NCBI RefSeq assembly: GCF_000278215.1
Contig: NZ_JH725064.1
Span: 305,587 to 369,586, forward strand
Length of the DNA: 64,000 nt
Source of the DNA: Bartonella rattimassiliensis 15908
GTDB lineage: Bacteria > Pseudomonadota > Alphaproteobacteria > Rhizobiales > Rhizobiaceae
Direction: 5' to 3'
The position numbers were made by a program, and so were the translations under genes. Below the pieces are notes generated by a model. It saw only the letters and a program-made list of their open reading frames with translations. It was not told the origin of the DNA and made no database searches. The stretch's first letter is position 1. Each line of letters starts with the position of its first letter. Positions 1 to 64,000 of the stretch are shown here, in pieces.

Positions 1-2229
1 TTTGTTTGTGCGGGGGCGAGTTTATTTTTTCTTATTCGTTTTCGGTTCCCCACAATGCGGGAAGTAGATCACCGTCTTGAACGTATCAATGATCTTAAAC
101 ACCAGCCTTTGACTATTCAGACAGATCATTTATGTTATGAAAACAACGAAGATTTTAGTGCTGTTATTTGGCGTGAACATCAACGCCGAATGGCTAAACA
201 ATTATATCATTTAAAAACTGGATTTATCTCTCTTAATAGTGCAGCTTATGATCCTCTGGCTTTGAGGACTTTGTGTATTCTCCTTTTTGTGTGTGCTTTT
301 AGTTTTTCTTTTGGTTCACGAGGGGGGCGTTTGGCTGATGCCTTTGATTTTCGCCCTATTGTCGATGAAAAATTCATGCGGATTGATGCTTGGATAACAC
401 CACCTGTTTATACCGGTGTGGCACCTATTTATTTGACAAAAGATGAAAAAACACAACTGGAAATCCCTGAGGGGAGTAATATTGTTGTACGTGTTGCCAA
501 TAGTGCTGGCGTTACAGTACACGCAAAGTCTGTAGAAAATGGACAGAGAATTTCATTTTCAAAAAAAAATGAAAAAACAGCTTTGAATGACCCAATTGCT
601 CATTTTGAAACACATTTAGAACATTCAATGGATTTGTTTGTATCATCACGTCATAAAAAGCAGCAATGGCATTTGCAGATGATTAAGGACACATCTCCAA
701 CAATTCGTTGGTTGGAAAAACCAGGGCGGATTTTAACGGGTTCGTTAGAGTCACGATATGAAGTGGATGATGATTATGGTGTGACAAAGGCTTTTGTTGA
801 AATAGAGCCTTTTTTTCCTCAGAATAAAAATGCTCCTTCTCTTTATAAGGCTCCGGAAATAAAGCTTCTTCTTCCGCGTAGTGGCAAGGGTAAAATGCGA
901 ACAGTGCAAGATGTATCAGCGCATCCATGGGCAGGTTCGCAAGTTAAAATTACTTTGATAGCAGAAGATGGAGCGGGGCAGAAAGGGCGTAGCAAAACTT
1001 TTATTATGATATTACCGCAGCGTGTTTTTTCAAATCCTGTTGCGCGTTCTGTGAGTGAATTGCGTCGTTTATTAGCGCTTGATGCTTCGATGAAAGAGCG
1101 TGTATTGGATATGCTTTCTGCTTTACTTGTGCATCCAGAAAAAGGGCTGCAAAATGCAGCGCATTTTCTTGTTCTACAGAGTGCATGGACAAGGCTTTTT
1201 TTCGCACAAACAGAAGAAGACTTACACAGTATGGTGGATTATTTATGGCAAATTGCTTTAGGCATTGAGAATAATCAATTTGAATCCGTGCAAAAAAAGT
1301 TAAAACAAGCACAAGCTGCTTTACGGGATGCACTCCGTTACGGTGCTCCAGAGGCAGAAATCGAACGGCTTATAGCAGATTTCCGTCAAACTATGGATGA
1401 ACATATTCATGCTTTGGCTGAAAAAACGCAAGATAATCAAGTTTCCAAAAATTTTAAAAACTCAAAGACTCGTAATCTTTCTGAAAGTACATTACAAGAA
1501 AAGCTGAATCTCATTGAGGAAATGGCTAAAACAGGTTCTTCCTTAGCCGCTGAACAGCTCTTATCAGAAGTTGAACAGATGCTTGATCATTTACATGTGC
1601 AAAAAGGCAATCAAAACGAGGGAGAAAAAAAACAATCTGCACAAATGAAAGAAAAGATGGACCAGCTTGGAGATTTAATGCGTCGTCAGCAAGAAATTCT
1701 CAATGAAACACATCGGTTGGAAATGGAACAAAAACGTGGAGAAAATATACCGGAACAACAAAAAAAATCTTTGAAAAAACGTCAAGCTGAATTGCGATCT
1801 GAATTATCAACATTAAAAAAAGAATTAGCAGAACAGGGATTTGAAACAGGTAATGCATTGAAAAAAGCAGAAGAAAAAATGAATTCTGCAGAAAATGCTC
1901 TTGATCATGGAAATCATCAGGCATCTATACAAAATCAATCTGATGCCTTGGAAGCTTTACGGCAAGGAGCCCAAAATGTTTTACAAAAAATGCATGAAAC
2001 ACTCAAAAAAATGGGAAATGATAAAAATTCTCATTCTGATCCTAAAGATCCGTTAGGACGTCCACTTTCTTCAAAAACAGATGAAGGACAAGAAGATGAG
2101 GTAGTCCCACAAGAAAGCGATCAAATGCGTACGCGGCAGATTTTAGATGAAATCCGCAAACGCCTTGGTAAAGAGCATATTTCAGAAGAAGAAAAGAACT
2201 ATCTTGAAAAATTACTTCATTTTCATTAA
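1..2229 (+). CDS. DUF4175 / TIGR02302 family membrane protein, 5' partial
   Basis: The reading frame is open back to the first base of the window, so the ATG at 55 is internal and the gene starts upstream. A hydrophobic segment (LCILLFVCAFSFSF) near residue 110 of the visible part fits a membrane anchor near the N-terminus. It is followed by a beta-rich region (DAWITPPVYTGVAPIYL) and a long, highly charged C-terminal half rich in Gln, Glu and Lys that should form coiled coils. The ITPP..YTG motif and this domain order fit the alphaproteobacterial TIGR02302/DUF4175 family, whose function is not established. Its C-terminus ends in a short basic and acidic helix with no recognisable catalytic motif. 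Confidence 0.75.
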   Translation, partial: FVCAGASLFFLIRFRFPTMREVDHRLERINDLKHQPLTIQTDHLCYENNEDFSAVIWREHQRRMAKQLYHLKTGFISLNSAAYDPLALRTLCILLFVCAFSFSFGSRGGRLADAFDFRPIVDEKFMRIDAWITPPVYTGVAPIYLTKDEKTQLEIPEGSNIVVRVANSAGVTVHAKSVENGQRISFSKKNEKTALNDPIAHFETHLEHSMDLFVSSRHKKQQWHLQMIKDTSPTIRWLEKPGRILTGSLESRYEVDDDYGVTKAFVEIEPFFPQNKNAPSLYKAPEIKLLLPRSGKGKMRTVQDVSAHPWAGSQVKITLIAEDGAGQKGRSKTFIMILPQRVFSNPVARSVSELRRLLALDASMKERVLDMLSALLVHPEKGLQNAAHFLVLQSAWTRLFFAQTEEDLHSMVDYLWQIALGIENNQFESVQKKLKQAQAALRDALRYGAPEAEIERLIADFRQTMDEHIHALAEKTQDNQVSKNFKNSKTRNLSESTLQEKLNLIEEMAKTGSSLAAEQLLSEVEQMLDHLHVQKGNQNEGEKKQSAQMKEKMDQLGDLMRRQQEILNETHRLEMEQKRGENIPEQQKKSLKKRQAELRSELSTLKKELAEQGFETGNALKKAEEKMNSAENALDHGNHQASIQNQSDALEALRQGAQNVLQKMHETLKKMGNDKNSHSDPKDPLGRPLSSKTDEGQEDEVVPQESDQMRTRQILDEIRKRLGKEHISEEEKNYLEKLLHFH

Positions 2230-2482
2230 CCAGCATTGGATCTTTTTTTAAGTGATATTAGAAATAGCATATGAAAAACCTCTATGAAGCCTATCTCCAA
2301 AGAAAATAATTAAAATGCTCGTAACGCAATAATCATCATGTTGTACTTCTTTTTTAACCATTTAAGTTTAAAATATGAAATATCGAAATATTTGCTATTG
2401 CGGAGAAAAAGCAAAAATCCATATAAGTTGGGTATATGAAAATCTGTAATGTCTGAAATTTGTTTCTATATGGTATATTGAA

Positions 2483-3193
2483 TTGGATATCGTCACCCTG
2501 AAAGGTTTTTATGCTTCTACACTTGGGATGCGTGTGCAAAAGACGCTATGTGACCAATTGAATTTATGGTGGCCTGATCTTACGGATAAACGGATTATGG
2601 GAATGGGTTATACTCTTCCTTATCTTTCTGCATTGCGTGAACGCGCCCAACAATGTTTTGCTTTTATGCCAGCTTCTCAGGGTGCTTCTCCTTGGCCTTG
2701 TGCTAAGCAAGTTGCGACAGCGCTTGTTTTTGAAGAAGATTTGCCACTTCCTGATGCTTCAGTTGATTGTATTTTATTGGTCCATGCATTAGAATATACA
2801 GAAAATTCATTTGAAACATTGAATGAAATATGGCGTGTTTTAGTCCCCAATGGCCATTTGATTGTGATTGTTCCTAATCGCTCTGGCTTTTGGGCACGTA
2901 ATACCACTACACCCTTTGGTTATGGCGAACCTTATAGTCAGCAACAGATTATTCGTTTGTTTGAAAAAACAAATTTTGTTTCTGGATCAATACAAGAAAT
3001 CATCCATTATATGCCCTCTACGAGTTATATTTCACGGTTTTTCTCATTTTTTTATGAGCCATTTGCGCATCATCTTTTACCTTATTTTGGTGGACTCTTA
3101 ATGTGTCAAGCACAAAAACGTGTTTATCAAGGTCTGCTACAGCGTCGTCAGTCTCGACGTATTTTTATTCCTGCTTTATCACCACAAATGTGA
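2483..3193 (+). CDS. Class I SAM-dependent methyltransferase (Methyltransf_11 type)
   Basis: 236 residues from a TTG start; a methionine 15 residues further in (2528) is the alternative start. The central part carries the post-I motif region (PLPDASVDCILLVHALEY) and the following helix with NEIWRVLVPNGHLIVIVPN, a typical Methyltransf_11 arrangement in which an acidic loop is followed by a hydrophobic strand and the 'R.L.PGG' region. The substrate cannot be read from sequence. Motif I is weak (MGMGYTLPYL in place of a GxGxG loop), which is common in this rhizobial family. It stands alone, 250 bp after the preceding gene. Confidence 0.75.
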   Translation: MDIVTLKGFYASTLGMRVQKTLCDQLNLWWPDLTDKRIMGMGYTLPYLSALRERAQQCFAFMPASQGASPWPCAKQVATALVFEEDLPLPDASVDCILLVHALEYTENSFETLNEIWRVLVPNGHLIVIVPNRSGFWARNTTTPFGYGEPYSQQQIIRLFEKTNFVSGSIQEIIHYMPSTSYISRFFSFFYEPFAHHLLPYFGGLLMCQAQKRVYQGLLQRRQSRRIFIPALSPQM

Positions 3194-4217
3194 AATTTTT
3201 TACTTTATAAAGATAATTAACCATTTTTCCATTAGTATCAGAACTGCAAATTATAGAAGACTTCTCTTATTTTAAATTTTTGTAATCACAATTAAAAAAT
3301 CTCAAATATCGATATATTACACCATTTTGCATGAATAGAGACAATATTTAAGCTAGAAACAATGCTGATATTTCAGTAGATGTAAAAATGGTAGCGTTCA
3401 AGAGAAAAATATTATGCTTCGTAATAAAATACCCTAAAGTGAATTTGACAGAAAAACGAAATATCTTTTTAAGGAAAGAATATTCTTTCAATGGTTTTCT
3501 ATCATCCTATAATAGTAAATCAAAAAGTCTTATAAAAAATAGCTGCTTTATCTCTATGGAGGAAGCTTTAAGCACTTTAGATAAAAGTGAATCTTTATTT
3601 ATGATCCTAAATAATTTTTCACTTATGAGAAGGTTATTTTCGAAAATACGTCATATTCTTAAATAAAATTTTTGGACGATCATTTAAGCGTTCTACCATT
3701 AATTATCTTATTTTCTGAGCGGAGATAAAATCATATACGATAGAGAAAAACAATAAAGATAAAAAGCATCTCTCAATTTAGCTTAAGCTTAGTGAATGTG
3801 AAATAAAACAGTAAATGGAGTGGTGTTTTTGAAAAAATAATCTAAATATCAATATATTAAATATGGATGATTATGATAAAGAATGTTTCTAAAAGATATC
3901 ACGATTGTTTGTATGACGAATATATTAAAAATTTTAAAGAGAACAAAAGCATATAAGCCGAAATTACCAAATATATCATGAGATTTTAAAGCATTTCTGT
4001 TGCTGGTTCTCTCGTATTGGATATTTCGGTTCTTCATTCATAATGGAGAAATAATTATTTTATCATGAACATGCTTGATAAGGTTAAGTTCTATAGGGTA
4101 TCATCAAAATTGTATATGAACGTTTTTTCATTGCATTTGCATTGTATTTTATCATTTCACTTGCATTTTAATTGAGGATATTAAAATTATTTTTAAAACA
4201 ATAAATATCAAATTAAA
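3194..4217. other. Intergenic region, about 1 kb, no supported gene
   Basis: Very AT-rich. A 92-codon open frame at 3388-3666 on the plus strand has no convincing ribosome binding site, is rich in Lys, Asn, Ile and Phe as random AT-rich DNA would be, and resembles nothing I recognise. A minus-strand frame at 3849-4037 is equally weak. Nothing else is supported here. Confidence 0.4.
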
Positions 4218-4898
4218 TTAGAGGTTTAAACGATAACCATTTGGATCTGTTATGAGAATTTGTGTATTGGAGGGATCTTTTTCGATTTTTTGTCGCAAGC
4301 GATAGATATGGGTTTCTAAAGTATGGGTAACAATATTTTCATTATAACCCCAAACTTGTTCTAACAATGTTTCACGGCTAACAATTTTATCATTAGCATA
4401 ATAGAGACACTTAAGAATTGCAGCTTCTTTTTCTGTGAGACGAATTGTGTTGTTATTCTGATCAAGAAGGAGTTTTTGTCCTAGTTTAAAAGTATAAAGC
4501 CCCATATTAAAGGTCGCATCTTCATTTTGTTCATATTGGCGCAATTGTGTTCGAATTCGCGCTAATAACACTGCAAAGCGAAAGGGTTTTATCACATAAT
4601 CATTGGCACCTGTTTCAAGATCTAAAATGGCATCGCAATCTGTCTCATCATTCGTTATCATAATAATGGGAGCACGAAATCCTTGAGTGCGTAATTGTTT
4701 AACGGCTTTGCAACCATTAAGATCAGGAAGTTCAATATCTAAAATAGCTAGATCAATATTTTTTTCTTGGATTATTCTTATTCCTGCTTTCGCTGTTTTT
4801 GCTTGGACAATTTCAAACTCTTGATGCATTTGCAATTGTTCTACCAAAACAGGGCGTATATCATCATCTTCAACGATTAAAAGAGTATAGTTGTTCAT
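4218..4898 (-). CDS. cenR: OmpR-family response regulator CenR
   Basis: DNA-binding response regulator of 226 residues. The receiver domain has the acidic pocket VEDDD (residues 9-13), the phospho-acceptor Asp54 in AILDIELPD, and the lysine in [10 protein letters not shown]. The C-terminal winged helix carries [14 protein letters not shown] and [19 protein letters not shown]. The receiver-to-linker stretch ([18 protein letters not shown]) and the helix match the CenR cell-envelope regulator of alphaproteobacteria. I chose the ATG at 4898 because AGAAGG lies just upstream; an upstream in-frame start at 4970 would add an odd Phe-rich leader. No histidine kinase is adjacent, as expected for an orphan regulator. 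Confidence 0.85.
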
Positions 4899-5094
4899 GT
4901 TTTTCCTTCTAGGCATGTTAATGCACTGATTGGTAAAGAACATTTTCATAAAAAATGAGATTTCATGCAAGAAAAATTAAAAAAGAGAGTCTCTAAAAAA
5001 TAAACTTTTATTCCTTTTATGATTGTTTGCCGAAAAGCAGATAGCTCCTAGTGTGTAGAATATTTTGCATATGAGTTAGAGGCATTTTTACACT

Positions 5095-5385
5095 ATAGAA
5101 CGCATTTTTGCCATTAGATATTACCATCTCTACGCTCGTGGTGCAACAAGTTGGTAAACATCATACCCTTTGTCAACTCTTGAGTCTTGCGATACTCTTG
5201 TGCGTTGCGATAACTCTCAACACTTGAGAGCGTTCATAAGAAGCATTTTTAACGCTTTCTTGTACAGTTTTTATCCACACAAGCACCCCTCCCTGCCTAT
5301 AATGCGCAAGCAGAATTATTTTAATTAATTTAATATAAGCAAATTTGATATAAGAGAATCTCACAATACTCAAAGCTTTCATCCA
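5095..5385 (-). repeat. Dispersed intergenic repeat, copy A
   Basis: Read on the minus strand this begins GCTTTGAGTATTGTGAGATT, passes through TGTGGATAAAAACTGTAC and TCTTATGAACGCTCTCAAGT, and ends near GCGTAGAGATGG. The same ordered blocks recur at 12125-12295, 28185-28600, 29190-29450, 32440-32910 and 40505-40760. In this copy a 69-codon frame (5173-5382) happens to stay open, but the frame is not kept in the other copies, so the nucleotide sequence rather than a peptide appears to be what is shared. Confidence 0.65.
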
Positions 5386-5480
5386 ACATGCAAAATAACG
5401 AACATTCTTTATAAGTCAATGCGATACGTCTTTTAAACGTGCAAGTAACGATTTAACATTTTTAGCACATATGCCACTGC

Positions 5481-5666
5481 CTAATACACATTTATTGCTA
5501 AAATATTCATTTCTGTATCAAGCATAAAAATCTCTTCATAGATACTATCGTTTTCATCATAATATCTTATGACTTTCTTCTCACCCCAAAGGAAAAAGAT
5601 TCTTAATTCACACCAGTCTGTAAATAATTCATCTTCTTGTCTAGAAGATTCTGCTGGATCATCATT
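5481..5666 (-). pseudogene. Decayed gene fragment of unknown function
   Basis: A 61-residue frame without a start codon, preceded directly by an in-frame TAA. It reads NDDPAESSRQEDELF, then TDWCELRIFFLWGEKK, then VIRYYDENDSIYEEIFMLD, and ends AINVY. The acidic, aromatic composition is unlike translated AT-rich noncoding DNA, which suggests the 3' end of a lost gene. I do not recognise the family. Confidence 0.4.
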
Positions 5667-5769
5667 TTATATAAACCAATTAATCTATTAAGACATTAAT
5701 TTATAAATAATAGTAGTTTTTCATTTTAAATCATAACGCCCAAGACTGTAAAACTCTTCCATCATACTC

Positions 5770-5830
5770 CTTCTTATATTGAATCAATTAAAATCTCCTT
5801 TCTGCCCATCGCAAGCAAAATTAATGTATG
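5770..5830 (+). repeat. Partial copy of the dispersed intergenic repeat
   Basis: The block around TTGAATCAATTAAAATC followed by CCTTTCTGCCCATCGCAAGC matches the central block of the dispersed repeat (compare 40570-40620, TTGAATCAATTAATATC then ACTTTCTTGCACGTCAAAAG). The flanking parts of the unit are not recognisable here. Confidence 0.4.
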
Positions 5831-5932
5831 AACAAAAACGATTATAAGAAAATAATAAAAAACCTCATGCTCTCTAATGCCAAGAATTGCAACAACATTA
5901 GAGGATAACGAAAGTATATAATGAATTCTGGC

Positions 5933-6290
5933 TTACACTTTTATTACACGTAAAGAGAAGAATGTCCCATGGGTTTTATATTCTTCACAAAGAACTTTAC
6001 CATTATGCCATTCATAAGCACCGATCACAAAATAAATATAACACACATTGAAATATGCTTTTAAAAAAGCGTATGAATTTGCCACACAAAGTATATCGAG
6101 TTTACAATGTTCTGTTTTACAGAGGAAGGATTCGCTTATTACACCAAATACGTAAAATTTTCTTTTTTATCAATCTTTTAAGGTCTTAAAGTGCATTCTC
6201 AAAAATACAACTCCTTCAACATCTAGCTGATCAGGCAAAAACTGTAATTTCTAAAATTTCCTCTGTAGCGTCCTCCAAATAAAAAATCAT
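5933..6290 (-). pseudogene. Decayed small gene downstream of holA, unknown function
   Basis: On the minus strand a start at 6290 gives MIFYLEDATEEILEITVF. A frameshift leads into LPDQLDVEGVVFLRMHFKTL, two in-frame stops follow, and the same frame then runs on as KFYVFGVISESFLCKTEHC through VIGAYEWHNGKVLCEEY to TFFSLRVIKV and a stop. The pieces join into one protein of about 115 residues broken by one shift and two stops. It lies 14 bp after holA in the same orientation. I do not recognise the family. Confidence 0.45.
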
Positions 6291-6304
6291 AATATTTTAA
6301 AATG

Positions 6305-7345
6305 TTAAGCTGCCATCTGGCGTCGTGCAACAATTGTAAGTCCTAACAAAGCTTGACGAATGATAGCTTCACCCAAAAGCGGATTTTTACGGCTGTCTAA
6401 AACAGCACTCTGAATTCTTTCCATTGCATAAGAAATCTGTTCTAACTTCCAATATTTTAAAGCTTGTTCAACAGTCTTTTTTCGTTGGAAAAAAATAGGG
6501 GGACGTGCTTGAGAAACCACCGTAAAAGACGATTTTCCTTCAACCTCTACTTGATAACGCAATAGCTGTAATTGCTGAAAATGCCTCTGTGCTGTACTCA
6601 AAATAAAAAAAAGCGTTCCATGCAATGCTGCATGTCGGTTAAAATGCATTTCAAAACCTGATATATCGCCTAATAAAAGAGCATCAATAACTTCATCTTG
6701 AGAAAGAGCACTTACATCGCTTACAACAGCTTTCACATCCTCAAGAGTAATATGAACATTTTCGGCGTAAAGACAAAGCTTTTCTAATTCACCTCGTGAT
6801 ACGAGGCGATCTGCCCCTAGACTTTCATGCATCCATCTACGTGCATCCAAAGAAAGAGTCTTCTTAAACTGCCCTAAAACCTCATCAATCAAACCATCAA
6901 GAGAACGCATATCATCAGCAAAACAGGGCAAAGCCATTGCATTTGCTGCCATTTCAACAACATTGCGTAACCCTGTTCCTTTTTTTAAGTCTCCAGCCTC
7001 AATGAGAATAAAACTGGCTTCTGGTGGTTTCTCAATTAAAAGTTTCAAGGCTGTAAGAAAAGCTTTTTGGTTAGCAGCATTAGAAATCCATATCAAACGA
7101 TCTCCACCAAAAAGCGATAACGTACGTGCTTCATTTTCCAAACGTACAGGATCTTTGTCAATTTCAGCAGCATCCAAACGAATTGTTGAAAACGGATCTT
7201 CTATTGCTACCCGCGTAAGTTTAGCAAAACGTTGTGCACGTTCACAAATAAGACCACGATCTGTCCCATAAACAAGAACAATAGGAAAAGCACGTGAAAA
7301 ACGTGTTAGAAATTGATCAACTTCATGTGCTTTTTTCTGAGCCAC
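6305..7345 (-). CDS. holA: DNA polymerase III delta subunit
   Basis: 346 residues, the normal length for HolA. The delta subunit is the part of the clamp loader that opens the beta clamp. The N-terminal AAA+-like domain shows FPIVLVYGTDRGLICERAQRF, the degenerate nucleotide-binding loop typical of delta (no functional Walker A). It is followed by ARTLSLFGGDRLIWI, the SLFGxxRL element that marks this family. The C-terminal helical domain (SYAMERIQSAVLDSRKNP) fits the collar region. The translation begins MAQKKAHEVDQFL. In many relatives lptE lies upstream; here a decayed ABC transporter operon does. Confidence 0.9.
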   Translation of the reverse strand: MAQKKAHEVDQFLTRFSRAFPIVLVYGTDRGLICERAQRFAKLTRVAIEDPFSTIRLDAAEIDKDPVRLENEARTLSLFGGDRLIWISNAANQKAFLTALKLLIEKPPEASFILIEAGDLKKGTGLRNVVEMAANAMALPCFADDMRSLDGLIDEVLGQFKKTLSLDARRWMHESLGADRLVSRGELEKLCLYAENVHITLEDVKAVVSDVSALSQDEVIDALLLGDISGFEMHFNRHAALHGTLFFILSTAQRHFQQLQLLRYQVEVEGKSSFTVVSQARPPIFFQRKKTVEQALKYWKLEQISYAMERIQSAVLDSRKNPLLGEAIIRQALLGLTIVARRQMAA

Positions 7346-7349
7346 ATTA

Positions 7350-8146
7350 TTAACCCATTAACAGTTCACCATCATCAAAAACTTCCCCGCAAACTTTCTG
7401 AAACATACTAATTAAATCATTTACATCCAATCTCCTGCACTCTTCATAACAGACATCCAAAATTACTTTTCCACCATACAACATCAATGTGCGATCGCCA
7501 TGGTCAAGAAACTGACGCATATAGTGATTTACCATAATAGTGGTTAATTTTTTCTCTTCAACGATTTTTTCAGTCAAGCGCATCCCAAAATCAGCCATTC
7601 TAGGATCAAATACTGAGGTATGTTCATCAAGCAATAAAACAGCTGCATGAGCTAACGTTGTCATCACAATACAAACGGACTTGGCGTCGTCCACCGGATA
7701 AACTGTCCATAGGATAATGAATATATTCTGTAAGGCCAATGCCTAATTGAACAATTTTCTCTCGAAAAAATTGCCTTTTTTCATGGTTTAAAGCTGAACG
7801 TAAACTACGACGATTTCCTCGAAGAGCAGCAATAGCTAAATTTTCTTTAATTATTAAAGAACCCCAACTGCCTATTAACTAATCTTGAAAAACACAAGCA
7901 ATCTTTCCGATACGTCCGCTGACTGATTTCCTAGAAACATTTTATCCATTGATAATTACTCCTCCTATCGAGGGAAGCGTTACCCCCGTCAAAACTACTA
8001 AGCAAAGTTGATTTACCAGCACCATTTGAACCAATAACCGTAACAAAACTACCCTGATCAATTTTGAGGTTAATATAAATTAAAGCCTTTTTTTCCAAAG
8101 GCGTTTGCAACTTAAATGTAACACCAACATGAAAAAACTCAATCAC
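7350..8146 (-). pseudogene. ABC transporter ATPase, frameshifted pseudogene
   Basis: The N-terminal part starts at 8146 (MIEFFHVGVTFKL) and has an intact Walker A, GSNGAGKSTLL, then loses frame after FDGGNASLDRR. The C-terminal part appears in another frame at 7350-7739 with the Walker B region LLLDEHTSVFDPRMADF and the H-loop TTIMVNHYM. The region between them, where the ABC signature should be, is frameshifted. In the family the ATPase would drive uptake through the adjacent permease. All three genes of this operon are broken, so no functional importer can be made. Confidence 0.75.
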
Positions 8147-8149
8147 GTT

Positions 8150-8584
8150 TACGCCTCCTCCGATAGCGTGGCATAATAAGAGTTAACACAACCAACAATG
8201 AAGTAATCAACTGCAGATCTGTCGATGTATCAATACCAATGCTATTTGCCTCAAAGCAAATTACACCGCCACACGATAAAGTACAGATCCCACAATACAG
8301 CTGCTTATAATCCCAAAAATATTGCGCGTACGAAAGAGAGCTTCACCGATAATCACGGCGTCCAACCCTAAAATAATTGTTCCAATTCCACCGATAATAT
8401 CCGTTGCGATTGCAGTTTGAATATAAAGAGAACCACCAAGTGCAACCCATGCATTTGACAGCACCATACCAAAATAAATCAATTCAGAAAAATCCAAAAC
8501 GCGAAATGAGAGATAAACCCCTATAACAACAAACGCATAAATAAGACCTAATTCCACAGCGCCAGAAAACGCCAATATATTCAT
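8150..8584 (-). pseudogene. ABC transporter permease, truncated pseudogene
   Basis: The frame starts at 8584 with MNILAFSGAVELGLIYAFVV and has hydrophobic segments with LSFRVLDFSELIYFGMV, which fits the N-terminus of a BPD_transp_2-type permease (TrpY-like, partner of ABC_sub_bind proteins). It continues to about codon 107 and loses similarity; only about 145 codons of space remain before the ATPase, whereas the family has about 300 residues. A large internal deletion plus frameshift is the simplest reading. Confidence 0.65.
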
Positions 8585-8649
8585 GTAAAAACAATCCCCA
8601 TGAAAACTTAACGTATTTTATTGCATCAAAACCTTATCAGTAAAAATTA

Positions 8650-9619
8650 TTGAATCACTTTTGTCGCATGATCAATAACAGCCTGTGGAATAATAATCCT
8701 TACTTTTTTGGCTGCTTTTATATCAATTCGAATGTCATTATTAACTGCCTACCCAACATCAATATCACTAGTTTTTTCACTCTTTAGAATACGCACAACC
8801 AATTTTCCAGCATCAACTCCTACCTCATAAAAATTCACACCCTGCGTCATAAAAGGCCCGCGCCCTATAGCATTAGTATCAACAGCAAATACAGGCATAT
8901 TAGCTTCCTCTGCAACCTTTCTTGCACCTTCTAAAACAGATAAAATCGTATTATCAGCAGGAACAAAAATAATATCGACCTTACCGATTAAAGCGCGTGT
9001 TACTGCCTGAACATTTAAAGATTTTGGAACCGATGAAGGAATTATTTCAATTCCAACTTTTCGAACTACATTTTTTAACACTTTAAGTGTTGAAACAGAA
9101 TTTGCTTCAGAAGCATTATAAAGATAACCAATTCTTTTCAAATCTTGTTTTACTTCTCGCAAAAATCTAATACTTTTTGCAATATCTATACGATCAGAAC
9201 TCCCTGTCACATTACCACTAGGTTTAGTAAGCGAAGAAACTATTTTATCTCCGATAGGATCAGAAATTACCGCAAAGACGATAGGAATTGTTTTTTTGCC
9301 GCAAACATTGTTTGTGCTGAAGGCGTAGTAATTGCCACAATAACATCGAGTTTATCACCAACAAATTTACGTGCAATTCGCGTTGCTGTTGAAATATTAC
9401 CCTACGCTGATAAAAAAGTAAGTTGAAAATTTTCACCTTGCTTATCACCATTTTCTGCAAGAACATCTTCCACACCTTTACGAACGGTATCCGCAGCAGG
9501 ATGAACCATAATTTATGTTATTGCAACCATGTTTAACTTTATCATCCGCTTTTGCAACACTGTTCATCATAAAAACAGCTGTAATAATACCCCCCCAATG
9601 TACCTATTCTTTTCAACAT
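8650..9619 (-). pseudogene. ABC substrate-binding protein (PF04392 type), pseudogene
   Basis: The likely original start is at 9619 (MLKRIGTLGG). The gene then breaks at a run of seven C on the plus strand. Later pieces are readable: ENGDKQGENFQLTF, an in-frame stop, then IVAITTPSAQTMFAAKK in a shifted frame, then NVTGSSDRIDIAKSIRFL and KRIGYLYNASEANSV, and FMTQGVNFYEVGVDAGKLVV in the 8749-9210 frame. These match ABC_sub_bind (TrpX-like) proteins, periplasmic receptors for aromatic amino acids or similar ligands. At least two frameshifts and two stops make it non-functional. Confidence 0.7.
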
Positions 9620-9794
9620 TATATTCCACCCCTCTCCATAAAAAATTAAAAGAGGACAATTAGCTACTGAAAAATCTTCTAAAATCAATCTTTATTTTAT
9701 CAAAACATAGACAAAATAAATTAAACTGAAATGATATTTTTTTGTTGCAATTCATAGAATCCTACGCCATACAAACAATATATCGAATCGGTGA

Positions 9795-9869
9795 GCGGGT
9801 GTAGCTCAGGGGTAGAGCACAACCTTGCCAAGGTTGGGGTCGTGGGTTCGAATCCCATCGCCCGCTCCA
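9795..9869 (+). tRNA. tRNA-Gly (anticodon GCC), CCA encoded
   Basis: Cloverleaf folds fully: acceptor GCGGGTG (9795-9801) pairs with CGCCCGC (9859-9865), the anticodon stem CAACC/GGTTG encloses loop TTGCCAA with anticodon GCC at 9827-9829, and the T arm contains GTTCGAATC. The discriminator T is followed by an encoded CCA (9867-9869). A prophage remnant terminus begins about 36 bp further on. Confidence 0.95.
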
Positions 9870-9904
9870 ATGATTTATTTGTTAGTTGTAGCTTGTCACC
9901 AGGT

Positions 9905-9945
9905 TTTGCACAATTTGACAGCATATTTTGCATCAATTTATTTTT
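9905..9945 (+). other. Candidate terminus of a Mu-like prophage remnant
   Basis: The stretch GCACAATTTGACAGCATA then TTTTGCATCAA closely matches the proposed left end of the intact prophage at 41807 (TGTAGTTTGACAGTAGG then TTTTGCATTAA) in the same inward orientation. The shared words are TTTGACAG and TTTTGCAT at the same spacing. In both places an 11-bp phased repeat array follows further inside. This supports an element boundary about 36-40 bp past tRNA-Gly. Confidence 0.5.
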
Positions 9946-9948
9946 TTT

Positions 9949-10025
9949 CGAAGGGTTTTTAAGGGGAGGGTCAAAGGGTCTTCAAAGGCCTTTCAAAGAT
10001 CATTTAAAGACCCTTTTAAGCCACT
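9949..10025 (+). repeat. 11-bp phased repeat array at the remnant end
   Basis: Consecutive 11-nt units, for example TCAAAGGGTCT, TCAAAGGCCTT, TCAAAGATCAT and TTAAAGACCCT, run to just before the methylase stop codon. Their reverse complement has the form CTTTGA with 11-nt spacing, the same as the array at 42001-42088 inside the left end of the intact prophage. No coding frame explains the periodicity. Confidence 0.6.
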
Positions 10026-10038
10026 TTTTTCTTTTTTG

Positions 10039-10857
10039 CTAAAAATCACAATTTGAGATGATGAGCTCTTGAGCCGGAGTCGGCTTATTTGAACCACATG
10101 TATAAGATGTGGTGACCTCTTTTATCTTAAATTGGCTGAAGGTTTTCCGAACTTCTGGCACATCATTGAGAGACAGAAGAAACTTTCCCTTTAATTGTGC
10201 AAGCAGGGTGGACATCGTCTGATAATCTTCTCGCTTAAACAAATCCTTTCCATAGCAATCCTCAACACCCCAATACGGTGGATCAAGGTAAAACAAGGTG
10301 CTTGGCCGGTCATAGCGTCTGATAAACTCAAACCAATCTAAATGTTCAATGGTTACACCTGCTAAACGCCGGTAAATGAGCTTTAATGAAGCTTCAAGTT
10401 TCAAACGATTAAACCGGGCACCACGATTAGGATCAACGCCAAACGTCTGCTTTACCACCTGCCCACCAAAACTCAACCGCTGCAGATCTAAAAACCGCAA
10501 AGCACGCTCTAAATCCGTCAGCGTCTTTGGATCTTGTGTGCGTAATCGTTCAAACACCTCACGGCTACTAATCTGGAACTCTAACAATTCTATAAAAGAG
10601 TGATAATGGCGTTGCAACACCCGAAAAAAATTCACCACATCACCTGAACGATCATTGATAACTTCATATAAGGGGATTAATTTTCTCCTAAAGAACACCC
10701 CACCCATTCCAACAAAAGGCTCAGCATAAGTGCGATGAGGGATGTTTTCCATGATGTTGATAATAGTCTTCGCCAACTTGATTTTGCCACCAACATAAGC
10801 AGCAGCTGGTTCTATAGGATCAACAGATTTTAATTTTTCTTTGTGAAGTATATCCAT
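10039..10857 (-). CDS. D12-class DNA adenine methylase, phage type
   Basis: 272 residues. It transfers a methyl group from SAM to adenine N6, typically at GATC in this family. The SAM-binding FxGxG-type motif appears as EPFVGMGGVFF (about residue 45), the preceding YVGGK motif as AAAYVGGKIKLAKTI (about 19-33), and the catalytic DPPY as FYLDPPYWG (about 195). It is the last gene of a prophage remnant: directly upstream on the same strand lies a gpD fragment and then a MuB fragment. A rightmost DNA modification gene is the position of mom in phage Mu, so protection of phage DNA is a plausible original role. It looks intact. Confidence 0.85.
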   Translation of the reverse strand: MDILHKEKLKSVDPIEPAAAYVGGKIKLAKTIINIMENIPHRTYAEPFVGMGGVFFRRKLIPLYEVINDRSGDVVNFFRVLQRHYHSFIELLEFQISSREVFERLRTQDPKTLTDLERALRFLDLQRLSFGGQVVKQTFGVDPNRGARFNRLKLEASLKLIYRRLAGVTIEHLDWFEFIRRYDRPSTLFYLDPPYWGVEDCYGKDLFKREDYQTMSTLLAQLKGKFLLSLNDVPEVRKTFSQFKIKEVTTSYTCGSNKPTPAQELIISNCDF

Positions 10858-10884
10858 AATTTCTTAACATTCTTTCATCTATGT

Positions 10885-10925
10885 TAGCCGTCTTCTCATT
10901 ACTTTAAGTGAGAAGAAGCGGCTGC
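10885..10925. other. Inverted repeat upstream of the methylase gene
   Basis: GCCG, CTTCTCA, a short loop containing TTACTTTAAG, then TGAGAAG and CGGC form a near-continuous hairpin between the gpD fragment and the methylase start. It could be a terminator for the upstream fragment or an operator for the methylase. No T-run follows on the minus strand. Confidence 0.4.
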
Positions 10926-11001
10926 GATGTTAAGTTGAGTGGCATCGGACGGGTTTGTTGCTAAACCGTTCCCGTTGGCTGGGTGACCACCAGCCCAGCC
11001 T

Positions 11002-11493
11002 CTATTCTTTGTTTCTTTCCTTTCCCTTGTTTGGAGCTTTGAGGGTGATTTGTGTGATGTATCCGCTTTGTTTCTCATAACGATGCATGACGGTTGCAGC
11101 TTTCCATGGTCCATTGATTTCTCCACGAAACCCTTGTAGGAGCAGAGGTTGATCAGCCATGATTTCAGGGCGTCCGGGAAGGGTCAAAGAACCACTGCCC
11201 ACTGCATGGCAAAGCCTATCCGACTCAGAGGCAGCGGCAGCTCGTGCTTCCTCTTCACAAGGGTAGCAAGTCCGCAGACGACGCACAGGACCGCTAAAAC
11301 CTGTTTGATGCTTGACTTGGCACTGTTGCCCTTTTGAACGATCAAAATAAGAAGCTTCAATGATGCCATATTGCGTACGTGGCTCTAATGTGAATTCCCA
11401 ACTGGAACAGTCATGTTGATGGAGGGTGAGGTCTGGTAAATTGTCCCCGCTTAAAAATAAAAACTTATGGTCTTTGATCAAAAAACGCGCCTG
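11002..11493 (-). pseudogene. Phage tail/late control protein D (gpD), C-terminal fragment
   Basis: The frame reads QARFLIKDHKFLFLSGD, SSWEFTLEPRTQYGIIEASY and GFSGPVRRLRTCYPCEEEARAAA, with GSLTLPGRPEIMADQPLLLQGF near the end. This is the C-terminal half of P2-type gpD (baseplate hub, late control D family). The N-terminal half is missing. The fragment is joined at 11493/11494 to the end of a muB copy, so it borrows the ATG of the gene that normally follows muB and could in principle still be translated as a 164-residue product. A second, more decayed copy of the same segment lies at 35256-35545. Confidence 0.7.
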
Positions 11494-12131
11494 CATGCCA
11501 ATTCCTCCACATCGCGGTTTTTCCATGCCGCTTTGACATGTTTTAGCGTCACCTCACTCCCATCTCCAAGCGCTGCCATACGTGCTAACATCATCGTCTT
11601 GTCAATTTGACGCAAAGCACCAGCTTTTAAGCCAATACCAGTCAAAAACTTTATCGCACCAACATCTTCAATCCCCCAATCATGAATGCGCGCGGCAATA
11701 TCTTCGCTATAAGGCTTGCGACGTTTTAAATGCATCGCCAAGCGGCTTTTAATTTGCGCATAAGAGGGACCATTTTGACGATGCACGAGACGTCCCGAAA
11801 TCTCATCATTGCCCCCCAAAGCCAACCCAGTACCATTGATATCAACAAAGTGGCGCAATTGATTAATGGCTTCATCCGTTAAATTTTGCGCTTCATCAAT
11901 AATCAGCAGTGTCCCACTTCCCACACGCTCTAATTTCTTGCCAATCGCACGCGTTAAGCAAGTGGGATTATATTCCACCACTTCCAATTCTGCTGCCATA
12001 TTGTTCAAAATACCATGAACACTACGCGTATGTGGGCTTGCTGTCACAAGGTAAACATGCGGACGCGTTGCGCGGTATGACGACACTTTTGGATCTTGCA
12101 ATAGTTCTGTATGTGACATAGCTTTTGACAC
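11494..12131 (-). pseudogene. MuB transposition ATPase, 5'-truncated copy
   Basis: From YRATRPHVYLVTASPHTRSV to DVEELA this is nearly identical in protein sequence to the intact MuB at 47512-48543 (for example LNNMAAELEVVEYNPT against LNDMAAELEVVEYNPT). The N-terminal DNA-binding part and the GNGKTET P-loop are missing. The first 15 codons (MSKAMSHTELLQDPK) come from dispersed repeat copy B, so the phage sequence is fused to that repeat. The Walker B region LLIIDEAQ remains, but without Walker A no ATPase activity is expected. Confidence 0.8.
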
Positions 12132-12295
12132 TTAAGTGCATTCATAAGAGATATTTTTACGCTTTTTTTCGTATTTTCACCTTCATTCCAACTTCTGCCT
12201 GTGATGTCATAAGCAAAGGGCTTTAAGTTATTTAATATGAAAGGAGACGATAAGAAAATCTTAAAATATTCAAGGCTCTGATTCCACAGATAAAA
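12125..12295 (-). repeat. Dispersed intergenic repeat, copy B
   Basis: On the minus strand: GAATCAGAGCCTTGAATATT, TAAGATTTTCTTAT, then GATGTCA-type and AAAAAGCGTAAAAATATCTC blocks, then TTATGAATGCACTTAAGTGT. This matches copies A, C, E and F in order. Its end runs directly into the truncated muB, so it marks a recombination junction. Confidence 0.6.
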
Positions 12296-12451
12296 CGATA
12301 ATTTATAATTATAAATAAAATATTTTATATAGGATGATGAAATATATGAAATGGGAAGCCGAGTGAAATTTTCTCAAAGAAGTTGAATTATTTTATGGTT
12401 GCAAGGGTTAAGAATCTTTTTTTAAGGTGAAGAGGGTGTAAAATATTTTAT

Positions 12452-12482
12452 AAAATACCGCTCTTTTTTAGAGCGGTATTTT
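12452..12482. terminator. Bidirectional Rho-independent terminator
   Basis: Perfect 13-bp inverted repeat AAAATACCGCTCT / AGAGCGGTATTTT with a 5-nt loop and AT-rich flanks on both sides. It lies about 270 bp downstream of the minus-strand polyamine gene at 12755 and probably ends that transcript. Confidence 0.7.
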
Positions 12483-12754
12483 CATATCTTTTACTGATGA
12501 CACTACTTTTCATACAGTGTGATTAAATCAGTTCTTTTTGCCTCTCTGTTTTTTTGATCATTTTTAGAAAGATAATTTATCCTTTAAGGTTGTTAAAAAA
12601 TCGCAATGTTGCCAAAAGTGAATAACGAATAACTAAAATTTTTGAAAAAATATCCTTTCATAAGAATATTAAGTTTGTTTTCATTTCATTAAACAATTTA
12701 AGGGAAGTTTTGTGATAACTTAAAGAAATCAAGCATATGTTCTCTGGGATAAAT

Positions 12755-13993
12755 TTAAAACTGTAATTTTTTATCCTCTTGTTCTTCTCTTATAAAAGTG
12801 GGAAGCCCCATATGATCAATATGTTTAAGGAAAGGGTGGGGTGGTAATTCCTCTACGTTGACCATCGTTTTAACATCCCATTCGCCTGTGGCAATAAGAC
12901 AAGCAGTTGCGGCTGCTGGTACACCAGCTGTATAGGAAATGCCTTGAGCTCCGGTTTCATGAAAAGCTTGTTTATGATCGGCTATGTTATAGATAAAAAT
13001 TTCTCTTGGTTTTCCATTTTTTTCGCCTTTAATAAGATCTCCAATACAGGTTTTTCCTGTGTAGTCTGGAGCGAGAGAGGAAGGATCAGGTAAGACAGCT
13101 TTTACAACTTTTAAAGGGACTACTTCTTGTCCTTCTGCTGTTTTAATGGGCTGTTCAGATAAGAGACCAAGATTTTTCAGAACAGTAAAAACAGTGATAT
13201 AACGTTCACTAAATCCCATCCAAAAGCGAATATTTTGAATATCAAGATTTTTCGAGAGTGAATGAATTTCATCATGTCCTGTCATATAGGCTTTTTGTTT
13301 TCCAACAACAGGAAGATCCCATTCATGACTGATTTCAAACATTTTATTGGAAGTCCACTTTTTATTTTGCCATGACCATACTTGTCCTGTAAACTCACGG
13401 AAGTTAATTTCTGGATCAAAATTTGTAGCAAACCAACGCCCATGGTTGCCAGCATTAATATCAATAATATCGATATCTGTGATTTTATCAAAATAACATT
13501 TGTGGGCTAATGCCGCATAAGCGTTAACGACACCTGGATCAAAGCCTGCGCCCAAAATAGCCGTGATACCAGCTTTTTGGCATTCTTGACGTCGTGGCCA
13601 TTCATAATTGCCATACCAAGGTGGAGTCTCACAAATTTTAAGAGGATCTTCGTGGATAGCAGTATCAATATAAGCGCATTTGGTTTTGATACAAGCTGAA
13701 AGAACAGACATATTAAGAAAAGCAGAACCGACATTGATGACAATTTCACATTTGGTCTTTTGGATGAGCTTTACAGTTTCTTCTACATTCATGGCATTGA
13801 GTGTATGGCTTTTGAGAACACCTTGTTTTTTCATTGTGTTCTTTTCTTTTATAGAAACAATAATGGCTTCACATTTTTTGAGTGTTCGTGAAGCAATATG
13901 AATTTCACCAAGAATATCGTTGTTTTCAGCACATTTGTGTGCAACAACTTGTGCAACACCTCCAGCACCAATAATGAGAACATTTTTCTTCAT
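12755..13993 (-). CDS. Carboxynorspermidine/carboxyspermidine dehydrogenase
   Basis: 412 residues of the saccharopine dehydrogenase superfamily. It joins aspartate-semialdehyde to a diamine by NADPH-dependent reductive amination, giving the carboxylated polyamine that NspC decarboxylates. The N-terminal Rossmann loop NVLIIGAGGVAQVVAHKC (residues 4-21) is clear, as are AYIDTAIHEDP and AILGAGFDPGVVNAYAA, the two most conserved blocks of the family. AAGGAG lies upstream of the ATG. It is followed after 53 bp on the same strand-order by nspC (upstream gene), so both form one operon for spermidine or homologous polyamine synthesis in the cytosol. Confidence 0.88.
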   Translation of the reverse strand: MKKNVLIIGAGGVAQVVAHKCAENNDILGEIHIASRTLKKCEAIIVSIKEKNTMKKQGVLKSHTLNAMNVEETVKLIQKTKCEIVINVGSAFLNMSVLSACIKTKCAYIDTAIHEDPLKICETPPWYGNYEWPRRQECQKAGITAILGAGFDPGVVNAYAALAHKCYFDKITDIDIIDINAGNHGRWFATNFDPEINFREFTGQVWSWQNKKWTSNKMFEISHEWDLPVVGKQKAYMTGHDEIHSLSKNLDIQNIRFWMGFSERYITVFTVLKNLGLLSEQPIKTAEGQEVVPLKVVKAVLPDPSSLAPDYTGKTCIGDLIKGEKNGKPREIFIYNIADHKQAFHETGAQGISYTAGVPAAATACLIATGEWDVKTMVNVEELPPHPFLKHIDHMGLPTFIREEQEDKKLQF

Positions 13994-14046
13994 TGTAGGT
14001 TCATCTCCTTTGTAATACTGTTATATGATGTTTTTTATGGTTATCT

Positions 14047-15147
14047 TTATGAAAGACTTTCCTGATAGTCGTTATAGCTAAACTGACGTTGCAGTGTTAG
14101 TGTGCCATCGCACTCTTTTAGAACAATAGCAGGCATTGTAATGCCATTAAACCAGTTTTTCTTGACCATTGTATAACCTGCTGCATCTTGGAAAGATAGT
14201 TTATCCCCTATTTTAAGAAGTTCTGGAAACTGAAATGTTCCAAAAATATCGCCGGCAAGACAAGATTTTCCGCAGATCATAATTTCGTGCTTTCCTTTAT
14301 TGGGTTCTAATTTGGCATTTTCACGATAAACGAGAAGGTCAAGCATATGTGCTTCAATAGAGCTGTCAACGATGGCAAGATTTTTTTGGTTATACAATGT
14401 ATCAAGAACGCTGACCTCTAAGGTAGTACTTTTGGTGATAGCGGCTTCTCCTGGTTCTAGAAAAACAGTGACACCATGAGTTTTGGAAAAATGTTTTAAG
14501 CGTTCTGCAAAAGCTTCTAGAGGATAACTTTCAGCTGTAAAGTGGATTCCACCGCCAAGGCTTATCCAGTCAACAGCAGAAAAAAGTTCTGAAAACTTCT
14601 CTTCCATATGCTCAAGCATTTGGTTAAAAAGATTAAAATCAGCATTTTCACAATTGTTATGGATCATCAAACCGTTGATGAGTGGCAAAACTTCTTTAAT
14701 AGCATTTGGATTTGTTTCTCCTAAGCGACTAAAGGGACGAGATGGATTGGCAAGATCAAAATTCGATGCACTCATTCCTGGATTTAATCTTAAACCTCGT
14801 TGAATGGTTTTTGTTGCATCAGAAAAGCGTTGAAGTTGTTGGATTGAGTTAAAGATAATTTTATCTGCATAACCACAGGCTTCGTCAATTTCATGATCTG
14901 CCCAAGCAACTGAATAGGCATGAGTTTCTTTGCCAAATTTTTCTCTTCCTAAACGCAGTTCATAAAGGGATGATGATGTGGTTCCATCCATGAATTCGGA
15001 CATTAAATCAAAAACACTCCATGTGGCAAAACATTTCAAGGCAAGCAAAACTTTTGCTCCTGACATTTCCCGTAAACGAAAAATCGTTTGCATATTTTTA
15101 ATGAGCTTCAATTTATCTATAAGATAATAGGGGGTTTTTATCATCAT
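14047..15147 (-). CDS. nspC: Carboxynorspermidine decarboxylase
   Basis: 366 residues. PLP-dependent fold III enzyme (alanine racemase-like barrel) that removes CO2 from carboxy(nor)spermidine. The PLP lysine is K38 in VLLALKCFATWSVFD. GLMIHNNCENADF, DWISLGGGIHF and VFLEPGEAA give the phosphate-binding and substrate segments, and ICGKSCLAGDIFG carries the cysteine of the second active site half. The length agrees with the family. The start MMIKTPYYLIDK has two possible ATGs three bases apart. It is cotranscribed with the dehydrogenase downstream. Confidence 0.9.
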   Translation of the reverse strand: MMIKTPYYLIDKLKLIKNMQTIFRLREMSGAKVLLALKCFATWSVFDLMSEFMDGTTSSSLYELRLGREKFGKETHAYSVAWADHEIDEACGYADKIIFNSIQQLQRFSDATKTIQRGLRLNPGMSASNFDLANPSRPFSRLGETNPNAIKEVLPLINGLMIHNNCENADFNLFNQMLEHMEEKFSELFSAVDWISLGGGIHFTAESYPLEAFAERLKHFSKTHGVTVFLEPGEAAITKSTTLEVSVLDTLYNQKNLAIVDSSIEAHMLDLLVYRENAKLEPNKGKHEIMICGKSCLAGDIFGTFQFPELLKIGDKLSFQDAAGYTMVKKNWFNGITMPAIVLKECDGTLTLQRQFSYNDYQESLS

Positions 15148-15313
15148 TCATTCATTCTTTTTTGAAGGATCTTATTGCTAAGATAAACGTTTAGTACAAA
15201 GAGTAACAGAATGTCTCAATAAAAAAGAATTTTAAGAAAAGAATCTGTTTCTGTCTAGCAAGAGAAAGGCTTTCTCTGTACCTAGTGTCGTTTATTATTT
15301 TGAGTTTTGCGTT

Positions 15314-15811
15314 ATGCGTATGAAAAAAAAATTATATTATGCTCTGGCTTTTGTATTTTTTTGCAGTTTTTTCATTATAACAACTACGCTTGTTAATTTG
15401 GTGCAAAATAGAAGTGATGCTAAAGCAAAATCGACTTTTCAGACATCTATCCAAGAGAGTTCGGTGCCTTTGATTTTTACGGGACGTAGAGAACTTAATG
15501 GTTTTAAGGGTTATCATAATTATCGGCGTGGTTATATTAAGTATAAAGATAATTGGTGGTATCCTGAAACAGCATTTGTTGCATCACCGCATTTAAGCGC
15601 AAAAGACGCATCATTAAAAGTTGTGTCAGATGCTAAAAGGACGTTTTTGACGTCTTATTCAGAAAAATTAGAAAAAAAAGAGCCATGGATGCTTAAACAA
15701 CATATTGAATCTTGTCGTGCGCGTTATCGCTCTTATAATAAAAATGATAATAGTTTTCAGCCTTTTCATGGGGCTCGTAAACAGTGTTTATCGCGCTTTT
15801 TTAAAGGATAG
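15314..15811 (+). CDS. BA14K-like secreted protein
   Basis: 165 residues. The N-terminus (KKKLYYALAFVFFCSFFIITTTL) is a signal anchor or signal peptide. The C-terminal block CRARYRSYNKNDNSFQPF followed by GARKQC fits the BA14K domain (C-ARYRSYxxxxxSFxxxxGxRxxC) found in Brucella and Bartonella exported proteins, where it has been linked to immune reactivity and lectin-like behaviour. The middle (YHNYRRGYIKYKDNWWYP) is aromatic and repetitive, also typical. Divergent from nspC, with 166 bp between starts. Confidence 0.75.
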   Translation: MRMKKKLYYALAFVFFCSFFIITTTLVNLVQNRSDAKAKSTFQTSIQESSVPLIFTGRRELNGFKGYHNYRRGYIKYKDNWWYPETAFVASPHLSAKDASLKVVSDAKRTFLTSYSEKLEKKEPWMLKQHIESCRARYRSYNKNDNSFQPFHGARKQCLSRFFKG

Positions 15812-16045
15812 AAATTATTAAATAAAATTTTAATTGCTTCTTGTCGTGAGCGTTATTGTTCTTACAATTAAAGGGAAAGCTTGTGCGGTGCGTAGTATTT
15901 TCATGGAATATTGTTTTTTGAAAAATTTAAATGCTTTTAAGTTTTATTAAATCTTATTATCATGAAGTGTAGAATGGGGGGTGTGAAAATATAAATTTTT
16001 GTTTTGTCGATGATAAAATATTAAGAGCAGTATGGAGCTGAAAGA

Positions 16046-18967
16046 ATGACAATACGGGAAGCAATGTTAATATTGCTCGTTTTGCTTCCTTTTGGTGGAA
16101 GTTCTGTTATTGGTTTTTTTCGTTCGACAGCAAAAAATAATGAAGCGTGGTTTGCTGGAAGCATTGCTCTTTTTAGTCTTCTTTTTACAATCATGCTTTA
16201 TCCGTCGGTTCGTGAAAATCACACTATACGTTTAGATATTTCTTGGCTTCCAGCATGGGGAGGAGATTTAATCCTTCGAATGGATGGTTTGTCATGGCTT
16301 TTTTGCTTACTCATTACAGGAATTGGGCTGCTTATCGTTGTTTATGCGCGTTATTATATGAATCCGGCAGATTCTGTACCACGATTTTTTTCTTTTTTTC
16401 TGGCATTTATGGGGTCTATGACAGGAATTGTTTTATCAGGTAATCTCGTTTTTTTAGTTATTTTCTGGGAACTTACCAGTATTTTTTCTTTTTTATTGAT
16501 TGGCTATTGGTATCATAATGCTAGTGCGCGTGAAGGGGCGCGTATGGCTTTAACGATTACAGGTTTTGGTGGATTTACCCTTTTTATTGGGGTTTTATTG
16601 ATTGGCTATATCGTTGGTAGTTTTGATCTGGATAAGATTTTGCAGTCTGGAGATATGATCCGGTCAAGTTCGCTTTATTGCCCTGCTCTTATTTGTATCT
16701 TATTGGGTGGATTAACAAAAAGTGCACAGTTTCCTTTTCATTTTTGGTTGCCCAATGCGATGGCTGCTCCAACACCTGTATCGGCTTATTTGCATTCGGC
16801 AACGATGGTGAAAGCAGGATTGTTTTTGTTGGTTCGTTTATGGCCCGTGCTTTCTGGGACGGAGTCTTGGTTTTGGCTGGTTGGCTTTTCAGGACTCTCA
16901 ACACTTCTTCTTGGCGCTTATTTTTCTATGTTTCAGCAAGATTTAAAGGGATTGCTTGCTTACTCAACGATTAGTCATCTTGGATTGATTACCACGCTTT
17001 TAAGTCTTGGAAGTCCCCTTGCATGTGTTGCAGCGATTTTTCATATGGCTAATCATGCTACTTTTAAAGCTTCTTTATTTATGGCTGCTGGCATTATTGA
17101 TCACGAAACTGGGACACGTGATATGCGTAAACTGACAGGACTTTATCGCTCTATGCCCATTACAGCAACTCTTGCTTTAGTCGCAAGTGCAGCGATGGCT
17201 GGTGTTCCTTTGCTTAATGGTTTTTTATCAAAAGAAATGTTTTTTGCTGAAGCTGTTGAAACGCATATGGAATCATGGCTCGATTGGATTGCTCCTTATG
17301 TAGCAACACTCGCTAGCCTTTTTAGTGTGACATATTCTATACGTTTTATTCATGGTGTCTTTTGGGGACCAAAACCAGACAAATTACCCAAAACTCCCCA
17401 TGAACCACCGCATTTTATGCGTTTGCCAATCGAGCTTTTAGTGTTTATTTGTTTGGCAGTTGGTATTTTTCCTAATTTAACAATAGGACCTATTTTAGAT
17501 AATGCTGTTGTATCTGTTTTAGGACCAATGACAATCTCTTATAGTTTGGCTGTTTGGCATGGGTTTAATACACCATTAGTGATGAGCTTAGTGGCTTTAT
17601 TAGGAGGCGGATTGCTTTATATTGCTGGGCGACGTTATTTCTTATCTTGTGATGATGGAGCGCCCTTTTTTCGTCACTTGAAAGGAACACGTATTTTTGA
17701 ACGCATTCTTGTGATTCTTTCTTGGAAATGGGCGCGTGCGGTGGAAGCTGTTTTGTCAACACGTCGTTTGCAAATACAGTTGCATTGGATCTTTGGTGTG
17801 TGTTTTATTTTTGTTGGTTCTTTGCTTTGGTGTGATGGTTTAATTGTCGCAGGAGGATTACCACTTTTCCCACTTGATATTCCTTTTCTTGCTCTTTGGT
17901 TAGTCGGTGGATTATGTGCTATTTTAGTCGCTTGGCAAGCAAAGTTTCATCGCCTTGCATCACTCATGCTATTGGGGGGAGCAGGTTTGATGACTTGCGC
18001 AACCTTTTTATGGCTTTCTGCACCCGATTTGGCAATAACGCAATTGGTTGTTGAGGTGGTGACAACTGTCTTATTATTGCTTGGTTTGCGTTGGTTGCCT
18101 AAGCGTGTGTATAATTCTGCGCCAACGTCTGTTCATTTTGGAGTACGTTTACGTCGTGCTCGTGATTTCATCATAGCAATTATGGGAGGTGCAGGTGTTT
18201 CATGGTTATCTTTTGCGGTGATGACACGCCCTCAAGGGACGACTGTTTCTAACTTTTTTCTGGAAAATGCTTATTCTGGTGCTGGTGGTCGCAATGTTGT
18301 GAATGTATTGTTGGTTGATTTCCGTGGTTTTGATACTATGGGAGAAGTTGTGGTTTTGGGGGTTGTTTCGCTGACTGTCTTTGCCCTTTTGCGTCGATTC
18401 CGCCCTGCTCCTGAAAGTATTGATGCACCGTTTCAACAACGTATTCAGGAAGCTTTTGATAAGGCACAGCCAGATCGAAATGTAGGGGATACAGTGTTGA
18501 ATTATCTCGCTATTCCTTCTGCTATTATGGGATGGCTCTTTTCTGTTATTATTGCTTTTTCTTTTTACTTATTCGTACGAGGGCATGATCTTCCAGGAGG
18601 AGGATTTGTCGGGGGAGTGACTTTAGCGATAGGATTTATTTTACAATATCTTGCACGCGATATTCATTGGGTAGAAAACCATTTGAAAGTTTTGCCGCTA
18701 CGTTGGATGGGTTTTGGCTTGTTATTATCGGCTCTAACGGGAATAGGGGCTTTATTTTTTGGGTATCCTTTTTTAACATCATTTTTCCAATATATTCATG
18801 TGCCGTTGATTGGAAAGGTGCCTATAGCATCTGCTTTTTTATTTGATTTTGGTGTGTTTTCTCTTGTCTTGGGAGCAACAGTTCTCATTTTAATTGCACT
18901 TGCGCATCAATCAATTCGTAGTTACCGAATCGGTAAAAAACCTGCTTTGAAAGAGAAGGAAAATTAA
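16046..18967 (+). CDS. mrpA: Na+/H+ antiporter subunit A, fused MrpA-MrpB
   Basis: 973 residues, inner membrane. First subunit of the Mrp cation/proton antiporter, homologous to complex I NuoL. The proton-pumping antiporter module spans about residues 60-480, with KSAQFPFHFWLPNAMAAPTPVSAYLHSATMV-type motifs (positions 16720-16810) holding the key Lys and His. The C-terminal 150 residues (DTVLNYLAIPSAIMGW, RGHDLPGGGFVGG) are an MrpB domain, so subunits A and B are one protein, as in rhizobial Pha systems. It opens a six-gene operon with start/stop overlaps; GGAGCTGAAAGA precedes the ATG. Role: Na+ or K+ efflux and pH homeostasis. Confidence 0.92.
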   Translation: MTIREAMLILLVLLPFGGSSVIGFFRSTAKNNEAWFAGSIALFSLLFTIMLYPSVRENHTIRLDISWLPAWGGDLILRMDGLSWLFCLLITGIGLLIVVYARYYMNPADSVPRFFSFFLAFMGSMTGIVLSGNLVFLVIFWELTSIFSFLLIGYWYHNASAREGARMALTITGFGGFTLFIGVLLIGYIVGSFDLDKILQSGDMIRSSSLYCPALICILLGGLTKSAQFPFHFWLPNAMAAPTPVSAYLHSATMVKAGLFLLVRLWPVLSGTESWFWLVGFSGLSTLLLGAYFSMFQQDLKGLLAYSTISHLGLITTLLSLGSPLACVAAIFHMANHATFKASLFMAAGIIDHETGTRDMRKLTGLYRSMPITATLALVASAAMAGVPLLNGFLSKEMFFAEAVETHMESWLDWIAPYVATLASLFSVTYSIRFIHGVFWGPKPDKLPKTPHEPPHFMRLPIELLVFICLAVGIFPNLTIGPILDNAVVSVLGPMTISYSLAVWHGFNTPLVMSLVALLGGGLLYIAGRRYFLSCDDGAPFFRHLKGTRIFERILVILSWKWARAVEAVLSTRRLQIQLHWIFGVCFIFVGSLLWCDGLIVAGGLPLFPLDIPFLALWLVGGLCAILVAWQAKFHRLASLMLLGGAGLMTCATFLWLSAPDLAITQLVVEVVTTVLLLLGLRWLPKRVYNSAPTSVHFGVRLRRARDFIIAIMGGAGVSWLSFAVMTRPQGTTVSNFFLENAYSGAGGRNVVNVLLVDFRGFDTMGEVVVLGVVSLTVFALLRRFRPAPESIDAPFQQRIQEAFDKAQPDRNVGDTVLNYLAIPSAIMGWLFSVIIAFSFYLFVRGHDLPGGGFVGGVTLAIGFILQYLARDIHWVENHLKVLPLRWMGFGLLLSALTGIGALFFGYPFLTSFFQYIHVPLIGKVPIASAFLFDFGVFSLVLGATVLILIALAHQSIRSYRIGKKPALKEKEN

Positions 18968-19308
18968 TGGAAATTATTCTTTCTTTGGCTATTGGTGTTC
19001 TGGTGGGATCTGGAATTTGGCTCATTTTGCGCCCCAGAACTTTTCAAGTCATTCTTGGTTTGTCTTTGATCTCCTATGGTGTTAATCTTTTCATGCTTGC
19101 AATAAGTAGACCCCGCAGTAATGCTGCCCCAATTGTTGATCCTACTACGGTGATTAATACAGCAAATTATGTGGATCCTCTTCCTCAGGCTTTGGTTTTA
19201 ACTGCGATTGTGATCGGTTTTGCAACGACAGCTTTATTTTTGGTTATCCTTCTGGTTTCGCGCGGTTTAACAGGCTCAGATCACGTTGATGGACGTGAGG
19301 TACAGTGA
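18967..19308 (+). CDS. mrpC: Na+/H+ antiporter subunit C
   Basis: 113 residues, three predicted membrane segments, related to NuoK. The ATG shares its A with the stop codon of mrpA (TAATG). Motifs GLSLISYGVNLFMLA and DPLPQALVLTAIVIGFATTA are characteristic of MrpC/MnhC. Required for assembly of the hetero-oligomeric antiporter. Overlaps mrpD by four bases. Confidence 0.92.
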   Translation: MEIILSLAIGVLVGSGIWLILRPRTFQVILGLSLISYGVNLFMLAISRPRSNAAPIVDPTTVINTANYVDPLPQALVLTAIVIGFATTALFLVILLVSRGLTGSDHVDGREVQ

Positions 19309-20930
19309 TGGGAGCTTGCGTGCATCACCTTCTTATTTTTCCTATTCTTTTGCCGTTAAGTACAGGAGCACTTCTCCTTTTCTATGATGAACGTCGTTCA
19401 AAATTGAAATCACTCATAAGTATCTTTTCTGCTGCTGTGTTAGTTGTTGTGTCTGCTTTATTGGTGAGACGCACTCTTGAAGTTGCGCCAGCTTTAGATG
19501 TTTATCGGCTTGGGAATTGGTCTTCCCCTTTCGGTATTGTTTTAGTGTTGGATCGTTTAAGCGCTATGATGCTTTTACTTTCTAGTCTATTGATTACTGC
19601 AGCATTGATTTTTGCACGAGCATATTGGTATAAAGCAGGTCCTCATTTTCAGTCATTGATGCAATTTTTTATGGTGGGAATAAATGGCGCTTTTTTGACA
19701 GGTGATTTATTTAATTTATTTGTATTTTTCGAAGTGATGTTAACAGCTTCTTATGGGCTTGCGTTGCATGGCTCTGGTCCGTTACGTGTGCGTGCAGGAT
19801 TGCATTATGTCGTGATTAATCTGGTTGCTTCATTGTTTTTTCTCATTGGTGCGGCACTCATTTATGGAATCGTAGGCACGCTCAATATGGCCGATTTGGC
19901 TGTAAAAATAAAATATATAGCCTCTAGTGATGTGATTTTATTTGAAATAGGTGCAGCTCTTTTGGGAATTACTTTCTTGTTAAAAGCAGGGATCTGGCCA
20001 TTGAATTTTTGGTTGATGCCAACTTACAGTGCAGCAGTCGCGCCCGTTGGAGCTTCTTTTGCACTTTTAAGCAAGGTGGGTATTTATATTATTCTACGTT
20101 TAACATTGCTATGGTTTGGACCTGAAAGTGGACATTTTAGCCATTTTGGTCAAATGGTTTTGTTTTACGGTGGCCTTGCCACTATGGCTTTTGGTTTTAT
20201 TGGGGTGTTGGCAAGCCAAGTTTTAGTACGTTTGGTGGCTTATAGTGTTTTAGTCTCTTCTGGCACATTGTTGACAGCGATTGGAATTGGCAATACAGCC
20301 CTGATTGCAGGGGCACTCTTTTATATTATTTCCTCAACTTTGGCTCTTGGTGCTTTTTTTCTTTTGGTGGAATTGGTGGAACGTTGTCAAGATGTAGCAG
20401 CAAATGTTTTGACGGTTACAATGGAGGTTTATGGTGACGATGAAGAGCAAGAAGAAGATGAAGTGGGGACGTATTTACCGGTAAATTTGGCAATTCTTGG
20501 AGCTTGTTTTGGGCTTTGTGCACTTTTGATTATTGGTCTACCACCTTTTTCTGGTTTTGTTGCTAAATTTATGATGTTCGTGGCACTCTTAAATCATAGT
20601 AGAGAAAATCTTTCTACTGCTTTACCCGTTTATCATGATTGGCTTTTTATAACTTTTGTTACTCTATCTAGTTTTGCTGCTTTGATTGCAATGACCAGAA
20701 CGGGTATTCGGACTTTTTGGGTTTCTCTTGAAGAGAAGATTCCACGGGTGCAAGTGATTGAATTTGCCTCTGTTACTGCGCTCATTGCTTTGTGTTTTCT
20801 TATTACAATTGTTGCTGGTCCTATTAGTCGTTATATGCTTGAAACAGCCAAAACTTTGTATGAACCTCAAAATTATATCAGAAGCGTTTTAGATGATTTT
20901 TCTCTTGAAAATAAGGGGATGAACCGGTGA
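19305..20930 (+). CDS. mrpD: Na+/H+ antiporter subunit D
   Basis: 541 residues, about 14 membrane segments, NuoM/N-like proton-conducting subunit. FFMVGINGAFLTGDLFNLFVFFEVMLTASYGL (split positions 19670-19760) holds the conserved glutamate in the FFEV motif, and LLKAGIWPLNFWLM with SAAVAPVGASFALLSKVGIY holds the conserved lysines. A short acidic insertion (GDDEEQEEDEVG) faces the solvent. Overlaps mrpC by ATGA and mrpE by four bases, so translation is coupled. Confidence 0.92.
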   Translation: MMGACVHHLLIFPILLPLSTGALLLFYDERRSKLKSLISIFSAAVLVVVSALLVRRTLEVAPALDVYRLGNWSSPFGIVLVLDRLSAMMLLLSSLLITAALIFARAYWYKAGPHFQSLMQFFMVGINGAFLTGDLFNLFVFFEVMLTASYGLALHGSGPLRVRAGLHYVVINLVASLFFLIGAALIYGIVGTLNMADLAVKIKYIASSDVILFEIGAALLGITFLLKAGIWPLNFWLMPTYSAAVAPVGASFALLSKVGIYIILRLTLLWFGPESGHFSHFGQMVLFYGGLATMAFGFIGVLASQVLVRLVAYSVLVSSGTLLTAIGIGNTALIAGALFYIISSTLALGAFFLLVELVERCQDVAANVLTVTMEVYGDDEEQEEDEVGTYLPVNLAILGACFGLCALLIIGLPPFSGFVAKFMMFVALLNHSRENLSTALPVYHDWLFITFVTLSSFAALIAMTRTGIRTFWVSLEEKIPRVQVIEFASVTALIALCFLITIVAGPISRYMLETAKTLYEPQNYIRSVLDDFSLENKGMNR

Positions 20931-21403
20931 AATATTGTTATTCTTTTTCTAGCGTAGCAATTGTTTTTATGTGGCTGATTTTAAATGGTTTTAGTTTCGG
21001 CCAATTGCTTTTAGGGTTTATCATTGCTGTGTTTGGGGGATGGATGATGAGACTTCTTGAGTCGGAAAAGATAAAAATTAAAAGTTGGCGTGCTGTTTTG
21101 CAATTGTCTTTTCGCGTGTTTATCGATTCTATCGTGTCAAATATCGCAGTAGCTTACTTTATTTTAACCAAAAAATTTCGAAAACATCAATCTGGTTTTA
21201 TTGTGGTGCCCATTTCACTTGAAAGTCGTACAGCTTTAGCTGTTTTAGCATGTATTCTTTCAGCAACTCCAGGGACTGCTTGGATTGCCTATAGTAGAAA
21301 GAATAGTGAACTTTTGCTTCATGTCTTAAATTTTAAAAATGGATATGATTACCAACAATTGATCAAAAAACGCTATGAGCAATTACTTTTGGAGATTTTT
21401 TAA
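20927..21403 (+). CDS. mrpE: Na+/H+ antiporter subunit E
   Basis: 158 residues, small membrane subunit of the Mrp complex. Two N-terminal hydrophobic segments and the conserved AVLACILSATPGTAWI block (about residue 103) identify MrpE/MnhE. The start GTG overlaps the mrpD stop, and its last base is the first of mrpF. Confidence 0.9.
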   Translation: MKYCYSFSSVAIVFMWLILNGFSFGQLLLGFIIAVFGGWMMRLLESEKIKIKSWRAVLQLSFRVFIDSIVSNIAVAYFILTKKFRKHQSGFIVVPISLESRTALAVLACILSATPGTAWIAYSRKNSELLLHVLNFKNGYDYQQLIKKRYEQLLLEIF

Positions 21404-21684
21404 TGAGTATGGTGATCCTTTATTGGGGGCTTTACGTTTCACAGTTTTTTTTAAGTTTGTCCATGATTCTTGCACTGTTTCGGTTGATTCGTGGTCCACG
21501 GGCACAAGATCGGATTGTTGGTTTGGATGCCCTTTATATAATTACTATTCTTTTGTTTCTTACATTTGATATCCGTTCAGGAACAACCATTTATTTTGTT
21601 GCAGCTCTCATTATTGGATTATTGGGACCTGTATCAAGTATTGCGTTGGCAAAATTCTTAATGCGAGGAGAGATTATTGAATGA
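21403..21684 (+). CDS. mrpF: Na+/H+ antiporter subunit F
   Basis: 93 residues with three membrane segments. FRLIRGPRAQDRIVGLDAL is the diagnostic MrpF motif, linked to cation or bile-salt efflux in homologues. The TAATG overlap with mrpE and ATGA overlap with mrpG keep it in the operon. Confidence 0.92.
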   Translation: MSMVILYWGLYVSQFFLSLSMILALFRLIRGPRAQDRIVGLDALYIITILLFLTFDIRSGTTIYFVAALIIGLLGPVSSIALAKFLMRGEIIE

Positions 21685-22091
21685 ATGATGATGTATCGCT
21701 TGTTGTTGCTATTGCTGTTACATTTTTTTTGATATTAGGCTCTGGTCTCACATTAATTGGAATGATAGGGCTGGTGCGCCTTCCCACTTTTTATAAACGT
21801 TTACATATGCTTTCATTGAGTACAAGCTGGGGCGCTGGCAGTGTTCTTGTTGCATCATTTCTTTATTCGATTTTTGTAGATCATCATTTTGTTTTTCATG
21901 AATTTTTATTGATGATTTTTTTACTTGTAACAATACCTGTTGCTTCTATGCTCGTCTCACAAGCAGCTGCTTATCGACATTATGCAAGAAACAAATTAGA
22001 AAAACCGCTGGCTCTTTTATCACGTCAGATTGAAGAACAAACATCTGCTTCAGAAGAAATATTATGTGATACGAGCCAGAGCGATTTTTGA
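21681..22091 (+). CDS. mrpG: Na+/H+ antiporter subunit G
   Basis: 136 residues, three membrane segments, last gene of the mrp operon. GSGLTLIGMIGLVRLPTFYKRLHMLSLSTS-type sequence (21737-21830) is the conserved MrpG core; the charged C-terminal tail is cytosolic. It converges on the MliC-like gene with only 17 bp between the stop codons. Confidence 0.92.
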   Translation: MNDDVSLVVAIAVTFFLILGSGLTLIGMIGLVRLPTFYKRLHMLSLSTSWGAGSVLVASFLYSIFVDHHFVFHEFLLMIFLLVTIPVASMLVSQAAAYRHYARNKLEKPLALLSRQIEEQTSASEEILCDTSQSDF

Positions 22092-22108
22092 AACGCAGTG
22101 AGCTTTTT

Positions 22109-22498
22109 TTATTCTGTTTTTTGTTCTTCTACACATTGAATGAGATTTTTTCCTTCTGGATCATTAATAAGATCAGAAAGCGTGGCTTCATCTCCTTTTG
22201 TCCACCATATATAGGATCCTCCCATATATTTTACTCCAGAAGCATTTATGCTTCGAGAAGCGATGATACGTTTTCCGTTCCACTTGAAATCAACAAGCGA
22301 AATGTTACCAGCATTGAGATAGGTTACTTCAATATGCTCTTTACTTGTGCCTGTATCACATTGATAGGAAACAATTTCTGTTGTTGGCTCTGGATCATCT
22401 GGTACTTCAATCACTAAAGAGCCAGCAAAGGCATTGAGTGAACTGAACAGCGATAAGCTTAAAGCAGCAAAAAATCCTATAATAAAAGCTTTTTTCAT
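22109..22498 (-). CDS. MliC family lysozyme inhibitor-like protein (copy 1)
   Basis: 129 residues. Signal peptide (KKAFIIGFFAALSLSLF...NAFA) followed by a small beta-barrel with VSYQCDTG, VDFKWNGKRIIAS, SGVKYMGGSYIWWTKGDEATL and a final C. This is the layout of the MliC/C-lysozyme inhibitor domain (YxC...W.G..I...aSGxkY....W...g.eatL with two cysteines). It should act in the periplasm against host c-type lysozyme. No lipobox cysteine, so it is secreted rather than lipid-anchored. The gene at 22516 is a close paralogue, 17 bp upstream. Confidence 0.75.
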   Translation of the reverse strand: MKKAFIIGFFAALSLSLFSSLNAFAGSLVIEVPDDPEPTTEIVSYQCDTGTSKEHIEVTYLNAGNISLVDFKWNGKRIIASRSINASGVKYMGGSYIWWTKGDEATLSDLINDPEGKNLIQCVEEQKTE

Positions 22499-22515
22499 GA
22501 TATTTCCTTAGTTAT

Positions 22516-22899
22516 TTAAAATAATAACAGTGATTCATCCTTACAGAGGATGGGATTTTTTTCTTCTGGGTCTTGAATAAGATCGTAAAGAGTTACTTCT
22601 TTATTTTTTTCCCACCAAATATATTGCTCCCCCACATATTTTGCTCCAGAAGCAGCAATAACATTAGCTGCGATAATACGATCGCCTTTCCATTTGAAAC
22701 TAACCAATGAAATATTATCAGCGTTGTGATAGGTTGCTTCAATGCGTTCTTTATTCGCTCCCATATTACATTGATAGGTTATGGTTTCTGTTTCTGGATT
22801 GTCTGATACCTCAATAATTAAAGAAGCAGCCAAAGCACAGCTTACATTGAAAAATAATAAAGAGGAAAAAAATCCTAAAATACGTAGAGTTTTTTTCAT
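22516..22899 (-). CDS. MliC family lysozyme inhibitor-like protein (copy 2)
   Basis: 127 residues, paralogous to the downstream gene: signal peptide ending NVSCALAA, then ITYQCNMGANKERIEATY, VSFKWKGDRIIAA, SGAKYVGEQYIWWEKNKEVTL and a C-terminal cysteine. The two genes are tandem, in one probable operon, and differ at many positions, so the duplication is not recent. The C-lysozyme inhibitor domain suggests protection of peptidoglycan from host lysozyme during infection. Confidence 0.75.
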   Translation of the reverse strand: MKKTLRILGFFSSLLFFNVSCALAASLIIEVSDNPETETITYQCNMGANKERIEATYHNADNISLVSFKWKGDRIIAANVIAASGAKYVGEQYIWWEKNKEVTLYDLIQDPEEKNPILCKDESLLLF

Positions 22900-22938
22900 A
22901 ATGCTTCCCTATATGAAAAGTAATTTGTCTTAGCATGA

Positions 22939-23241
22939 TGGTGTCCACGGCAGGATTCGAACCTGCGACCCCAGGATTCATACCACTTCGGTTTTCACCG
23001 CCAGCCTTATAAGCTGTTCGTGGTCTGGACTGTCTCTTCACCTTGAAGCTTGTGCTTTTTAGGTGCTGCCCGTTCAGTCTCTACACCTTCCTCTCATGTG
23101 GAAAGAGGCTTGGCTCGGGATTGGCATATAGTTACCCATGAAGCTTTCCCCGAATTTGAGCAAATCCATTTTAAAGATTTCTCTTCAAAATGCCCAATTC
23201 CTTTAGGAATCCTGTGCTCTATCCTGCTGAGCTACGCAGAC
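22939..23241 (-). tRNA. tRNA-Arg (anticodon CCT) interrupted by a group I intron
   Basis: Exon 1 (23205-23241) carries the 5' acceptor GTCTGCG, the D arm and the anticodon stem to TTCCT. Exon 2 (22939-22978) begins AATCCTGG and has the T arm with GGTTCGAATCC, the acceptor CGTGGAC, discriminator A and encoded CCA. Joined, the anticodon stem CAGGA/TCCTG encloses loop TTCCTAA, anticodon CCT. Group I introns at the anticodon loop of tRNA-Arg(CCU) are known from Agrobacterium and other alphaproteobacteria. Confidence 0.9.
22979..23204 (-). ncRNA. Group I intron in tRNA-Arg(CCU), 226 nt
   Basis: The intron follows exon base T (last base of the anticodon) and ends in G, the terminal guanosine expected of group I introns. 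Conserved core words are present in order: GTGTAGAGACTGAACGGGC (R/P7-like) and AAGGTGAAGAGACAGTCC (S element with the P7 3' strand). Two candidate P1 pairings involve the exon end: ATTCCT with AGGAAT close by, or CCT with GGG further in. No homing endonuclease frame fits in 226 nt. Small size and host position agree with the tRNA-intron subclass. Confidence 0.85.
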
Positions 23242-23301
23242 ATCATCATATTTATTCCTTTAATAGAAGTATAAAAACGAATCAATTATATTCAATATGA
23301 A

Positions 23302-24435
23302 TTAACGAATTTCTGTTAATTTTTGTTCCAAAAAGGATAAAACTGCATCTGATGGAACATTTTTTGCAATAAATGATTGACCAAGCCCGCGTGTTAAAAT
23401 GAACGTCAAATTATTTTGTGAAACTTTTTTATCTTGGGCAATGAGAGTCATTAAAGCTTCAGCATTTGGTAGACCTCCTGGGATATCCTTTAATCGCGTA
23501 GGTAACCCTATGGCTTTAAGGTGTACTTCGATACGATTTATGAGTGTGGAGTCTATTAAATTCAGTTGCGCAGAGAATTGGTGTGCAAGAACTATTCCAA
23601 TTGCTACAGCTTCACCGTGAATTAAACGCTTTGAGTCATAAGCGGTTGCTGTTTCAAGCATGTGTCCAAATGTATGACCGAGGTTTAAGAGTGCGCGCTC
23701 GCCTGTTTCGTATTCGTCATGTGCTATAATGGCAGCTTTAAATTGGCATGAGCGAACAATGGCTTCTGTTCGTAGAGGGCCATTAGAAAAAATTTCTTGT
23801 CCATTTTTTTCAAGCCATTCAAAAAAATCAGGCTGGTTAATGAGTCCATATTTTACCATTTCTGCGTAACCAGCACGAAATTCACGCAGTGGTAGGGTAT
23901 CAAGGACACACGTGTCAGCAATAACACATTGCGGTTGATAAAAAGCACCAATAAGATTTTTGCCATATCGACTGTTGATGCCCGTTTTTCCACCAACAGA
24001 GGAATCAATTTGTGCAAGAAGTGTTGTGGGCATTTGAATAAAATTCATACCACGGCGGATCATACTTGCTGCAAATCCTGCTAGATCGCCAATGACACCA
24101 CCGCCAAAAGCTATAACACAATCACCTCTTTCTAAATGCGTAGCAAGAATTTTATCGATGACAACTTGCAGGGTTGAAAATGATTTTGATTGTTCTCCTG
24201 CTTCTACAATAATAGGGACAGTGTGAATTTTATTTTTTGTTAACTCTGCTTGTAGCGAATCTAAATGGAGAGATGCGACATTTGTATCTGTAACAATTGC
24301 CAAACGTGTTTGATGAAAATCTTTCTGCTTAAAAGAATGATTAATCTGTAAAGCAGCTTGTGCGATAAGATTTGGACCAATGATGATATCATAACAGTGC
24401 GTGTTCAATTTAACGGTGACGGTTTTGACTTTCAT
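23302..24435 (-). CDS. aroB: 3-dehydroquinate synthase
   Basis: 377 residues. Second step of the shikimate pathway: DAHP to 3-dehydroquinate, NAD+ and Zn2+ dependent. The nucleotide loop [18 protein letters not shown] (about residues 105-122), [21 protein letters not shown], and the metal ligands in [14 protein letters not shown] (His) and [10 protein letters not shown] (His) are all present. Same orientation and 17 bp after aroK, an arrangement common to alphaproteobacteria, so aroK-aroB form one operon for chorismate synthesis. Confidence 0.95.
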
Positions 24436-24452
24436 GCTTGTTCTTTCTGTTG

Positions 24453-25043
24453 TTATTTTTCCGTATGGAGGTAGTGCTGTAAAGATCGTATGACATTTTT
24501 TGCCAAGCTGTAGGGACTTTCTTTATAACTGTTAATTGTTAAGTTTGCTTTTGCATAGATAGGATAACGCTGTTCCATGAGTTTTTGCATCGTTTCTTTA
24601 GGATTTGCTGTTTGAAGAAGGGGGCGTGTTGGACGCTTAGAAACTCGTTGCATAAGGATATCAAGATCTACTTTCAGCCAGATGGATATTCCATTTTGAT
24701 GGATGGCTTGTCGTGTATCTTGATTCATATAAGCGCCGCCACCTGTTGCTAAAACAAGAGGACGTTTTTTTATGAGATTGAGAATAATACGCTGTTCAAG
24801 AATACGAAATTCCGCTTCTCCGTAAATTTGAAAGATTTCTTTGATAGACATTTGTGCTGCTTTTTCGATTTCTTGATCAGAATCATAAAAGGGTAAACCA
24901 AGCATGTTAGCAATACGTTTTCCGATGACTGATTTTCCTGCTCCCATGAGACCAACAAACACAAGAGCTTGGTTGTCGATAGATGATAAGATTTGTCTTT
25001 TTATTTGTGACAGGGGGAGAGGATGAGGTCGATTATTTTTCAT
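24453..25043 (-). CDS. aroK: Shikimate kinase
   Basis: 196 residues. ATP-dependent phosphorylation of shikimate at the 3-hydroxyl. Walker A is [15 protein letters not shown] (residues about 32-46). [11 protein letters not shown] holds the shikimate-binding Asp, LATGGGAYM the Walker B-like GGG loop, and RPTRPLL the lid arginines. The N-terminus has about 20 extra residues, common in alphaproteobacterial AroK. First gene of the aroK-aroB operon. Confidence 0.95.
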
Positions 25044-25139
25044 AGCTTATTTCGGCATTTATCTGCTTTAAAGTCAATTCCTGTTAATCTTTATAAAGTA
25101 GAATAAGAGATAGAGTATTTTGAAAAAGTTTATTGTTTT

Positions 25140-25298
25140 ATGCCAACATTGACCAGATTTTTGATGATTCTTGCTATTTTGCTTACTATTCTTTTTAGTA
25201 TAATGATCATTCTTGTGATTTTTGTTGAGCCCGTAACGGTGGATATGTCTGTGGATGTCCCTTTGGATTCACTGAGTCTTTCCTTGAGAATGGATTAA
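25140..25298 (+). CDS. Small membrane protein overlapping xerD
   Basis: 52 residues, too short for most gene callers: MPTLTRFLMILAILLTIL, then a continuous hydrophobic helix to FVEPVTVDMSVDVPLDSL and LSLRMD. One transmembrane helix with a short periplasmic or cytosolic tail containing FVEP. Its TAA overlaps the xerD ATG by one base (TAATG), so the two should be co-translated. A short protein with a similar FVEP motif sits before xerD in other Rhizobiales as I recall; its function is unknown. Confidence 0.7.
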   Translation: MPTLTRFLMILAILLTILFSIMIILVIFVEPVTVDMSVDVPLDSLSLSLRMD

Positions 25299-26236
25299 TG
25301 AAAAATAATATGGTGATAGAGCGTTTTCTTGAAATGATGAGTGCTGAACGAGGCGCTTCTGCCCATACACTTGCAGCTTATCAACATGATTTACAGTGGG
25401 CGCAAGACGAATTATCTTCGTATTCTGTTGCGCTCCTTTCAGCACAAAAGAAAGATTTAATTGGCCTTTTGTCGCTTATGCATACATTTGGTTTTGCTGC
25501 ATCTTCACAAGCACGTCGTTTATCGACATTGCGTCAATTTTATCAGTTTCTTTATGCAGAAGGACTAAGAGAAGATGATCCTTCCAATGATATTGATGCA
25601 CCTCGTCAACGGCGTCCTTTGCCTAAAATTATCAGTGAAGATGTGGTGACAAAATTTCTTGATTCGGCGCAATTGGAGGTTAATCAAGCTGTTTATGGGT
25701 CTAAGAATTATCTGCGTGCATTGCGTCTTCAGCTGTTGAGTGAAATGCTTTATGCAACAGGATTACGCATTAGTGAGTTGGTGAGTCTGCCAGTTCAGGC
25801 TGTGCGGGGGAAATCATACAGTATTTTGGTTTGCGGTAAGGGAAAGAGAGAACGAATGGTGCTATTATCAAAAAAAGCATATCAAGTTCTTTTACAGTGG
25901 TTGGATTTGCGTGATCAAGGAAAAGATGCGAAAACTCCTTATCTTTTTCCAGCGCATTCAGAAACAGGGTATATTGCGCGTCAAGTTGTTGCAAGGGAAT
26001 TGAAAAGTCTTGCTAAAAGAGCTGGAATAAAAAGTAATCACTTTTCTCCCCATATGTTGCGCCACGCTTTTGCTAGCCATCTTTTGCAAAATGGGGCAGA
26101 TTTGCGAGCTGTTCAACATTTATTAGGTCATTCTGATATTTCTACTACTCAGATTTATACCCATGTGTTGGAAGAAGGGCTTTATCGTTTAGTCAGTGAG
26201 CATCATCCGCTTGCTGATGGGCAAAAGGCTCGTTAA
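25298..26236 (+). CDS. xerD: Tyrosine recombinase XerD
   Basis: 312 residues. Site-specific recombinase that resolves chromosome dimers at dif together with XerC. N-terminal SAM-like core-binding domain (MMSAERGASAHTLAAYQHDL), then the catalytic domain: Arg in MLYATGLRISELVSL, Lys in GKGKRERMV, HxxR in HMLRHAFASHLL, His in LLGHSDISTTQIYTHV with the nucleophile Tyr. All catalytic residues are intact and the length is normal, so this is the housekeeping enzyme and not a phage integrase. Confidence 0.93.
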   Translation: MKNNMVIERFLEMMSAERGASAHTLAAYQHDLQWAQDELSSYSVALLSAQKKDLIGLLSLMHTFGFAASSQARRLSTLRQFYQFLYAEGLREDDPSNDIDAPRQRRPLPKIISEDVVTKFLDSAQLEVNQAVYGSKNYLRALRLQLLSEMLYATGLRISELVSLPVQAVRGKSYSILVCGKGKRERMVLLSKKAYQVLLQWLDLRDQGKDAKTPYLFPAHSETGYIARQVVARELKSLAKRAGIKSNHFSPHMLRHAFASHLLQNGADLRAVQHLLGHSDISTTQIYTHVLEEGLYRLVSEHHPLADGQKAR

Positions 26237-26298
26237 AGAAAAGGTGATGTTTTTGAAAAATACTTTATAATATAAGTGATACTGAATGAGTTGGTACA

Positions 26299-27255
26299 AT
26301 GCATAATTATCTTGATTTTGAAAAACCAGTTGCTGATCTCGATGGGAAAATTCTTGAATTAAAAAAGATTTTTCAGGAAAAAGGCAGTCTTGATATGAGT
26401 GATGAGATTGCTCGTCTTGAAAAACGTTCCCAAACGGCATTGCACGATATTTATAGAAAATTATCGCCGTGGCAGAAAACACAAGTCGCTCGTCATCCTG
26501 ATCGTCCTCATTTTATGGACTACTCTAAACGCCTATTGAGTGATATGACACCTTTGGCAGGAGATCGCAAGTTTGCTGAAGATGAGGCTATTCAAGCCGG
26601 GTTTGCACGCTTTAAAGGAGAAGCAGTTGCTTATATCGGTCAAGAAAAAGGTCATGATACACAAACGCGTTTGCGCTATAATTTTGGTTCTGCACGTCCA
26701 GAAGGATATCGTAAAGCTGTACGTATTATGGAAATGGCTGACCGCTTTGGTTTGCCTCTTCTCACTTTCGTTGATACGGCGGGTGCTTACCCTGGTGTAA
26801 GCGCTGAAGAACGTGGGCAAGCAGAAGCAATTGCTCAATCAACAGCTGCAACTTTACGTTTGAAGGTTCCTGTTGTCTCGGTTGTTATTGGAGAAGGTGG
26901 CTCAGGCGGGGCAATAGCAATTGCGGCTGCCAATAAAGTTTATATGTTGGAACATGCGATTTACTCTGTTATTTCTCCAGAAGGAGCTGCTTCTATTTTA
27001 TGGCGTGATCCAGCTCGTGCAAAAGATGCTGCAATGAATATGCGTATTACTGCTCAAGATTTGTATCGCTTAGAGATTATTGATGGTATTATTTCAGAGC
27101 CTTTAGGAGGGGCACATCGCGCCAAAGAGATTGCCATTGATGCAACGGGTGAGGTTATTTCAGAGGCTTTAAGAGATATGGCTGGAAAAGATGGTCAAGT
27201 TCTTAAACAAGAACGAAGAGAAAAATACCTTCAAATTGGTCGCTCACTAACATAA
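26299..27255 (+). CDS. accA: Acetyl-CoA carboxylase carboxyltransferase subunit alpha
   Basis: 318 residues. Transfers CO2 from carboxybiotin to acetyl-CoA, first committed step of fatty acid synthesis, in complex with AccD. Hallmarks: RHPDRPHFMDY, PEGYRKAVRIMEMADRFGLPL-type block, FVDTAGAYPGVSAEERGQAEAIA and GEGGSGGAIAI (oxyanion hole region) and VISPEGAASILWRD. Follows xerD after 62 bp on the same strand. Confidence 0.95.
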   Translation: MHNYLDFEKPVADLDGKILELKKIFQEKGSLDMSDEIARLEKRSQTALHDIYRKLSPWQKTQVARHPDRPHFMDYSKRLLSDMTPLAGDRKFAEDEAIQAGFARFKGEAVAYIGQEKGHDTQTRLRYNFGSARPEGYRKAVRIMEMADRFGLPLLTFVDTAGAYPGVSAEERGQAEAIAQSTAATLRLKVPVVSVVIGEGGSGGAIAIAAANKVYMLEHAIYSVISPEGAASILWRDPARAKDAAMNMRITAQDLYRLEIIDGIISEPLGGAHRAKEIAIDATGEVISEALRDMAGKDGQVLKQERREKYLQIGRSLT

Positions 27256-27294
27256 GGCATTTTTTTGAGGAGTGATGGTTTGGAGTTTTATTCA

Positions 27295-28044
27295 ATGATA
27301 TTTAACAGATTCCTTGCTGTATGTGTTTTGTTTATAACGGGAATATTAACGGCATGTGAAGGAAGATTACCAGCTTCTATTCGTGCTAAAGTTGAGCAAC
27401 CGCTTCCGCAAGAAATCCAGAATAGAATGGTTTTATACGATATTGATCCTTATGCACCAATTTTAATGCGGTTTTTCAAGGAAGAAAATATTGCTGAAAT
27501 TTGGAAACAATCTCGTTCAGGACCTTTTATTTTGATTGCTCGCTATGGCATTTGCAAATGGTCTGGTAAGCTTGGACCTAAATATAAAGAAGGGGATCTT
27601 CAGACACCAGAGGGTTTTTATACTATTAGCGCAAACCAAATGAATCCTTATTCAAAATATTATCTTTCTTTTAATATAGGGTTTCCTAACCTATATGATC
27701 AAGAAAACGGTCGTACTGGAAGCAATCTTATGGTGCATGGGTCTTGCTTTTCTGCCGGTTGTTATTCTATGAGTGATAAGAATATGGCTCAGATTTATGC
27801 GTTTGCACGGGATGCTTTTAAAGGAGGACAAAGAGCATTTCAGTTGCAAGCTTTTCCTTTTCGTATGACTGAGGATAATATGTTACGTCATCGCAATGAC
27901 CCTAATTATAAATTTTGGGTTATGCTTAAGAAAGGGTATGATTTTTTTGAAGAAAATCGTAAACCTCCAATCGTTGAAGTTTATGAAAAACGTTATATTT
28001 TTAATCGCGATATGGGTAAAACTTCAGTTTCCTTAATGCGGTGA
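27295..28044 (+). CDS. L,D-transpeptidase (YkuD) family lipoprotein
   Basis: About 249 residues from the ATG at 27295, chosen because GGAG lies 9 nt upstream; a TTG at 27265 is an alternative. The N-terminus is a lipoprotein signal (FNRFLAVCVLFITGILTAC), with Cys in LTAC. The YkuD catalytic site is MVHGSCFSAGCYSMS (His, Ser and the catalytic Cys in SAGC). It crosslinks or tethers peptidoglycan stems in the periplasm. EGDLQTPEGFYTI is another conserved family block. The next 1.5 kb downstream is noncoding. Confidence 0.85.
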   Translation: MIFNRFLAVCVLFITGILTACEGRLPASIRAKVEQPLPQEIQNRMVLYDIDPYAPILMRFFKEENIAEIWKQSRSGPFILIARYGICKWSGKLGPKYKEGDLQTPEGFYTISANQMNPYSKYYLSFNIGFPNLYDQENGRTGSNLMVHGSCFSAGCYSMSDKNMAQIYAFARDAFKGGQRAFQLQAFPFRMTEDNMLRHRNDPNYKFWVMLKKGYDFFEENRKPPIVEVYEKRYIFNRDMGKTSVSLMR

Positions 28045-28184
28045 GTATTATTTTAACCTGATGCATCGTAAAACACTATTGCTTATGGTGATTATATTAG
28101 GACGTATAGAAACTTTATGCATAAAGTGTTTTTGTCATAGCTCAAATATTTTATTTATAATAGTAAATTTACTTTTTGCATGTT

Positions 28185-28600
28185 GAGTCACTGGCTCTGA
28201 AAATTGTAAGACTCTCTTATCATAAACTTTCTCGTATTAAATCAATTTAAATCCTTTGTTTGTGATGTCATAAGCGGCGGGATTAGCGTGAAGGCGATAC
28301 GAGAAAAAAAGCTGTAAAAATACTTCTTATAAATGCACTTGGGTGCTATGAATGCTCTTAAGTGTCAAAGGCTGTCAGAATGCAGGGCTATTGCAATACC
28401 CAAGAGATGATAAAGTGTGTGATGGTGCCTATTTAGCATAAAGATGGGGCTCTTCTATAGATTTTATATTATTCTTGGGAGTTTTATCGTGTACCCTTCA
28501 TGGGTACATTATTGCGAAAAAGGTGTGATGAGTTTTAAAATATGTCTTTTTAAAAAGCATGCGAATGTGTAACCAAAATCTATTCTATTTTAGGGCATTG
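28185..28600 (+). repeat. Dispersed intergenic repeat, copy C (long)
   Basis: Starts TCACTGGCTCTGAAAATTGT, then AAGACTCTCTTATC, GATGTCATAAGCGGCGGGAT, TAAAAATACTTCTTATAAAT, CTCTTAAGTGTCAAAGGCTG and TCTATAGATTTTATATTATT. Further similarity with copies D and E continues to ATGAGTTTTAAAATATGTCT and AAAAAGCATGCG, giving a unit of about 400-470 bp. Confidence 0.6.
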
Positions 28601-28938
28601 TGTTTTGTATGAGAGACGTGATCACATGAAAGTTGCGTGGTTAATATTTTACAGCATTGGATTTATTCATAGAGCATTATGTAACTAAATAAGATGAAGT
28701 AGGAAGCCAAGAGGAATTTTCTCAAATAAGTTATATGGTTTGCAAATTAATACCGGTAATAATCTTCGTTTTTAAGTAGAAAGTAAGTTAACATAAAATG
28801 CACGTCTCGTTTTATTTTTTTATATGCTATAAGATGTCGTTTTGTAGAGCTATTTATAAGATATATTCACACATCTTAAAATACGATGTTACCTCTGGCT
28901 GGTTTTGCTTTTTTGTCTCAACTTACGTGAATTTTGTT

Positions 28939-29181
28939 TCAATCCATTAGAGAAATATAGGGTTGAGCAGAATATTCAGAACCAAGAATTTGTCCAATGA
29001 AGTTATGAAATGAAGCATCTGAAGTGATTTTTAGATGAATTTCAAAAGAAAACAATCCGATTATAGATTAGTAAGTATTAAAAATGCTTATAATAATAAT
29101 TTGATTTTTAATGGTCCAGTTTAAATCAAAGCTTGTTTCTTTTATCTTAAAATCTGATTGTGGTAAAGTAATCAAAACCAT
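28939..29181 (-). pseudogene. Decayed gene fragment of unknown function
   Basis: From a start at 29181 the minus strand reads MVLITLPQSDFKIKETS, FDLNWTIKNQIIIISIF, a stop after NTY, then in the same frame LFSFEIHLKITSDASF and NFIGQILGSEYSAQPYISLMD. One in-frame stop in an otherwise protein-like 80-codon frame suggests a recently inactivated gene or its fragment. Family not recognised. Confidence 0.4.
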
Positions 29182-29189
29182 TTTTTACA

Positions 29190-29450
29190 TCCTATGGATT
29201 GGATTGATGTGTCAATACAACTCTTAAAGAAAGGGGTAAAATGTCTCTTATGAACGCTTTACAGTGCCAAGTGCTTTCAAAATACGCTAAACTTTCAAGC
29301 GTATGATGCTTGTCAGCTTGCATAATATTTATAGAGTAAAGATGGTGAATTTTTTATGTATTTGATGGAGAATTTTACAATATATATAGGTAGTTTCTTG
29401 AAATGGAGGCAATGAGTTTTGAGAAACGTTTTTTAAACAAGTGCGTGAGT
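29190..29450 (+). repeat. Dispersed intergenic repeat, copy D (degenerate)
   Basis: Shares AAGAAAGGGGTAAAATGTCT, CTTATGAACGCTTTACAGTG, AGAGTAAAGATGGTGAA and the downstream block ATGAGTTTTGAGAAACG with the other copies, but has lost the beginning of the unit. Confidence 0.5.
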
Positions 29451-29529
29451 TTGTCGTACAATAATTTTTCTATTTTTTGTGAGGGGTATGATTATTTTTC
29501 AAGTAAAGTTAATATGTTAGTGCTGTATT

Positions 29530-30375
29530 GTGTTAATATGTAATAATTTTACCTAAGGTTTTGTAGGAGATCTAAAAAACTTTAATGGTGCTGTGGTTTA
29601 TGGGAATTTTGCAGTTCAGCGAAAAAATGTAAATGGTCTTATGGGGGCATGATTGTACATGATCGTGTGATGCAATTGTAAGATTTTGTTTAAGTTGTGT
29701 GTTTTCTTCTTTTTCATTCCATAGTGTGTTATTTATTAATAGATTTGAGCAGAAATCTTCAGAATGGGCGTCAATTATTTGTGCTGTAGGATTAATTGCT
29801 TTAAGTGTGTTAAAGAGCCTATTTGAAAGCGTTTGTGAGTTTGTAAGATCTGTTTTGGTGAGAATAATTTTATCAGCAAATATTAATTGTTTATATATTT
29901 CAGGATAGCGCTTGCATATGGAAAGCGTACTTAATGTAGCAAATGTTGTAAGAACAGCATTGATGGACAATGTTTGCATAAATCGTGGGTGGCTTAAAAG
30001 CATTTGTAAAATGGGGGTGGGGTCAGTCATCCCTGTTGTTTCAATAATAATGTGATGGAGTTGTTTGATCTGTCTTGTTTGAACACGATTTATTAAATCA
30101 ATTAATGTATCGATGAGATCGCTGCGTAAATTGCAGCATAAGCAACCATTGGGAAGCTCAATAATTCCTTCTGTCGTTTTTTCAATCAGAAGATGGTCAA
30201 TACTGATTTCACTGAATTCATTGATGATAACAGCATACTCCGTTAAGAGAGGGTCTTTTAACATACGGTTGAGCAAAGTTGTTTTGCCAGAGCCTAAAAA
30301 ACCCGTAATAAGAGTGAGAGGAATTCGATTTATTTTCATGTTAATCATCAATCGTGGTGTTGTTTTAATAAACAT
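29530..30375 (-). pseudogene. CobW/COG0523 GTPase with frameshifted C-terminus
   Basis: The N-terminal GTPase domain is intact: LITGFLGSGKTTLL (P-loop), the CxCC metal motif in NGCLCCNLR, IIETTGMTDPTP and ILTKTDL. COG0523 proteins deliver Zn or other metals. The C-terminal domain begins TIYIFSLNCKIPI but stops at 29572 after STIKVF. Reading the T-run one base differently continues as FLDLLQNLR before another stop, so a frameshift in poly-T followed by further decay removed the C-terminal domain. Start uncertain; MKINRIPLTL at 30339 is also possible. A shortened GTPase-only product might still be made. Confidence 0.6.
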
Positions 30376-30738
30376 ACCTGCAATACATCCAAATCCATTT
30401 ATAATGGTTATTGTGAAGGATATAATAGTAAATTCTCCGTGAAATCTATTGTAGCACTATTCTTATGCTTATAAAGGTGTTTGTAGGCACTAGCACACAT
30501 CTCTTTAGCGCCGATGTTACAATAACTTTTGGCTCTGAGCAGAACCTATAGGAGAAATTTTTATACTTTGTTTTAGTTATTTTATCTTCATGCTAATCCA
30601 CTTTGTGATCTCCAAGAGACAGGTTTTAGTTTCTTCAACAGATACAAATTGGGAATGAGAAAATCTTCCGATATTTGTAGTTTTTACTCAAGGTACAAAG
30701 TAATTAATTATGATTATAAATCAACGTGTTGAAATTAA
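30376..30738. other. Intergenic region, nothing recognised
   Basis: 363 bases between the CobW relic and the carboxypeptidase gene. It must hold the CobW promoter, but I see no clear -35/-10 pair, operator or gene relic. Confidence 0.4.
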
Positions 30739-31824
30739 TTATAAATTATGGCTTACAGCTTTTTTATAAGAATGGTTTACGCGTCTTTTATAAGGAATAT
30801 GTTTTTTTTTAGGTGTTTTTGGCGTATGAATGAGGTGTACTGGTAAAGGATGAGAAAAAGAAGGTGGAGCAGTAATAAAAGGTGAGGTGAGAATAATATT
30901 TCCTTGATCATCATATGAATTTGCATGCATTTTTATGGCTTCCGGGGTGCATGTTTGTTCTCTCATATTGCTCGCTTGTGTTAATTTGTTACCATAAGGT
31001 TTTAGTGTTGCTAGTGTTAATAGAGGGCTTCCTTGATGCAAAAAACCTATTTCAAGAAGTTGTGCAGCTTTTTCTTCCCTTTCACTTATGTTGTTAGCAC
31101 CTAGAATGACAGCAATAATTGTGCGTTTATTTCGGGTGGCGGAGGCAACGAGATTAAAACCAGAGGCACAAATAAAACCTGTTTTCATACCATCTATACC
31201 ATAAAAACGGCCAATGAGATTGTTTGAGTTATGCTGGATTTTTTGGTTATTGCCAAAATCAATGGCTGGAATAGAAAAATAATGAGCATATTGTGGAAAT
31301 TCTCGACGTATTTGGACAGCTAAAAGCGCAATATCACGTGCCGTGGAATAGTTTTGAGGGTCTGGTAAACCACTTGCGTTGGCAAAATGGGTTCCAAACA
31401 TACCTAAACGTTTAGCTTCGCTATTCATTTTGCGTACAAAAGCCTTCTGGGAACCAGCAACAGCTTCACTCATGGCAATGGCCAAATCATTGGTAGATTT
31501 AACCATGGTAATACTTAAGGCTGTATCAAGTGTGAGGACAGAACCAGCTTTATAGCCTGAACTATACGCTGGAGCTTTTGCGGCAGATTCACTGATAGTG
31601 ATATGTTTATTTGGTGAAATTTCTCCTCGACTCATGCCGCGAAAAATAACATAAGCGGTCATTAATTTTGTTAAGGAGGCTGGATACCAACGCTCAAAGG
31701 CTTGGTTATGTTTTAAGATATGTCCCGTTGTAACATCAACAGAAATAAAAGGCTGTGCGAGAGCAGCTGCGCTATACAGACTCAAAACGAAAGAAAAAAA
31801 TAAATTATAGAAGATACGTTGCAT
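30739..31824 (-). CDS. D-alanyl-D-alanine carboxypeptidase (S11, PBP5/6 type)
   Basis: 361 residues. Removes the terminal D-Ala from peptidoglycan pentapeptides in the periplasm. Signal peptide to about residue 23 (ALYSAAALAQ-like). The three active-site motifs are present: SLTK (S50, K53) in WYPASLTKLMTAY, STN in MVKSTNDLAIAMSE, and KTG in YGIDGMKTGFICASG. The C-terminal 90 residues (HTPKTPKKKHIPYKRR) are basic and poorly conserved, without the usual amphipathic anchor. Monocistronic by its surroundings. Confidence 0.88.
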   Translation of the reverse strand: MQRIFYNLFFSFVLSLYSAAALAQPFISVDVTTGHILKHNQAFERWYPASLTKLMTAYVIFRGMSRGEISPNKHITISESAAKAPAYSSGYKAGSVLTLDTALSITMVKSTNDLAIAMSEAVAGSQKAFVRKMNSEAKRLGMFGTHFANASGLPDPQNYSTARDIALLAVQIRREFPQYAHYFSIPAIDFGNNQKIQHNSNNLIGRFYGIDGMKTGFICASGFNLVASATRNKRTIIAVILGANNISEREEKAAQLLEIGFLHQGSPLLTLATLKPYGNKLTQASNMREQTCTPEAIKMHANSYDDQGNIILTSPFITAPPSFSHPLPVHLIHTPKTPKKKHIPYKRRVNHSYKKAVSHNL

Positions 31825-33203
31825 TAATTTAAATAGAGTTCCTTTTTATTCAGTATTTAGAATTATTTTAATGTAGCACACAAAGCTTTGGGATCCAGGA
31901 TAAACAGGACAGATGGTTAATTGCTGTATTAGATTGTGTTTCAGGAATAAAAACCAACACTCATCTTTATTTTCCCCTTGAATTTGGTTTGATGGCTTAA
32001 GTATCTCAAGAAATACTTTTTAAATAATGAAGATTCTTCTAAATTTTAGATTTTTGGGAAGATTGATATTTCCCAGGAGGAAACAAAATGGTATAATCAT
32101 ATATTTTGCTCGCTCTCCTGTTAGGTGTGCTCTTGGTATTTGAGATGATCTATAAGAGGTATTTTTTCCTAATTGCAATAATTTTTTTATCTAAGTTCTT
32201 ACCTACATACGAACTTTGTTTGAGATAGACAAGGAAGTGGTTTTAATGAGACTTAATATAAAAAGGAGGGGAATGGGACAATTTTATTATATTAGGGGCT
32301 ATTATTTAAAGAATTATTTATAATTATAAATCAATATATTACACATGAACAACAACATGCTACTCTATTATTTATTTATGTATTTTCTTGAATAAAACAA
32401 CCCATTAACTTATAATGATAACCAATCATTTTTAATCTGAATCAAAGCTCTGAATATTGTAAGATCTTCTGTCTTTCAAATCTGGTTATATTGCATCAAT
32501 CAAAATCATACTCTAATACGTACTAATTGGGGTAGTATAGGGATGAAAACACGACAAAAAAAGGCGAAAAATGCCTTTTATGAACACTCTCACGTGTTAA
32601 AGGTTGTTGCAATACTCAAAGGTTATCCCAATATCCAAGAGCGTTGCGACAGCTAAAAGCTGGCAAAGTGTGTAATAGTATGCCGGTTTGCTCGCTTGTT
32701 AAGCGTAAAGATGAAAGCATTCTATAAATTTTATATTATTCATTCTATAATTTATCTTTTTTCTGAAGGACCTTATCGCTATACTCTTCACGGAAACCAT
32801 CATGAAATAGGCGGCTCCATTTTAAGATATATCTCTTAAAAAAGAGCATATGTTCCTTATCAAGACACAATTCTCAAAATAGAATATTGTTCTGTTGCTG
32901 TTTCACATGCTTATTTAAAAAAATATTTATCAGTCATCATATCTCTATTTAAGATAGTGCCCGTAAGAGGAATAACATTATAGAAAACTTCATTTGTATG
33001 TTTATCAAGAAAGATGTTAGCATTCATTATTCACTATCAATGTTGTATTTGTTATTTAAAGGGTTTTAAAGATAGAAAGAATTATTTTTCAAAAATTATA
33101 TATAGATTGTCTTTTATAATTTCGAATTAGAAAGCTTGAAATATCTCCCTTATATTTTTTCCAGCTCCACTCAATAGACAAAGCAATGTGCTATTTTGAT
33201 TAA
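31825..33203. other. Intergenic region, about 1.4 kb, with repeat copy E
   Basis: No intact gene. The one recognisable element is dispersed repeat copy E (32440-32910). The stretch 31825-32440 is AT-rich, and I cannot support a gene or relic in it. Confidence 0.5.
32440..32910 (+). repeat. Dispersed intergenic repeat, copy E (long)
   Basis: Starts GAATCAAAGCTCTGAATATT and GTAAGATCTTCTGTC, continues GCATCAATCAAAATCATAC, AAAAATGCCTTTTATGAACA, GTTGTTGCAATACTCAAAGG, GGCAAAGTGTGTAATAGTAT, TCTATAAATTTTATATTATT, and reaches CATTTTAAGATATATCTCTT in line with copy C. It is among the longest and best preserved copies in the window. Confidence 0.65.
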
Positions 33204-34010
33204 TCATTCTATTGTTTCATGATGATTGAATTTTTGAAGTTTTTGAATAGCAGTTGGTGGCATAGGAGGAGGGGTAGGATCTTGAGCTGCTAAGAGAAGT
33301 AGTTCATCACACGCTTTTTCAGTTTTTTGAACAAGTTGATCTAGAAAATCACGTTTGTTTAAGCCGGCTTCTATTGGGGGAAGAATACGGACACGAATTT
33401 TTCCGGGATAGCGGCGGAAATTATTGCGTGGCCAATATAAACCAGCATTGTGCGCAATAGGGACAACTTGAAGTCCTAATTCATTATAGAGCGCGACAAT
33501 TCCTGACTTATAGTCTGGTTCTTGACCGGGTTGACGGCGCGTTCCTTCAGGAAAGATTAAAATTTGACGCCCTTGTTTTGCTTTCTCTTTTGCTTTTTGT
33601 ATGATCGTTTTTAAGGCTTTTATGGGCGTTGTTCGGTTAATGGGGATAATTTGTGTTTTTGCCATATACCAGCCAAACAATGGAATCCACATCAATTCAC
33701 GTTTTAGAATGAGAGTAGGATCCTCAAAGTAAGGAACAAGACTAAAGGTTTCCCATGCGGATTGATGTTTGGGAGCAATGATATAGGCCCCTCTAGGAAG
33801 ATTTTCTAAACCTTCAATTTCATAACTTGTGCCAGCGATGTATTTTTGCAAAAAAAGCGTGACGCGTGCCCATGTTTTAGGGACAATCCATGCTTTTTTG
33901 CGTGGCATTAAAAAATAAACAGGAGCATAAAGAATCATTTGTATGAAAGTTGTTGTATAAAAAGCGAATGTAAAAAGAACAGAACGAAGGATAAGCACCA
34001 CATTTTCCAT
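33204..34010 (-). CDS. plsC: 1-acyl-sn-glycerol-3-phosphate acyltransferase
   Basis: 268 residues from the ATG at 34010; a TTG at 34082 would add 24 residues that look non-functional. Converts lysophosphatidic acid to phosphatidic acid at the inner membrane. N-terminal hydrophobic segments (LILRSVLFTFAFYTTTFIQM). The PlsC motif I is APKHQSAWETF, a variant of NHxxxxD in which Glu replaces Asp, as in many alphaproteobacteria. Motif III is LIFPEGTRRQPG and motif IV VVPIAHNAG. Proline-rich C-terminus. Confidence 0.88.
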   Translation of the reverse strand: MENVVLILRSVLFTFAFYTTTFIQMILYAPVYFLMPRKKAWIVPKTWARVTLFLQKYIAGTSYEIEGLENLPRGAYIIAPKHQSAWETFSLVPYFEDPTLILKRELMWIPLFGWYMAKTQIIPINRTTPIKALKTIIQKAKEKAKQGRQILIFPEGTRRQPGQEPDYKSGIVALYNELGLQVVPIAHNAGLYWPRNNFRRYPGKIRVRILPPIEAGLNKRDFLDQLVQKTEKACDELLLLAAQDPTPPPMPPTAIQKLQKFNHHETIE

Positions 34011-34140
34011 TTTATAGCTACAAGAAGGTTTTGGTATATAATATAATTCAGATGAAAAAACATCTTCTTTATGTTTTTTCAAGTATCTATTTCTTCGGTA
34101 AGTTATTTTCTAATATTTAAAAACATAAGGAAAGAGGGTG

Positions 34141-34998
34141 ATGGAATCACAGAAAGATAAATTTTTTATTCCACGGATTTTATCTGTCGCGGGAACAGAT
34201 CCTTCTGGGGGCGCTGGAATGCAAGCGGATTTGAAAGTTTTTTCAGCTATGAAAACTTATGGTATGAGTGTGGTGACAGCTATTGTTGCACAAAATACTC
34301 AAGGCGTACGTTCTTTTAAAGCATTAGATGCTTCTTTTGTTGCAGATCAAATCGATTCTGTTTTTGAAGATATTCATGTTGATGCTGTTAAAATTGGTAT
34401 GGTAGCAAATGCTCAGATTGCACAGGTTGTTGCAGAACGTCTTGCTTATCATAAAGCACGCTTTATTGTTTTTGATCCAGTTATGGTTGCAAAAAGTGGT
34501 GATGTTCTTTTAGAACACGATGCAATTGAAATTATGCGTGATGTTCTTGTGCCAATGTCAACTTTGATCACGCCCAATTTGCCTGAAGCAGAACTGTTAT
34601 TGGGATGTGCAGTAAAATGGTCTTTAGAGGCTATGTATCAATATGGTCCACAGCTTTTAACGTTAGGTTGTCATGCTGTTTTGTTAAAAGGGGGACATTT
34701 GAAGACGCTTACCAGAAACAGTACAGAAAATTATGATTGTTCTAGTCCAGATCTTTATTGTGATTGTGAGGGTATCGTAACTCTTGAAGCTTCACGTATC
34801 ATAACGACCAATGATCACGGTACGGGTTGTACTCTTGCAGCTGCAGTTGCAGCACTTTTGCCAACAATTCCCTTGATTTGCGCAGTAAAAAAAGCAAAAT
34901 CTTATCTCAATAATGCTTTGGCGGCTTCAATTGTTTTGCAAGTAGGTAAAGGACGAGGACCACTTCACCATTTTTGTGAACTATGGAATGAAAGATAA
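34141..34998 (+). CDS. thiD: Hydroxymethylpyrimidine/phosphomethylpyrimidine kinase
   Basis: 285 residues. Phosphorylates HMP and HMP-P for thiamine pyrophosphate synthesis. Ribokinase fold: SVAGTDPSGGAGMQADLKVF (residues about 15-34), KTYGMSVVTAIVAQNTQGV, VKIGMVAN, VFDPVMVAKSGD, LITPNLPEAELL, and the anion hole/catalytic Asp in TTNDHGTGCTLAAAVAA. The ATG at 34141 follows AAGGAAAGAGGG; a GTG three bases earlier is possible. Confidence 0.93.
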   Translation: MESQKDKFFIPRILSVAGTDPSGGAGMQADLKVFSAMKTYGMSVVTAIVAQNTQGVRSFKALDASFVADQIDSVFEDIHVDAVKIGMVANAQIAQVVAERLAYHKARFIVFDPVMVAKSGDVLLEHDAIEIMRDVLVPMSTLITPNLPEAELLLGCAVKWSLEAMYQYGPQLLTLGCHAVLLKGGHLKTLTRNSTENYDCSSPDLYCDCEGIVTLEASRIITTNDHGTGCTLAAAVAALLPTIPLICAVKKAKSYLNNALAASIVLQVGKGRGPLHHFCELWNER

Positions 34999-35004
34999 AG
35001 GAAA

Positions 35005-35250
35005 ATCCTATTGAATATAGCGATTGTTTTGGGATTTATATGTAAACCCTCATTGACAAAACTTTAGCCAATTATTTAGCGGATTATCTCGTAAAATGTA
35101 GTGCATCTTTTCATTGGGTTGATTTGCATGATAATTTTTTGCCCATGACAAATCCAGATTATCATCATCAGGTAGAGATTAATCCAAGTTCTGTGGTACG
35201 ATAGTTTGTAAAAACTATTGCATCGGCGGATAATATTATTCTCGCAAGTC
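35005..35250 (+). pseudogene. Flavodoxin-fold NAD(P)H oxidoreductase relic
   Basis: Right after thiD the plus strand reads IAIVLGFICKPSLTK; in a shifted frame come LTKTLANYLADYLVK, SFHWVDLHDNFLPMTNPDYH and HQVEINPSSVVR, a stop, then FVKTIASADNIILA. The order fits the N-terminal half of flavodoxin-fold (NAD(P)H quinone) oxidoreductases: initial beta strand, helix with TLANYLAD, WVDLHD, then the SADNIIL segment. At least one frameshift and two stops. Assignment is tentative. Confidence 0.45.
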
Positions 35251-35255
35251 TCCTT

Positions 35256-35545
35256 TAAGTTTTTATTTTTAAGCGGGGATAATTTACCAGCCCTCACCCT
35301 CTATCAACATGATTGTTCAAGTTGGGAATTCATATTAGAGCCACGCACGCAATATGGCACCATTGAAGCTTCTTAATTTTGATCGTTCAAAAGGGCAAGA
35401 GTGCCAAGTCAAACATCAAACAGGTTTTAGCGGTCCTGTGCGTCGTCTGCAAATTTGCTACCCTTGTGAAGAGGAAGCATGAGCTGCCGCTGCCTCTGAT
35501 TCGGATAGGCTTTGCCATGCAGCAGGAAGTGGTTCTTTTAAAGTA
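35256..35545 (+). pseudogene. Phage gpD fragment, second copy
   Basis: From GTTTTTATTTTTAAGCGGGG to about GCAGGAAGTGGTTCTTTT this is the same segment as the gpD fragment at 11002-11493 (for example AGCGGTCCTGTGCGTCGTCT and TACCCTTGTGAAGAGGAAGC in both), with extra stops (TAATTTTGATCG for the Tyr codon; TGA in GAAGCATGAGCTGCC) that break the frame. It is more decayed than the 11-kb copy and lies on the opposite strand, with no other phage gene beside it. Confidence 0.7.
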
Positions 35546-35660
35546 TTTAGGAGAAATAATTCACCGTAGAGATGAAAGTATAGTTTTTCTGTAACAGTTG
35601 CTGAAAAGTTTTGCAGTTGTAGAATTTATATTTTTATTGTGTTCATATGTTTAAAAAATT

Positions 35661-35688
35661 TTGCCCCTACTTCAAAAAGTAAGGGCAA
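35661..35688 (-). terminator. Terminator of the autotransporter gene
   Basis: On the minus strand GCCCTTACTT / AAGTAGGGGC forms a hairpin with a short loop, followed by AAAATTTTTT. It lies 25-50 bp past the stop codon. A sequence of the same design follows the broken autotransporter at 40788-40810. Confidence 0.65.
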
Positions 35689-35712
35689 GCGGGGGTTTTT
35701 TAAATTTTATTG

Positions 35713-38700
35713 TTAATTTAGCGTTAAGCTTAATCCTACACCTACCCCCCACCGCTCTCCGGTACTTGTCACAGATAGATTAGAGCGAATATTTCCATCT
35801 TCAGATGTATAACCAGCACCAACGGCAAATGCAGACTGATTGAGCCACATACCACTACCGATTGCAACACTTAACTTTCCTGGTGTATCATTGTAACGTA
35901 AGTTAGACACTGCCAAACCAATAGCCGCTGCCTGTCTTGCTTCTTTGCGGACATCCTCAACAGCATAGTTCAACGTCTCAAATTTTATATCTGTATAAGA
36001 CTTTGCCTCAGCAACACCATTGTGTACAGCATCTTTGATGTGCTCATCCGTATACTTCTTCGCATCATCAAGAACTATCTTCATCTGCTGTTCTGTGTAA
36101 TTATACAGCTGACCTCCATTGATGGCTTCTTTCGAACCTCCTTCAATCTTTCCATCACCTACATTATTGATCACTACAGGATCACTTTCATTTCCACCAA
36201 CTAACGTGATCTTATTCGTCTTATGACCATCTTTATCCTTATCATACTTAACTGCTCCATCCGCAGAGACCGCAATATCTTTTAGTTGCTGACCAATACT
36301 ATCTACCTTGTTTTCAACCTTGCTAACCCTATCATTCGTCTTCCAAAGTTGGCCTCCATTAACAACTTCCTTCGAACCTTCTTCTATAAGACCATCCGCT
36401 ACATGCTTAATCTTACTATCTTCTCCATTATGACGTCCATCATACCCACGCTCAGATGAATTCCAATTTAAACCATCCGGCGCAACATTCTTGGAAATAT
36501 CAGTAATACGATCATTGATACGCGACATACTTCCACTTATACCATCAAACGCTGCTGCTACATTATCATAGATCGTCTTCTCATTAGAAGTACCATCATC
36601 AAAAAATTGCGTAACTCTGAATGTCGGACCTGTCCATTGGCCATTCTCATACCGAGCCCCACCACCAAAATATGACGCTAGCATATTGCTCATCGAATAA
36701 AGCTGCGAGCCATTGACAGCTTCTGTCGAAACTGCAGAAAGCATTCCTGATTTCACACCGGACAAAGTCCGAGATGCTCCATTAGTATTCAAAAGCGTAA
36801 CTTCTGTACCGCTCTTTTCACCACCAATCGCTATAACATCTGTATCAGCATCTTGCTTAACAAGACTGTCACAAGAAACTTGGCTAATCTCATTCTTAAG
36901 TTCTTTATGAATATTCGTGATAGAAGTACCTACACCAGCAAACGCTTTCGCTACATCATCATAACTTTGCTCTTCAATTGTACTACCATCTTCTTTGACT
37001 ATATGAATCTTGAAGGTTGGATTTATCCATTGGCCATTCTCATACCGAGCCCCACCACCAAAATATGACGCTAGCATATTGCTCATCGAATAAAGCTGCG
37101 AACCATTGATTGCATCATGTGAACTCTCATTAATCTGACCATTCGCAACATTATGGAGGCCAACTAAGCTCTTCTCTTTACCACCCAAAGTCACACTCGT
37201 ATAATCAGTTTTACCATCTTTTTTATCGTAATGGACAACAGATGAATCTTCAGACTGAAGATTGTTGGAAAGATCATTCAAACTTGCATCAAGTTGTGCT
37301 TTGTTAACCGCATCAGTATCTTCAGTACCCTTTGCTAAGCCTGTTATCTTTTTACCGCTAGCATCAATACCACCGGTAGTTATTTGTGGGCCATTACTAA
37401 GCCTAAGCCCGTCAGCTGTGAGGGTAAGTGATGATTTATTATCATCCTGAAACGTTAATTGGTGTGCCTCAATATTCTTAACAGTAATATCATCCGATAA
37501 ATCAAAGCTTACAGAGTCATCTTCTTGTTTGAGCTTGATATTCTGTTTATCTTGATGACTAACTGCTACAAAATTTATTGTACTGTTTGGTCCAATCTGC
37601 CTTGCATCTCCATTGTTAACAGCAAGATTCCAACCTGTTTTGCTGAGAGTTTCTACAGCTTTCAGCTGCGCAACATTTACGGCATCAGTGTCGTTCGTAC
37701 CAGCGGAAACACCTACAATCTGTCTGGTTTTACCATTCTTAAAATCACCAATACTGAGCGCACCATACTTAGATTTCCAAATGCTGTCATCTTTATCTGA
37801 CTTTTTTCCAGTACTAGGATCATATCCTCCAACACCAGCAGCAACATTAGCTAAAGAATTTGCCCCCAAAGCAATACCGCTATCAACTAAGGCGTTTGTG
37901 GAACTACCAAGAGAAAGCGCATTTTCAGCGTTTTTGCCAACGCTGGCACGGTCACCAAAAGCAACCGCTCTGTGGGAACCGTTTTCAACTTTTGCTTCTC
38001 CACCCAAAACAACTGCATATCGAGCATTTGCATCAATATAGGCACCAGAACCAAGGGCAACCGCATACCCAGACAAAGCTTTTGCATCGGTACCAATAAC
38101 AACTGAAGAGACGCTCTTAGCTATTGTATTGGCACCAAGAGCAATCGAACCTTTACCGTTAATTTGTGCGTTATGACCAAGAGCAACCCCATCATCAGCA
38201 AAGACGGATGCTTTTGTACCTAAGGCAATGCCGTTTAAAGAGCCATTCTGAATATCAGAACTCAACGATTTTACGGATGCGCCATAACCAAAAGCAAGCG
38301 CTCCGCTGGAAAGTTTGTCAACGCTGGCTTTGCTACCAAGAGCAATAGAGTTTTCTGCATCAGCTGTAGCATCTGCAAAATCTTTGCCAGTCGTGTTAAT
38401 TTTTAAACCTTTTATAATCGCTGCTTCTTGTACCGCCTTTAATTGTGCAACGTTGACCGCATCAGTATCTTCAGTACCAGCCGCTACTGCAACAATTTGT
38501 CGGGTCATACCGTTTGAAACATTACCAACACTAACGGCACCTGCTGTACTTTTCCATACATGCTCTTTATCACCTTTAATATCTTTTTTGACAGGAACAT
38601 AACCGGAAATACCAGATTTAACTGAAGCTAAAGAATGTGCTCCTAAAGCAATTCCTGATTCCGCCTCTGCTTGTGATTTTACCCCCAATGCCATAGACAT

Positions 38701-39753
38701 ATTAGCAAGTGCAGATGCTTCAGTACCTATAGCTATCGCATTTTCACCGAGTGCCTTGGTGTGCTTAAGGCCTCCGAACTCGCTAATTGGATCATCATCT
38801 TTTATAGGATTCAAACTCTGCGGAGAGCCTATTGCAATAGAACCCTTCATCTTAGCTTGTGATGCATAACCTATAGCAATACTCGTCTCTCCTACCCCAT
38901 TTGCCCCATAACCCAATCCCAGAGCACCTCGCTGCTCTACTCGTGCATAAGGACCAATAGCAATCCCCTGAACCCCATCTTTTGTTATTAGTGCATGGTT
39001 ACCAATGGCAACGCTACCACCTCTACGGACTTGCGCATTATAACCGATAACAGTGGTCCATCCCAAATGCCGAGTCTCACTAGCAGATACAAACCGTGCC
39101 GTCAAATCATCACCAATAAGAACACTATGACTAACGTTTGCATTAATGTCTTGACCTAACATGACAACATGATCACCATTTTTTTCTTGTTTGTCCTCAC
39201 TACGTATCATGTTCCTGATAAGGTTATTTTGCGAAAAATTGGATACATTAATCATCGTTGTATATTGGCTAGTTTGAGGGAATGACTGGGGAGATAAGCC
39301 ACCATCCGCCAATAACTTCTGATCAACAATCAATTGCTTATATTGGCCCTCTGTATTTAATGTATTTTTTGATAACTTATTCCTATCGGTTTTTAAAATA
39401 TTCACAACCGAACGATCATTACTCACCTCAGAAAGGATTTTGATAAGAAAATTCCCATAGTCGCTCCTAGCATTAGCTTTTTCTGCACCTGCTTTATTGA
39501 GTACCGTTAAATAATTGTTTTTGGATATACGAGAAGTATTCAAACCAGCAACAGAGATAATACTTTGTGGATACGACACACCAGCACTCTTAACACCTTC
39601 AAGAAACGCATTTCTAAAATCAAGATTTGCTGAAAAAATAGGAAATACATTCGATAGAAATATAGCTGCCGTAGCCAACGAAAAAACTTTAACGAAAGAA
39701 AAACGAGAAAGTTTTAATTTACTCGCTGTTTGTGTGGCATGTAATTTTTTCAT
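35713..39753 (-). CDS. Trimeric autotransporter adhesin, BadA/Vomp/YadA-like
   Basis: 1346 residues from the ATG at 39753 (GGAGAG upstream). An extended signal peptide (KLSRFSFVKVFSLATAAIFLSN) leads to a head region rich in SIAIGxxAxA repeats (about residues 190-620), then neck and stalk segments with NGKTRQIVGVSAGTNDTDAVN and repeated AVNGSQLYSMSN necks, and a YadA anchor at the C-terminus (LSVAIGSGMWLNQSAFAVGAGY, ending VGLSLTLN). Homotrimers span the outer membrane and bind host matrix or cells; in Bartonella this family mediates adhesion and autoagglutination. Two neck segments share about 78 identical bases (36633-36711 and 37027-37105), a likely site of slippage or recombination. Confidence 0.92.
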   Translation of the reverse strand: MKKLHATQTASKLKLSRFSFVKVFSLATAAIFLSNVFPIFSANLDFRNAFLEGVKSAGVSYPQSIISVAGLNTSRISKNNYLTVLNKAGAEKANARSDYGNFLIKILSEVSNDRSVVNILKTDRNKLSKNTLNTEGQYKQLIVDQKLLADGGLSPQSFPQTSQYTTMINVSNFSQNNLIRNMIRSEDKQEKNGDHVVMLGQDINANVSHSVLIGDDLTARFVSASETRHLGWTTVIGYNAQVRRGGSVAIGNHALITKDGVQGIAIGPYARVEQRGALGLGYGANGVGETSIAIGYASQAKMKGSIAIGSPQSLNPIKDDDPISEFGGLKHTKALGENAIAIGTEASALANMSMALGVKSQAEAESGIALGAHSLASVKSGISGYVPVKKDIKGDKEHVWKSTAGAVSVGNVSNGMTRQIVAVAAGTEDTDAVNVAQLKAVQEAAIIKGLKINTTGKDFADATADAENSIALGSKASVDKLSSGALAFGYGASVKSLSSDIQNGSLNGIALGTKASVFADDGVALGHNAQINGKGSIALGANTIAKSVSSVVIGTDAKALSGYAVALGSGAYIDANARYAVVLGGEAKVENGSHRAVAFGDRASVGKNAENALSLGSSTNALVDSGIALGANSLANVAAGVGGYDPSTGKKSDKDDSIWKSKYGALSIGDFKNGKTRQIVGVSAGTNDTDAVNVAQLKAVETLSKTGWNLAVNNGDARQIGPNSTINFVAVSHQDKQNIKLKQEDDSVSFDLSDDITVKNIEAHQLTFQDDNKSSLTLTADGLRLSNGPQITTGGIDASGKKITGLAKGTEDTDAVNKAQLDASLNDLSNNLQSEDSSVVHYDKKDGKTDYTSVTLGGKEKSLVGLHNVANGQINESSHDAINGSQLYSMSNMLASYFGGGARYENGQWINPTFKIHIVKEDGSTIEEQSYDDVAKAFAGVGTSITNIHKELKNEISQVSCDSLVKQDADTDVIAIGGEKSGTEVTLLNTNGASRTLSGVKSGMLSAVSTEAVNGSQLYSMSNMLASYFGGGARYENGQWTGPTFRVTQFFDDGTSNEKTIYDNVAAAFDGISGSMSRINDRITDISKNVAPDGLNWNSSERGYDGRHNGEDSKIKHVADGLIEEGSKEVVNGGQLWKTNDRVSKVENKVDSIGQQLKDIAVSADGAVKYDKDKDGHKTNKITLVGGNESDPVVINNVGDGKIEGGSKEAINGGQLYNYTEQQMKIVLDDAKKYTDEHIKDAVHNGVAEAKSYTDIKFETLNYAVEDVRKEARQAAAIGLAVSNLRYNDTPGKLSVAIGSGMWLNQSAFAVGAGYTSEDGNIRSNLSVTSTGERWGVGVGLSLTLN

Positions 39754-40504
39754 AATAAGCTCTCCGATGAAAAAATTTAAAAACACCTCCAAAACTTAAA
39801 AAAGACATATTTTAGCATTATAAACTTTATTGAAATTTGAAGTAGAGGGTAATTGCTTAGGGTGTGAGCGTTTTGAGTCTTTTATCTTCGTTTTGTTTGT
39901 GTTTCCTGTGTTGAGACCTAAATTTTTGTCTCTACTTTTATGTTTCGTGGACATAAATGTGACATATTTAGAGTCTAGTAGAGGTTGGTATTTTGTTTTG
40001 TCGTGTAATTTAAAAAGGGTTTTGCATATTTAATATTACCGTTTTACTTGATGGTGATTGCTATAAAATGCTTTGCGGAATATTATATTGTATGTCTTTT
40101 TGCATGTATGTTTTTTACTTTATTAAAAAGTATTGTTTTCTTAACAATAAGTAAAGTAAAAAAGATTGTAATATTTAAGGATTTTAGTTTCCCTGAGGTG
40201 TTTTATTTGTTAGATGTGATTTTTCCTGTTTAAATGGCATATAGTGATATGTATACATCTTTGTGGTGTGTTGTTGTCTTCTACGCATTACTTATTCCCC
40301 TTTGAAATACTTATACAATCAAAATGAGTCTTATCAACACGCCTTTTTATACCCCTATAGACTATTCACGAAAATGACAAGATAAAAATATAGCTTTTTA
40401 GTAATAGGGATTCTACTGTGCTTTTTTTTCAACAAGAGCGCAGAAAGGTATACTGTAAACTCCTAAGGTTAGCAACACATTGATTTATATATATAATTCA
40501 CTGT
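39754..40504. other. Upstream region of the autotransporter, no supported gene
   Basis: AT-rich region between the divergently placed repeat F and the adhesin gene. Two open frames on the plus strand (39830-40033 and 40048-40233) have Cys/Phe/Val-rich, protein-unlike sequences and no clear ribosome binding sites, so I do not call them genes. Long upstream regions are usual for regulated Bartonella adhesins. Confidence 0.45.
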
Positions 40505-40760
40505 TTTGCATATTGAATTAAAGCCCCGAATATAGTAAGATTTTCTTATTCTAAACCCTCTCAGATTGAATCAATTAATATCACTTTCTTGCACGTCAAA
40601 AGCGGGATGAGTGTGTGGATAAAATTTATATAAGAAAGGACTAAAAATGGCTCTTATGAACCGTCTTAATGCAAGATCTGTCGCAACATTGGGGGCTGGC
40701 AAATATAATGATGGTGCCGGCTTGTTACAGCACCATTAAGTATTGCACTCATCTCTAGAC
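40505..40760 (+). repeat. Dispersed intergenic repeat, copy F
   Basis: Reads GAATTAAAGCCCCGAATATA, GTAAGATTTTCTTATTC, TTGAATCAATTAATATCACT, GTGTGTGGATAAAAT, AAAAATGGCTCTTATGAACC, GTCGCAACATTGGGGGCTGG and GGTGCCGGCTTG in the order of the other copies. It lies between two autotransporter copies. Confidence 0.65.
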
Positions 40761-40774
40761 AACGTACTGTCTAG
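40755..40774. other. Perfect short hairpin CTAGACA/TGTCTAG
   Basis: CTAGACA, six-base loop, TGTCTAG, just past repeat copy F and before the terminator of the broken autotransporter. Function unknown; it may be part of that terminator region. Confidence 0.4.
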
Positions 40775-40787
40775 CTGTGAAATTTTG

Positions 40788-40810
40788 CCCTTATCTCAAT
40801 AAAATAAGGG
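40788..40810 (-). terminator. Terminator of the broken autotransporter copy
   Basis: CCCTTAT / ATAAGGG hairpin, minus-strand reading followed by AAAATTTC. Same position and style as the terminator of the intact adhesin at 35661. Confidence 0.5.
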
Positions 40811-40847
40811 TGGATATACGTACCGATAAAAAAATTGTTTGCTATAT

Positions 40848-41806
40848 CGTCAATTTAGCTTTAGTCTCAAGCCTGCACCTATCCTCCAATGTCCACCAAA
40901 ACTCGTTGCTGATATATTAGAACGCATCTTACTATCTTCTATCATATAACTAGCACCGATAAAAAGGCAGATTCACCACACCATATACCCATACCAAGAG
41001 AGAAATTTAAAGATCCAGGGGTATCAAAATAACTTAAGTTCGATACTGCTAAACCAACAGTTGCTGCCTGTCGTCTGGCCTCTTTCTGAATTGCCTTAAT
41101 ATCAATATTTTAATGCTTCAAATTTCGTATCCGTGTAAGATTTTGCCTCATTAATAACATTACTCATCGCATTATCTATGACATCATCAAAACGTTTATC
41201 TGTGTATTTTTTTGTGTCATCAAGAACTGTCTTCATCTGCTCTTTAGGGTAATCATACAATCGTTCACCATTGATAGCTTCTTTTGAACCATTTTCAATG
41301 TGCCTTTCAGCAACATTGTCTATTAATACGGGATCACTTTCATTTCCACCAATTAAGCTGATTTTATTGGTCTTATTGCCTTTCTCATCTTTATCATATT
41401 TAACTGCTCCATCCACTACACTGGCAATATCTTTTACACGCCTATCAATACCCTCTACCTTGTTTTCAACCTTGTTAACCCTATCATTTGTTAGCCAAAG
41501 TTAGCTTCTATTGATGGCATCTTTCGAATCTTTCTTTATTTTATCATCTTCTACATGTGTAATCTTACTGTCCTACCCCTGATAATGTGCGTCATATGCT
41601 TTTTCATCCTCATTCTAATTTAAACCACTCAACGTAACACTATTGAATTGTGCAACATGGAATTTGGGGGCTATCCGTTTTCCGTCTTTATATTCAGCAC
41701 GACCACCAAAATACGTGGCAAGCTTATTACTCATCGAATAAAGCTGGGAACCATTGATTGCAGCCCTTGAGTCTTCAGAAATTCCATCCTTGGCAAGAAA
41801 GCTAAT
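40848..41806 (-). pseudogene. Trimeric autotransporter, 3' remnant
   Basis: Homologous to the C-terminal part of the intact adhesin at 35713 but interrupted by several stops and frameshifts. Recognisable pieces are the neck (DGISEDSRAAINGSQLYSMS near 41750), NKLATYFGGRAEYKDGKRI, then MDGAVKYDKDEKGNKTNK and ESDPVLIDNVAERHIENGSK in the 41102-41416 frame, and the degraded YadA anchor down to 40848. The similarity stops at about 41806, exactly where the prophage left end is proposed, so the prophage probably split this gene and its 5' part would lie beyond the far end of the prophage. Confidence 0.8.
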
Positions 41807-41870
41807 TGTAGTTTGACAGTAGGTTTTGCATTAAGTGGGAATAGGTGGGATTAGTTAGGAATACGTGATA
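41807..41870 (+). other. Proposed prophage left terminus with 10-bp repeats
   Basis: TGTAGTTTGACAGTAGG followed by TTTTGCATTAA begins with TGT as Mu ends do and matches the remnant terminus at 9905. At 41831-41870 four units of exactly ten bases follow (TTAAGTGGGA, ATAGGTGGGA, TTAGTTAGGA, ATACGTGATA), which could be transposase end-binding sites. A 5-bp target duplication cannot be checked because the right end is not in the window. Confidence 0.55.
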
Positions 41871-42000
41871 ATTTATTGTTTTTATGTACAAAATTTAGCA
41901 TTAAAAGCGCGTTTTGTCAAAATAGATTTTGACACCTAAAATGGTCAAAAAACGCGAAAAATGGTAAAAAGCGCGTTTTCATGGTAAAAGTAAGAGAAAG

Positions 42001-42088
42001 CTTTGAAAGGTCTTTGAAAATCCTTTGAAGATTTTTAAAAAGTCTGTGAAAGCCCAGAAAACCGCCTTTGAAGACCCTTTGAAAAAAA
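42001..42088 (+). repeat. 11-bp phased CTTTGAA array inside the prophage left end
   Basis: Eight consecutive 11-base units: CTTTGAAAGGT, CTTTGAAAATC, CTTTGAAGATT, TTTAAAAAGTC, TGTGAAAGCCC, AGAAAACCGCC, TTTGAAGACCC, TTTGAAAAAAA. The period is exact over 88 bases. The reverse-complement form occurs at 9949-10025 by the remnant terminus, and a short version at 58228-58271. Confidence 0.65.
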
Positions 42089-42267
42089 TCAATCCAAAAG
42101 TTCAATTGATTCCAAAATCAAATAAAAATGACCCAAAAAGCAAAAAAGATTTTCACCTATTGATGATTATCTATTTTTATAGGTAAAATATAATTATAAA
42201 TCAAATAGTTATATAATTTTTCTAATGTAAAAAGATTTTCATATCGAGTTTTGATTTTAGAGGGGCA

Positions 42268-42795
42268 TTAAGCCGTATCTTGTGTGGTTTCTAGATGTGC
42301 ACTTTCAGCCTCGATTTGACGCTTTAAATGCAATTTTAGAAGAGGCAAAGTAAGTTCGACTTCCTCTGTGTCGTTGATGTTTTGAACAAGCTCTTGCAGT
42401 TTTCCATAAAGCTCTGCCGCTAATTCCGCTATATCTTCAGGGGGGAGTTTTATATTTGCATCGCGATAGGTTGTATAAGCTATGCGACCAAGTTTTTTCA
42501 TCAGTCCAGCAGGAATGGTGGGTGGAGAGATATTGAAAGTCCGAGTCATCATCATGTCTACAAACATTCCATCTTCACCAGTCAAAAGCCAATTCAGATT
42601 CACTCCAAATTTTTCTTTATATGATGATAAAACGGTTGCATCTGGAGTTCTATCACCGCGTTCGTAATTTCCAAGCCCTTGAATACTGATACCAATTTTA
42701 AGAGAAAATATATCACGAGATAAGCCCACAAGCTTTCTAACCTCTGTGAGTCGTTTTGCTAATGCGGTTTTTGGCTCATTTTTTTGTCGTGTCAT
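42268..42795 (-). CDS. Phage repressor, XRE-type HTH
   Basis: 175 residues. HTH in residues about 10-65 (LAKRLTEVRKLVGLSRDIFSL, GISIQGLGNYERGDRTPD), followed by a linker (NLNWLLTGEDGMF) and an acidic helical C-terminus rather than a LexA-like protease domain. It is transcribed away from the early operon, divergent from ner, as the c repressor of Mu is. It should keep the transposition genes off in the lysogen, probably through the palindrome at 42809-42838. Confidence 0.8.
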   Translation of the reverse strand: MTRQKNEPKTALAKRLTEVRKLVGLSRDIFSLKIGISIQGLGNYERGDRTPDATVLSSYKEKFGVNLNWLLTGEDGMFVDMMMTRTFNISPPTIPAGLMKKLGRIAYTTYRDANIKLPPEDIAELAAELYGKLQELVQNINDTEEVELTLPLLKLHLKRQIEAESAHLETTQDTA

Positions 42796-42808
42796 ATTAT
42801 AAATGTCT

Positions 42809-42838
42809 ACAAATGGGGTTGATTAATGTTCCATTTGT
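42809..42838. promoter_or_regulatory. Candidate operator: ACAAATGG-N14-CCATTTGT
   Basis: Perfect 8-bp inverted repeat with a 14-bp spacer in the divergent intergenic region, 14 bp from the repressor start. The half-site spacing (22 bp centre to centre, about two helical turns) suits a dimeric HTH protein, either the repressor or Ner. Confidence 0.5.
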
Positions 42839-42899
42839 ATATATATCTTTAATTACCGCCCGCTATTGAGGGCGTTTATTGTACATTTAACCCCACAAA

Positions 42900-42924
42900 A
42901 AACGGATGGTTTGAGCATCCGTTT
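42900..42924 (+). other. Hairpin in the 5' leader of ner
   Basis: AAACGGATG / CATCCGTTT with a 7-nt loop ends six bases before the AGGAG that serves ner. A second, weaker hairpin (CGCCC/GGGCG, 42857-42874) precedes it. Either could limit early transcription or protect the message. Confidence 0.45.
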
Positions 42925-42942
42925 AAAGCAGGAGCGAAAGTT

Positions 42943-43248
42943 ATGACAACCACACAAACATGCATGCAAGTATGGGATCGCCATAGTATTTTAGCCGAGC
43001 TACGCCGCCGTAACATGACCTTGGCGGAGCTCGCGAAAGCTTATCAACTCCCGTCATCCAGCGTTCAACATATCTGGACACGACCCAACGAGAAAGCCGA
43101 ACGCGCTATTGCCGACTTTATCGGTTTGCCCGTTGAGCAGGTTTTCTCCGACCGCTACCCCAAAAGTCGCCGTCGCATTTTTAAAGCAGCAAAACACGCT
43201 CATACAGATTCGGTAACACAGTCCGCATTGCGCGGTAATGCTGCTTGA
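42943..43248 (+). CDS. Ner-like early regulator, HTH
   Basis: 101 residues. WDRHSILAELRRRNMTLAEL, AKAYQLPSSSVQHIWTR, ERAIADFIGLPVEQVFSDRY follows the Ner/Nlp (SfsB) family, a small winged HTH that in Mu negatively regulates the early and repressor promoters. AGGAG at 42930. First gene of the early operon. Confidence 0.85.
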   Translation: MTTTQTCMQVWDRHSILAELRRRNMTLAELAKAYQLPSSSVQHIWTRPNEKAERAIADFIGLPVEQVFSDRYPKSRRRIFKAAKHAHTDSVTQSALRGNAA

Positions 43249-43324
43249 ACTTCGTTACACGGCTTTGCGTGTGTCATACGCATTTGCCATGAATTTAAAT
43301 ACCATAAGATAAAAAGGTTTATCA

Positions 43325-43462
43325 ATGTCTAAAGATCAATACGAAATAGGCAAGATAAATTGCATAGCGTTGCATCATGGAGCAGCCGATTGGATGGGTT
43401 GTTTTTTAAGATTAGCTGGTCAAGTTTTCTTTATCGGGGGTGGTTATGGTTGCTGCTTATAA
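43325..43462 (+). CDS. Small phage protein, unknown
   Basis: 45 residues: MSKDQYEIGKINCIALHH, then GAADWMGCFLRLAGQVFFIG and GGYGCCL. The stop overlaps the start of the next gene. ATAAAAAGG lies upstream. No family recognised; the Gly/aromatic/Cys-rich second half could be a membrane segment. Modest confidence that it is translated. Confidence 0.35.
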   Translation: MSKDQYEIGKINCIALHHGAADWMGCFLRLAGQVFFIGGGYGCCL

Positions 43463-43844
43463 TTTATGGGCTCCCGAGGCAAAAAGAGAAATTCTTAATC
43501 CTTATTCAGAAGCTGAACGTTTGGAAGCCATGCTTGCCTGTTCTTTTAAGGCGGTGAGTGGCGGATTTAAACATTTGCCGATCCGGTATATTATAGACCC
43601 TCCGCATGGCTTATTTGATGCGGCGTTAGCACGACAGATTGTTATTCATATTTTGCATTATCAGTTTGAGGTGCCGCGTCGGCGTCTTGTTGCCATGCAA
43701 GAGCGTGAACGCACGGCTGTTGCTCGTTCTTTGCGTACAATTAATCGGCGTTTGGAAGAACCTATTTTCGCGAAAGCCTATCGAAGATGGGCAGGACGTG
43801 CGATGGATTTGTTCTTTAAAGAGATCAGAAAGGCAGCGGGGTGA
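43440..43844 (+). CDS. DnaA C-terminal domain-like phage protein
   Basis: 134 residues from GTG 43440 (ATG 43446 also possible). The segment HGLFDAALARQIVIHILHYQFEVPRRRL, then RERTAVARSLRTINRR resembles domain IV of DnaA (helix-turn-helix that reads DnaA boxes: ARQIAMYL...R.R..V..AL..I..R). It has no AAA+ domain, so it would be a DNA-binding adaptor only. Similar proteins accompany ParB-like and MuA genes in other alphaproteobacterial Mu-like phages as I recall. Its function in transposition or replication is not known. Confidence 0.55.
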   Translation: MVMVAAYNLWAPEAKREILNPYSEAERLEAMLACSFKAVSGGFKHLPIRYIIDPPHGLFDAALARQIVIHILHYQFEVPRRRLVAMQERERTAVARSLRTINRRLEEPIFAKAYRRWAGRAMDLFFKEIRKAAG

Positions 43845-44782
43845 TGGCACAGTTTCAAGAGATTGCTTTAGATTTGATTGTGGTGCCGGAGTGTATACGC
43901 CCTGTGGATGATGAGCATGCCAAGGCACTTGCGCAATCGATGGCGCGGGAGGGATTGATGAATCCGATTACGGTGCGCCATACGCCCAATGCTAAGGAAG
44001 GCAATTACACGCTGATTGCTGGTGCGCATCGGCTGAGGGCTGCAGAGCTTTTGGGTTATAGCAAAATTGATGCGGTTGTGGTGAAAGCGGATAAGGACAA
44101 TGCTGCGCTTTTAGAGGTTGCGGAAAACCTCTTTCGCAATGAATTATCAGTGATTGATCGTGCGCTTTTTGTCCAGACGTATCGCGAGTTGTGGGAAAAG
44201 AAGTATGGGGAAATTAAACGTGGCGGTGACCACGGTAATCAATATACAAAGGACAAAGTGGCAAAGGTGCAAGTTGCACCTTTGCCAAAAGATGGTTCTT
44301 CAGGGCATCATGAAACTGGGTGTGAAGGGAACGAAGTGGCAAAGGGTCAAGTTGACTCTTTGCCAAATGATGGTGCTTTAAATGGTAAAGTGCAAAGTTT
44401 GCACTTTGCCAAACATGTGGCGGACCGCATTGGTTTCTCTCAAGATGTCGTGAAACGTCTCAACTGTATTTCTAAGCATTTACAGCCGGAGTTGCGGTCT
44501 GTTTTGCGTGGGACGGCCTTGGCAGATAATCAAGCGCAGTTGTTAAAGCTTGCGAAGATGGAGCCGGTTTCGCAACGGCGGGTGGCGATTGCTTTGCAAC
44601 AGGTTGAGGGGAATTTGCGGCGGGCTGTTGATTTGATCAATGGGGTTAATACGCCACCGCAAATCAATGAACAGGAACGGATTTTTGCTCAATTGTTGGG
44701 TGTGTGGCAGAGAGCAGATGCGCAGACAAAGGCGCGGTTTTGTGATTACCTTGCAAGAGAACGGGGGGAAGAGCAGGCATGA
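43841..44782 (+). CDS. ParB-N domain protein with palindrome-rich linker
   Basis: 313 residues. ParB/Srx-type N-terminal domain: IVVPECIRPVDDEHAKALAQS, MNPITVRHTPNAKEG, YTLIAGAHRLRAAELLGY and VVVKADKDNAALLEVAENLFRNELS, the GxHRxxA box I and ENxxRxxLS box II both conserved. A variable linker follows (GGDHGNQYTKDKVAKVQVAPL to QSLHFAK) and then a helical region with SQDVVKRLNCISKHL. Three 27-bp palindromes fall in that linker. It overlaps the genes on both sides by four bases. Role: possibly plasmid-like partition, nucleotide hydrolysis or transposition accessory; not certain. Confidence 0.75.
   Translation: MMAQFQEIALDLIVVPECIRPVDDEHAKALAQSMAREGLMNPITVRHTPNAKEGNYTLIAGAHRLRAAELLGYSKIDAVVVKADKDNAALLEVAENLFRNELSVIDRALFVQTYRELWEKKYGEIKRGGDHGNQYTKDKVAKVQVAPLPKDGSSGHHETGCEGNEVAKGQVDSLPNDGALNGKVQSLHFAKHVADRIGFSQDVVKRLNCISKHLQPELRSVLRGTALADNQAQLLKLAKMEPVSQRRVAIALQQVEGNLRRAVDLINGVNTPPQINEQERIFAQLLGVWQRADAQTKARFCDYLARERGEEQA
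44260..44286. repeat. 27-bp palindrome 1 in the parB-like gene
   Basis: GGCAAAGGTGCAA / TTGCACCTTTGCC with one central G: a perfect 13-bp inverted repeat inside the linker coding sequence. The variants 2 and 3 keep complementarity while changing bases. Confidence 0.8.
44338..44364. repeat. 27-bp palindrome 2 in the parB-like gene
   Basis: GGCAAAGGGTCAA / TTGACTCTTTGCC around a central G. Twelve of 13 positions pair as DNA, and the remaining G-T would pair as G-U in RNA. Differences from palindrome 1 are mostly compensated on the other arm. Confidence 0.75.
44384..44410. repeat. 27-bp palindrome 3 in the parB-like gene
   Basis: GGTAAAGTGCAAA / TTTGCACTTTGCC around a central G. Twelve of 13 positions pair. 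Starts 46 bases after the start of palindrome 2. Confidence 0.75.
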
Positions 44783-45237
44783 AGACGCGTGGTTCCCATC
44801 AACTTGATTTTTTTCAAAAGCCCGTTTTTCCTTGTCGTGAACCGGTGGCGCAGATTGATTTGGGGCGGTTTCGTTCTCGTATCAAGCGCGCTATGGCACG
44901 GGCTTTGAGAGAATGCCGGCATGAGCGCAGTGTGATAGCCGAGCGTATGGCGCATTATTTAGGGATTGCTTGTTTAAGTAAGGCGAGTTTGGATGCTTAT
45001 GTGGCAGAAAGTAAGCAGGTTGATATTTCTTTGCCGCGTTTTAAAGCCTTTGTGCGGGCAACAGAAGCCTATTGGCTTTGGGATGAGGTGGTGAGTGAAG
45101 ATGGATTGTTGCTTTTGCAAGGGGATGAGGCGCGTTTAGCAGAGATTGCGCGCCTCCAGCAGGAACAGCGTGAGATTGCGGCGCAATTGAAAGCCATGCG
45201 TGCAACGCCGGTGCAAATTAAACGGGGGCAGTCATGA
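44779..45237 (+). CDS. Phage protein of unknown function upstream of muA
   Basis: 152 residues, overlapping its neighbours by ATGA at both ends. Begins with a basic region (FRSRIKRAMARALRECRHERS), then VIAERMAHYLGIACLSKASLDAY, VAESKQVDISLPRFKAFVRAT and ends in a coiled coil (LAEIARLQQEQREIAAQLKA). The middle looks like an XRE-type HTH with a long loop. Its place between the ParB-like gene and muA suggests a role in the transposition or early regulation module. I do not recognise a named family. Confidence 0.7.
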   Translation: MKTRGSHQLDFFQKPVFPCREPVAQIDLGRFRSRIKRAMARALRECRHERSVIAERMAHYLGIACLSKASLDAYVAESKQVDISLPRFKAFVRATEAYWLWDEVVSEDGLLLLQGDEARLAEIARLQQEQREIAAQLKAMRATPVQIKRGQS

Positions 45238-47252
45238 AGGAATGGTTTACTATTGCTGAATTAGCTGAGGCGGCTTTGCCAGGGTTGCCATCGACCTATA
45301 AAAGTCTTGAAAACCATGGACGAGCATATTGGAGAAAAAATGCTGAGCTTTCAAGGAAAGTGGGAGGCAAAACGAAGCCGGTTTGGGAGTATCACATTTC
45401 CTTATTACCGGAGGGGGCACGGACGGCATTGTTGGTGCGCTGTGGTGGGGGGTGTGTTGCGCAACAAAGTCAAGGTGAGAAGAAAGCTGAGCAACGTGAT
45501 CAAAAGACAAGTGTTTGGGAGCGTTATGAAGGGCTTTCAAAGGCGCATAAAAGACGTTGTGAAGAGCGTTTGAAGGCACTTTGTTCTATGGATGATTTGC
45601 TTCAAGCAGGTATGGGTGTGCATGATGCGGCAAGTTTGTGTGCGGTGCAATTTGGTGTGAGTTGCAGATCACTTTTTCATTGGCGGCAGATGGTGGAAGG
45701 GTATGAACGCCCTGATTGGTTGGCAGCCTTAGCACCTTGTTATGGTGAGGAGAATGTTTCGCAATTTGCGCCGTGTCATGAGGGGGCATGGGAGGTTTTG
45801 TGTTCGGATTATTTGCGTTCGTCCCGCCCTGCTTTTTCGGCCTGTTATCGACGTATGGTGATGGTGGCGCGTGAGAAAGGGTGGGCGCCCATTCCTTCAG
45901 AGCGGGCGTTACGCCGGCGTTTTAAAGCGCAAGTTTCCAAAGCGGTTGTGGTGTTGGCGCGTGAGGGAGAGGAGAAGGCCAAGAAGCTTTATCCGGCACA
46001 ACGGCGTGATCGCTCGAGTTTGCATGCACTGCAAGCGGTGAATATGGATGGGCATAAGCTGGATGTTTTTGTGAGCGTTCCTTGGGAGCAAAAACCTGTG
46101 CGGCTTTATTTGATAGCGATACAAGATCTTTATTCAGGCAAGATTTTATCGTGGCGTTTGTCGGATGCGGAGAGTTGGGAAATCGTGCGTTTGGTGATTG
46201 GGGACATGGTAGAGGCTTATGGGATACCGGAGCGCATGACCTTGGATAATGGGCGTGCTTTTACCAGCAAGTGGATTTCTGGGGGCGTGCAAAATCGCTT
46301 TCGCTTTAAAATTAAGCCGGATGATCCGCAGGGGCTTTTGACGAGTTTGGGTGTGCAATTGCACTGGACGACCCCTTATAGTGGACAGTCGAAACCGATT
46401 GAGCGGGCATGGCGTGATTTGGCAGAAGCGATTTCTAAACACCCTTTTTGTGCTGGGGCTTATACGGGCAATAAGCCGGATGCGAAGCCTGAAGATTATG
46501 GAAAACGTGCGATAGGATTTGAAGAATTCAAAACCCATGTTGGGGCGCAGATTGTGGCGCATAATGGTCAAGCAGGGCGCAAGGCGTTCAATTGTGCGGG
46601 GCGCAGTTTTGATGAGACTTTTGCAGAAAGTTTGACAGCAGAGGGGACGATTATTCGGCAGGCAACGGCAGCACAGCGTGCTTTATGGCTTTTGACTTCA
46701 GAAGCATTGCGCACGCAAAAGGGCACAGGGGAGATCCATTTTTATGGCAACCGTTATTGGGCGCGGGCGTTGAATGAGTATGCGGGGAAGAGGGTGATTG
46801 TACGCTTTGATCCGGATCATTTGCACCAAGATTTGCGGGTTTATGATTTGAACAATCGGTTGCTTTGCATGGCAGCGTGTCTTGCGGATGTGGGCTTTTA
46901 TGACCAGCAGGCAGCGCGTTTGAATAGGCGTTTGCGTAAAGAATATGTGAAGGCAGTTAAAGCAGAAAAACAGTTGGCAGCAAAGCTTGCGCCTGATCAC
47001 TTGGCTGATGTTTATAGGCGCCTTGAACGAAAGGAAGATGGTTCAAAATCCAAGCCTGTTGTTAAGCCAAAGGTTAGCCGCTTGATGCCAAACCATGCGG
47101 GGAATTTGGCTTTGAAAGCCAATAGCTGTGAAGATTTAGGGGATGATGAAGCTTTGGGGGCTCGAGAATTTAGTCAACATTTGCACAAAGCTTTAAGACG
47201 GCTTTCTGCCTCTGATGAGGGGCGTGAAGTGATAAAGTTTCCTAAACGATAG
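45234..47252 (+). CDS. Mu-type transposase A (DDE)
   Basis: 672 residues, similar to MuA (663). An N-terminal winged HTH (MuA domain I-alpha like: WFTIAELAEAALPGLPSTYKS, NHGRAYW) binds the internal enhancer; the following helical domains bind the ends. The rve catalytic core has D272 (NMDGHK), D338 (TLDNGR) and E390 (KPIERAW), spaced almost as in Mu (D269, D336, E392). The C-terminal region (DHLADVYRRLERKE onward) is the likely MuB/ClpX-interacting tail. Performs strand transfer for lysogenic insertion and replicative transposition. All motifs are intact. Confidence 0.93.
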   Translation: MKEWFTIAELAEAALPGLPSTYKSLENHGRAYWRKNAELSRKVGGKTKPVWEYHISLLPEGARTALLVRCGGGCVAQQSQGEKKAEQRDQKTSVWERYEGLSKAHKRRCEERLKALCSMDDLLQAGMGVHDAASLCAVQFGVSCRSLFHWRQMVEGYERPDWLAALAPCYGEENVSQFAPCHEGAWEVLCSDYLRSSRPAFSACYRRMVMVAREKGWAPIPSERALRRRFKAQVSKAVVVLAREGEEKAKKLYPAQRRDRSSLHALQAVNMDGHKLDVFVSVPWEQKPVRLYLIAIQDLYSGKILSWRLSDAESWEIVRLVIGDMVEAYGIPERMTLDNGRAFTSKWISGGVQNRFRFKIKPDDPQGLLTSLGVQLHWTTPYSGQSKPIERAWRDLAEAISKHPFCAGAYTGNKPDAKPEDYGKRAIGFEEFKTHVGAQIVAHNGQAGRKAFNCAGRSFDETFAESLTAEGTIIRQATAAQRALWLLTSEALRTQKGTGEIHFYGNRYWARALNEYAGKRVIVRFDPDHLHQDLRVYDLNNRLLCMAACLADVGFYDQQAARLNRRLRKEYVKAVKAEKQLAAKLAPDHLADVYRRLERKEDGSKSKPVVKPKVSRLMPNHAGNLALKANSCEDLGDDEALGAREFSQHLHKALRRLSASDEGREVIKFPKR

Positions 47253-47431
47253 GAAAGGAAGGGGGGGGAGGAATCTTATCCATTTCAAAGTCTAATCAAT
47301 ACATGAAGTTTCTAGGTATCTTTGCCTGATCGGGTGAGATACGTGGAGTTAGCAAGTTCCCCGATGTGTGAGAAAGAGAGGGGAATTTGTAAGGGAGCCG
47401 GTTTTGTATCGCGTACGGCTTTAGAGTAAAA

Positions 47432-47457
47432 AATGGGTAGGTGGGAGCCTACCCATT
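47432..47457 (+). other. Strong hairpin between muA and muB
   Basis: AATGGGTAGG / CCTACCCATT with the 6-nt loop TGGGAG, in the 259-bp gap between muA and muB. No T-run follows, so it is not a classical terminator; it may stabilise or attenuate the early transcript. The rest of the gap (47253-47431) shows no gene. Confidence 0.55.
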
Positions 47458-47511
47458 CAATAAAATCTAAAATTAATACGAATCTAGATCAATACGAGAG
47501 GGAGATTATAG

Positions 47512-48543
47512 ATGAAAAACGCGATAAATGCAACGGTCGATAAAAATCCTTGGGCGCGACCTAAAATCCAGCCCAGTGTAACAGCCCCAAACCGCAATAG
47601 TGATGATATTGCTTTATGGAATGAGCTTGTGGATGCGGTGAGAGCTTTGGCACAAATGAATGATTGGACGAAAGCAGAGGTGGCGCGGCGCATAGGGATG
47701 CCTGATGGGACGTTTTCGCAGTGGTATGCGGGCAGTTATGCGGGGCAATTGGGTAAGCAGAATGCGAAGGTTCAACAATGGGTTGAGGCTTTAAAAGAGA
47801 CAGCAGGGTTTTTGGAGAAGATTCCTGAAAAGCCTGCCTTTCAAAAGAATCGTATAGCGAGTGAGATCATTGATACTTTAACACTAGCACAAAGTACGGG
47901 GGACATGGTGATGATTACGCTTGATGCGGGCAATGGCAAGACAGAAACCTGCCGGCATTACCGCGCAACTCGCCCGCATGTTTACCTTGTGACGGCAAGC
48001 CCGCATACGCGTAGTGTTCATGGAATTTTGAATGATATGGCAGCAGAATTGGAAGTGGTGGAATATAATCCTACCCGCTTAACGCGTGCGATTGGCAAGA
48101 GATTAGAGCGTGTGGGAGGTGGGACACTGCTGATTGTGGATGAAGCGCAAAATTTAACGGATGAAGCCATTAATCAATTGCGCCACTTTGTTGATATCAA
48201 TGGTACTGGGTTGGCTTTGGTGGGCAATGATGAGATTTCAGGGCGTTTGGTGCATCGTCAAAATGGTCCTTCTTATGCGCAAATTAAAAGCCGCTTGGCG
48301 ATGCATTTAAAACGTCGCAAGCCTTATAGCGAAGATATTGCCGCGCGCATTCATGATTGGGGGATTGAAGATGTTGGTGCGATAAAGTTTTTGACTGGTA
48401 TTGGCTTAAAAGCTGGTGCTTTGCGGCAAATTGACAAGACGATGATGTTAGCACGTATGGCAGCGCTTGGAGATGGGAGTGAGGTGACGTTGAAACATGT
48501 CAAAGCGGCGTGGAAAAACCGCGATGTGGAGGAATTGGCATGA
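47512..48543 (+). CDS. MuB-like AAA+ ATPase (target DNA activator)
   Basis: 343 residues. N-terminal HTH (MNDWTKAEVARRIGMPDGTF, SQWYAGSYAG), then Walker A as DAGNGKTETCRHY (about residue 138) and Walker B LLIVDEAQNL (about residue 206), with sensor-like GLALVGNDEISGRL. MuB polymerises on DNA, selects insertion targets and stimulates MuA. The same protein minus residues 1 to about 145 occurs as the remnant at 11494-12131. Ends ATGA with the next gene. Confidence 0.9.
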   Translation: MKNAINATVDKNPWARPKIQPSVTAPNRNSDDIALWNELVDAVRALAQMNDWTKAEVARRIGMPDGTFSQWYAGSYAGQLGKQNAKVQQWVEALKETAGFLEKIPEKPAFQKNRIASEIIDTLTLAQSTGDMVMITLDAGNGKTETCRHYRATRPHVYLVTASPHTRSVHGILNDMAAELEVVEYNPTRLTRAIGKRLERVGGGTLLIVDEAQNLTDEAINQLRHFVDINGTGLALVGNDEISGRLVHRQNGPSYAQIKSRLAMHLKRRKPYSEDIAARIHDWGIEDVGAIKFLTGIGLKAGALRQIDKTMMLARMAALGDGSEVTLKHVKAAWKNRDVEELA

Positions 48544-48815
48544 GCTCGATAAGCAATAGAGAATTATCGAATACGCTTGTTGGTCTTTATGATGATTATC
48601 AACGGGGTTTGGATATTGGAGAGCCGCTTAAATTGTGTGTTGATTTGGCGTTATCACTTGAATTGGAACTGAGTATTCACCGCTTAAGCGAAGCCGATGC
48701 AGTTTTGGAGGGGCAAGTGTTGGAAGCTTTACGTTATAGCCAAGCGTCTCATTCCAAGAGTGATGATGGTGAGAGAGGGAGAGTTATTCCTATGGATTTT
48801 GGAGGAGGCAAATAA
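48540..48815 (+). CDS. Phage protein, unknown
   Basis: 91 residues from the ATG that overlaps the muB stop. SSISNRELSNTLVGLYDDYQ and LELELSIHRLSEADAVLEGQ suggest a helical, acidic protein. The remnant at 11 kb keeps exactly the ATG of this gene at its fusion point with gpD. No family recognised. Confidence 0.7.
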   Translation: MSSISNRELSNTLVGLYDDYQRGLDIGEPLKLCVDLALSLELELSIHRLSEADAVLEGQVLEALRYSQASHSKSDDGERGRVIPMDFGGGK

Positions 48816-49093
48816 TGGAACGGAATCCTTATATGGTGAGAGATTGCTTGGTTGCTTTGCGCTCTGCTTTACTCAAGCATGAAATGAATGGCATTTTTCT
48901 GAGTGCGAAAGATGTTCGAGAATTGAATGATTATTTGCGTCGTCTTGCGGGCTATAACCATGTTTTAGGTCATGAGCTTTTGCGGTATCGTTGGCAAATA
49001 AAAGCGGGATGTGCGCCTGCTTCAGGGGAAGTTGTGCCGTTTCGTCGGTTTCAAGAAAAAAAGGAGGAAGATCATGGTGAATCCACAAATTGA
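48815..49093 (+). CDS. Phage protein, unknown
   Basis: 92 residues, GGAGG before the ATG, overlapping the previous stop by one base and the next gene by 20 bases. YMVRDCLVALRSALLKHEMN and DVRELNDYLRRLAGYNHVLGH point to an all-helical protein. No family recognised; conserved position in the early/middle operon. Confidence 0.65.
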   Translation: MERNPYMVRDCLVALRSALLKHEMNGIFLSAKDVRELNDYLRRLAGYNHVLGHELLRYRWQIKAGCAPASGEVVPFRRFQEKKEEDHGESTN

Positions 49094-49700
49094 GCTTGAG
49101 GGTAAGCGTTATATGAAAGATGCGAAAGGGGCCTTGGTGCCGGTGGATATGATTCGTCCTGCGGATTTGCTCGAAGATGAAACGGTGCGTAAGGTCATGG
49201 GGTATGCGAAGGAGTTATCGGCAAGGATTGCGCGTTTTAACAGCCATACGCTTGCGGATTTGAGTGCTTTTGATCGTTTACTTGCGCAGGAATATGGTGT
49301 GGAGCGTCGTGGTAAAAAGGGCAATTGCACGTATACGAGCTTTGATGGTTTGCAGCGCATTAAGGTGCAGGTACAAGAAAGCTTTGATTTTGGACCCCAA
49401 TTGCAAATTGCCAAAAGCCTTCTTGATGAGTGTTTGAATGAATGGTCTGCGGATGCGCGCCCTGAAATCCGTGCGATTATTACGCGTGCTTTTAACACGG
49501 ATAAAGAAGGCAAGGTGAATCGAGGGGAAATCTTTATGCTGTTGCGTTTGGCTATTGATGATCCCCGTTGGAAGGAAGCGATGCGGGCTATTCGCGAAGC
49601 CATTCGTGTGACGACATCTAAGGAATATGTGCGTTTTTATGAGCGTGATACATTGGAAAGCCCTTGGCGGGCTGTGACGCTTGATTTAGCCAAGACATAA
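49074..49700 (+). CDS. DUF3164 family phage protein
   Basis: 208 residues from ATG 49074 with AGGAGGAAG upstream; an earlier in-frame start (49011) lies inside the previous gene. Matches the DUF3164 proteins of Mu-like phages: GKRYMKDAKGALVPVDMIRP, YGVERRGKKGNCTYTSFDGL, RIKVQVQESFDFGPQLQIAK, ADARPEIRAIITRAFNTDKE. These have sometimes been mislabelled as sulfate transporters. Function unknown; part of the semi-essential early region. Confidence 0.85.
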   Translation: MVNPQIELEGKRYMKDAKGALVPVDMIRPADLLEDETVRKVMGYAKELSARIARFNSHTLADLSAFDRLLAQEYGVERRGKKGNCTYTSFDGLQRIKVQVQESFDFGPQLQIAKSLLDECLNEWSADARPEIRAIITRAFNTDKEGKVNRGEIFMLLRLAIDDPRWKEAMRAIREAIRVTTSKEYVRFYERDTLESPWRAVTLDLAKT

Positions 49701-49722
49701 AGGGAATTAGTAAAGGGATACC

Positions 49723-50340
49723 ATGTCTTTAGCGGCTATTCATATGGGCAAACGCGCGTTAGGTCTTGATGATGAGACTTATCGCGCCCTGCTCTATCGC
49801 TTGACGGGCAAGCAATCGGCGAAAGATTTGAATTTTTCAGAAAAGCACTTGGTTATCGCTGAAATGAAAGCGTTTGGTTTTGAGCCGAATGGGAAGCGTT
49901 TAGAGGGAAAATATGCCAAGAAGCTCCAGGCGCTCTGGATTGCTGGGTGGAATCTTGGCATTATTCGTGATCGTTCAGACAAGGCGTTGCTTGCCTTTGT
50001 GAAAAGACAGACAGGGATTGATCATATTCGTTTTTTACGGGATAGCGATGATGCGAGCAAAGCCATTGAGGCGTTAAAGGGTTGGTTGCAGCGTGAGGGT
50101 GGGGTTGACTGGAGAGAAAAAAACCGCCAAGATTCATGGGGTAGAAACCTAAGTCTTTGTATTTTGTGTGCCCAATGGAAGGGTTTAAATCAAAGTGCCT
50201 TGTTTGATGTGGAAGCTTTTCATCAAAGTGTTATGGCGGTGAGCGGTCAAGCTTTGAGCAAGATGAGTGGGGGCGATTTTATACGTGTTATGAATGTTTG
50301 GGGGCGGAAAATCCGTAAAGGTGTTAAAAGCGAGGGGTAA
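49723..50340 (+). CDS. GemA-like regulator (Mu gp16 / DUF1018)
   Basis: 205 residues. IHMGKRALGLDDETYRALLYRLTGKQSAKDL is the signature of the GemA/DUF1018 family (positions 49740-49830), and IAGWNLGIIRDRSDKALLAFVKRQTG the second conserved block. In Mu, GemA modulates host gene expression and gyrase-related supercoiling. It overlaps nothing; GGGAATTAGTAAAGGGA serves as leader. Confidence 0.85.
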   Translation: MSLAAIHMGKRALGLDDETYRALLYRLTGKQSAKDLNFSEKHLVIAEMKAFGFEPNGKRLEGKYAKKLQALWIAGWNLGIIRDRSDKALLAFVKRQTGIDHIRFLRDSDDASKAIEALKGWLQREGGVDWREKNRQDSWGRNLSLCILCAQWKGLNQSALFDVEAFHQSVMAVSGQALSKMSGGDFIRVMNVWGRKIRKGVKSEG

Positions 50341-50347
50341 GCTGGTC

Positions 50348-50770
50348 ATGGAAGATGAAGATTATCACCATTTTCCCCTTATATTACGTGAAATAGCTGA
50401 GGTTGCTGGTTGTGAGACAGCATGGAATATGGTTCGGGCTTTTGGTGGACGACAAGTTTATATACCCGGACGTCTTGAGAATGCGGATTGGTTGATTGAA
50501 ATTGTAGGTTTTGAGGAGGCGGAGCAACTTATTCGTTACTTTTGTTTTAATGGTTCGGGGGTGCGTCTTCTTATTCCTCTTTGTACCTATGTATCCCGTC
50601 GGCAAAAAATGATAAAAGCCTTGCAAAAGGGCTGGTCTGCGGATGATGCGGCGGCTGTTTCTGGCATGCATGTGCGTACAGCTTATCGCTTGAAGAAGAA
50701 AATATCTTCTTTAGCTTCAGAAGATTTTTTATTTCCAGAATTGAATGAGTCTATAATTTCATCCTCTTAA
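50348..50770 (+). CDS. Mor/C-family late transcription activator
   Basis: 140 residues from ATG 50348 (a start at 50294 would lie within gemA). HFPLILREIAEVAGCETAWNMVRAFGGRQVYIP forms the dimerisation part (50370-50470), and QKGWSADDAAAVSGMHVRTAYRLKKK is the C-terminal HTH of the Mor transcription activator family. Only one Mor/C gene is seen where Mu has mor and c, so it may serve both middle and late promoters, probably at the CTGACA-N-TGTCAG sites. Confidence 0.85.
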   Translation: MEDEDYHHFPLILREIAEVAGCETAWNMVRAFGGRQVYIPGRLENADWLIEIVGFEEAEQLIRYFCFNGSGVRLLIPLCTYVSRRQKMIKALQKGWSADDAAAVSGMHVRTAYRLKKKISSLASEDFLFPELNESIISSS

Positions 50771-50824
50771 CGCTTCATTATGGCCTGGCAGTTTTCTTGT
50801 TATGCCGTAACATAGCGTCCTGAG

Positions 50825-50869
50825 ATTGGTGAGGACAGGACACCAATGACTGACAGTGTCAGACTTATA
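50825..50869 (+). promoter_or_regulatory. Late promoter region Plys with palindrome
   Basis: Holds an inverted repeat ATTGGTG (50825-50831) / CACCAAT (50841-50847), then the palindrome CTGACA-G-TGTCAG (50850-50862) and ACTTATA (50863-50869), with TATATT a plausible -10. The 22 bases from 50848 to 50869 match those at 58389-58410 at all positions except the central base. It lies 60 bp upstream of the endolysin start. Confidence 0.65.
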
Positions 50870-50929
50870 TTGGTTTTTGGAAATTCGATAAACTGCGAAT
50901 GGATTTTTATTCATTCAGTGGTTTTTTTT

Positions 50930-51511
50930 ATGATTTCAATAGATGCTTCTTTTCTTCATCGTCTTGCGCCTAAACTGGTCCATCATGCGCGTCAAGATTT
51001 TATTATTGTTGAAATGGTACGGGTGTTGCCTGAAGCTTTATCTTATGGATCCCTCACGCCCCCCTTGCGTCTTGCGCATTTTTTAAGCCAATGTGCGCAT
51101 GAGAGTGATGGTTTTTTTACCGTTTGTGAATATGCCTCAGGGCGCGCTTATGAGGGGCGAAGAGATTTAGGCAATGTTAAGCCCGGGGATGGGATGCGTT
51201 TTAAGGGGCGTGGTTTGATCCAATTAACGGGGCGCAATAATTATCGCCGTTTTACGCAGTTTTGGCGCTTAGTCGATGAACACGCGGTTGATTGTGAGGC
51301 CTTTCCAGAAGAGTTAGAAAAGTTTCCCGCTGCTCTTTGGTCTGCTGTTTGGTTTTGGCAAATGAAAGGCTTGAATAAGCTTGCTGATCAAGATGATTGT
51401 CTCAGGATTACTAAGGCAATTAATGGGGGAAGAAATGGACTTGTGCAACGTTTGACCTATTTGGATCGAGCCAAAAAGCTTTTGGGAATTGGAGGCGAGG
51501 TGGAAGCATGA
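50930..51511 (+). CDS. Phage endolysin, glycoside hydrolase family 19 type
   Basis: 193 residues from ATG 50930; the frame is open to 50846 but that start lies on the promoter palindrome. LRLAHFLSQCAHESDGFFTV carries the catalytic Glu (AHES), followed by YEGRRDLGNV, GDGMRFKGRGLIQLTGRNNY and RITKAINGGRNGL. This is the GH19 chitinase-like muralytic fold used by many Gram-negative phages. No signal peptide, so export needs a holin. First gene of the lysis cassette. Confidence 0.9.
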   Translation: MISIDASFLHRLAPKLVHHARQDFIIVEMVRVLPEALSYGSLTPPLRLAHFLSQCAHESDGFFTVCEYASGRAYEGRRDLGNVKPGDGMRFKGRGLIQLTGRNNYRRFTQFWRLVDEHAVDCEAFPEELEKFPAALWSAVWFWQMKGLNKLADQDDCLRITKAINGGRNGLVQRLTYLDRAKKLLGIGGEVEA

Positions 51512-51795
51512 AGCCGTCTTATCGTGGTTCTCGACGTTATTTATGGTGGTCTTTTTGGTTTGCTTGGGGGGTTATTTTTTTGCTGATTGCTGGTGGTTTG
51601 TTTGGTGCTCCGCGTATTGTTGATATGGCGGCGATTTCTATCCCTTCGATGGTGGCAATTATTGTTGGGAATTTAGGAGTGCACCGTGGTTTTGGTTCTG
51701 TGGATTTTTCCAATAGGAAGCCTTCTCATAAGCGGCATATCAATTTCTATGATGGCGTGGAGATAACGGGGTGGGGGAATAAGCGCAATGTTTAG
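51508..51795 (+). CDS. Putative holin / membrane lysis protein
   Basis: 95 residues, ATGA overlap with the endolysin. Two hydrophobic helices (YLWWSFWFAWGVIFLLIAGGLF and SIPSMVAIIVGNLGVH) separated by a short loop and followed by a basic soluble tail. The size, topology and position between endolysin and spanins suggest a class II holin; no sequence motif proves it. Confidence 0.6.
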   Translation: MKPSYRGSRRYLWWSFWFAWGVIFLLIAGGLFGAPRIVDMAAISIPSMVAIIVGNLGVHRGFGSVDFSNRKPSHKRHINFYDGVEITGWGNKRNV

Positions 51796-52126
51796 CTCTG
51801 TTTCAAAACTCTCTTTAGGGATGCTTTTTTCTGCAATTATAATATTGGCGGCTTTTGGCTTTATGAAAGCGCAAGTTTTAAAGGCAGAAAAGGCGCGTGA
51901 TTTATATTGGCAGTTTGAGCTTGCCAAAGCTTCTGCACGTGCGCAATTTGAGCAGGAGCGGCAAAGGCAAGCAGCATGGAAAGCGGAACATCAAGCTCAA
52001 GGAGCGCTTTCTGCTTTAAGACAAGAGCTTATCACCATGGAGGAAGCAAATGGGAAGTTACCGGTTCATCGCTGTGGCATTGAGCTTGAGCGTGTGCGCT
52101 TGCTCAACAAGCAAGCCGGTGGGTAA
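51788..52126 (+). CDS. Inner-membrane spanin (Rz-like)
   Basis: 112 residues. One N-terminal helix (LSLGMLFSAIIILAAFGFM) then a continuous coiled coil (KAEKARDLYWQFELAKASAR, RQRQAAWKAEHQAQGAL). This is the i-spanin layout. The gene at 52050-52316, a small lipoprotein in another frame, begins inside its last 77 bases, which is the classic overlapping Rz/Rz1 pattern. Confidence 0.65.
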   Translation: MFSSVSKLSLGMLFSAIIILAAFGFMKAQVLKAEKARDLYWQFELAKASARAQFEQERQRQAAWKAEHQAQGALSALRQELITMEEANGKLPVHRCGIELERVRLLNKQAGG

Positions 52127-52316
52127 CCTTTTCAATCACTCTTTATCAGTTGCCTTACCGGCAAGTGCAAGGGATGCTTGTGAACGCCCGTCTTTGTTGC
52201 CTGGACGTGCTTTGAATGAGCAAGAAGTGGTGCATTATTGGGGGCGTGATCGTGCTGCTTTATTGATCTGTGAACAACGTCGAAAAGCTGTGGTGAGAGC
52301 AGTTTTGATGAAATGA
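52050..52316 (+). CDS. Outer-membrane lipoprotein spanin (Rz1-like), overlapping Rz
   Basis: 88 residues in the +1 frame relative to Rz, starting inside it. The lipoprotein signal RFIAVALSLSVCACS has a lipobox cysteine, followed by a short periplasmic domain (LPASARDACERPSLLPGRAL). Less proline-rich than lambda Rz1. Forms the o-spanin that fuses outer and inner membranes at lysis. The stop overlaps the next ribosome binding site. Confidence 0.65.
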   Translation: MGSYRFIAVALSLSVCACSTSKPVGNLFNHSLSVALPASARDACERPSLLPGRALNEQEVVHYWGRDRAALLICEQRRKAVVRAVLMK

Positions 52317-52327
52317 GGAGGGGGTTC

Positions 52328-52642
52328 GTGAACTTGGATATTAGTGTGGCAAATGGTTGGTTATCTTTGTTGTTATCGCTTGTTGCCATTTGTGGTGTTT
52401 TGAAAGCTTATTTTTCTTCTGGTGCGCGGGAAATGCTGAAAGATGTCACGGCGCTTAAAGAGCGGGTGCAAAAGTTAGAAACGGAGATGGATTTTTTGCC
52501 TGATCGTGATGCGTTGCAAAGATTGGAAGTTAATATGGAGAAATTAAATGGTCGTCTCAACACGCTTTCTGCACAATTACAACCGGTTGCAGCGATTAGT
52601 GAACGTTTGCAAGAGTTTTTACTGGAGAATGCCAAGAAATGA
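52328..52642 (+). CDS. DUF2730-like phage protein (membrane helix plus coiled coil)
   Basis: 104 residues from GTG 52328, preferred because an ideal AGGAGG lies six bases upstream; an ATG at 52313 overlaps the Rz1 stop. VANGWLSLLLSLVAICGVLKAYF is a membrane helix and LKERVQKLETEMDFLPDRD with LNTLSAQLQPVAAISERL a coiled coil. Resembles the DUF2730 proteins (Mu gp25 position). Confidence 0.65.
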   Translation: MNLDISVANGWLSLLLSLVAICGVLKAYFSSGAREMLKDVTALKERVQKLETEMDFLPDRDALQRLEVNMEKLNGRLNTLSAQLQPVAAISERLQEFLLENAKK

Positions 52643-52995
52643 AAGCAGATATGGATAAAATCATCCGAGAAGAAGCGCGGTTGATTATTTTAAAAGGGCT
52701 TGCTTGTGAGCGTAGCGAAACCTTATCGAGTGCGATGATTGAGCGGCTTTTATACAGTTACGGCATCAGGCGTGATGGTGATTTTGTCCGTAATGAACTG
52801 GCTTGGATGGAAGATCAAGGGGCTGTTACGTTAAAATGTATGGGTTCTGTTTTAATTGCGGCTTTAACGGAACGAGGAGCGCGTCATTTAGATCGTAGCT
52901 TTTCGATTGAGGGGATTAAGCGCCCCAAACGTTCATCAATAAAAGACGAGGTGAAGGATGCGCAGGGTCGGTCGTGGACGGTTAACAGCGATTGA
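52639..52995 (+). CDS. Winged-helix phage protein (Mu gp26 position)
   Basis: 118 residues. EARLIILKGLACERSETLSS, IRRDGDFVRNELAWMEDQGA and LIAALTERGARHLDRSFS give a winged-helix outline like the VpaChn25_0724 family of Mu-like phages (gp26). ATGA overlap upstream and a 38-base overlap with the next gene. Function unknown. Confidence 0.7.
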   Translation: MKADMDKIIREEARLIILKGLACERSETLSSAMIERLLYSYGIRRDGDFVRNELAWMEDQGAVTLKCMGSVLIAALTERGARHLDRSFSIEGIKRPKRSSIKDEVKDAQGRSWTVNSD

Positions 52996-53539
52996 TTTAT
53001 TGCCGCAAGCTTGTGATCACATTATTGCAGTGGCGGCTGAGGCTTTAAATGGGCGCGAAAAGACGCAAATGGCTATTTATGGTGAGTTTAAAGCGTCTTT
53101 GAAGGCTTTACAAAAAGAAACGGGTTTAAACTTTTCTATTCCCTCCTTTTCCAGTTTTAATCGTTATTCTTTACGTTTAGCGGTTATGTCACGGCGTCTA
53201 GAACAGACAAGAGAAATTGCGGCAAGCCTTTCTCAGCGCTTTGATGCCAAAGCTTCTGACAATATTACTCTGTTGACGGCAGCAGCGATTAAAGAGCTTA
53301 TTTTTTCAACGTTAAGCAGTGGAAAGAACCTTTCGCCAAAAGCGGCACAAGAGTTGGCGAATGCGCTCAAAGGGGTTTTGGCGGCTGAACATTTATCGAC
53401 CACCAGACGACAAAAGTTAGAACAGGATTTTGTCACAAAAGCAAGTAAAGCGGTTGATGTAGCAGCAGCAGCAGCGGGGCTTTCAGAAGAGCGTGCACGG
53501 GCTATTCGTGCGCAGGTGTTGGGGATGAGGCATGGCTGA
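52958..53539 (+). CDS. DUF3486, Mu gp27-type small terminase
   Basis: 193 residues. The start MRRVGRGRLTAIDLLPQAC fits the family, whose proteins begin with a basic stretch and IDxLP. The body (FSSFNRYSLRLAVMSRRLEQ) and a long helical C-terminus follow. Likely the small terminase subunit that recognises phage DNA for packaging. Overlaps gp28 by eight bases. Confidence 0.8.
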   Translation: MRRVGRGRLTAIDLLPQACDHIIAVAAEALNGREKTQMAIYGEFKASLKALQKETGLNFSIPSFSSFNRYSLRLAVMSRRLEQTREIAASLSQRFDAKASDNITLLTAAAIKELIFSTLSSGKNLSPKAAQELANALKGVLAAEHLSTTRRQKLEQDFVTKASKAVDVAAAAAGLSEERARAIRAQVLGMRHG

Positions 53540-55172
53540 AGGGCATGAATCTTCTGAACAGATTACTTTTAAAAGTCATGCCTATGCGCATCAAAATACC
53601 TATGATATTTGGCAGGCAAGCATTTTTCCCAAAGAGAATGATCCCTTAGCGGATGGCGTTTTGATGGCGCATCAACGGGCATGGATTGAAGATAAGTCCC
53701 CGTTAAAACTGGTTGAAAAGGGGCGACGCACCGGCATTACTTTTGCAGAAGCTTTGGATGATACACTGATTGCTGCGGCGGCGCGTGAAGCGGGGGGCGA
53801 TAATGTTTTTTATATTGGCGATACCAAAGAAAAGGGTCGTGAGTTTATTGGTTATGTGAGCAATTTTGCTAGGGCAATTACGAGCCATAGTGGTGATGTA
53901 GAGGAATTTTTATTCTCTGATCAAAGGGCGGATGGTTCAACGAAATATATCTCTGCGTACCGTGTGCGTTTTGCTTCGGGGTTTCGCATTGAAGCCCTTT
54001 CTAGCCGCCCTGAAAATATTCGGGGGTTGCAGGGTATTGTGGTGATTGATGAGGCGGCGTTTCATCAAGATGTGCGCTCTGTTTTGGATGCGGTGAATGC
54101 TTTGCTCATTTGGGGGGGCAAAATCCGTGTGATCTCCACCCATAATGGTGTGCTCAATCCTTTCAATGAACTCATCCGTGAAGCGAAAGCAGGCAAGGTT
54201 CCTTTTTCGGTGCATCGTTACCCTTTTGGTACGGCGGTTAAAAATGGCTTATTTAAACGGGTTTGCGCTATGAAGGGGGAGGTGTGGAGTCGAGTTTCTG
54301 AACAACAATGGGAAGAGCAAATTCGTGCGTCTTATGGAGTGCGGTTGAGTGCGATGCGGCAAGAATTAGATGCCATACCAGCCGATCAAGAAGGGGCGGC
54401 TTTAACGCGTTTGCAAATTGAAAGTTGTTGTGCACCAGATATTGCGGTGTTGCGTTTTGCCTGTGTGGATGATTTTAAAAACCGATCGGAACATCAACGA
54501 AGTGTTGCTGCTTTTGCTTGGTGTGAGAAGCATGTAAAACCTCTTCATGCTGGGCTTGACCGGCGACGCCACCATGTTTTTGGTGTTGATTTTGCTAGGT
54601 CTGGTGATGCCACCTCCATTGTGGTGATGGAAGTGGGACAAGATTTAGTGCGTCGTGTGCGGTTTATGGTAGAATTGCGCAATACGCCGTTTGATCAACA
54701 AAGAGAGATTTTATTTTATGGGGTGAATGGTTTGCCGCGTTTGATGGGCGGTGCGTTAGATGCGCGGGGCAATGGGGCTTATTTAGCTGAAAAAGCGGCG
54801 CAGCGTTATGGAGCTATTGTGAAGGAAGTGCCATTGTCACAAAGTTGGTATGGCAAGGAAATGCCGGCTTATTTAGAAGCCTTTGGGGATGGGACGATTG
54901 TTTTGCCGCGTGATTGTGACATTATTGCTGATCATCAAGCACTTGCTTATGTCAATGGCATTGTAAAAATTCCCGATCATCATCGCTTTAAAGGCAGTGA
55001 CGGTTTTATGCGCCATGGTGATAGTGCTATTGCTTGCGCTTTGGCTTATTTTGCTAGTCGCCAGACGCCTGAAATTTACGAATATAGACCTGTTCGGGAT
55101 GGGGATAGCTTTGATGAGAACCCGTTTTTTTCAAACGCCTTTTTTTCAACGATGCGATCAAAGATTTATTGA
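53532..55172 (+). CDS. Large terminase (Mu gp28-like)
   Basis: 546 residues. ATPase domain with LKLVEKGRRTGITFAEALDD (Walker A-like, as in gp28), GLQGIVVIDEAAFH (Walker B and catalytic Glu) and VRVISTHNG-like motif III (IRVISTHNG). The nuclease domain begins at GVDFARSGDATSIVVMEV with its metal-binding Asp residues. Packages DNA by the headful mechanism in Mu. Confidence 0.88.
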   Translation: MAEGHESSEQITFKSHAYAHQNTYDIWQASIFPKENDPLADGVLMAHQRAWIEDKSPLKLVEKGRRTGITFAEALDDTLIAAAAREAGGDNVFYIGDTKEKGREFIGYVSNFARAITSHSGDVEEFLFSDQRADGSTKYISAYRVRFASGFRIEALSSRPENIRGLQGIVVIDEAAFHQDVRSVLDAVNALLIWGGKIRVISTHNGVLNPFNELIREAKAGKVPFSVHRYPFGTAVKNGLFKRVCAMKGEVWSRVSEQQWEEQIRASYGVRLSAMRQELDAIPADQEGAALTRLQIESCCAPDIAVLRFACVDDFKNRSEHQRSVAAFAWCEKHVKPLHAGLDRRRHHVFGVDFARSGDATSIVVMEVGQDLVRRVRFMVELRNTPFDQQREILFYGVNGLPRLMGGALDARGNGAYLAEKAAQRYGAIVKEVPLSQSWYGKEMPAYLEAFGDGTIVLPRDCDIIADHQALAYVNGIVKIPDHHRFKGSDGFMRHGDSAIACALAYFASRQTPEIYEYRPVRDGDSFDENPFFSNAFFSTMRSKIY

Positions 55173-55184
55173 TGGGATGATGAG

Positions 55185-56747
55185 ATGGTACAACTTGTAG
55201 ACCAATGGGGTAGGGCTCTCAATATCAAAGGATTGGGGCGAGAAGTTGCAAGCCCTACTGTTGGGGGTGTTCGTGATGTATGGTCACAAACTGTTGTCAG
55301 TGGTCTGACTCCTGCGCAACTTGCTGATATTTTGCAGCAGGCAGCACGGGGGGCACCCGACCCGTTTTTTCAACTTGCTGATGATATGGAAGAGCGTGAT
55401 TTGCATTATCGTGCTGTACTTGGCATGCGTAAAAATGCCCTTACAGGGGTGGAACCTGGTGTGATTGCCGCAAGCAACAGTGCACAGGACAAAAAGATAG
55501 CAGATGCGGTGCGGGAAGTGATTAGTGCGCCCACTTTTGTTGATGATTATGTGACGGATTTGTTAGATGCTTTGGGAAAAGGCTATGCGGTTGTTGAAAC
55601 CTTGTGGGACAAGAGTGCCAAGGAATGGTGGCCGGTTGCTTGGAAATGGCGTGACCAGCGGTTTTTTCAATTGGATCGGCGGGATGGTTTTCATTTGCGT
55701 TTAAAAGAAGAGGGGTCTTTGCATGGAAGTGAATTGCCTGCTTATAAATTTTCTATTCACCGCCCAAAGTTGAAAAGTGGTTTGCCTATTCGTTCTGGGT
55801 TTGCGCGTCTTGCGGCTTGGGCATTTCTCTTCAAGTCTTATACATTGAAAGATTGGATGGCCTTCTTAGAAGTTTATGGCATGCCGTTGCGTGTTGGTAA
55901 ATATGGGGCAGGCTCTTCCCATGAGGAACGACGGGTTCTTATTCAAGCTGTGCGTGATTTATCGAGTGATGCGGCAGCGATTATTCCTAAAGAGATGGAG
56001 ATTGAGTTTATTGAGGCAGCAGGGGGCAGTGGCAATGGGGTTTTTGCTGCGAAGGCTGAATATTTAGATCGGCAGATTTCTAAAGGTGTGTTGGGGCAAA
56101 CCATGACGACGGATGATGGTTCGTCTTTTTCGCAAGCGCGCATTCATGAAAATGTACGCCATGATATTGCTCGTGCTGATGCACGCCAATTGGCTTTGAC
56201 GGCTAATCGTGATTTGATTGTTCCCTTTGTTGAGATTAATTTTGGACGCCAAGAGCGCTACCCCCTTGTTTATTGGCCGATTTCGGAAAATGAAGATATT
56301 AAAGCCATAAGTGATGCGCTGCAAAAACTTGTTCCCTTGGGGTTGCGTGTTGGTGCCCAAGAAGTGCGCAATAAGATTGGTTTTTCGCAACCAAAAAAGG
56401 GAGAGGATGTTTTAAAGGCTCCTTCCCTTACATCTGATGATGAGAGGGGACAAAAGGCTCATATTTGCACTGATTGCGGGGGTGCTTTTGATGTTTCCGT
56501 GACAAGAGAGCAGGGAGAAAAACATCATGACGAATTGGACCGGCTTTCTGAAGAAGCTTTAAGCGACTGGGAAGAGGATTTAGAACCCCTTTTAGAACCC
56601 TTTAAAAAGCTTGTGAGAGAGGCTAAAAGTTATGAGGATATTCTCAAAGGCTTAGATGAATTATTGGGTAAGATGGATCATCATGCATTAGCAGCACGCT
56701 TGGCAAAGGTGCAAATGATTGCGCGTGGGTTGGGTTATCATGGATGA
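55185..56747 (+). CDS. Portal protein (Mu gp29, DUF935)
   Basis: 520 residues. DPFFQLADDMEERDLHYRAVLGMRKNALTG, then DLLDALGKGYAVVETLWDKS and FLEVYGMPLRVGKYG are the DUF935 portal blocks (positions 55350-55930). Twelve copies form the channel at the capsid vertex. A C-terminal CxxC pair (HICTDCGGAFDV, about residue 430) is an unusual addition that could bind zinc. Confidence 0.87.
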   Translation: MVQLVDQWGRALNIKGLGREVASPTVGGVRDVWSQTVVSGLTPAQLADILQQAARGAPDPFFQLADDMEERDLHYRAVLGMRKNALTGVEPGVIAASNSAQDKKIADAVREVISAPTFVDDYVTDLLDALGKGYAVVETLWDKSAKEWWPVAWKWRDQRFFQLDRRDGFHLRLKEEGSLHGSELPAYKFSIHRPKLKSGLPIRSGFARLAAWAFLFKSYTLKDWMAFLEVYGMPLRVGKYGAGSSHEERRVLIQAVRDLSSDAAAIIPKEMEIEFIEAAGGSGNGVFAAKAEYLDRQISKGVLGQTMTTDDGSSFSQARIHENVRHDIARADARQLALTANRDLIVPFVEINFGRQERYPLVYWPISENEDIKAISDALQKLVPLGLRVGAQEVRNKIGFSQPKKGEDVLKAPSLTSDDERGQKAHICTDCGGAFDVSVTREQGEKHHDELDRLSEEALSDWEEDLEPLLEPFKKLVREAKSYEDILKGLDELLGKMDHHALAARLAKVQMIARGLGYHG

Positions 56748-57981
56748 GGAACTTTTTAAAACGGCTCCCAAAGAGGTCACCCGTTATTTTGAAGCTAAGG
56801 CTCTTGTTCCAAGCTTTGATTGGCGTGATATAGCACCAGAAGAACATGCTTTTTCCTTTACGGTGGCAAAATCAGTAGGCTATGATATTTTAGAAGATTT
56901 TAAGCAAGCGGTTGGAGAAGCGATAAAGCATCAACGTCCTCTGCAAGAGTTTCAAAAAAATCTGATGCCGCTTTTACAGGAAAAAGGGTGGTGGGGGAAA
57001 AAATTAGTTCGTGATCCGAAAACGGGTGAAAAGAGCGTGGTGCACTTGGGGAGCCCGCGACGCTTAGAAACAGTCTATTGGGCCAATACCATGAGTGCGC
57101 ATGCGGCAGGTGAATGGGAGCGTACACAAAATAATAAAGAGTTTTTGCCCTATCTCACCTATGCTTTGTCTAGTTCAGAACATAAGCGTTTAGAACATGA
57201 AAATTGGGTGGGGTTTACGGCACCTGTTGATGATCCCATTTGGGATTGGCTTTATCCGCCCAATGGTTGGCGGTGTAAATGTAGTGTGCGGCAAGTAAGC
57301 CGTTATGAGGCAGACAATTTAGGCTATGAAGAGGGGACAGCGCCGCTTCAAGTGGAACAGAAGGTTTGGCACAATAAGCGGACGGGACGAGTTGAAAAGA
57401 TACCAAAGGGGATTGATCCTGGTTGGCATTTGAACCCTGGAAAACATCGTGCGCAAAATTTAAGCCATTTTTTGAGTGATAAAATTGACGCTATGCCGGA
57501 AAATCGCAAGCGCATTGCCATTGAAGATATTGTGAGTTCACCACTTTTGGAAGCGATGTTTGAAGGATATATGCCGCGTGGATTTATTCCCATTGCACCG
57601 ATACCACAAAAGGTGCGTGATGCTTTTGTCCCGGCAGATTCATTGAAAATGCCCCATGCTCCTAGAATGGCAAGTTCCATTGTGCGTTTATCTTCAGACA
57701 GTGTGAAACATATTTTGTTAGAGCATCAAGTGCGTGCTCTTCATTTGAGTGATTTTCGTGGCGCCATTCAAACACTTATCCATCCCCATGGCGTTATCAG
57801 GCGCAAAGGTGTGCCGAGCGTTGTGTTTTTTGGTGAAAGTGATGGGGCATGGTGGCGCTTTGTGGTCAAATGGGTAGCAAGCAAACAAGAATGGTGGTTG
57901 ACCTCTATGCATAAAAAGAACTTTAGCGAAATTAAACGTCTTCTCGACGCTGCCGAAAAGAAGGATGAACGGTTATTGTAG
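56740..57981 (+). CDS. Mu F-like head protein with C-terminal nuclease-like domain
   Basis: 413 residues from ATG 56740, overlapping the portal stop. The N-terminal two thirds are the Phage_Mu_F domain (minor head protein, gp30): YWANTMSAHAAGEWERTQ, PNGWRCKCSVRQVSRYEAD with the conserved Cys pair. The last 100 residues (VKHILLEHQVRALHLSDFRG, SVVFFGESDGAWWRFVVKWV, WWLTSMHKKNF) resemble the PBECR (barnase/EndoU/colicin E5/RelE-like) domains found at the ends of phage head proteins, presumed injected nucleases. That part is inferred from pattern. Confidence 0.8.
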   Translation: MDEELFKTAPKEVTRYFEAKALVPSFDWRDIAPEEHAFSFTVAKSVGYDILEDFKQAVGEAIKHQRPLQEFQKNLMPLLQEKGWWGKKLVRDPKTGEKSVVHLGSPRRLETVYWANTMSAHAAGEWERTQNNKEFLPYLTYALSSSEHKRLEHENWVGFTAPVDDPIWDWLYPPNGWRCKCSVRQVSRYEADNLGYEEGTAPLQVEQKVWHNKRTGRVEKIPKGIDPGWHLNPGKHRAQNLSHFLSDKIDAMPENRKRIAIEDIVSSPLLEAMFEGYMPRGFIPIAPIPQKVRDAFVPADSLKMPHAPRMASSIVRLSSDSVKHILLEHQVRALHLSDFRGAIQTLIHPHGVIRRKGVPSVVFFGESDGAWWRFVVKWVASKQEWWLTSMHKKNFSEIKRLLDAAEKKDERLL

Positions 57982-58388
57982 AGAACACCGGAAAGCTCAG
58001 TTGGCTTTTGTGGAAAGAGAAGGTGTGAAGGAAAAAGAGAAGGCGTGGAGGGCGGTCAACTCCTCGCAGATCCGGTAAAACCGTCCTGGTATAACTGGCT
58101 CACGCCTTACACCCAATGATATAATGTTTTTAAGCCAAAAAGCAATCTTTAAAAAAACGGCTTGAGAGAGGCTTTGTTGTGTGGAGTGATAAATTGTACC
58201 TTTAACTTCACAACAGCGCTCTATCGCCTTTGAAGTGCCTTTGAAAACGATTTTATGAGAGAGTTTGAAACGGGTGTTTTCTCTTACAGGTCATAAGAAC
58301 AGAAAAGAGTGTCGATACTTTTAAAAACTCATACTTTTAAAAACGCGTGTTTTATTTAAACGTGCTTTATTTAAAGAAGTGCCCTTTT
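57982..58388 (+). other. Noncoding gap between the F-like and I-like genes
   Basis: About 480 bp up to the protease gene without a supported frame, rare in this compact element. It contains two CTTTGAA 11-bp units at 58228-58249 (CTTTGAAGTGC, CTTTGAAAACG) with a related GAGTTTGAAAC further on, and ends with the late promoter element. In Mu the strong gyrase site lies between genes G and I; this is the matching place, with G missing. Confidence 0.5.
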
Positions 58389-58410
58389 GACTGACACTGT
58401 CAGACTTATA
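58389..58410 (+). promoter_or_regulatory. Late promoter element PI with palindrome
   Basis: GAC, TGACA-C-TGTCA, G and ACTTATA match the lysis promoter element at 50848-50869 at 21 of 22 positions, and the single difference is the centre of the palindrome. TATAGC is a possible -10. It lies 56 bp upstream of the protease gene, as PI does in Mu. Confidence 0.65.
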
Positions 58411-58465
58411 GCGTGAGCAAGTTTCATGCATTGTATTGCCAATGACAATTGTAAAGCAATAGGCA

Positions 58466-59500
58466 ATGTGTATGGAGCAAGAATTTCACGAAAATGGCGA
58501 AGATGGGCATGCAGAAACATTTCATGCTGCGTTAATAGATCTCTGTCCAGACGTTTTATGCCAAGACATTTCATGTGAAGACGCCACCGTTAGCCAAGCG
58601 CCTGAGTGGGTAGAGCTTTTGCCCAAAGCGCCCCATGTGAAGGCACGTGATGGACGAGAGTGGCATTATAACCCGCAAACCATTTTAAAAGCTTTTGCAG
58701 CCAATAAAGGACCGCTTGTGATTGATTATGAGCATGGGCAACATCACCGAGCGAGAAATGGTTTGGAAGCGCCGGCAAGCGGCTGGATTGAAGAATTAGC
58801 AGAGCGGGATGGTGCGATTTGGGGGCGGGTTAAATGGACTGATATGGCAGCTAAAAAGATTGTGGCCCGGGAATATCGCTATCTTTCGCCTGAGTTTCGC
58901 CATTCTAAGAAAGGTGAAATTTTGAATTTAGCTGGTGCTGGTTTGGTGAACCGTCCAGCCCTTGTCATGACGGCTTTAAGCCGTGAACAGCCTTCCCCTA
59001 TAACTTTGACGGAGAAAATGATGGATTTGACAGCCATTGCCAGCGCACTATCGCTGGCAGAAGATGCTAAAGCGGATGAGGTTTTAGCAACGCTTAAAGC
59101 GCGCGAAAAGGAACGCGTGGAATTAAATGCCCAATTAAAAAAAGCGCGAGAAGATTTAGCGCTTTTGCAAGAAGAGCAAAAAAATACTGCCATTGAGAGT
59201 CTTTTAGACAAGACCATTGAAGAGGGCAAGATTTTGCCGGCTGCCCGCGAGGAATATCGTGCGCTCTGTAGCCTTGAAGGGGGCATGGAGCATTTTAAAA
59301 GTTTGGTTGAGAAACTGCCGGCTTTGGCCTCCACAAGCTCTTTAGAAGTGTGTGCCTTGGTGCCAGAACCAAAGCTTGCTCCAGAAGAGATTGCTCTTGC
59401 GGCGCGCCATTATCAAGAAGAGCAGAAGAAAAAAGGGTGGGATATTACCATTAGCCAAGCGGTTGAGCATATTTGTGAACAAAAGGAGCGTCCATTATGA
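58466..59500 (+). CDS. Prohead protease (Mu I-like) with C-terminal scaffold
   Basis: 344 residues. The N-terminal 185 residues are the Phage_Mu_I protease domain: LVIDYEHGQHHRARNGLEAPASGWIEEL (58720-58800, His/Asp motif) and YRYLSPEFRHSKKGEIL, with AGLVNRPALVMTALS at its end. The remainder is a long coiled coil (KAREKERVELNAQLKKARED), the scaffold (Z in Mu). GGAGAAAATG at 59011-59020 offers an internal start for the scaffold alone. First gene of the head operon after the PI element. Confidence 0.87.
   Translation: MCMEQEFHENGEDGHAETFHAALIDLCPDVLCQDISCEDATVSQAPEWVELLPKAPHVKARDGREWHYNPQTILKAFAANKGPLVIDYEHGQHHRARNGLEAPASGWIEELAERDGAIWGRVKWTDMAAKKIVAREYRYLSPEFRHSKKGEILNLAGAGLVNRPALVMTALSREQPSPITLTEKMMDLTAIASALSLAEDAKADEVLATLKAREKERVELNAQLKKAREDLALLQEEQKNTAIESLLDKTIEEGKILPAAREEYRALCSLEGGMEHFKSLVEKLPALASTSSLEVCALVPEPKLAPEEIALAARHYQEEQKKKGWDITISQAVEHICEQKERPL
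59021..59500 (+). CDS. Internal in-frame scaffold protein (Z-like), within protease gene
   Basis: Start ATG 59021 (also 59018) preceded by GGAG six bases away, at the border between protease domain and coiled coil. Translation gives MDLTAIASALSLAEDAKADE and a 159-residue scaffold. Mu makes gene Z in this way from inside gene I. Predicted, not proven. Confidence 0.5.
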   Translation: MDLTAIASALSLAEDAKADEVLATLKAREKERVELNAQLKKAREDLALLQEEQKNTAIESLLDKTIEEGKILPAAREEYRALCSLEGGMEHFKSLVEKLPALASTSSLEVCALVPEPKLAPEEIALAARHYQEEQKKKGWDITISQAVEHICEQKERPL

Positions 59501-59838
59501 GTACGATGATTTTGATAAAATCTTTTCGCGCTGCTGCAGAAATTTCACCTTATTGCATTGTTGCAGCACGAACCGATGGAATGGTGGCAACGGCTTCAGG
59601 AAAGGGTGATAAATTATTAGGCACTGCGGGCTCTTGTGGAGCAAAGGCTGGTGAGATGCTTGATGTTGGTCAATGTGGCTGGGGCGAAGTGATGTGTGGG
59701 GGCAATATTTCTTTTGGTGATTGTTTGACCTCTGACGCTAAAGGGCATGCCATAAAGGCTGAAGTTGCAGACCGCACCATCGGTATTGCCATGAGTGATG
59801 GTTCTGCTGGTGATGTTATTTCTTTTAAAATTAATTAA
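59497..59838 (+). CDS. DUF2190 capsid decoration protein
   Basis: 113 residues, ATGA overlap. FRAAAEISPYCIVAARTDGM, GSCGAKAGEMLDVGQCGWGE, GDCLTSDAKGHAIKAEVADR and TIGIAMSDGSAGDVISFKIN fit DUF2190, a small beta-rich protein of capsid decoration type that sits between protease and major capsid in many phages. Confidence 0.75.
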   Translation: MSTMILIKSFRAAAEISPYCIVAARTDGMVATASGKGDKLLGTAGSCGAKAGEMLDVGQCGWGEVMCGGNISFGDCLTSDAKGHAIKAEVADRTIGIAMSDGSAGDVISFKIN

Positions 59839-59847
59839 TCGAGGCTT

Positions 59848-60816
59848 ATGATGAACAGACCTTTTCCCATTGATCCAACACTCACCGCCATTGCTATTGG
59901 GTATCGTAATCCAGCTGGCTCTCTTATTGGCGATAAAGTTTTACCCCGTGTTTGTGTTTTAAGTGAAGTGTTTAAATATAGTGAGTTTCCCTTAGCGGAA
60001 AATTTTACCGTTCCTGAACTTGAGATAGGGCGGAAAGGACGCCCGAATGTGGTGGAATTTTCTGCCTTTGAACGGGAAGCTAGTGTTAAAGATTATGGGC
60101 TTGATGATCTTATCCCCAATTCAGATATTGAAGCAGCGGCACGCGCACGGGCGGAGCGACGCTCTCGTTATAACCCCGAAAAGACAGCTGTAGAGGGACT
60201 TGCCAATTTGCTAGAATTGGGGCGTGAAGTGCGTGTTGCAGCCCTTGTGCAAGACAATAAAAATTATGCACCAGAACGGGTGATGACGCTTAAAGGCGAG
60301 GATAAGTTTAGTGATTATGAGAAATCAGACCCTTACGCTGTTTTAGATGAGGCCATGGATAAAAGTCTCGTCTATACGCCCAACACCATTGTGATGGGCA
60401 AAGTTGTTTGGTCAAAACTCAAACGTCATCCCAAAATCATTAATGCCGTTAAAGGGGGTGGCACTGCTGATGGTTTTGTCACCAAGGCGCAATTTGCTGA
60501 TCTGATGGAAATACACCCCGATCGTTTACTCATTGGTGAATCGCAAGTGAATTTGGCACGTAAAGGGCGTTCGGCACAATTGGCACGCGTGTGGGGCAAT
60601 AAGATTGCACTGCTTTATATTGATCCTACCAAACAACAGGCGGATGGTTCGGTGATCAGTTGGGGCTTTAGCGCCCAGTTGGGCGAGCGTTTGTCTGGAG
60701 TGATCCAAGATCCAGATATCGGTTTGTCGGGCGGTAAACGGGTGCGTGTTGGTGAACGCGTGTGTGAATTGGTTGCCGCAAAAGATGCCGGTGTGTTGCT
60801 GCAGGATGTTGTTTAA
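59848..60816 (+). CDS. Major capsid protein
   Basis: 322 residues. FPIDPTLTAIAIGYRNPAGS begins the protein, with LIPNSDIEAAARARAERRSR, NTIVMGKVVWSKLKRHPKII and LARVWGNKIALLYIDPTKQQ as blocks seen in major capsid proteins of this type, placed after protease and decoration protein. HK97-like fold expected. Ten bases separate it from the DUF2190 gene. Confidence 0.78.
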   Translation: MMNRPFPIDPTLTAIAIGYRNPAGSLIGDKVLPRVCVLSEVFKYSEFPLAENFTVPELEIGRKGRPNVVEFSAFEREASVKDYGLDDLIPNSDIEAAARARAERRSRYNPEKTAVEGLANLLELGREVRVAALVQDNKNYAPERVMTLKGEDKFSDYEKSDPYAVLDEAMDKSLVYTPNTIVMGKVVWSKLKRHPKIINAVKGGGTADGFVTKAQFADLMEIHPDRLLIGESQVNLARKGRSAQLARVWGNKIALLYIDPTKQQADGSVISWGFSAQLGERLSGVIQDPDIGLSGGKRVRVGERVCELVAAKDAGVLLQDVV

Positions 60817-60831
60817 GGGAATCTTTAAAAG

Positions 60832-61254
60832 ATGGCGTATGCAAGCAAAAGATTGATTGAAGAGCTGTGGGGTGCTGATTTTTTGACCGACTTATGTGGG
60901 ATGGATGAGCATTCTGATCCAGTTCTTTTAAGAAAAGCTATTGATCTTGCGCTCGAACAAGCAAGTGGTGAGATTGATGTGCATTTGTCTCATCGCTACT
61001 GTGTCCCCATTGTTGGACAGCCAGCGGCTTTGGGTATGATTTGTGTCAATATTGCTGTTTATAATTTAGCCATACGCCACACGGCACTGACCACCACCAT
61101 TGAAGATCGTTACAAACAGGCGGTTGATTTGCTGAAACGCATTGCCGAAGGCAAAGCGGGTTTGGGTGTGGATGAGCCTAAAATTATGAGTGAAGATGGA
61201 CCGGTTCGTGATGGGGCTTTTTTTCATGCCAAACCGCGTTTGATGGGAAGATAA
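60832..61254 (+). CDS. DUF1320 head-tail connector (Mu gp36)
   Basis: 140 residues. KRLIEELWGADFLTDLCG, ALEQASGEIDVHLSHRYCVP and YNLAIRHTALTTTIEDRYKQ are the DUF1320 blocks; helical adaptor that joins portal and tail completion proteins. AATCTTTAAAAG precedes the ATG. Two bases from the next gene. Confidence 0.85.
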   Translation: MAYASKRLIEELWGADFLTDLCGMDEHSDPVLLRKAIDLALEQASGEIDVHLSHRYCVPIVGQPAALGMICVNIAVYNLAIRHTALTTTIEDRYKQAVDLLKRIAEGKAGLGVDEPKIMSEDGPVRDGAFFHAKPRLMGR

Positions 61255-61255
61255 C

Positions 61256-61750
61256 ATGTCTGTTTCAACCCATATTGAGATTAAAGAGACAGGGCTTGAA
61301 GCTGCCTTATCCTTTTTACAAAAGAGTGCTCATGCTCCGATGGGAACTTTAGCACAAGGGGTTGGTCGTCTCATTCAAGAAAGTACTAGGCGGCGGATTC
61401 AAAGTGAAAAAACCTCTGCCCAAGGAGAAAAGTGGAAAAACAATCATGCCCGTACCTCCATTCTTTTTGCCAGTGGGGCGCTATCGCGCTCCATTGATAT
61501 GAAGGCTTCACCAGAAAAGGTGATTGTGGGGAGTGGATTGGTTTATGCACGGATTCATCAATTGGGTGGGGTTATTCGCCCGAAAAATGGCAAGACACTG
61601 CGCTTTTTTCTGAAAAGCAGCAAAGCACACCGCTTTGTTTGTGTGCCTCAAGTGACCATGCCGGCGCGCCCTTATTTAGGGCTTTCAGAATACAATAAAG
61701 TGGAAATTGTCAAAGCAGCAGAAGATTGGCTTGAGAGGGTGTTTTCATGA
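61256..61750 (+). CDS. Phage virion morphogenesis protein (Mu G / P2 S type)
   Basis: 164 residues. HIEIKETGLEAALSFLQKSA, GRLIQESTRRRIQSEKTSAQ, GEKWKNNHARTSILFASGAL and VYARIHQLGG followed by MPARPYLGLSE are diagnostic of the phage_tail_S/virion morphogenesis family (head completion or tail connector). ATGA overlap with the next gene. Confidence 0.85.
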   Translation: MSVSTHIEIKETGLEAALSFLQKSAHAPMGTLAQGVGRLIQESTRRRIQSEKTSAQGEKWKNNHARTSILFASGALSRSIDMKASPEKVIVGSGLVYARIHQLGGVIRPKNGKTLRFFLKSSKAHRFVCVPQVTMPARPYLGLSEYNKVEIVKAAEDWLERVFS

Positions 61751-62271
61751 GTCAAACGGTCAAAAATGCGGGGCGTATTAATGTCTTTCGTGAGGCGGTG
61801 ATAGGGAGCCTTAAAAGGGCTTTGCCGGATCTGCGTGATTGCGCCTGTCAATTTGGACGCTTTAATTTAGAAGAACTGGAAACACAAATGCTTGTGGCAC
61901 CAGCTGTGCGTGTTGCGGTTTTAGAAAGTCGCTTAACTTCTGTGGCTTCTGGGCAGCAGAGTGCTGATCTCCATTTAGGGGCTTTTATTATTACTACGGG
62001 TAAAGAGCGTGATATCCAAAGTTGGCTTTTGTCAGAAGCTATTGCGGTTTTATGCCATAGCGGGCAGTTGTGGGGCTTAACACATTTGAGTGCCCCGCGG
62101 GATGTCCAGATTGAACCGATTATCTCTGCGGCGATTAAGCAGCGTGGTGTGTCGATCAGTGTGGTGGAATGGCACCAAGATTTATATCATTTGGGAAAAG
62201 ATATTTTTGCTGATGCGGGACAACTCAAGGCTGGGTTGATTTATTTAGACAATGAGGTGGGGGGACAATGA
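61747..62271 (+). CDS. Tail terminator-like protein (DUF1834, Mu gp37 type)
   Basis: 174 residues. RINVFREAVIGSLKRALPDL, FNLEELETQMLVAPAVRVAV and CHSGQLWGLTHLSAPRDVQI with QRGVSISVVEWHQDLYHLG fit the DUF1834 family of Mu-like phages, thought to cap the tail tube. Last gene in Mu order before the baseplate genes switch to P2 type. Confidence 0.7.
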   Translation: MSQTVKNAGRINVFREAVIGSLKRALPDLRDCACQFGRFNLEELETQMLVAPAVRVAVLESRLTSVASGQQSADLHLGAFIITTGKERDIQSWLLSEAIAVLCHSGQLWGLTHLSAPRDVQIEPIISAAIKQRGVSISVVEWHQDLYHLGKDIFADAGQLKAGLIYLDNEVGGQ

Positions 62272-62280
62272 GGTGGGGGC

Positions 62281-62874
62281 ATGAATGATGCACATCTGTT
62301 AAGTGATACTTTTCGGCAAATCATGAAGCGTCTTGATGCGCTTGAACGCTGTCTTGCCAACCAGCACATGATCGGGCGGGTTGTGCAAGTTGATGGCCAT
62401 AGGGTGCGGGTGAAACTTTTTTCTGAGAGTGCCAATGGGCAGGCGGTTTTATCGCCTTGGCTGCAAGCGCAAGAAGCGGCGGGGGCTGTTTCCAGCAATA
62501 TGCCTTTCAATGTTGGTGATCCGGTGCGGTTGTTAAACCCCCATGGTGAAATTGGCTCTGCCTCTCTGGTTGTGCGCGATAGCTATAGTGAGGATATGCC
62601 TAACCCCGCACGCTCTTTCCAAGAGTTGGCGCTATGTTATGCTGGGGGCGCTTTGCGGATGACAAAAGATGAACTTATTCTCTCCCATGGAGAAAACCAA
62701 ATTCGTTTGAGTGCACAAGGTCTTGTGCTTTCTCATCAATCAACCCGTGTTGAATTAACGGGCAGTGTGCAGATTCAAGCAGAAGATTTACAGCACAATC
62801 AAAAATCTGTTGGCGCAAGCCATAAACACGGTGGGGTCAAAATCGGTCCTTCCACAACCTCTTCCCCCCTTTAA
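62281..62874 (+). CDS. Baseplate spike/assembly protein V (P2 type)
   Basis: 197 residues. FRQIMKRLDALERCLANQHMI, VVQVDGHRVRVKLFSESANG, LSPWLQAQEAAGAVSSNMPF, NVGDPVRLLNPHGEIG and a beta-helical C-terminus (LSHGENQIRLSAQGLVLSHQ) ending in ASHKHGGVKIGPSTTS. This is gpV, the spike; the HxH near the end (SHKHGG) may bind the tip metal. The tail sheath and tube genes of Mu are absent at this point, so V follows directly on the tail terminator. Confidence 0.82.
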   Translation: MNDAHLLSDTFRQIMKRLDALERCLANQHMIGRVVQVDGHRVRVKLFSESANGQAVLSPWLQAQEAAGAVSSNMPFNVGDPVRLLNPHGEIGSASLVVRDSYSEDMPNPARSFQELALCYAGGALRMTKDELILSHGENQIRLSAQGLVLSHQSTRVELTGSVQIQAEDLQHNQKSVGASHKHGGVKIGPSTTSSPL

Positions 62875-62886
62875 AGGAGTTTTATC

Positions 62887-63087
62887 ATGCGTGAGAACAC
62901 TTATGTTATTTTAACCAATGCCGATTTTGTTGCAGGCAAGCGTTCACCGGGGAAGGGTGAGGAAATTTGTTTAAGTGCAGAGGCAGCAAAATACCCTTTG
63001 CTGCTTGGTCAGATTGCTGAAAAAACAGCCCCTGTTGTTTCTGCGGCCCCAACCGTTTCTTCAGGAAAAGCAACCAAAGGTTCTTAA
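62887..63087 (+). CDS. Small phage protein between V and W
   Basis: 66 residues: TYVILTNADFVAGKRSPGKG, EEICLSAEAAKYPLLLGQIA, then a Ser/Ala/Pro tail. The pattern VAGkRSPGKGe.i.Ls..EA.Y.l..G.I resembles small head-tail region proteins of many phages. AAAGGAG lies before the start. Confidence 0.65.
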   Translation: MRENTYVILTNADFVAGKRSPGKGEEICLSAEAAKYPLLLGQIAEKTAPVVSAAPTVSSGKATKGS

Positions 63088-63090
63088 ATC

Positions 63091-63477
63091 ATGCGTTGCG
63101 GGATCAGCGAAAAGGATGGCTCTCTCTTATATGATTGGGACCATTGCCAACAATCACTCCATAAATGCTTAATGACAAGGATAGGAACACGGGTTTTGCG
63201 TCGCCATTATGGGTGTGATGTCAGAGAATTCCAAGACGCTAATGCTGATCCTGCAACAATCTTACGTCTTTATCAAGCCATTGCTTGCGCGCTCGATGAT
63301 CCAGAATGCGGAGAGCCTGGATTCTCATTGCAAAGGATTGATCTGACCAAAGCAACGCGTGAGGGGACATTCCACTTTGTTTTAAGGGGTGTTTTTTATC
63401 CCGATGGGCATTTGGGGGATTGGTCTCATGGGCAAGAGAGGCAATTTCCTTTAGAGGTTTTTTATGGCAGAGCTTGA
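63091..63477 (+). CDS. Baseplate protein W (GPW/gp25 family)
   Basis: 128 residues. LHKCLMTRIGTRVLRRHYGCDVREF is the gp25/GPW signature (T-R-G-R and YG in the wedge protein), followed by DPATILRLYQAIACALDDPE and the beta strand of FHFVLRGVFYPDG. P2-type wedge protein. Its 3' end overlaps gene J by 14 bases. Confidence 0.85.
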   Translation: MRCGISEKDGSLLYDWDHCQQSLHKCLMTRIGTRVLRRHYGCDVREFQDANADPATILRLYQAIACALDDPECGEPGFSLQRIDLTKATREGTFHFVLRGVFYPDGHLGDWSHGQERQFPLEVFYGRA

Positions 63478-64000
63478 ACATTTACCACTTCCACAACTCC
63501 CTTTGCCACAAATTATTGAAGAGCTTTCTGTTGAAGCAATTTTAGAGCAAAAGATTGCGCGTTTGGTGGATGTTTTTGCAGCCCATCATATTCCTTATAA
63601 TGTGGAAAACACCGCCTATGACCCCGTGGTCATACAATTACAAGCGGCTGCTTATGAAGAGTTGCTGTTGCGCCAACGGATCAATGAAGTGGCACGGGAT
63701 AATTTGCTTGAATTTGCGCGTGGGACAAGTTTAGACCATTTGGGGGATTTTCATGGGGTCACGCGCCTTTTGGATGAAGATGATGAGCGTTTGCGCCGCC
63801 GCATTCGCTTGAATAGACAAGGACATTCCACAGGTGGCACAGCGCCACGTTACCAATATTTTGCTCTCTCAAGCGATATCCATGTCAAAGATGCTTTTGT
63901 TTATCGTGTGGGGAAAAGCCCGCTTATCCATGTTGCGCTTTTTAGCGACGCTCCTTCAGGGGTGGCTGATGAGGCTTTAATTGCCAAGGTGCAAGCAGCT
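63464..64000 (+). CDS. Baseplate protein J (3' end outside window)
   Basis: At least 179 residues, cut off by the window. LPQIIEELSVEAILEQKIAR, AYDPVVIQLQAAAYEELLLR, RINEVARDNLLEFARGTSLD, HLGDFHGVTRLLDEDDERLRRRI and TGGTAPRYQYFALSSD are typical of P2 gpJ. ATG 63464 overlaps W. Confidence 0.88.
   Translation, partial: MAELEHLPLPQLPLPQIIEELSVEAILEQKIARLVDVFAAHHIPYNVENTAYDPVVIQLQAAAYEELLLRQRINEVARDNLLEFARGTSLDHLGDFHGVTRLLDEDDERLRRRIRLNRQGHSTGGTAPRYQYFALSSDIHVKDAFVYRVGKSPLIHVALFSDAPSGVADEALIAKVQAA

Follow-up and report, generated by a model that had tools for sequence, protein, structure and literature searches.

Arrays of 11-bp units just inside both ends of a Bartonella Mu-type prophage

The Mu precedent and the prophage of the window

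Assembly of the transpososome of phage Mu requires the binding of MuA, via its I-alpha domain, to an enhancer (IAS) which is also bound by the repressor as an operator; this element consists of several CTTT-containing units, located between c and ner and spaced 12-16 bp within clusters. The Mu genome further has 22-bp transposase sites, attL and attR, inside both ends, and a central gyrase site (SGS) with an AT/GC periodicity near 11 bp, while its insertion into target DNA is near-random. The arrays that concern us here are like the IAS in their several CTTT-containing units, and the transposase of the phage that carries them keeps an I-alpha-type match, but they differ from it in a period of about 11 bp and in their place, at both ends and inside the MuA gene instead of between c and ner, and the accompanying repressor matches HTH_19/HTH_3. 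They are like the SGS in their AT/GC periodicity, a middle array even lying in the corresponding gap; yet the SGS is central and lacks a chain of TTYRAA cores, whereas the strong arrays here are terminal and the central one is weak. As for attL and attR, they too lie inside both ends, but outside the array, which is a separate motif of shorter period, further in. Clusters of DnaA boxes or of parS are alike as multiple short sites, and proteins resembling DnaA domain IV and ParB are encoded beside MuA; we take the array motif, however, to be neither a DnaA box nor parS. Our searches of the open-licence literature brought up no description of these arrays, or of tRNA-adjacent insertion by Mu-type phages.

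The window, by which we mean the whole stretch of 64,000 nucleotides of a Bartonella chromosome that was analysed (C1:305587-369586), holds a Mu-type prophage of about 35.2 kb, identified by its MuA, MuB, F and I genes, with a DDE transposase domain (PF02914, 3e-42) accompanied by MuB (Phage-MuB_C, 3.2e-21). It extends from a left terminus at 41807 to a right terminus outside the window, at C1:382556, which was chosen by judgement, since further truncated copies come after it. The left terminus (41807..41830, forward strand), a candidate end site for the transposase, is the inverted repeat TGTAGTTTGACAGTAGGTTTTGCA, which pairs with TGTAGCTTGACGCCAGGTTTTGT at the right terminus. The flanks of this prophage, CTAAT and ACAAG, show no 5-bp duplication; TGT..ACA termini are seen, and an exact 5-bp duplication is found in 3 of 17 relatives (the end pairing of the other 14 being unconvincing) and in 2 of 12 miniature elements. 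Among the 80 loci kept out of 118, all those with a transposase at 79-94 % identity to that of the window come from Bartonella genomes. Left-end DNA is present in 37 of 61 Bartonella genomes, and so is right-end DNA, against 23 of 61 for MuA, which implies that many copies are remnants or miniature elements. One such place (locus L029, about 11600-14260; C4:103600-106260) has the right end of a remnant directly abutting the left end of another, of about 2.5 kb, with open reading frames sized like c, ner and the methylase, followed by its own right end beside tRNA-Gln.

Arrays at both ends in Bartonella

The left-end array (42001..42088, forward strand) reads CTTTGAAAGGT CTTTGAAAATC CTTTGAAGATT TTTAAAAAGTC TGTGAAAGCCC AGAAAACCGC CTTTGAAGACC CTTTGAAAAAA. 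The initial annotation saw in it eight exact 11-base units; there are indeed about eight units of approximately 11 bp, but CTTTGAA is exact in just five (starting at 42001, 42012, 42023, 42066 and 42077), the middle units being degenerate and one unit measuring 10 bp. The array has 44 identities out of 77 at lag 11, where 5000 samples from a first-order Markov model of the region give 21.8 +/- 5.6 (p=0.0004, or p=0.001 when any lag from 8 to 13 is allowed, with 1000 samples). A second array (9949..10025, reverse strand) belongs to a right-end remnant whose terminus, at 9887, lies 17 bp from the 3' end of tRNA-Gly. With 40 identities out of 66 against 17.1 +/- 4.3, a value that none of 5000 samples reaches, it too bears out the expectation of a lag-11 signal above that of shuffled sequence, and it is inverted in the window, as first described, with two exact TTCAAAG and one TTTAAAG. 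Nowhere else in the 64 kb is the lag-11 score as high as in these two arrays (37 and 34, the next window having 29). The initial annotation would have been refuted by an intact right end without an array; this end, about 12.8 kb past the end of the window, does carry one, at C1:382435-382474 and on. Both end arrays occupy an equivalent spot just inside the element, as had been proposed from the window; in distant phages this place is kept, the phase less clearly so. On the phage map, the CTTTGAA of both end arrays reads on the same strand, which may mean little, since the wider core, TTYRAA, is palindromic.

A comparison of nonredundant Bartonella ends, 31 from the left and 33 from the right (fetched loci covering at least 80 % of the query), shows that on either side the conserved stretch reaches inward as far as the array, and that the array is conserved about as much as the terminal part. 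At left ends, conservation is 0.86-0.97 per 11-bp block of the array and 0.65-0.66 in the 22 bp just inside; at right ends it drops to 0.57 at the inner edge of the array, as gauged over about 11 bp. The exact pattern CTTTGAAN4CTTTGAA has 12 copies in the phage's own host genome, where the backwards pattern has none, and it is present in 15 of 41 genomes, 14 of 25 within the genus and 1 of 16 outside; a few of these genomes, with a single copy and other spacers, may reflect chance. Miniature elements, Mu-derived and MITE-like, consist of two phage ends fused through one array: 12 were fetched, of 292-359 bp, from nine Bartonella genomes, and 11 of them keep the chain of units, although they may retain it merely because both ends share it.

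The immediate surroundings of the arrays bring to mind two explanations tied to gene expression. As they come after the stop codons of the repressor and methylase genes, the arrays could form an RNA hairpin or terminator at the edges of the element, and the right-hand ones fold slightly better than shuffled sequences (z -1.64/-2.31 for the remnant, -1.02/-1.78 for the intact right end); the left array does not (z -0.60 and 0.08), and the three terminator-like sites in 41700-43300 all lie away from it, no hairpin with a T-run being found there, which makes this explanation highly improbable. That the arrays be an operator of the phage repressor or of Ner is also very unlikely: the left one does adjoin the repressor gene, but downstream of its stop, a counterpart lies at the far right end, and the matched chain filter, applied to 41814-64000, selects chains solely at 42001 and 58206, and none between c and ner.

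Distant relatives and copies within the phage

The arrays are real, look functional and extend beyond the prophage of the window, as is seen in MuA relatives at about 43-58 % identity, taken from genomes of Rhizobiales, with a few of other groups, and from viral contigs, where automatic inverted-repeat search for termini was unreliable. Upstream of MuA, in 92 nonredundant loci, pairs of the degenerate core TTYRAA are spaced by 11 (15 pairs), 21-22 (19), 32-33 (21) or 44 bp (9), with 7 pairs at 12 and 0-4 at other spacings; downstream, there are 26 pairs at spacing 11, many at one place inside MuA. Of 29 records of related phages, 16 contain chains according to the chain filter, 29 in all; the reversed control has none, and shifted spacings give 0, 1, 0, 0 and 0. 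The 29 chains are not independent events, as several are copies of one coding place, and the other 13 records, POA1180 among them, have no chain at the threshold. Thirteen stretches of host DNA, amounting to 238 kb (80 kb from the own genome), yield none. In Mu, Ab30 and RcapMu no TTYRAA chain appears even at a lower threshold, while Vibrio phage martha and Rhodovulum phage RhkS_P1 have one weak chain each (5.0 and 6.9).

The strongest test relies on an independent landmark, a run of GGGAWTA phased at 10 bp near the left terminus (41837..41864, forward strand). Pairs of GGGAW at spacings 10, 20 and 30 number 77, 57 and 24 in the 92 loci, against 0-6 at other spacings, and 33 of the 92 have at least three units, with none in the reversed control. 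When 37 nonredundant distant loci are set on this landmark, TTYRAA occurs 0.97, 0.59 and 0.35 times per locus in the three 30-bp bins at 150-240 bp inside the left end, and 0-0.14 times in other bins, an enrichment of about 8-20-fold; the left array of the window lies at 164-251 on the same scale. The array motif is present clade-wide at a fixed offset. Mean lag-11 identity peaks at the same 150-240 bp (0.317/0.305, with 0.295 at the landmark and about 0.25 beyond 280 bp), and at least two exact cores spaced 11, 22 or 33 are found in just 11 of the 37 left ends. At 20 right ends, TTYRAA is most frequent 60-120 bp away from the terminus, with 0.5 and 0.3 occurrences per locus against 0-0.25 elsewhere; mean lag-11 identity is not raised there. 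A test that makes no use of the motif, on 14 ends of seven elements, yields a Stouffer z of 5.3 for lag 11 and 2.8 for lag 12; lag 10, which reflects the landmark, has 5.5, and the remaining lags lie between -2.5 and 1.4. At lag 11, five of the 14 ends reach p<0.05, two of them from Bartonella, without which z is about 3.2 (hand calculation). A motif-free lag scan upstream of MuA without the end landmark, where lag 11 was best in 28 and lag 10 in 53 of 137 loci, was uninformative.

The GGGAWTA run has a counterpart in Mu, at nt 31-70 approximately, close to the place of the Mu packaging site, and it is perhaps itself a packaging site. The initial remark that no such array is known in Mu agrees with the lack of TTYRAA chains in that phage; Mu does share a different periodic element at its left terminus. 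For the 11-bp arrays themselves, a role as pac site for the small terminase subunit is hardly credible: helical phasing near a terminus would suit the wrapping of DNA round the terminase ring, but the array is found at both ends and not at the left end only, and the separate GGGAW run is closer to the left terminus.

Within the phage, a weak middle array (58206..58271, forward strand) lies in the gap between F and I, upstream of I, where Mu has its gyrase site. Of the short array first placed at 58228-58271, two exact units and one partial unit are seen, but the lag-11 signal (p=0.053, or 0.24 for lags 8-13) is not significant alone; the chain filter selects 58206-58250, with a score of 9.9 and no chain in the reversed sequence. 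This central gap, together with a 10.75-bp motif periodicity, makes gyrase the main structural rival: the arrays would be sites where flexible AT cores and GC spacers wrap on the GyrA C-terminal domain and aid in bringing the ends together. The Mu record annotates the gyrase cut site in that gap. Some windows of the Mu gap rank among the highest 0.3-0.5 % in AT/GC periodicity at 10.5-12.5 bp, and within nt 16000-20500 it is here that lag 10 and lag 11 score best; published studies report a 10.75-bp GC periodicity in the arms of the gyrase motif (PMC6379681) and bending repeat motifs in the right arm of the SGS (PMC10052514). Against this, a specific word, TTYRAA, is selected here, beyond mere alternation of AT and GC; no TTYRAA chain appears in the Mu gap when the threshold is set low, and the periodicity of that gap is not confined to 11 bp; in RcapMu, martha and Ab30, the corresponding gap is less highly ranked; and the strongest arrays are terminal. 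We therefore hold gyrase wrapping to be unlikely. The repeat TCTGACACTGTCAGTCAAAA adjoins internal arrays in two late intergenic gaps, at about 6640-6700 of locus L028 and at 58380-58410 of the window.

A further phased motif lies in the MuA coding sequence itself (45516..45581, forward strand; residues 95-116 approximately), with a lag-11 score of 28, shared fourth in the 64 kb. In 118 relatives, the excess of A/T at third positions is greatest in the MuA window of residues 94-117 (z 10.0); a second such peak is seen at residues 165-188 (z 8.8, for a window standard deviation of 4.1). When synonymous codons are shuffled within the gene in 84 phages below 85 % identity, the period-11 motif at residues 95-120 has a Stouffer z of 11.3, and windows starting outside residues 75-115 range between -3.8 and +2.1; taken one by one, 31 of the 84 phages have p<=0.05 here, and the same count at three control places is 6, 0 and 4. 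A TTYRAA-like motif in the MuA gene is kept by synonymous choice; as periods 8-14 are all raised there (z 6.3-10.3), place and motif are clearer than period. The synonymous test excludes, for MuA alone, that the coding array reflects an amphipathic helix, which other coding arrays may do.

That arrays also lie inside the phage, with no obvious tie to transposition, speaks against a role specific to the ends. They might serve to condense or silence the prophage by binding either a nucleoid protein of the host or a partition-like protein of the phage, in which case the ends would be two sites among several. The further arrays inside MuA and the middle and late genes agree with this, as does the Mu prophage being reported as a stable domain (PMC3820752). 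Silencing, however, does not require the array to lie at a set distance from either terminus, and no chain was found in the 238 kb of host DNA, so that we view this explanation as rather improbable.

Proposed binding, synapsis and target choice

The reading that we prefer, at about even confidence, is that the array is an accessory, enhancer-like strip of the transposition ends that binds protein. A sequence-specific protein would recognize a short core, (C)TTYRAA(R), that recurs at about every turn of the helix; several of its subunits would align on one face of the DNA, at either end and immediately inward of the transposase sites, and would thereby help assemble or control the synaptic complex. 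Binding, its cooperativity and a part in transposition are what we infer from place, phase and conservation.

As to which protein would do so, the single likeliest candidate, tentative and well short of an even chance, is the N-terminal I-alpha domain of MuA (45234..47252, forward strand), which has an HTH_Tnp_Mu_1 match of I-alpha type (PF02316, 9.5e-6), its residues 2-68 also matching the transcriptional repressor family phrog_7148 (E 5.8e-4). This domain is kept while the repressor is of another family, hence it would be without the operator partner that it has in Mu. Three candidates encoded upstream on the same strand are together about as likely. A 134-aa protein (43440..43844) has a predicted fold like that of DnaA domain IV (AlphaFold pLDDT 89), its best PDB match being the DnaA DNA-binding domain (prob 1.00, E 0.032, TM 0.50/0.66) in a fold search against PDB that gave no match at E<=0.001. 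A ParB-like protein (43841..44782; PF02195, phrog_3264) comes next; a study of two Mu-like roseophages notes a ParB, and virions free of random host DNA (PMC5488378). The third, a 152-aa HTH protein (44779..45237; phrog_2345, transcriptional regulator; pLDDT 80), has a weak fold match to a regulator of phage 186 (prob 0.95, E 0.42) and is strongly conserved, at 53-97 % identity in 34 relatives. Gene presence was tried as a test of the binder and is not discriminating: all 29 records, with arrays or without, have ParB, the 152-aa protein, MuA and MuB, and 27 of them have the 134-aa protein.

The right ends have a further property, their proximity to tRNA genes. In Bartonella, the 3' end of a tRNA faces a terminus in 26 of 30 right-end loci (best hits, one per genome, a count that includes sites possibly shared by descent between species), at 0-49 bp in 24 loci and 131-138 bp in two, the other four having no tRNA; at left ends, a tRNA is present in 6 of 30 loci. 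The tRNAs involved are those for Ser, Met, Gln, Gly and Lys, and truncated right termini are often stacked beside them, which suggests repeated insertion; the window provides an example at 9869-9887, and further ones are found in loci L092-L121 and L390-L409. Outside Bartonella, a single tRNA is present within 20 kb in 17 of 20 right flanks, in 16 of them tRNA-Met, and in each of the 17 a candidate terminus, TGT[AT]G[CT], lies at a distance of 9-75 bp from the tRNA 3' end. A few of these candidates may be due to chance. In three cases, with tRNA-Met at 16, 23 and 75 bp, an exact duplication of 5 bp shows that the insertion is a true one. In a prophage survey (PMC6536676), prophages with tyrosine (and one serine) recombinases have tRNA sites, and at least three of the five Mu-like rows bear the entry 'not identified'. 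Placement in one orientation, with the right end downstream of the tRNA 3' end, suggests a programmed choice of target.

We may go one step further and propose, as a conjecture that we hold to be unlikely, that in this clade helically phased arrays at the two ends have taken the place of the single Mu enhancer, with a copy overlapping the transposase gene, all bound by a dedicated phage protein, and that the same machinery directs oriented insertion 3' of tRNA genes. Transpososome assembly is known mainly from Mu, and the arrays represent a second layout of cis-elements; found at a fixed distance though the transposases share only about half their residues, this layout provides a handle on end selection and synapsis, while oriented, tRNA-adjacent insertion makes the choice of target by a Mu-type phage testable.
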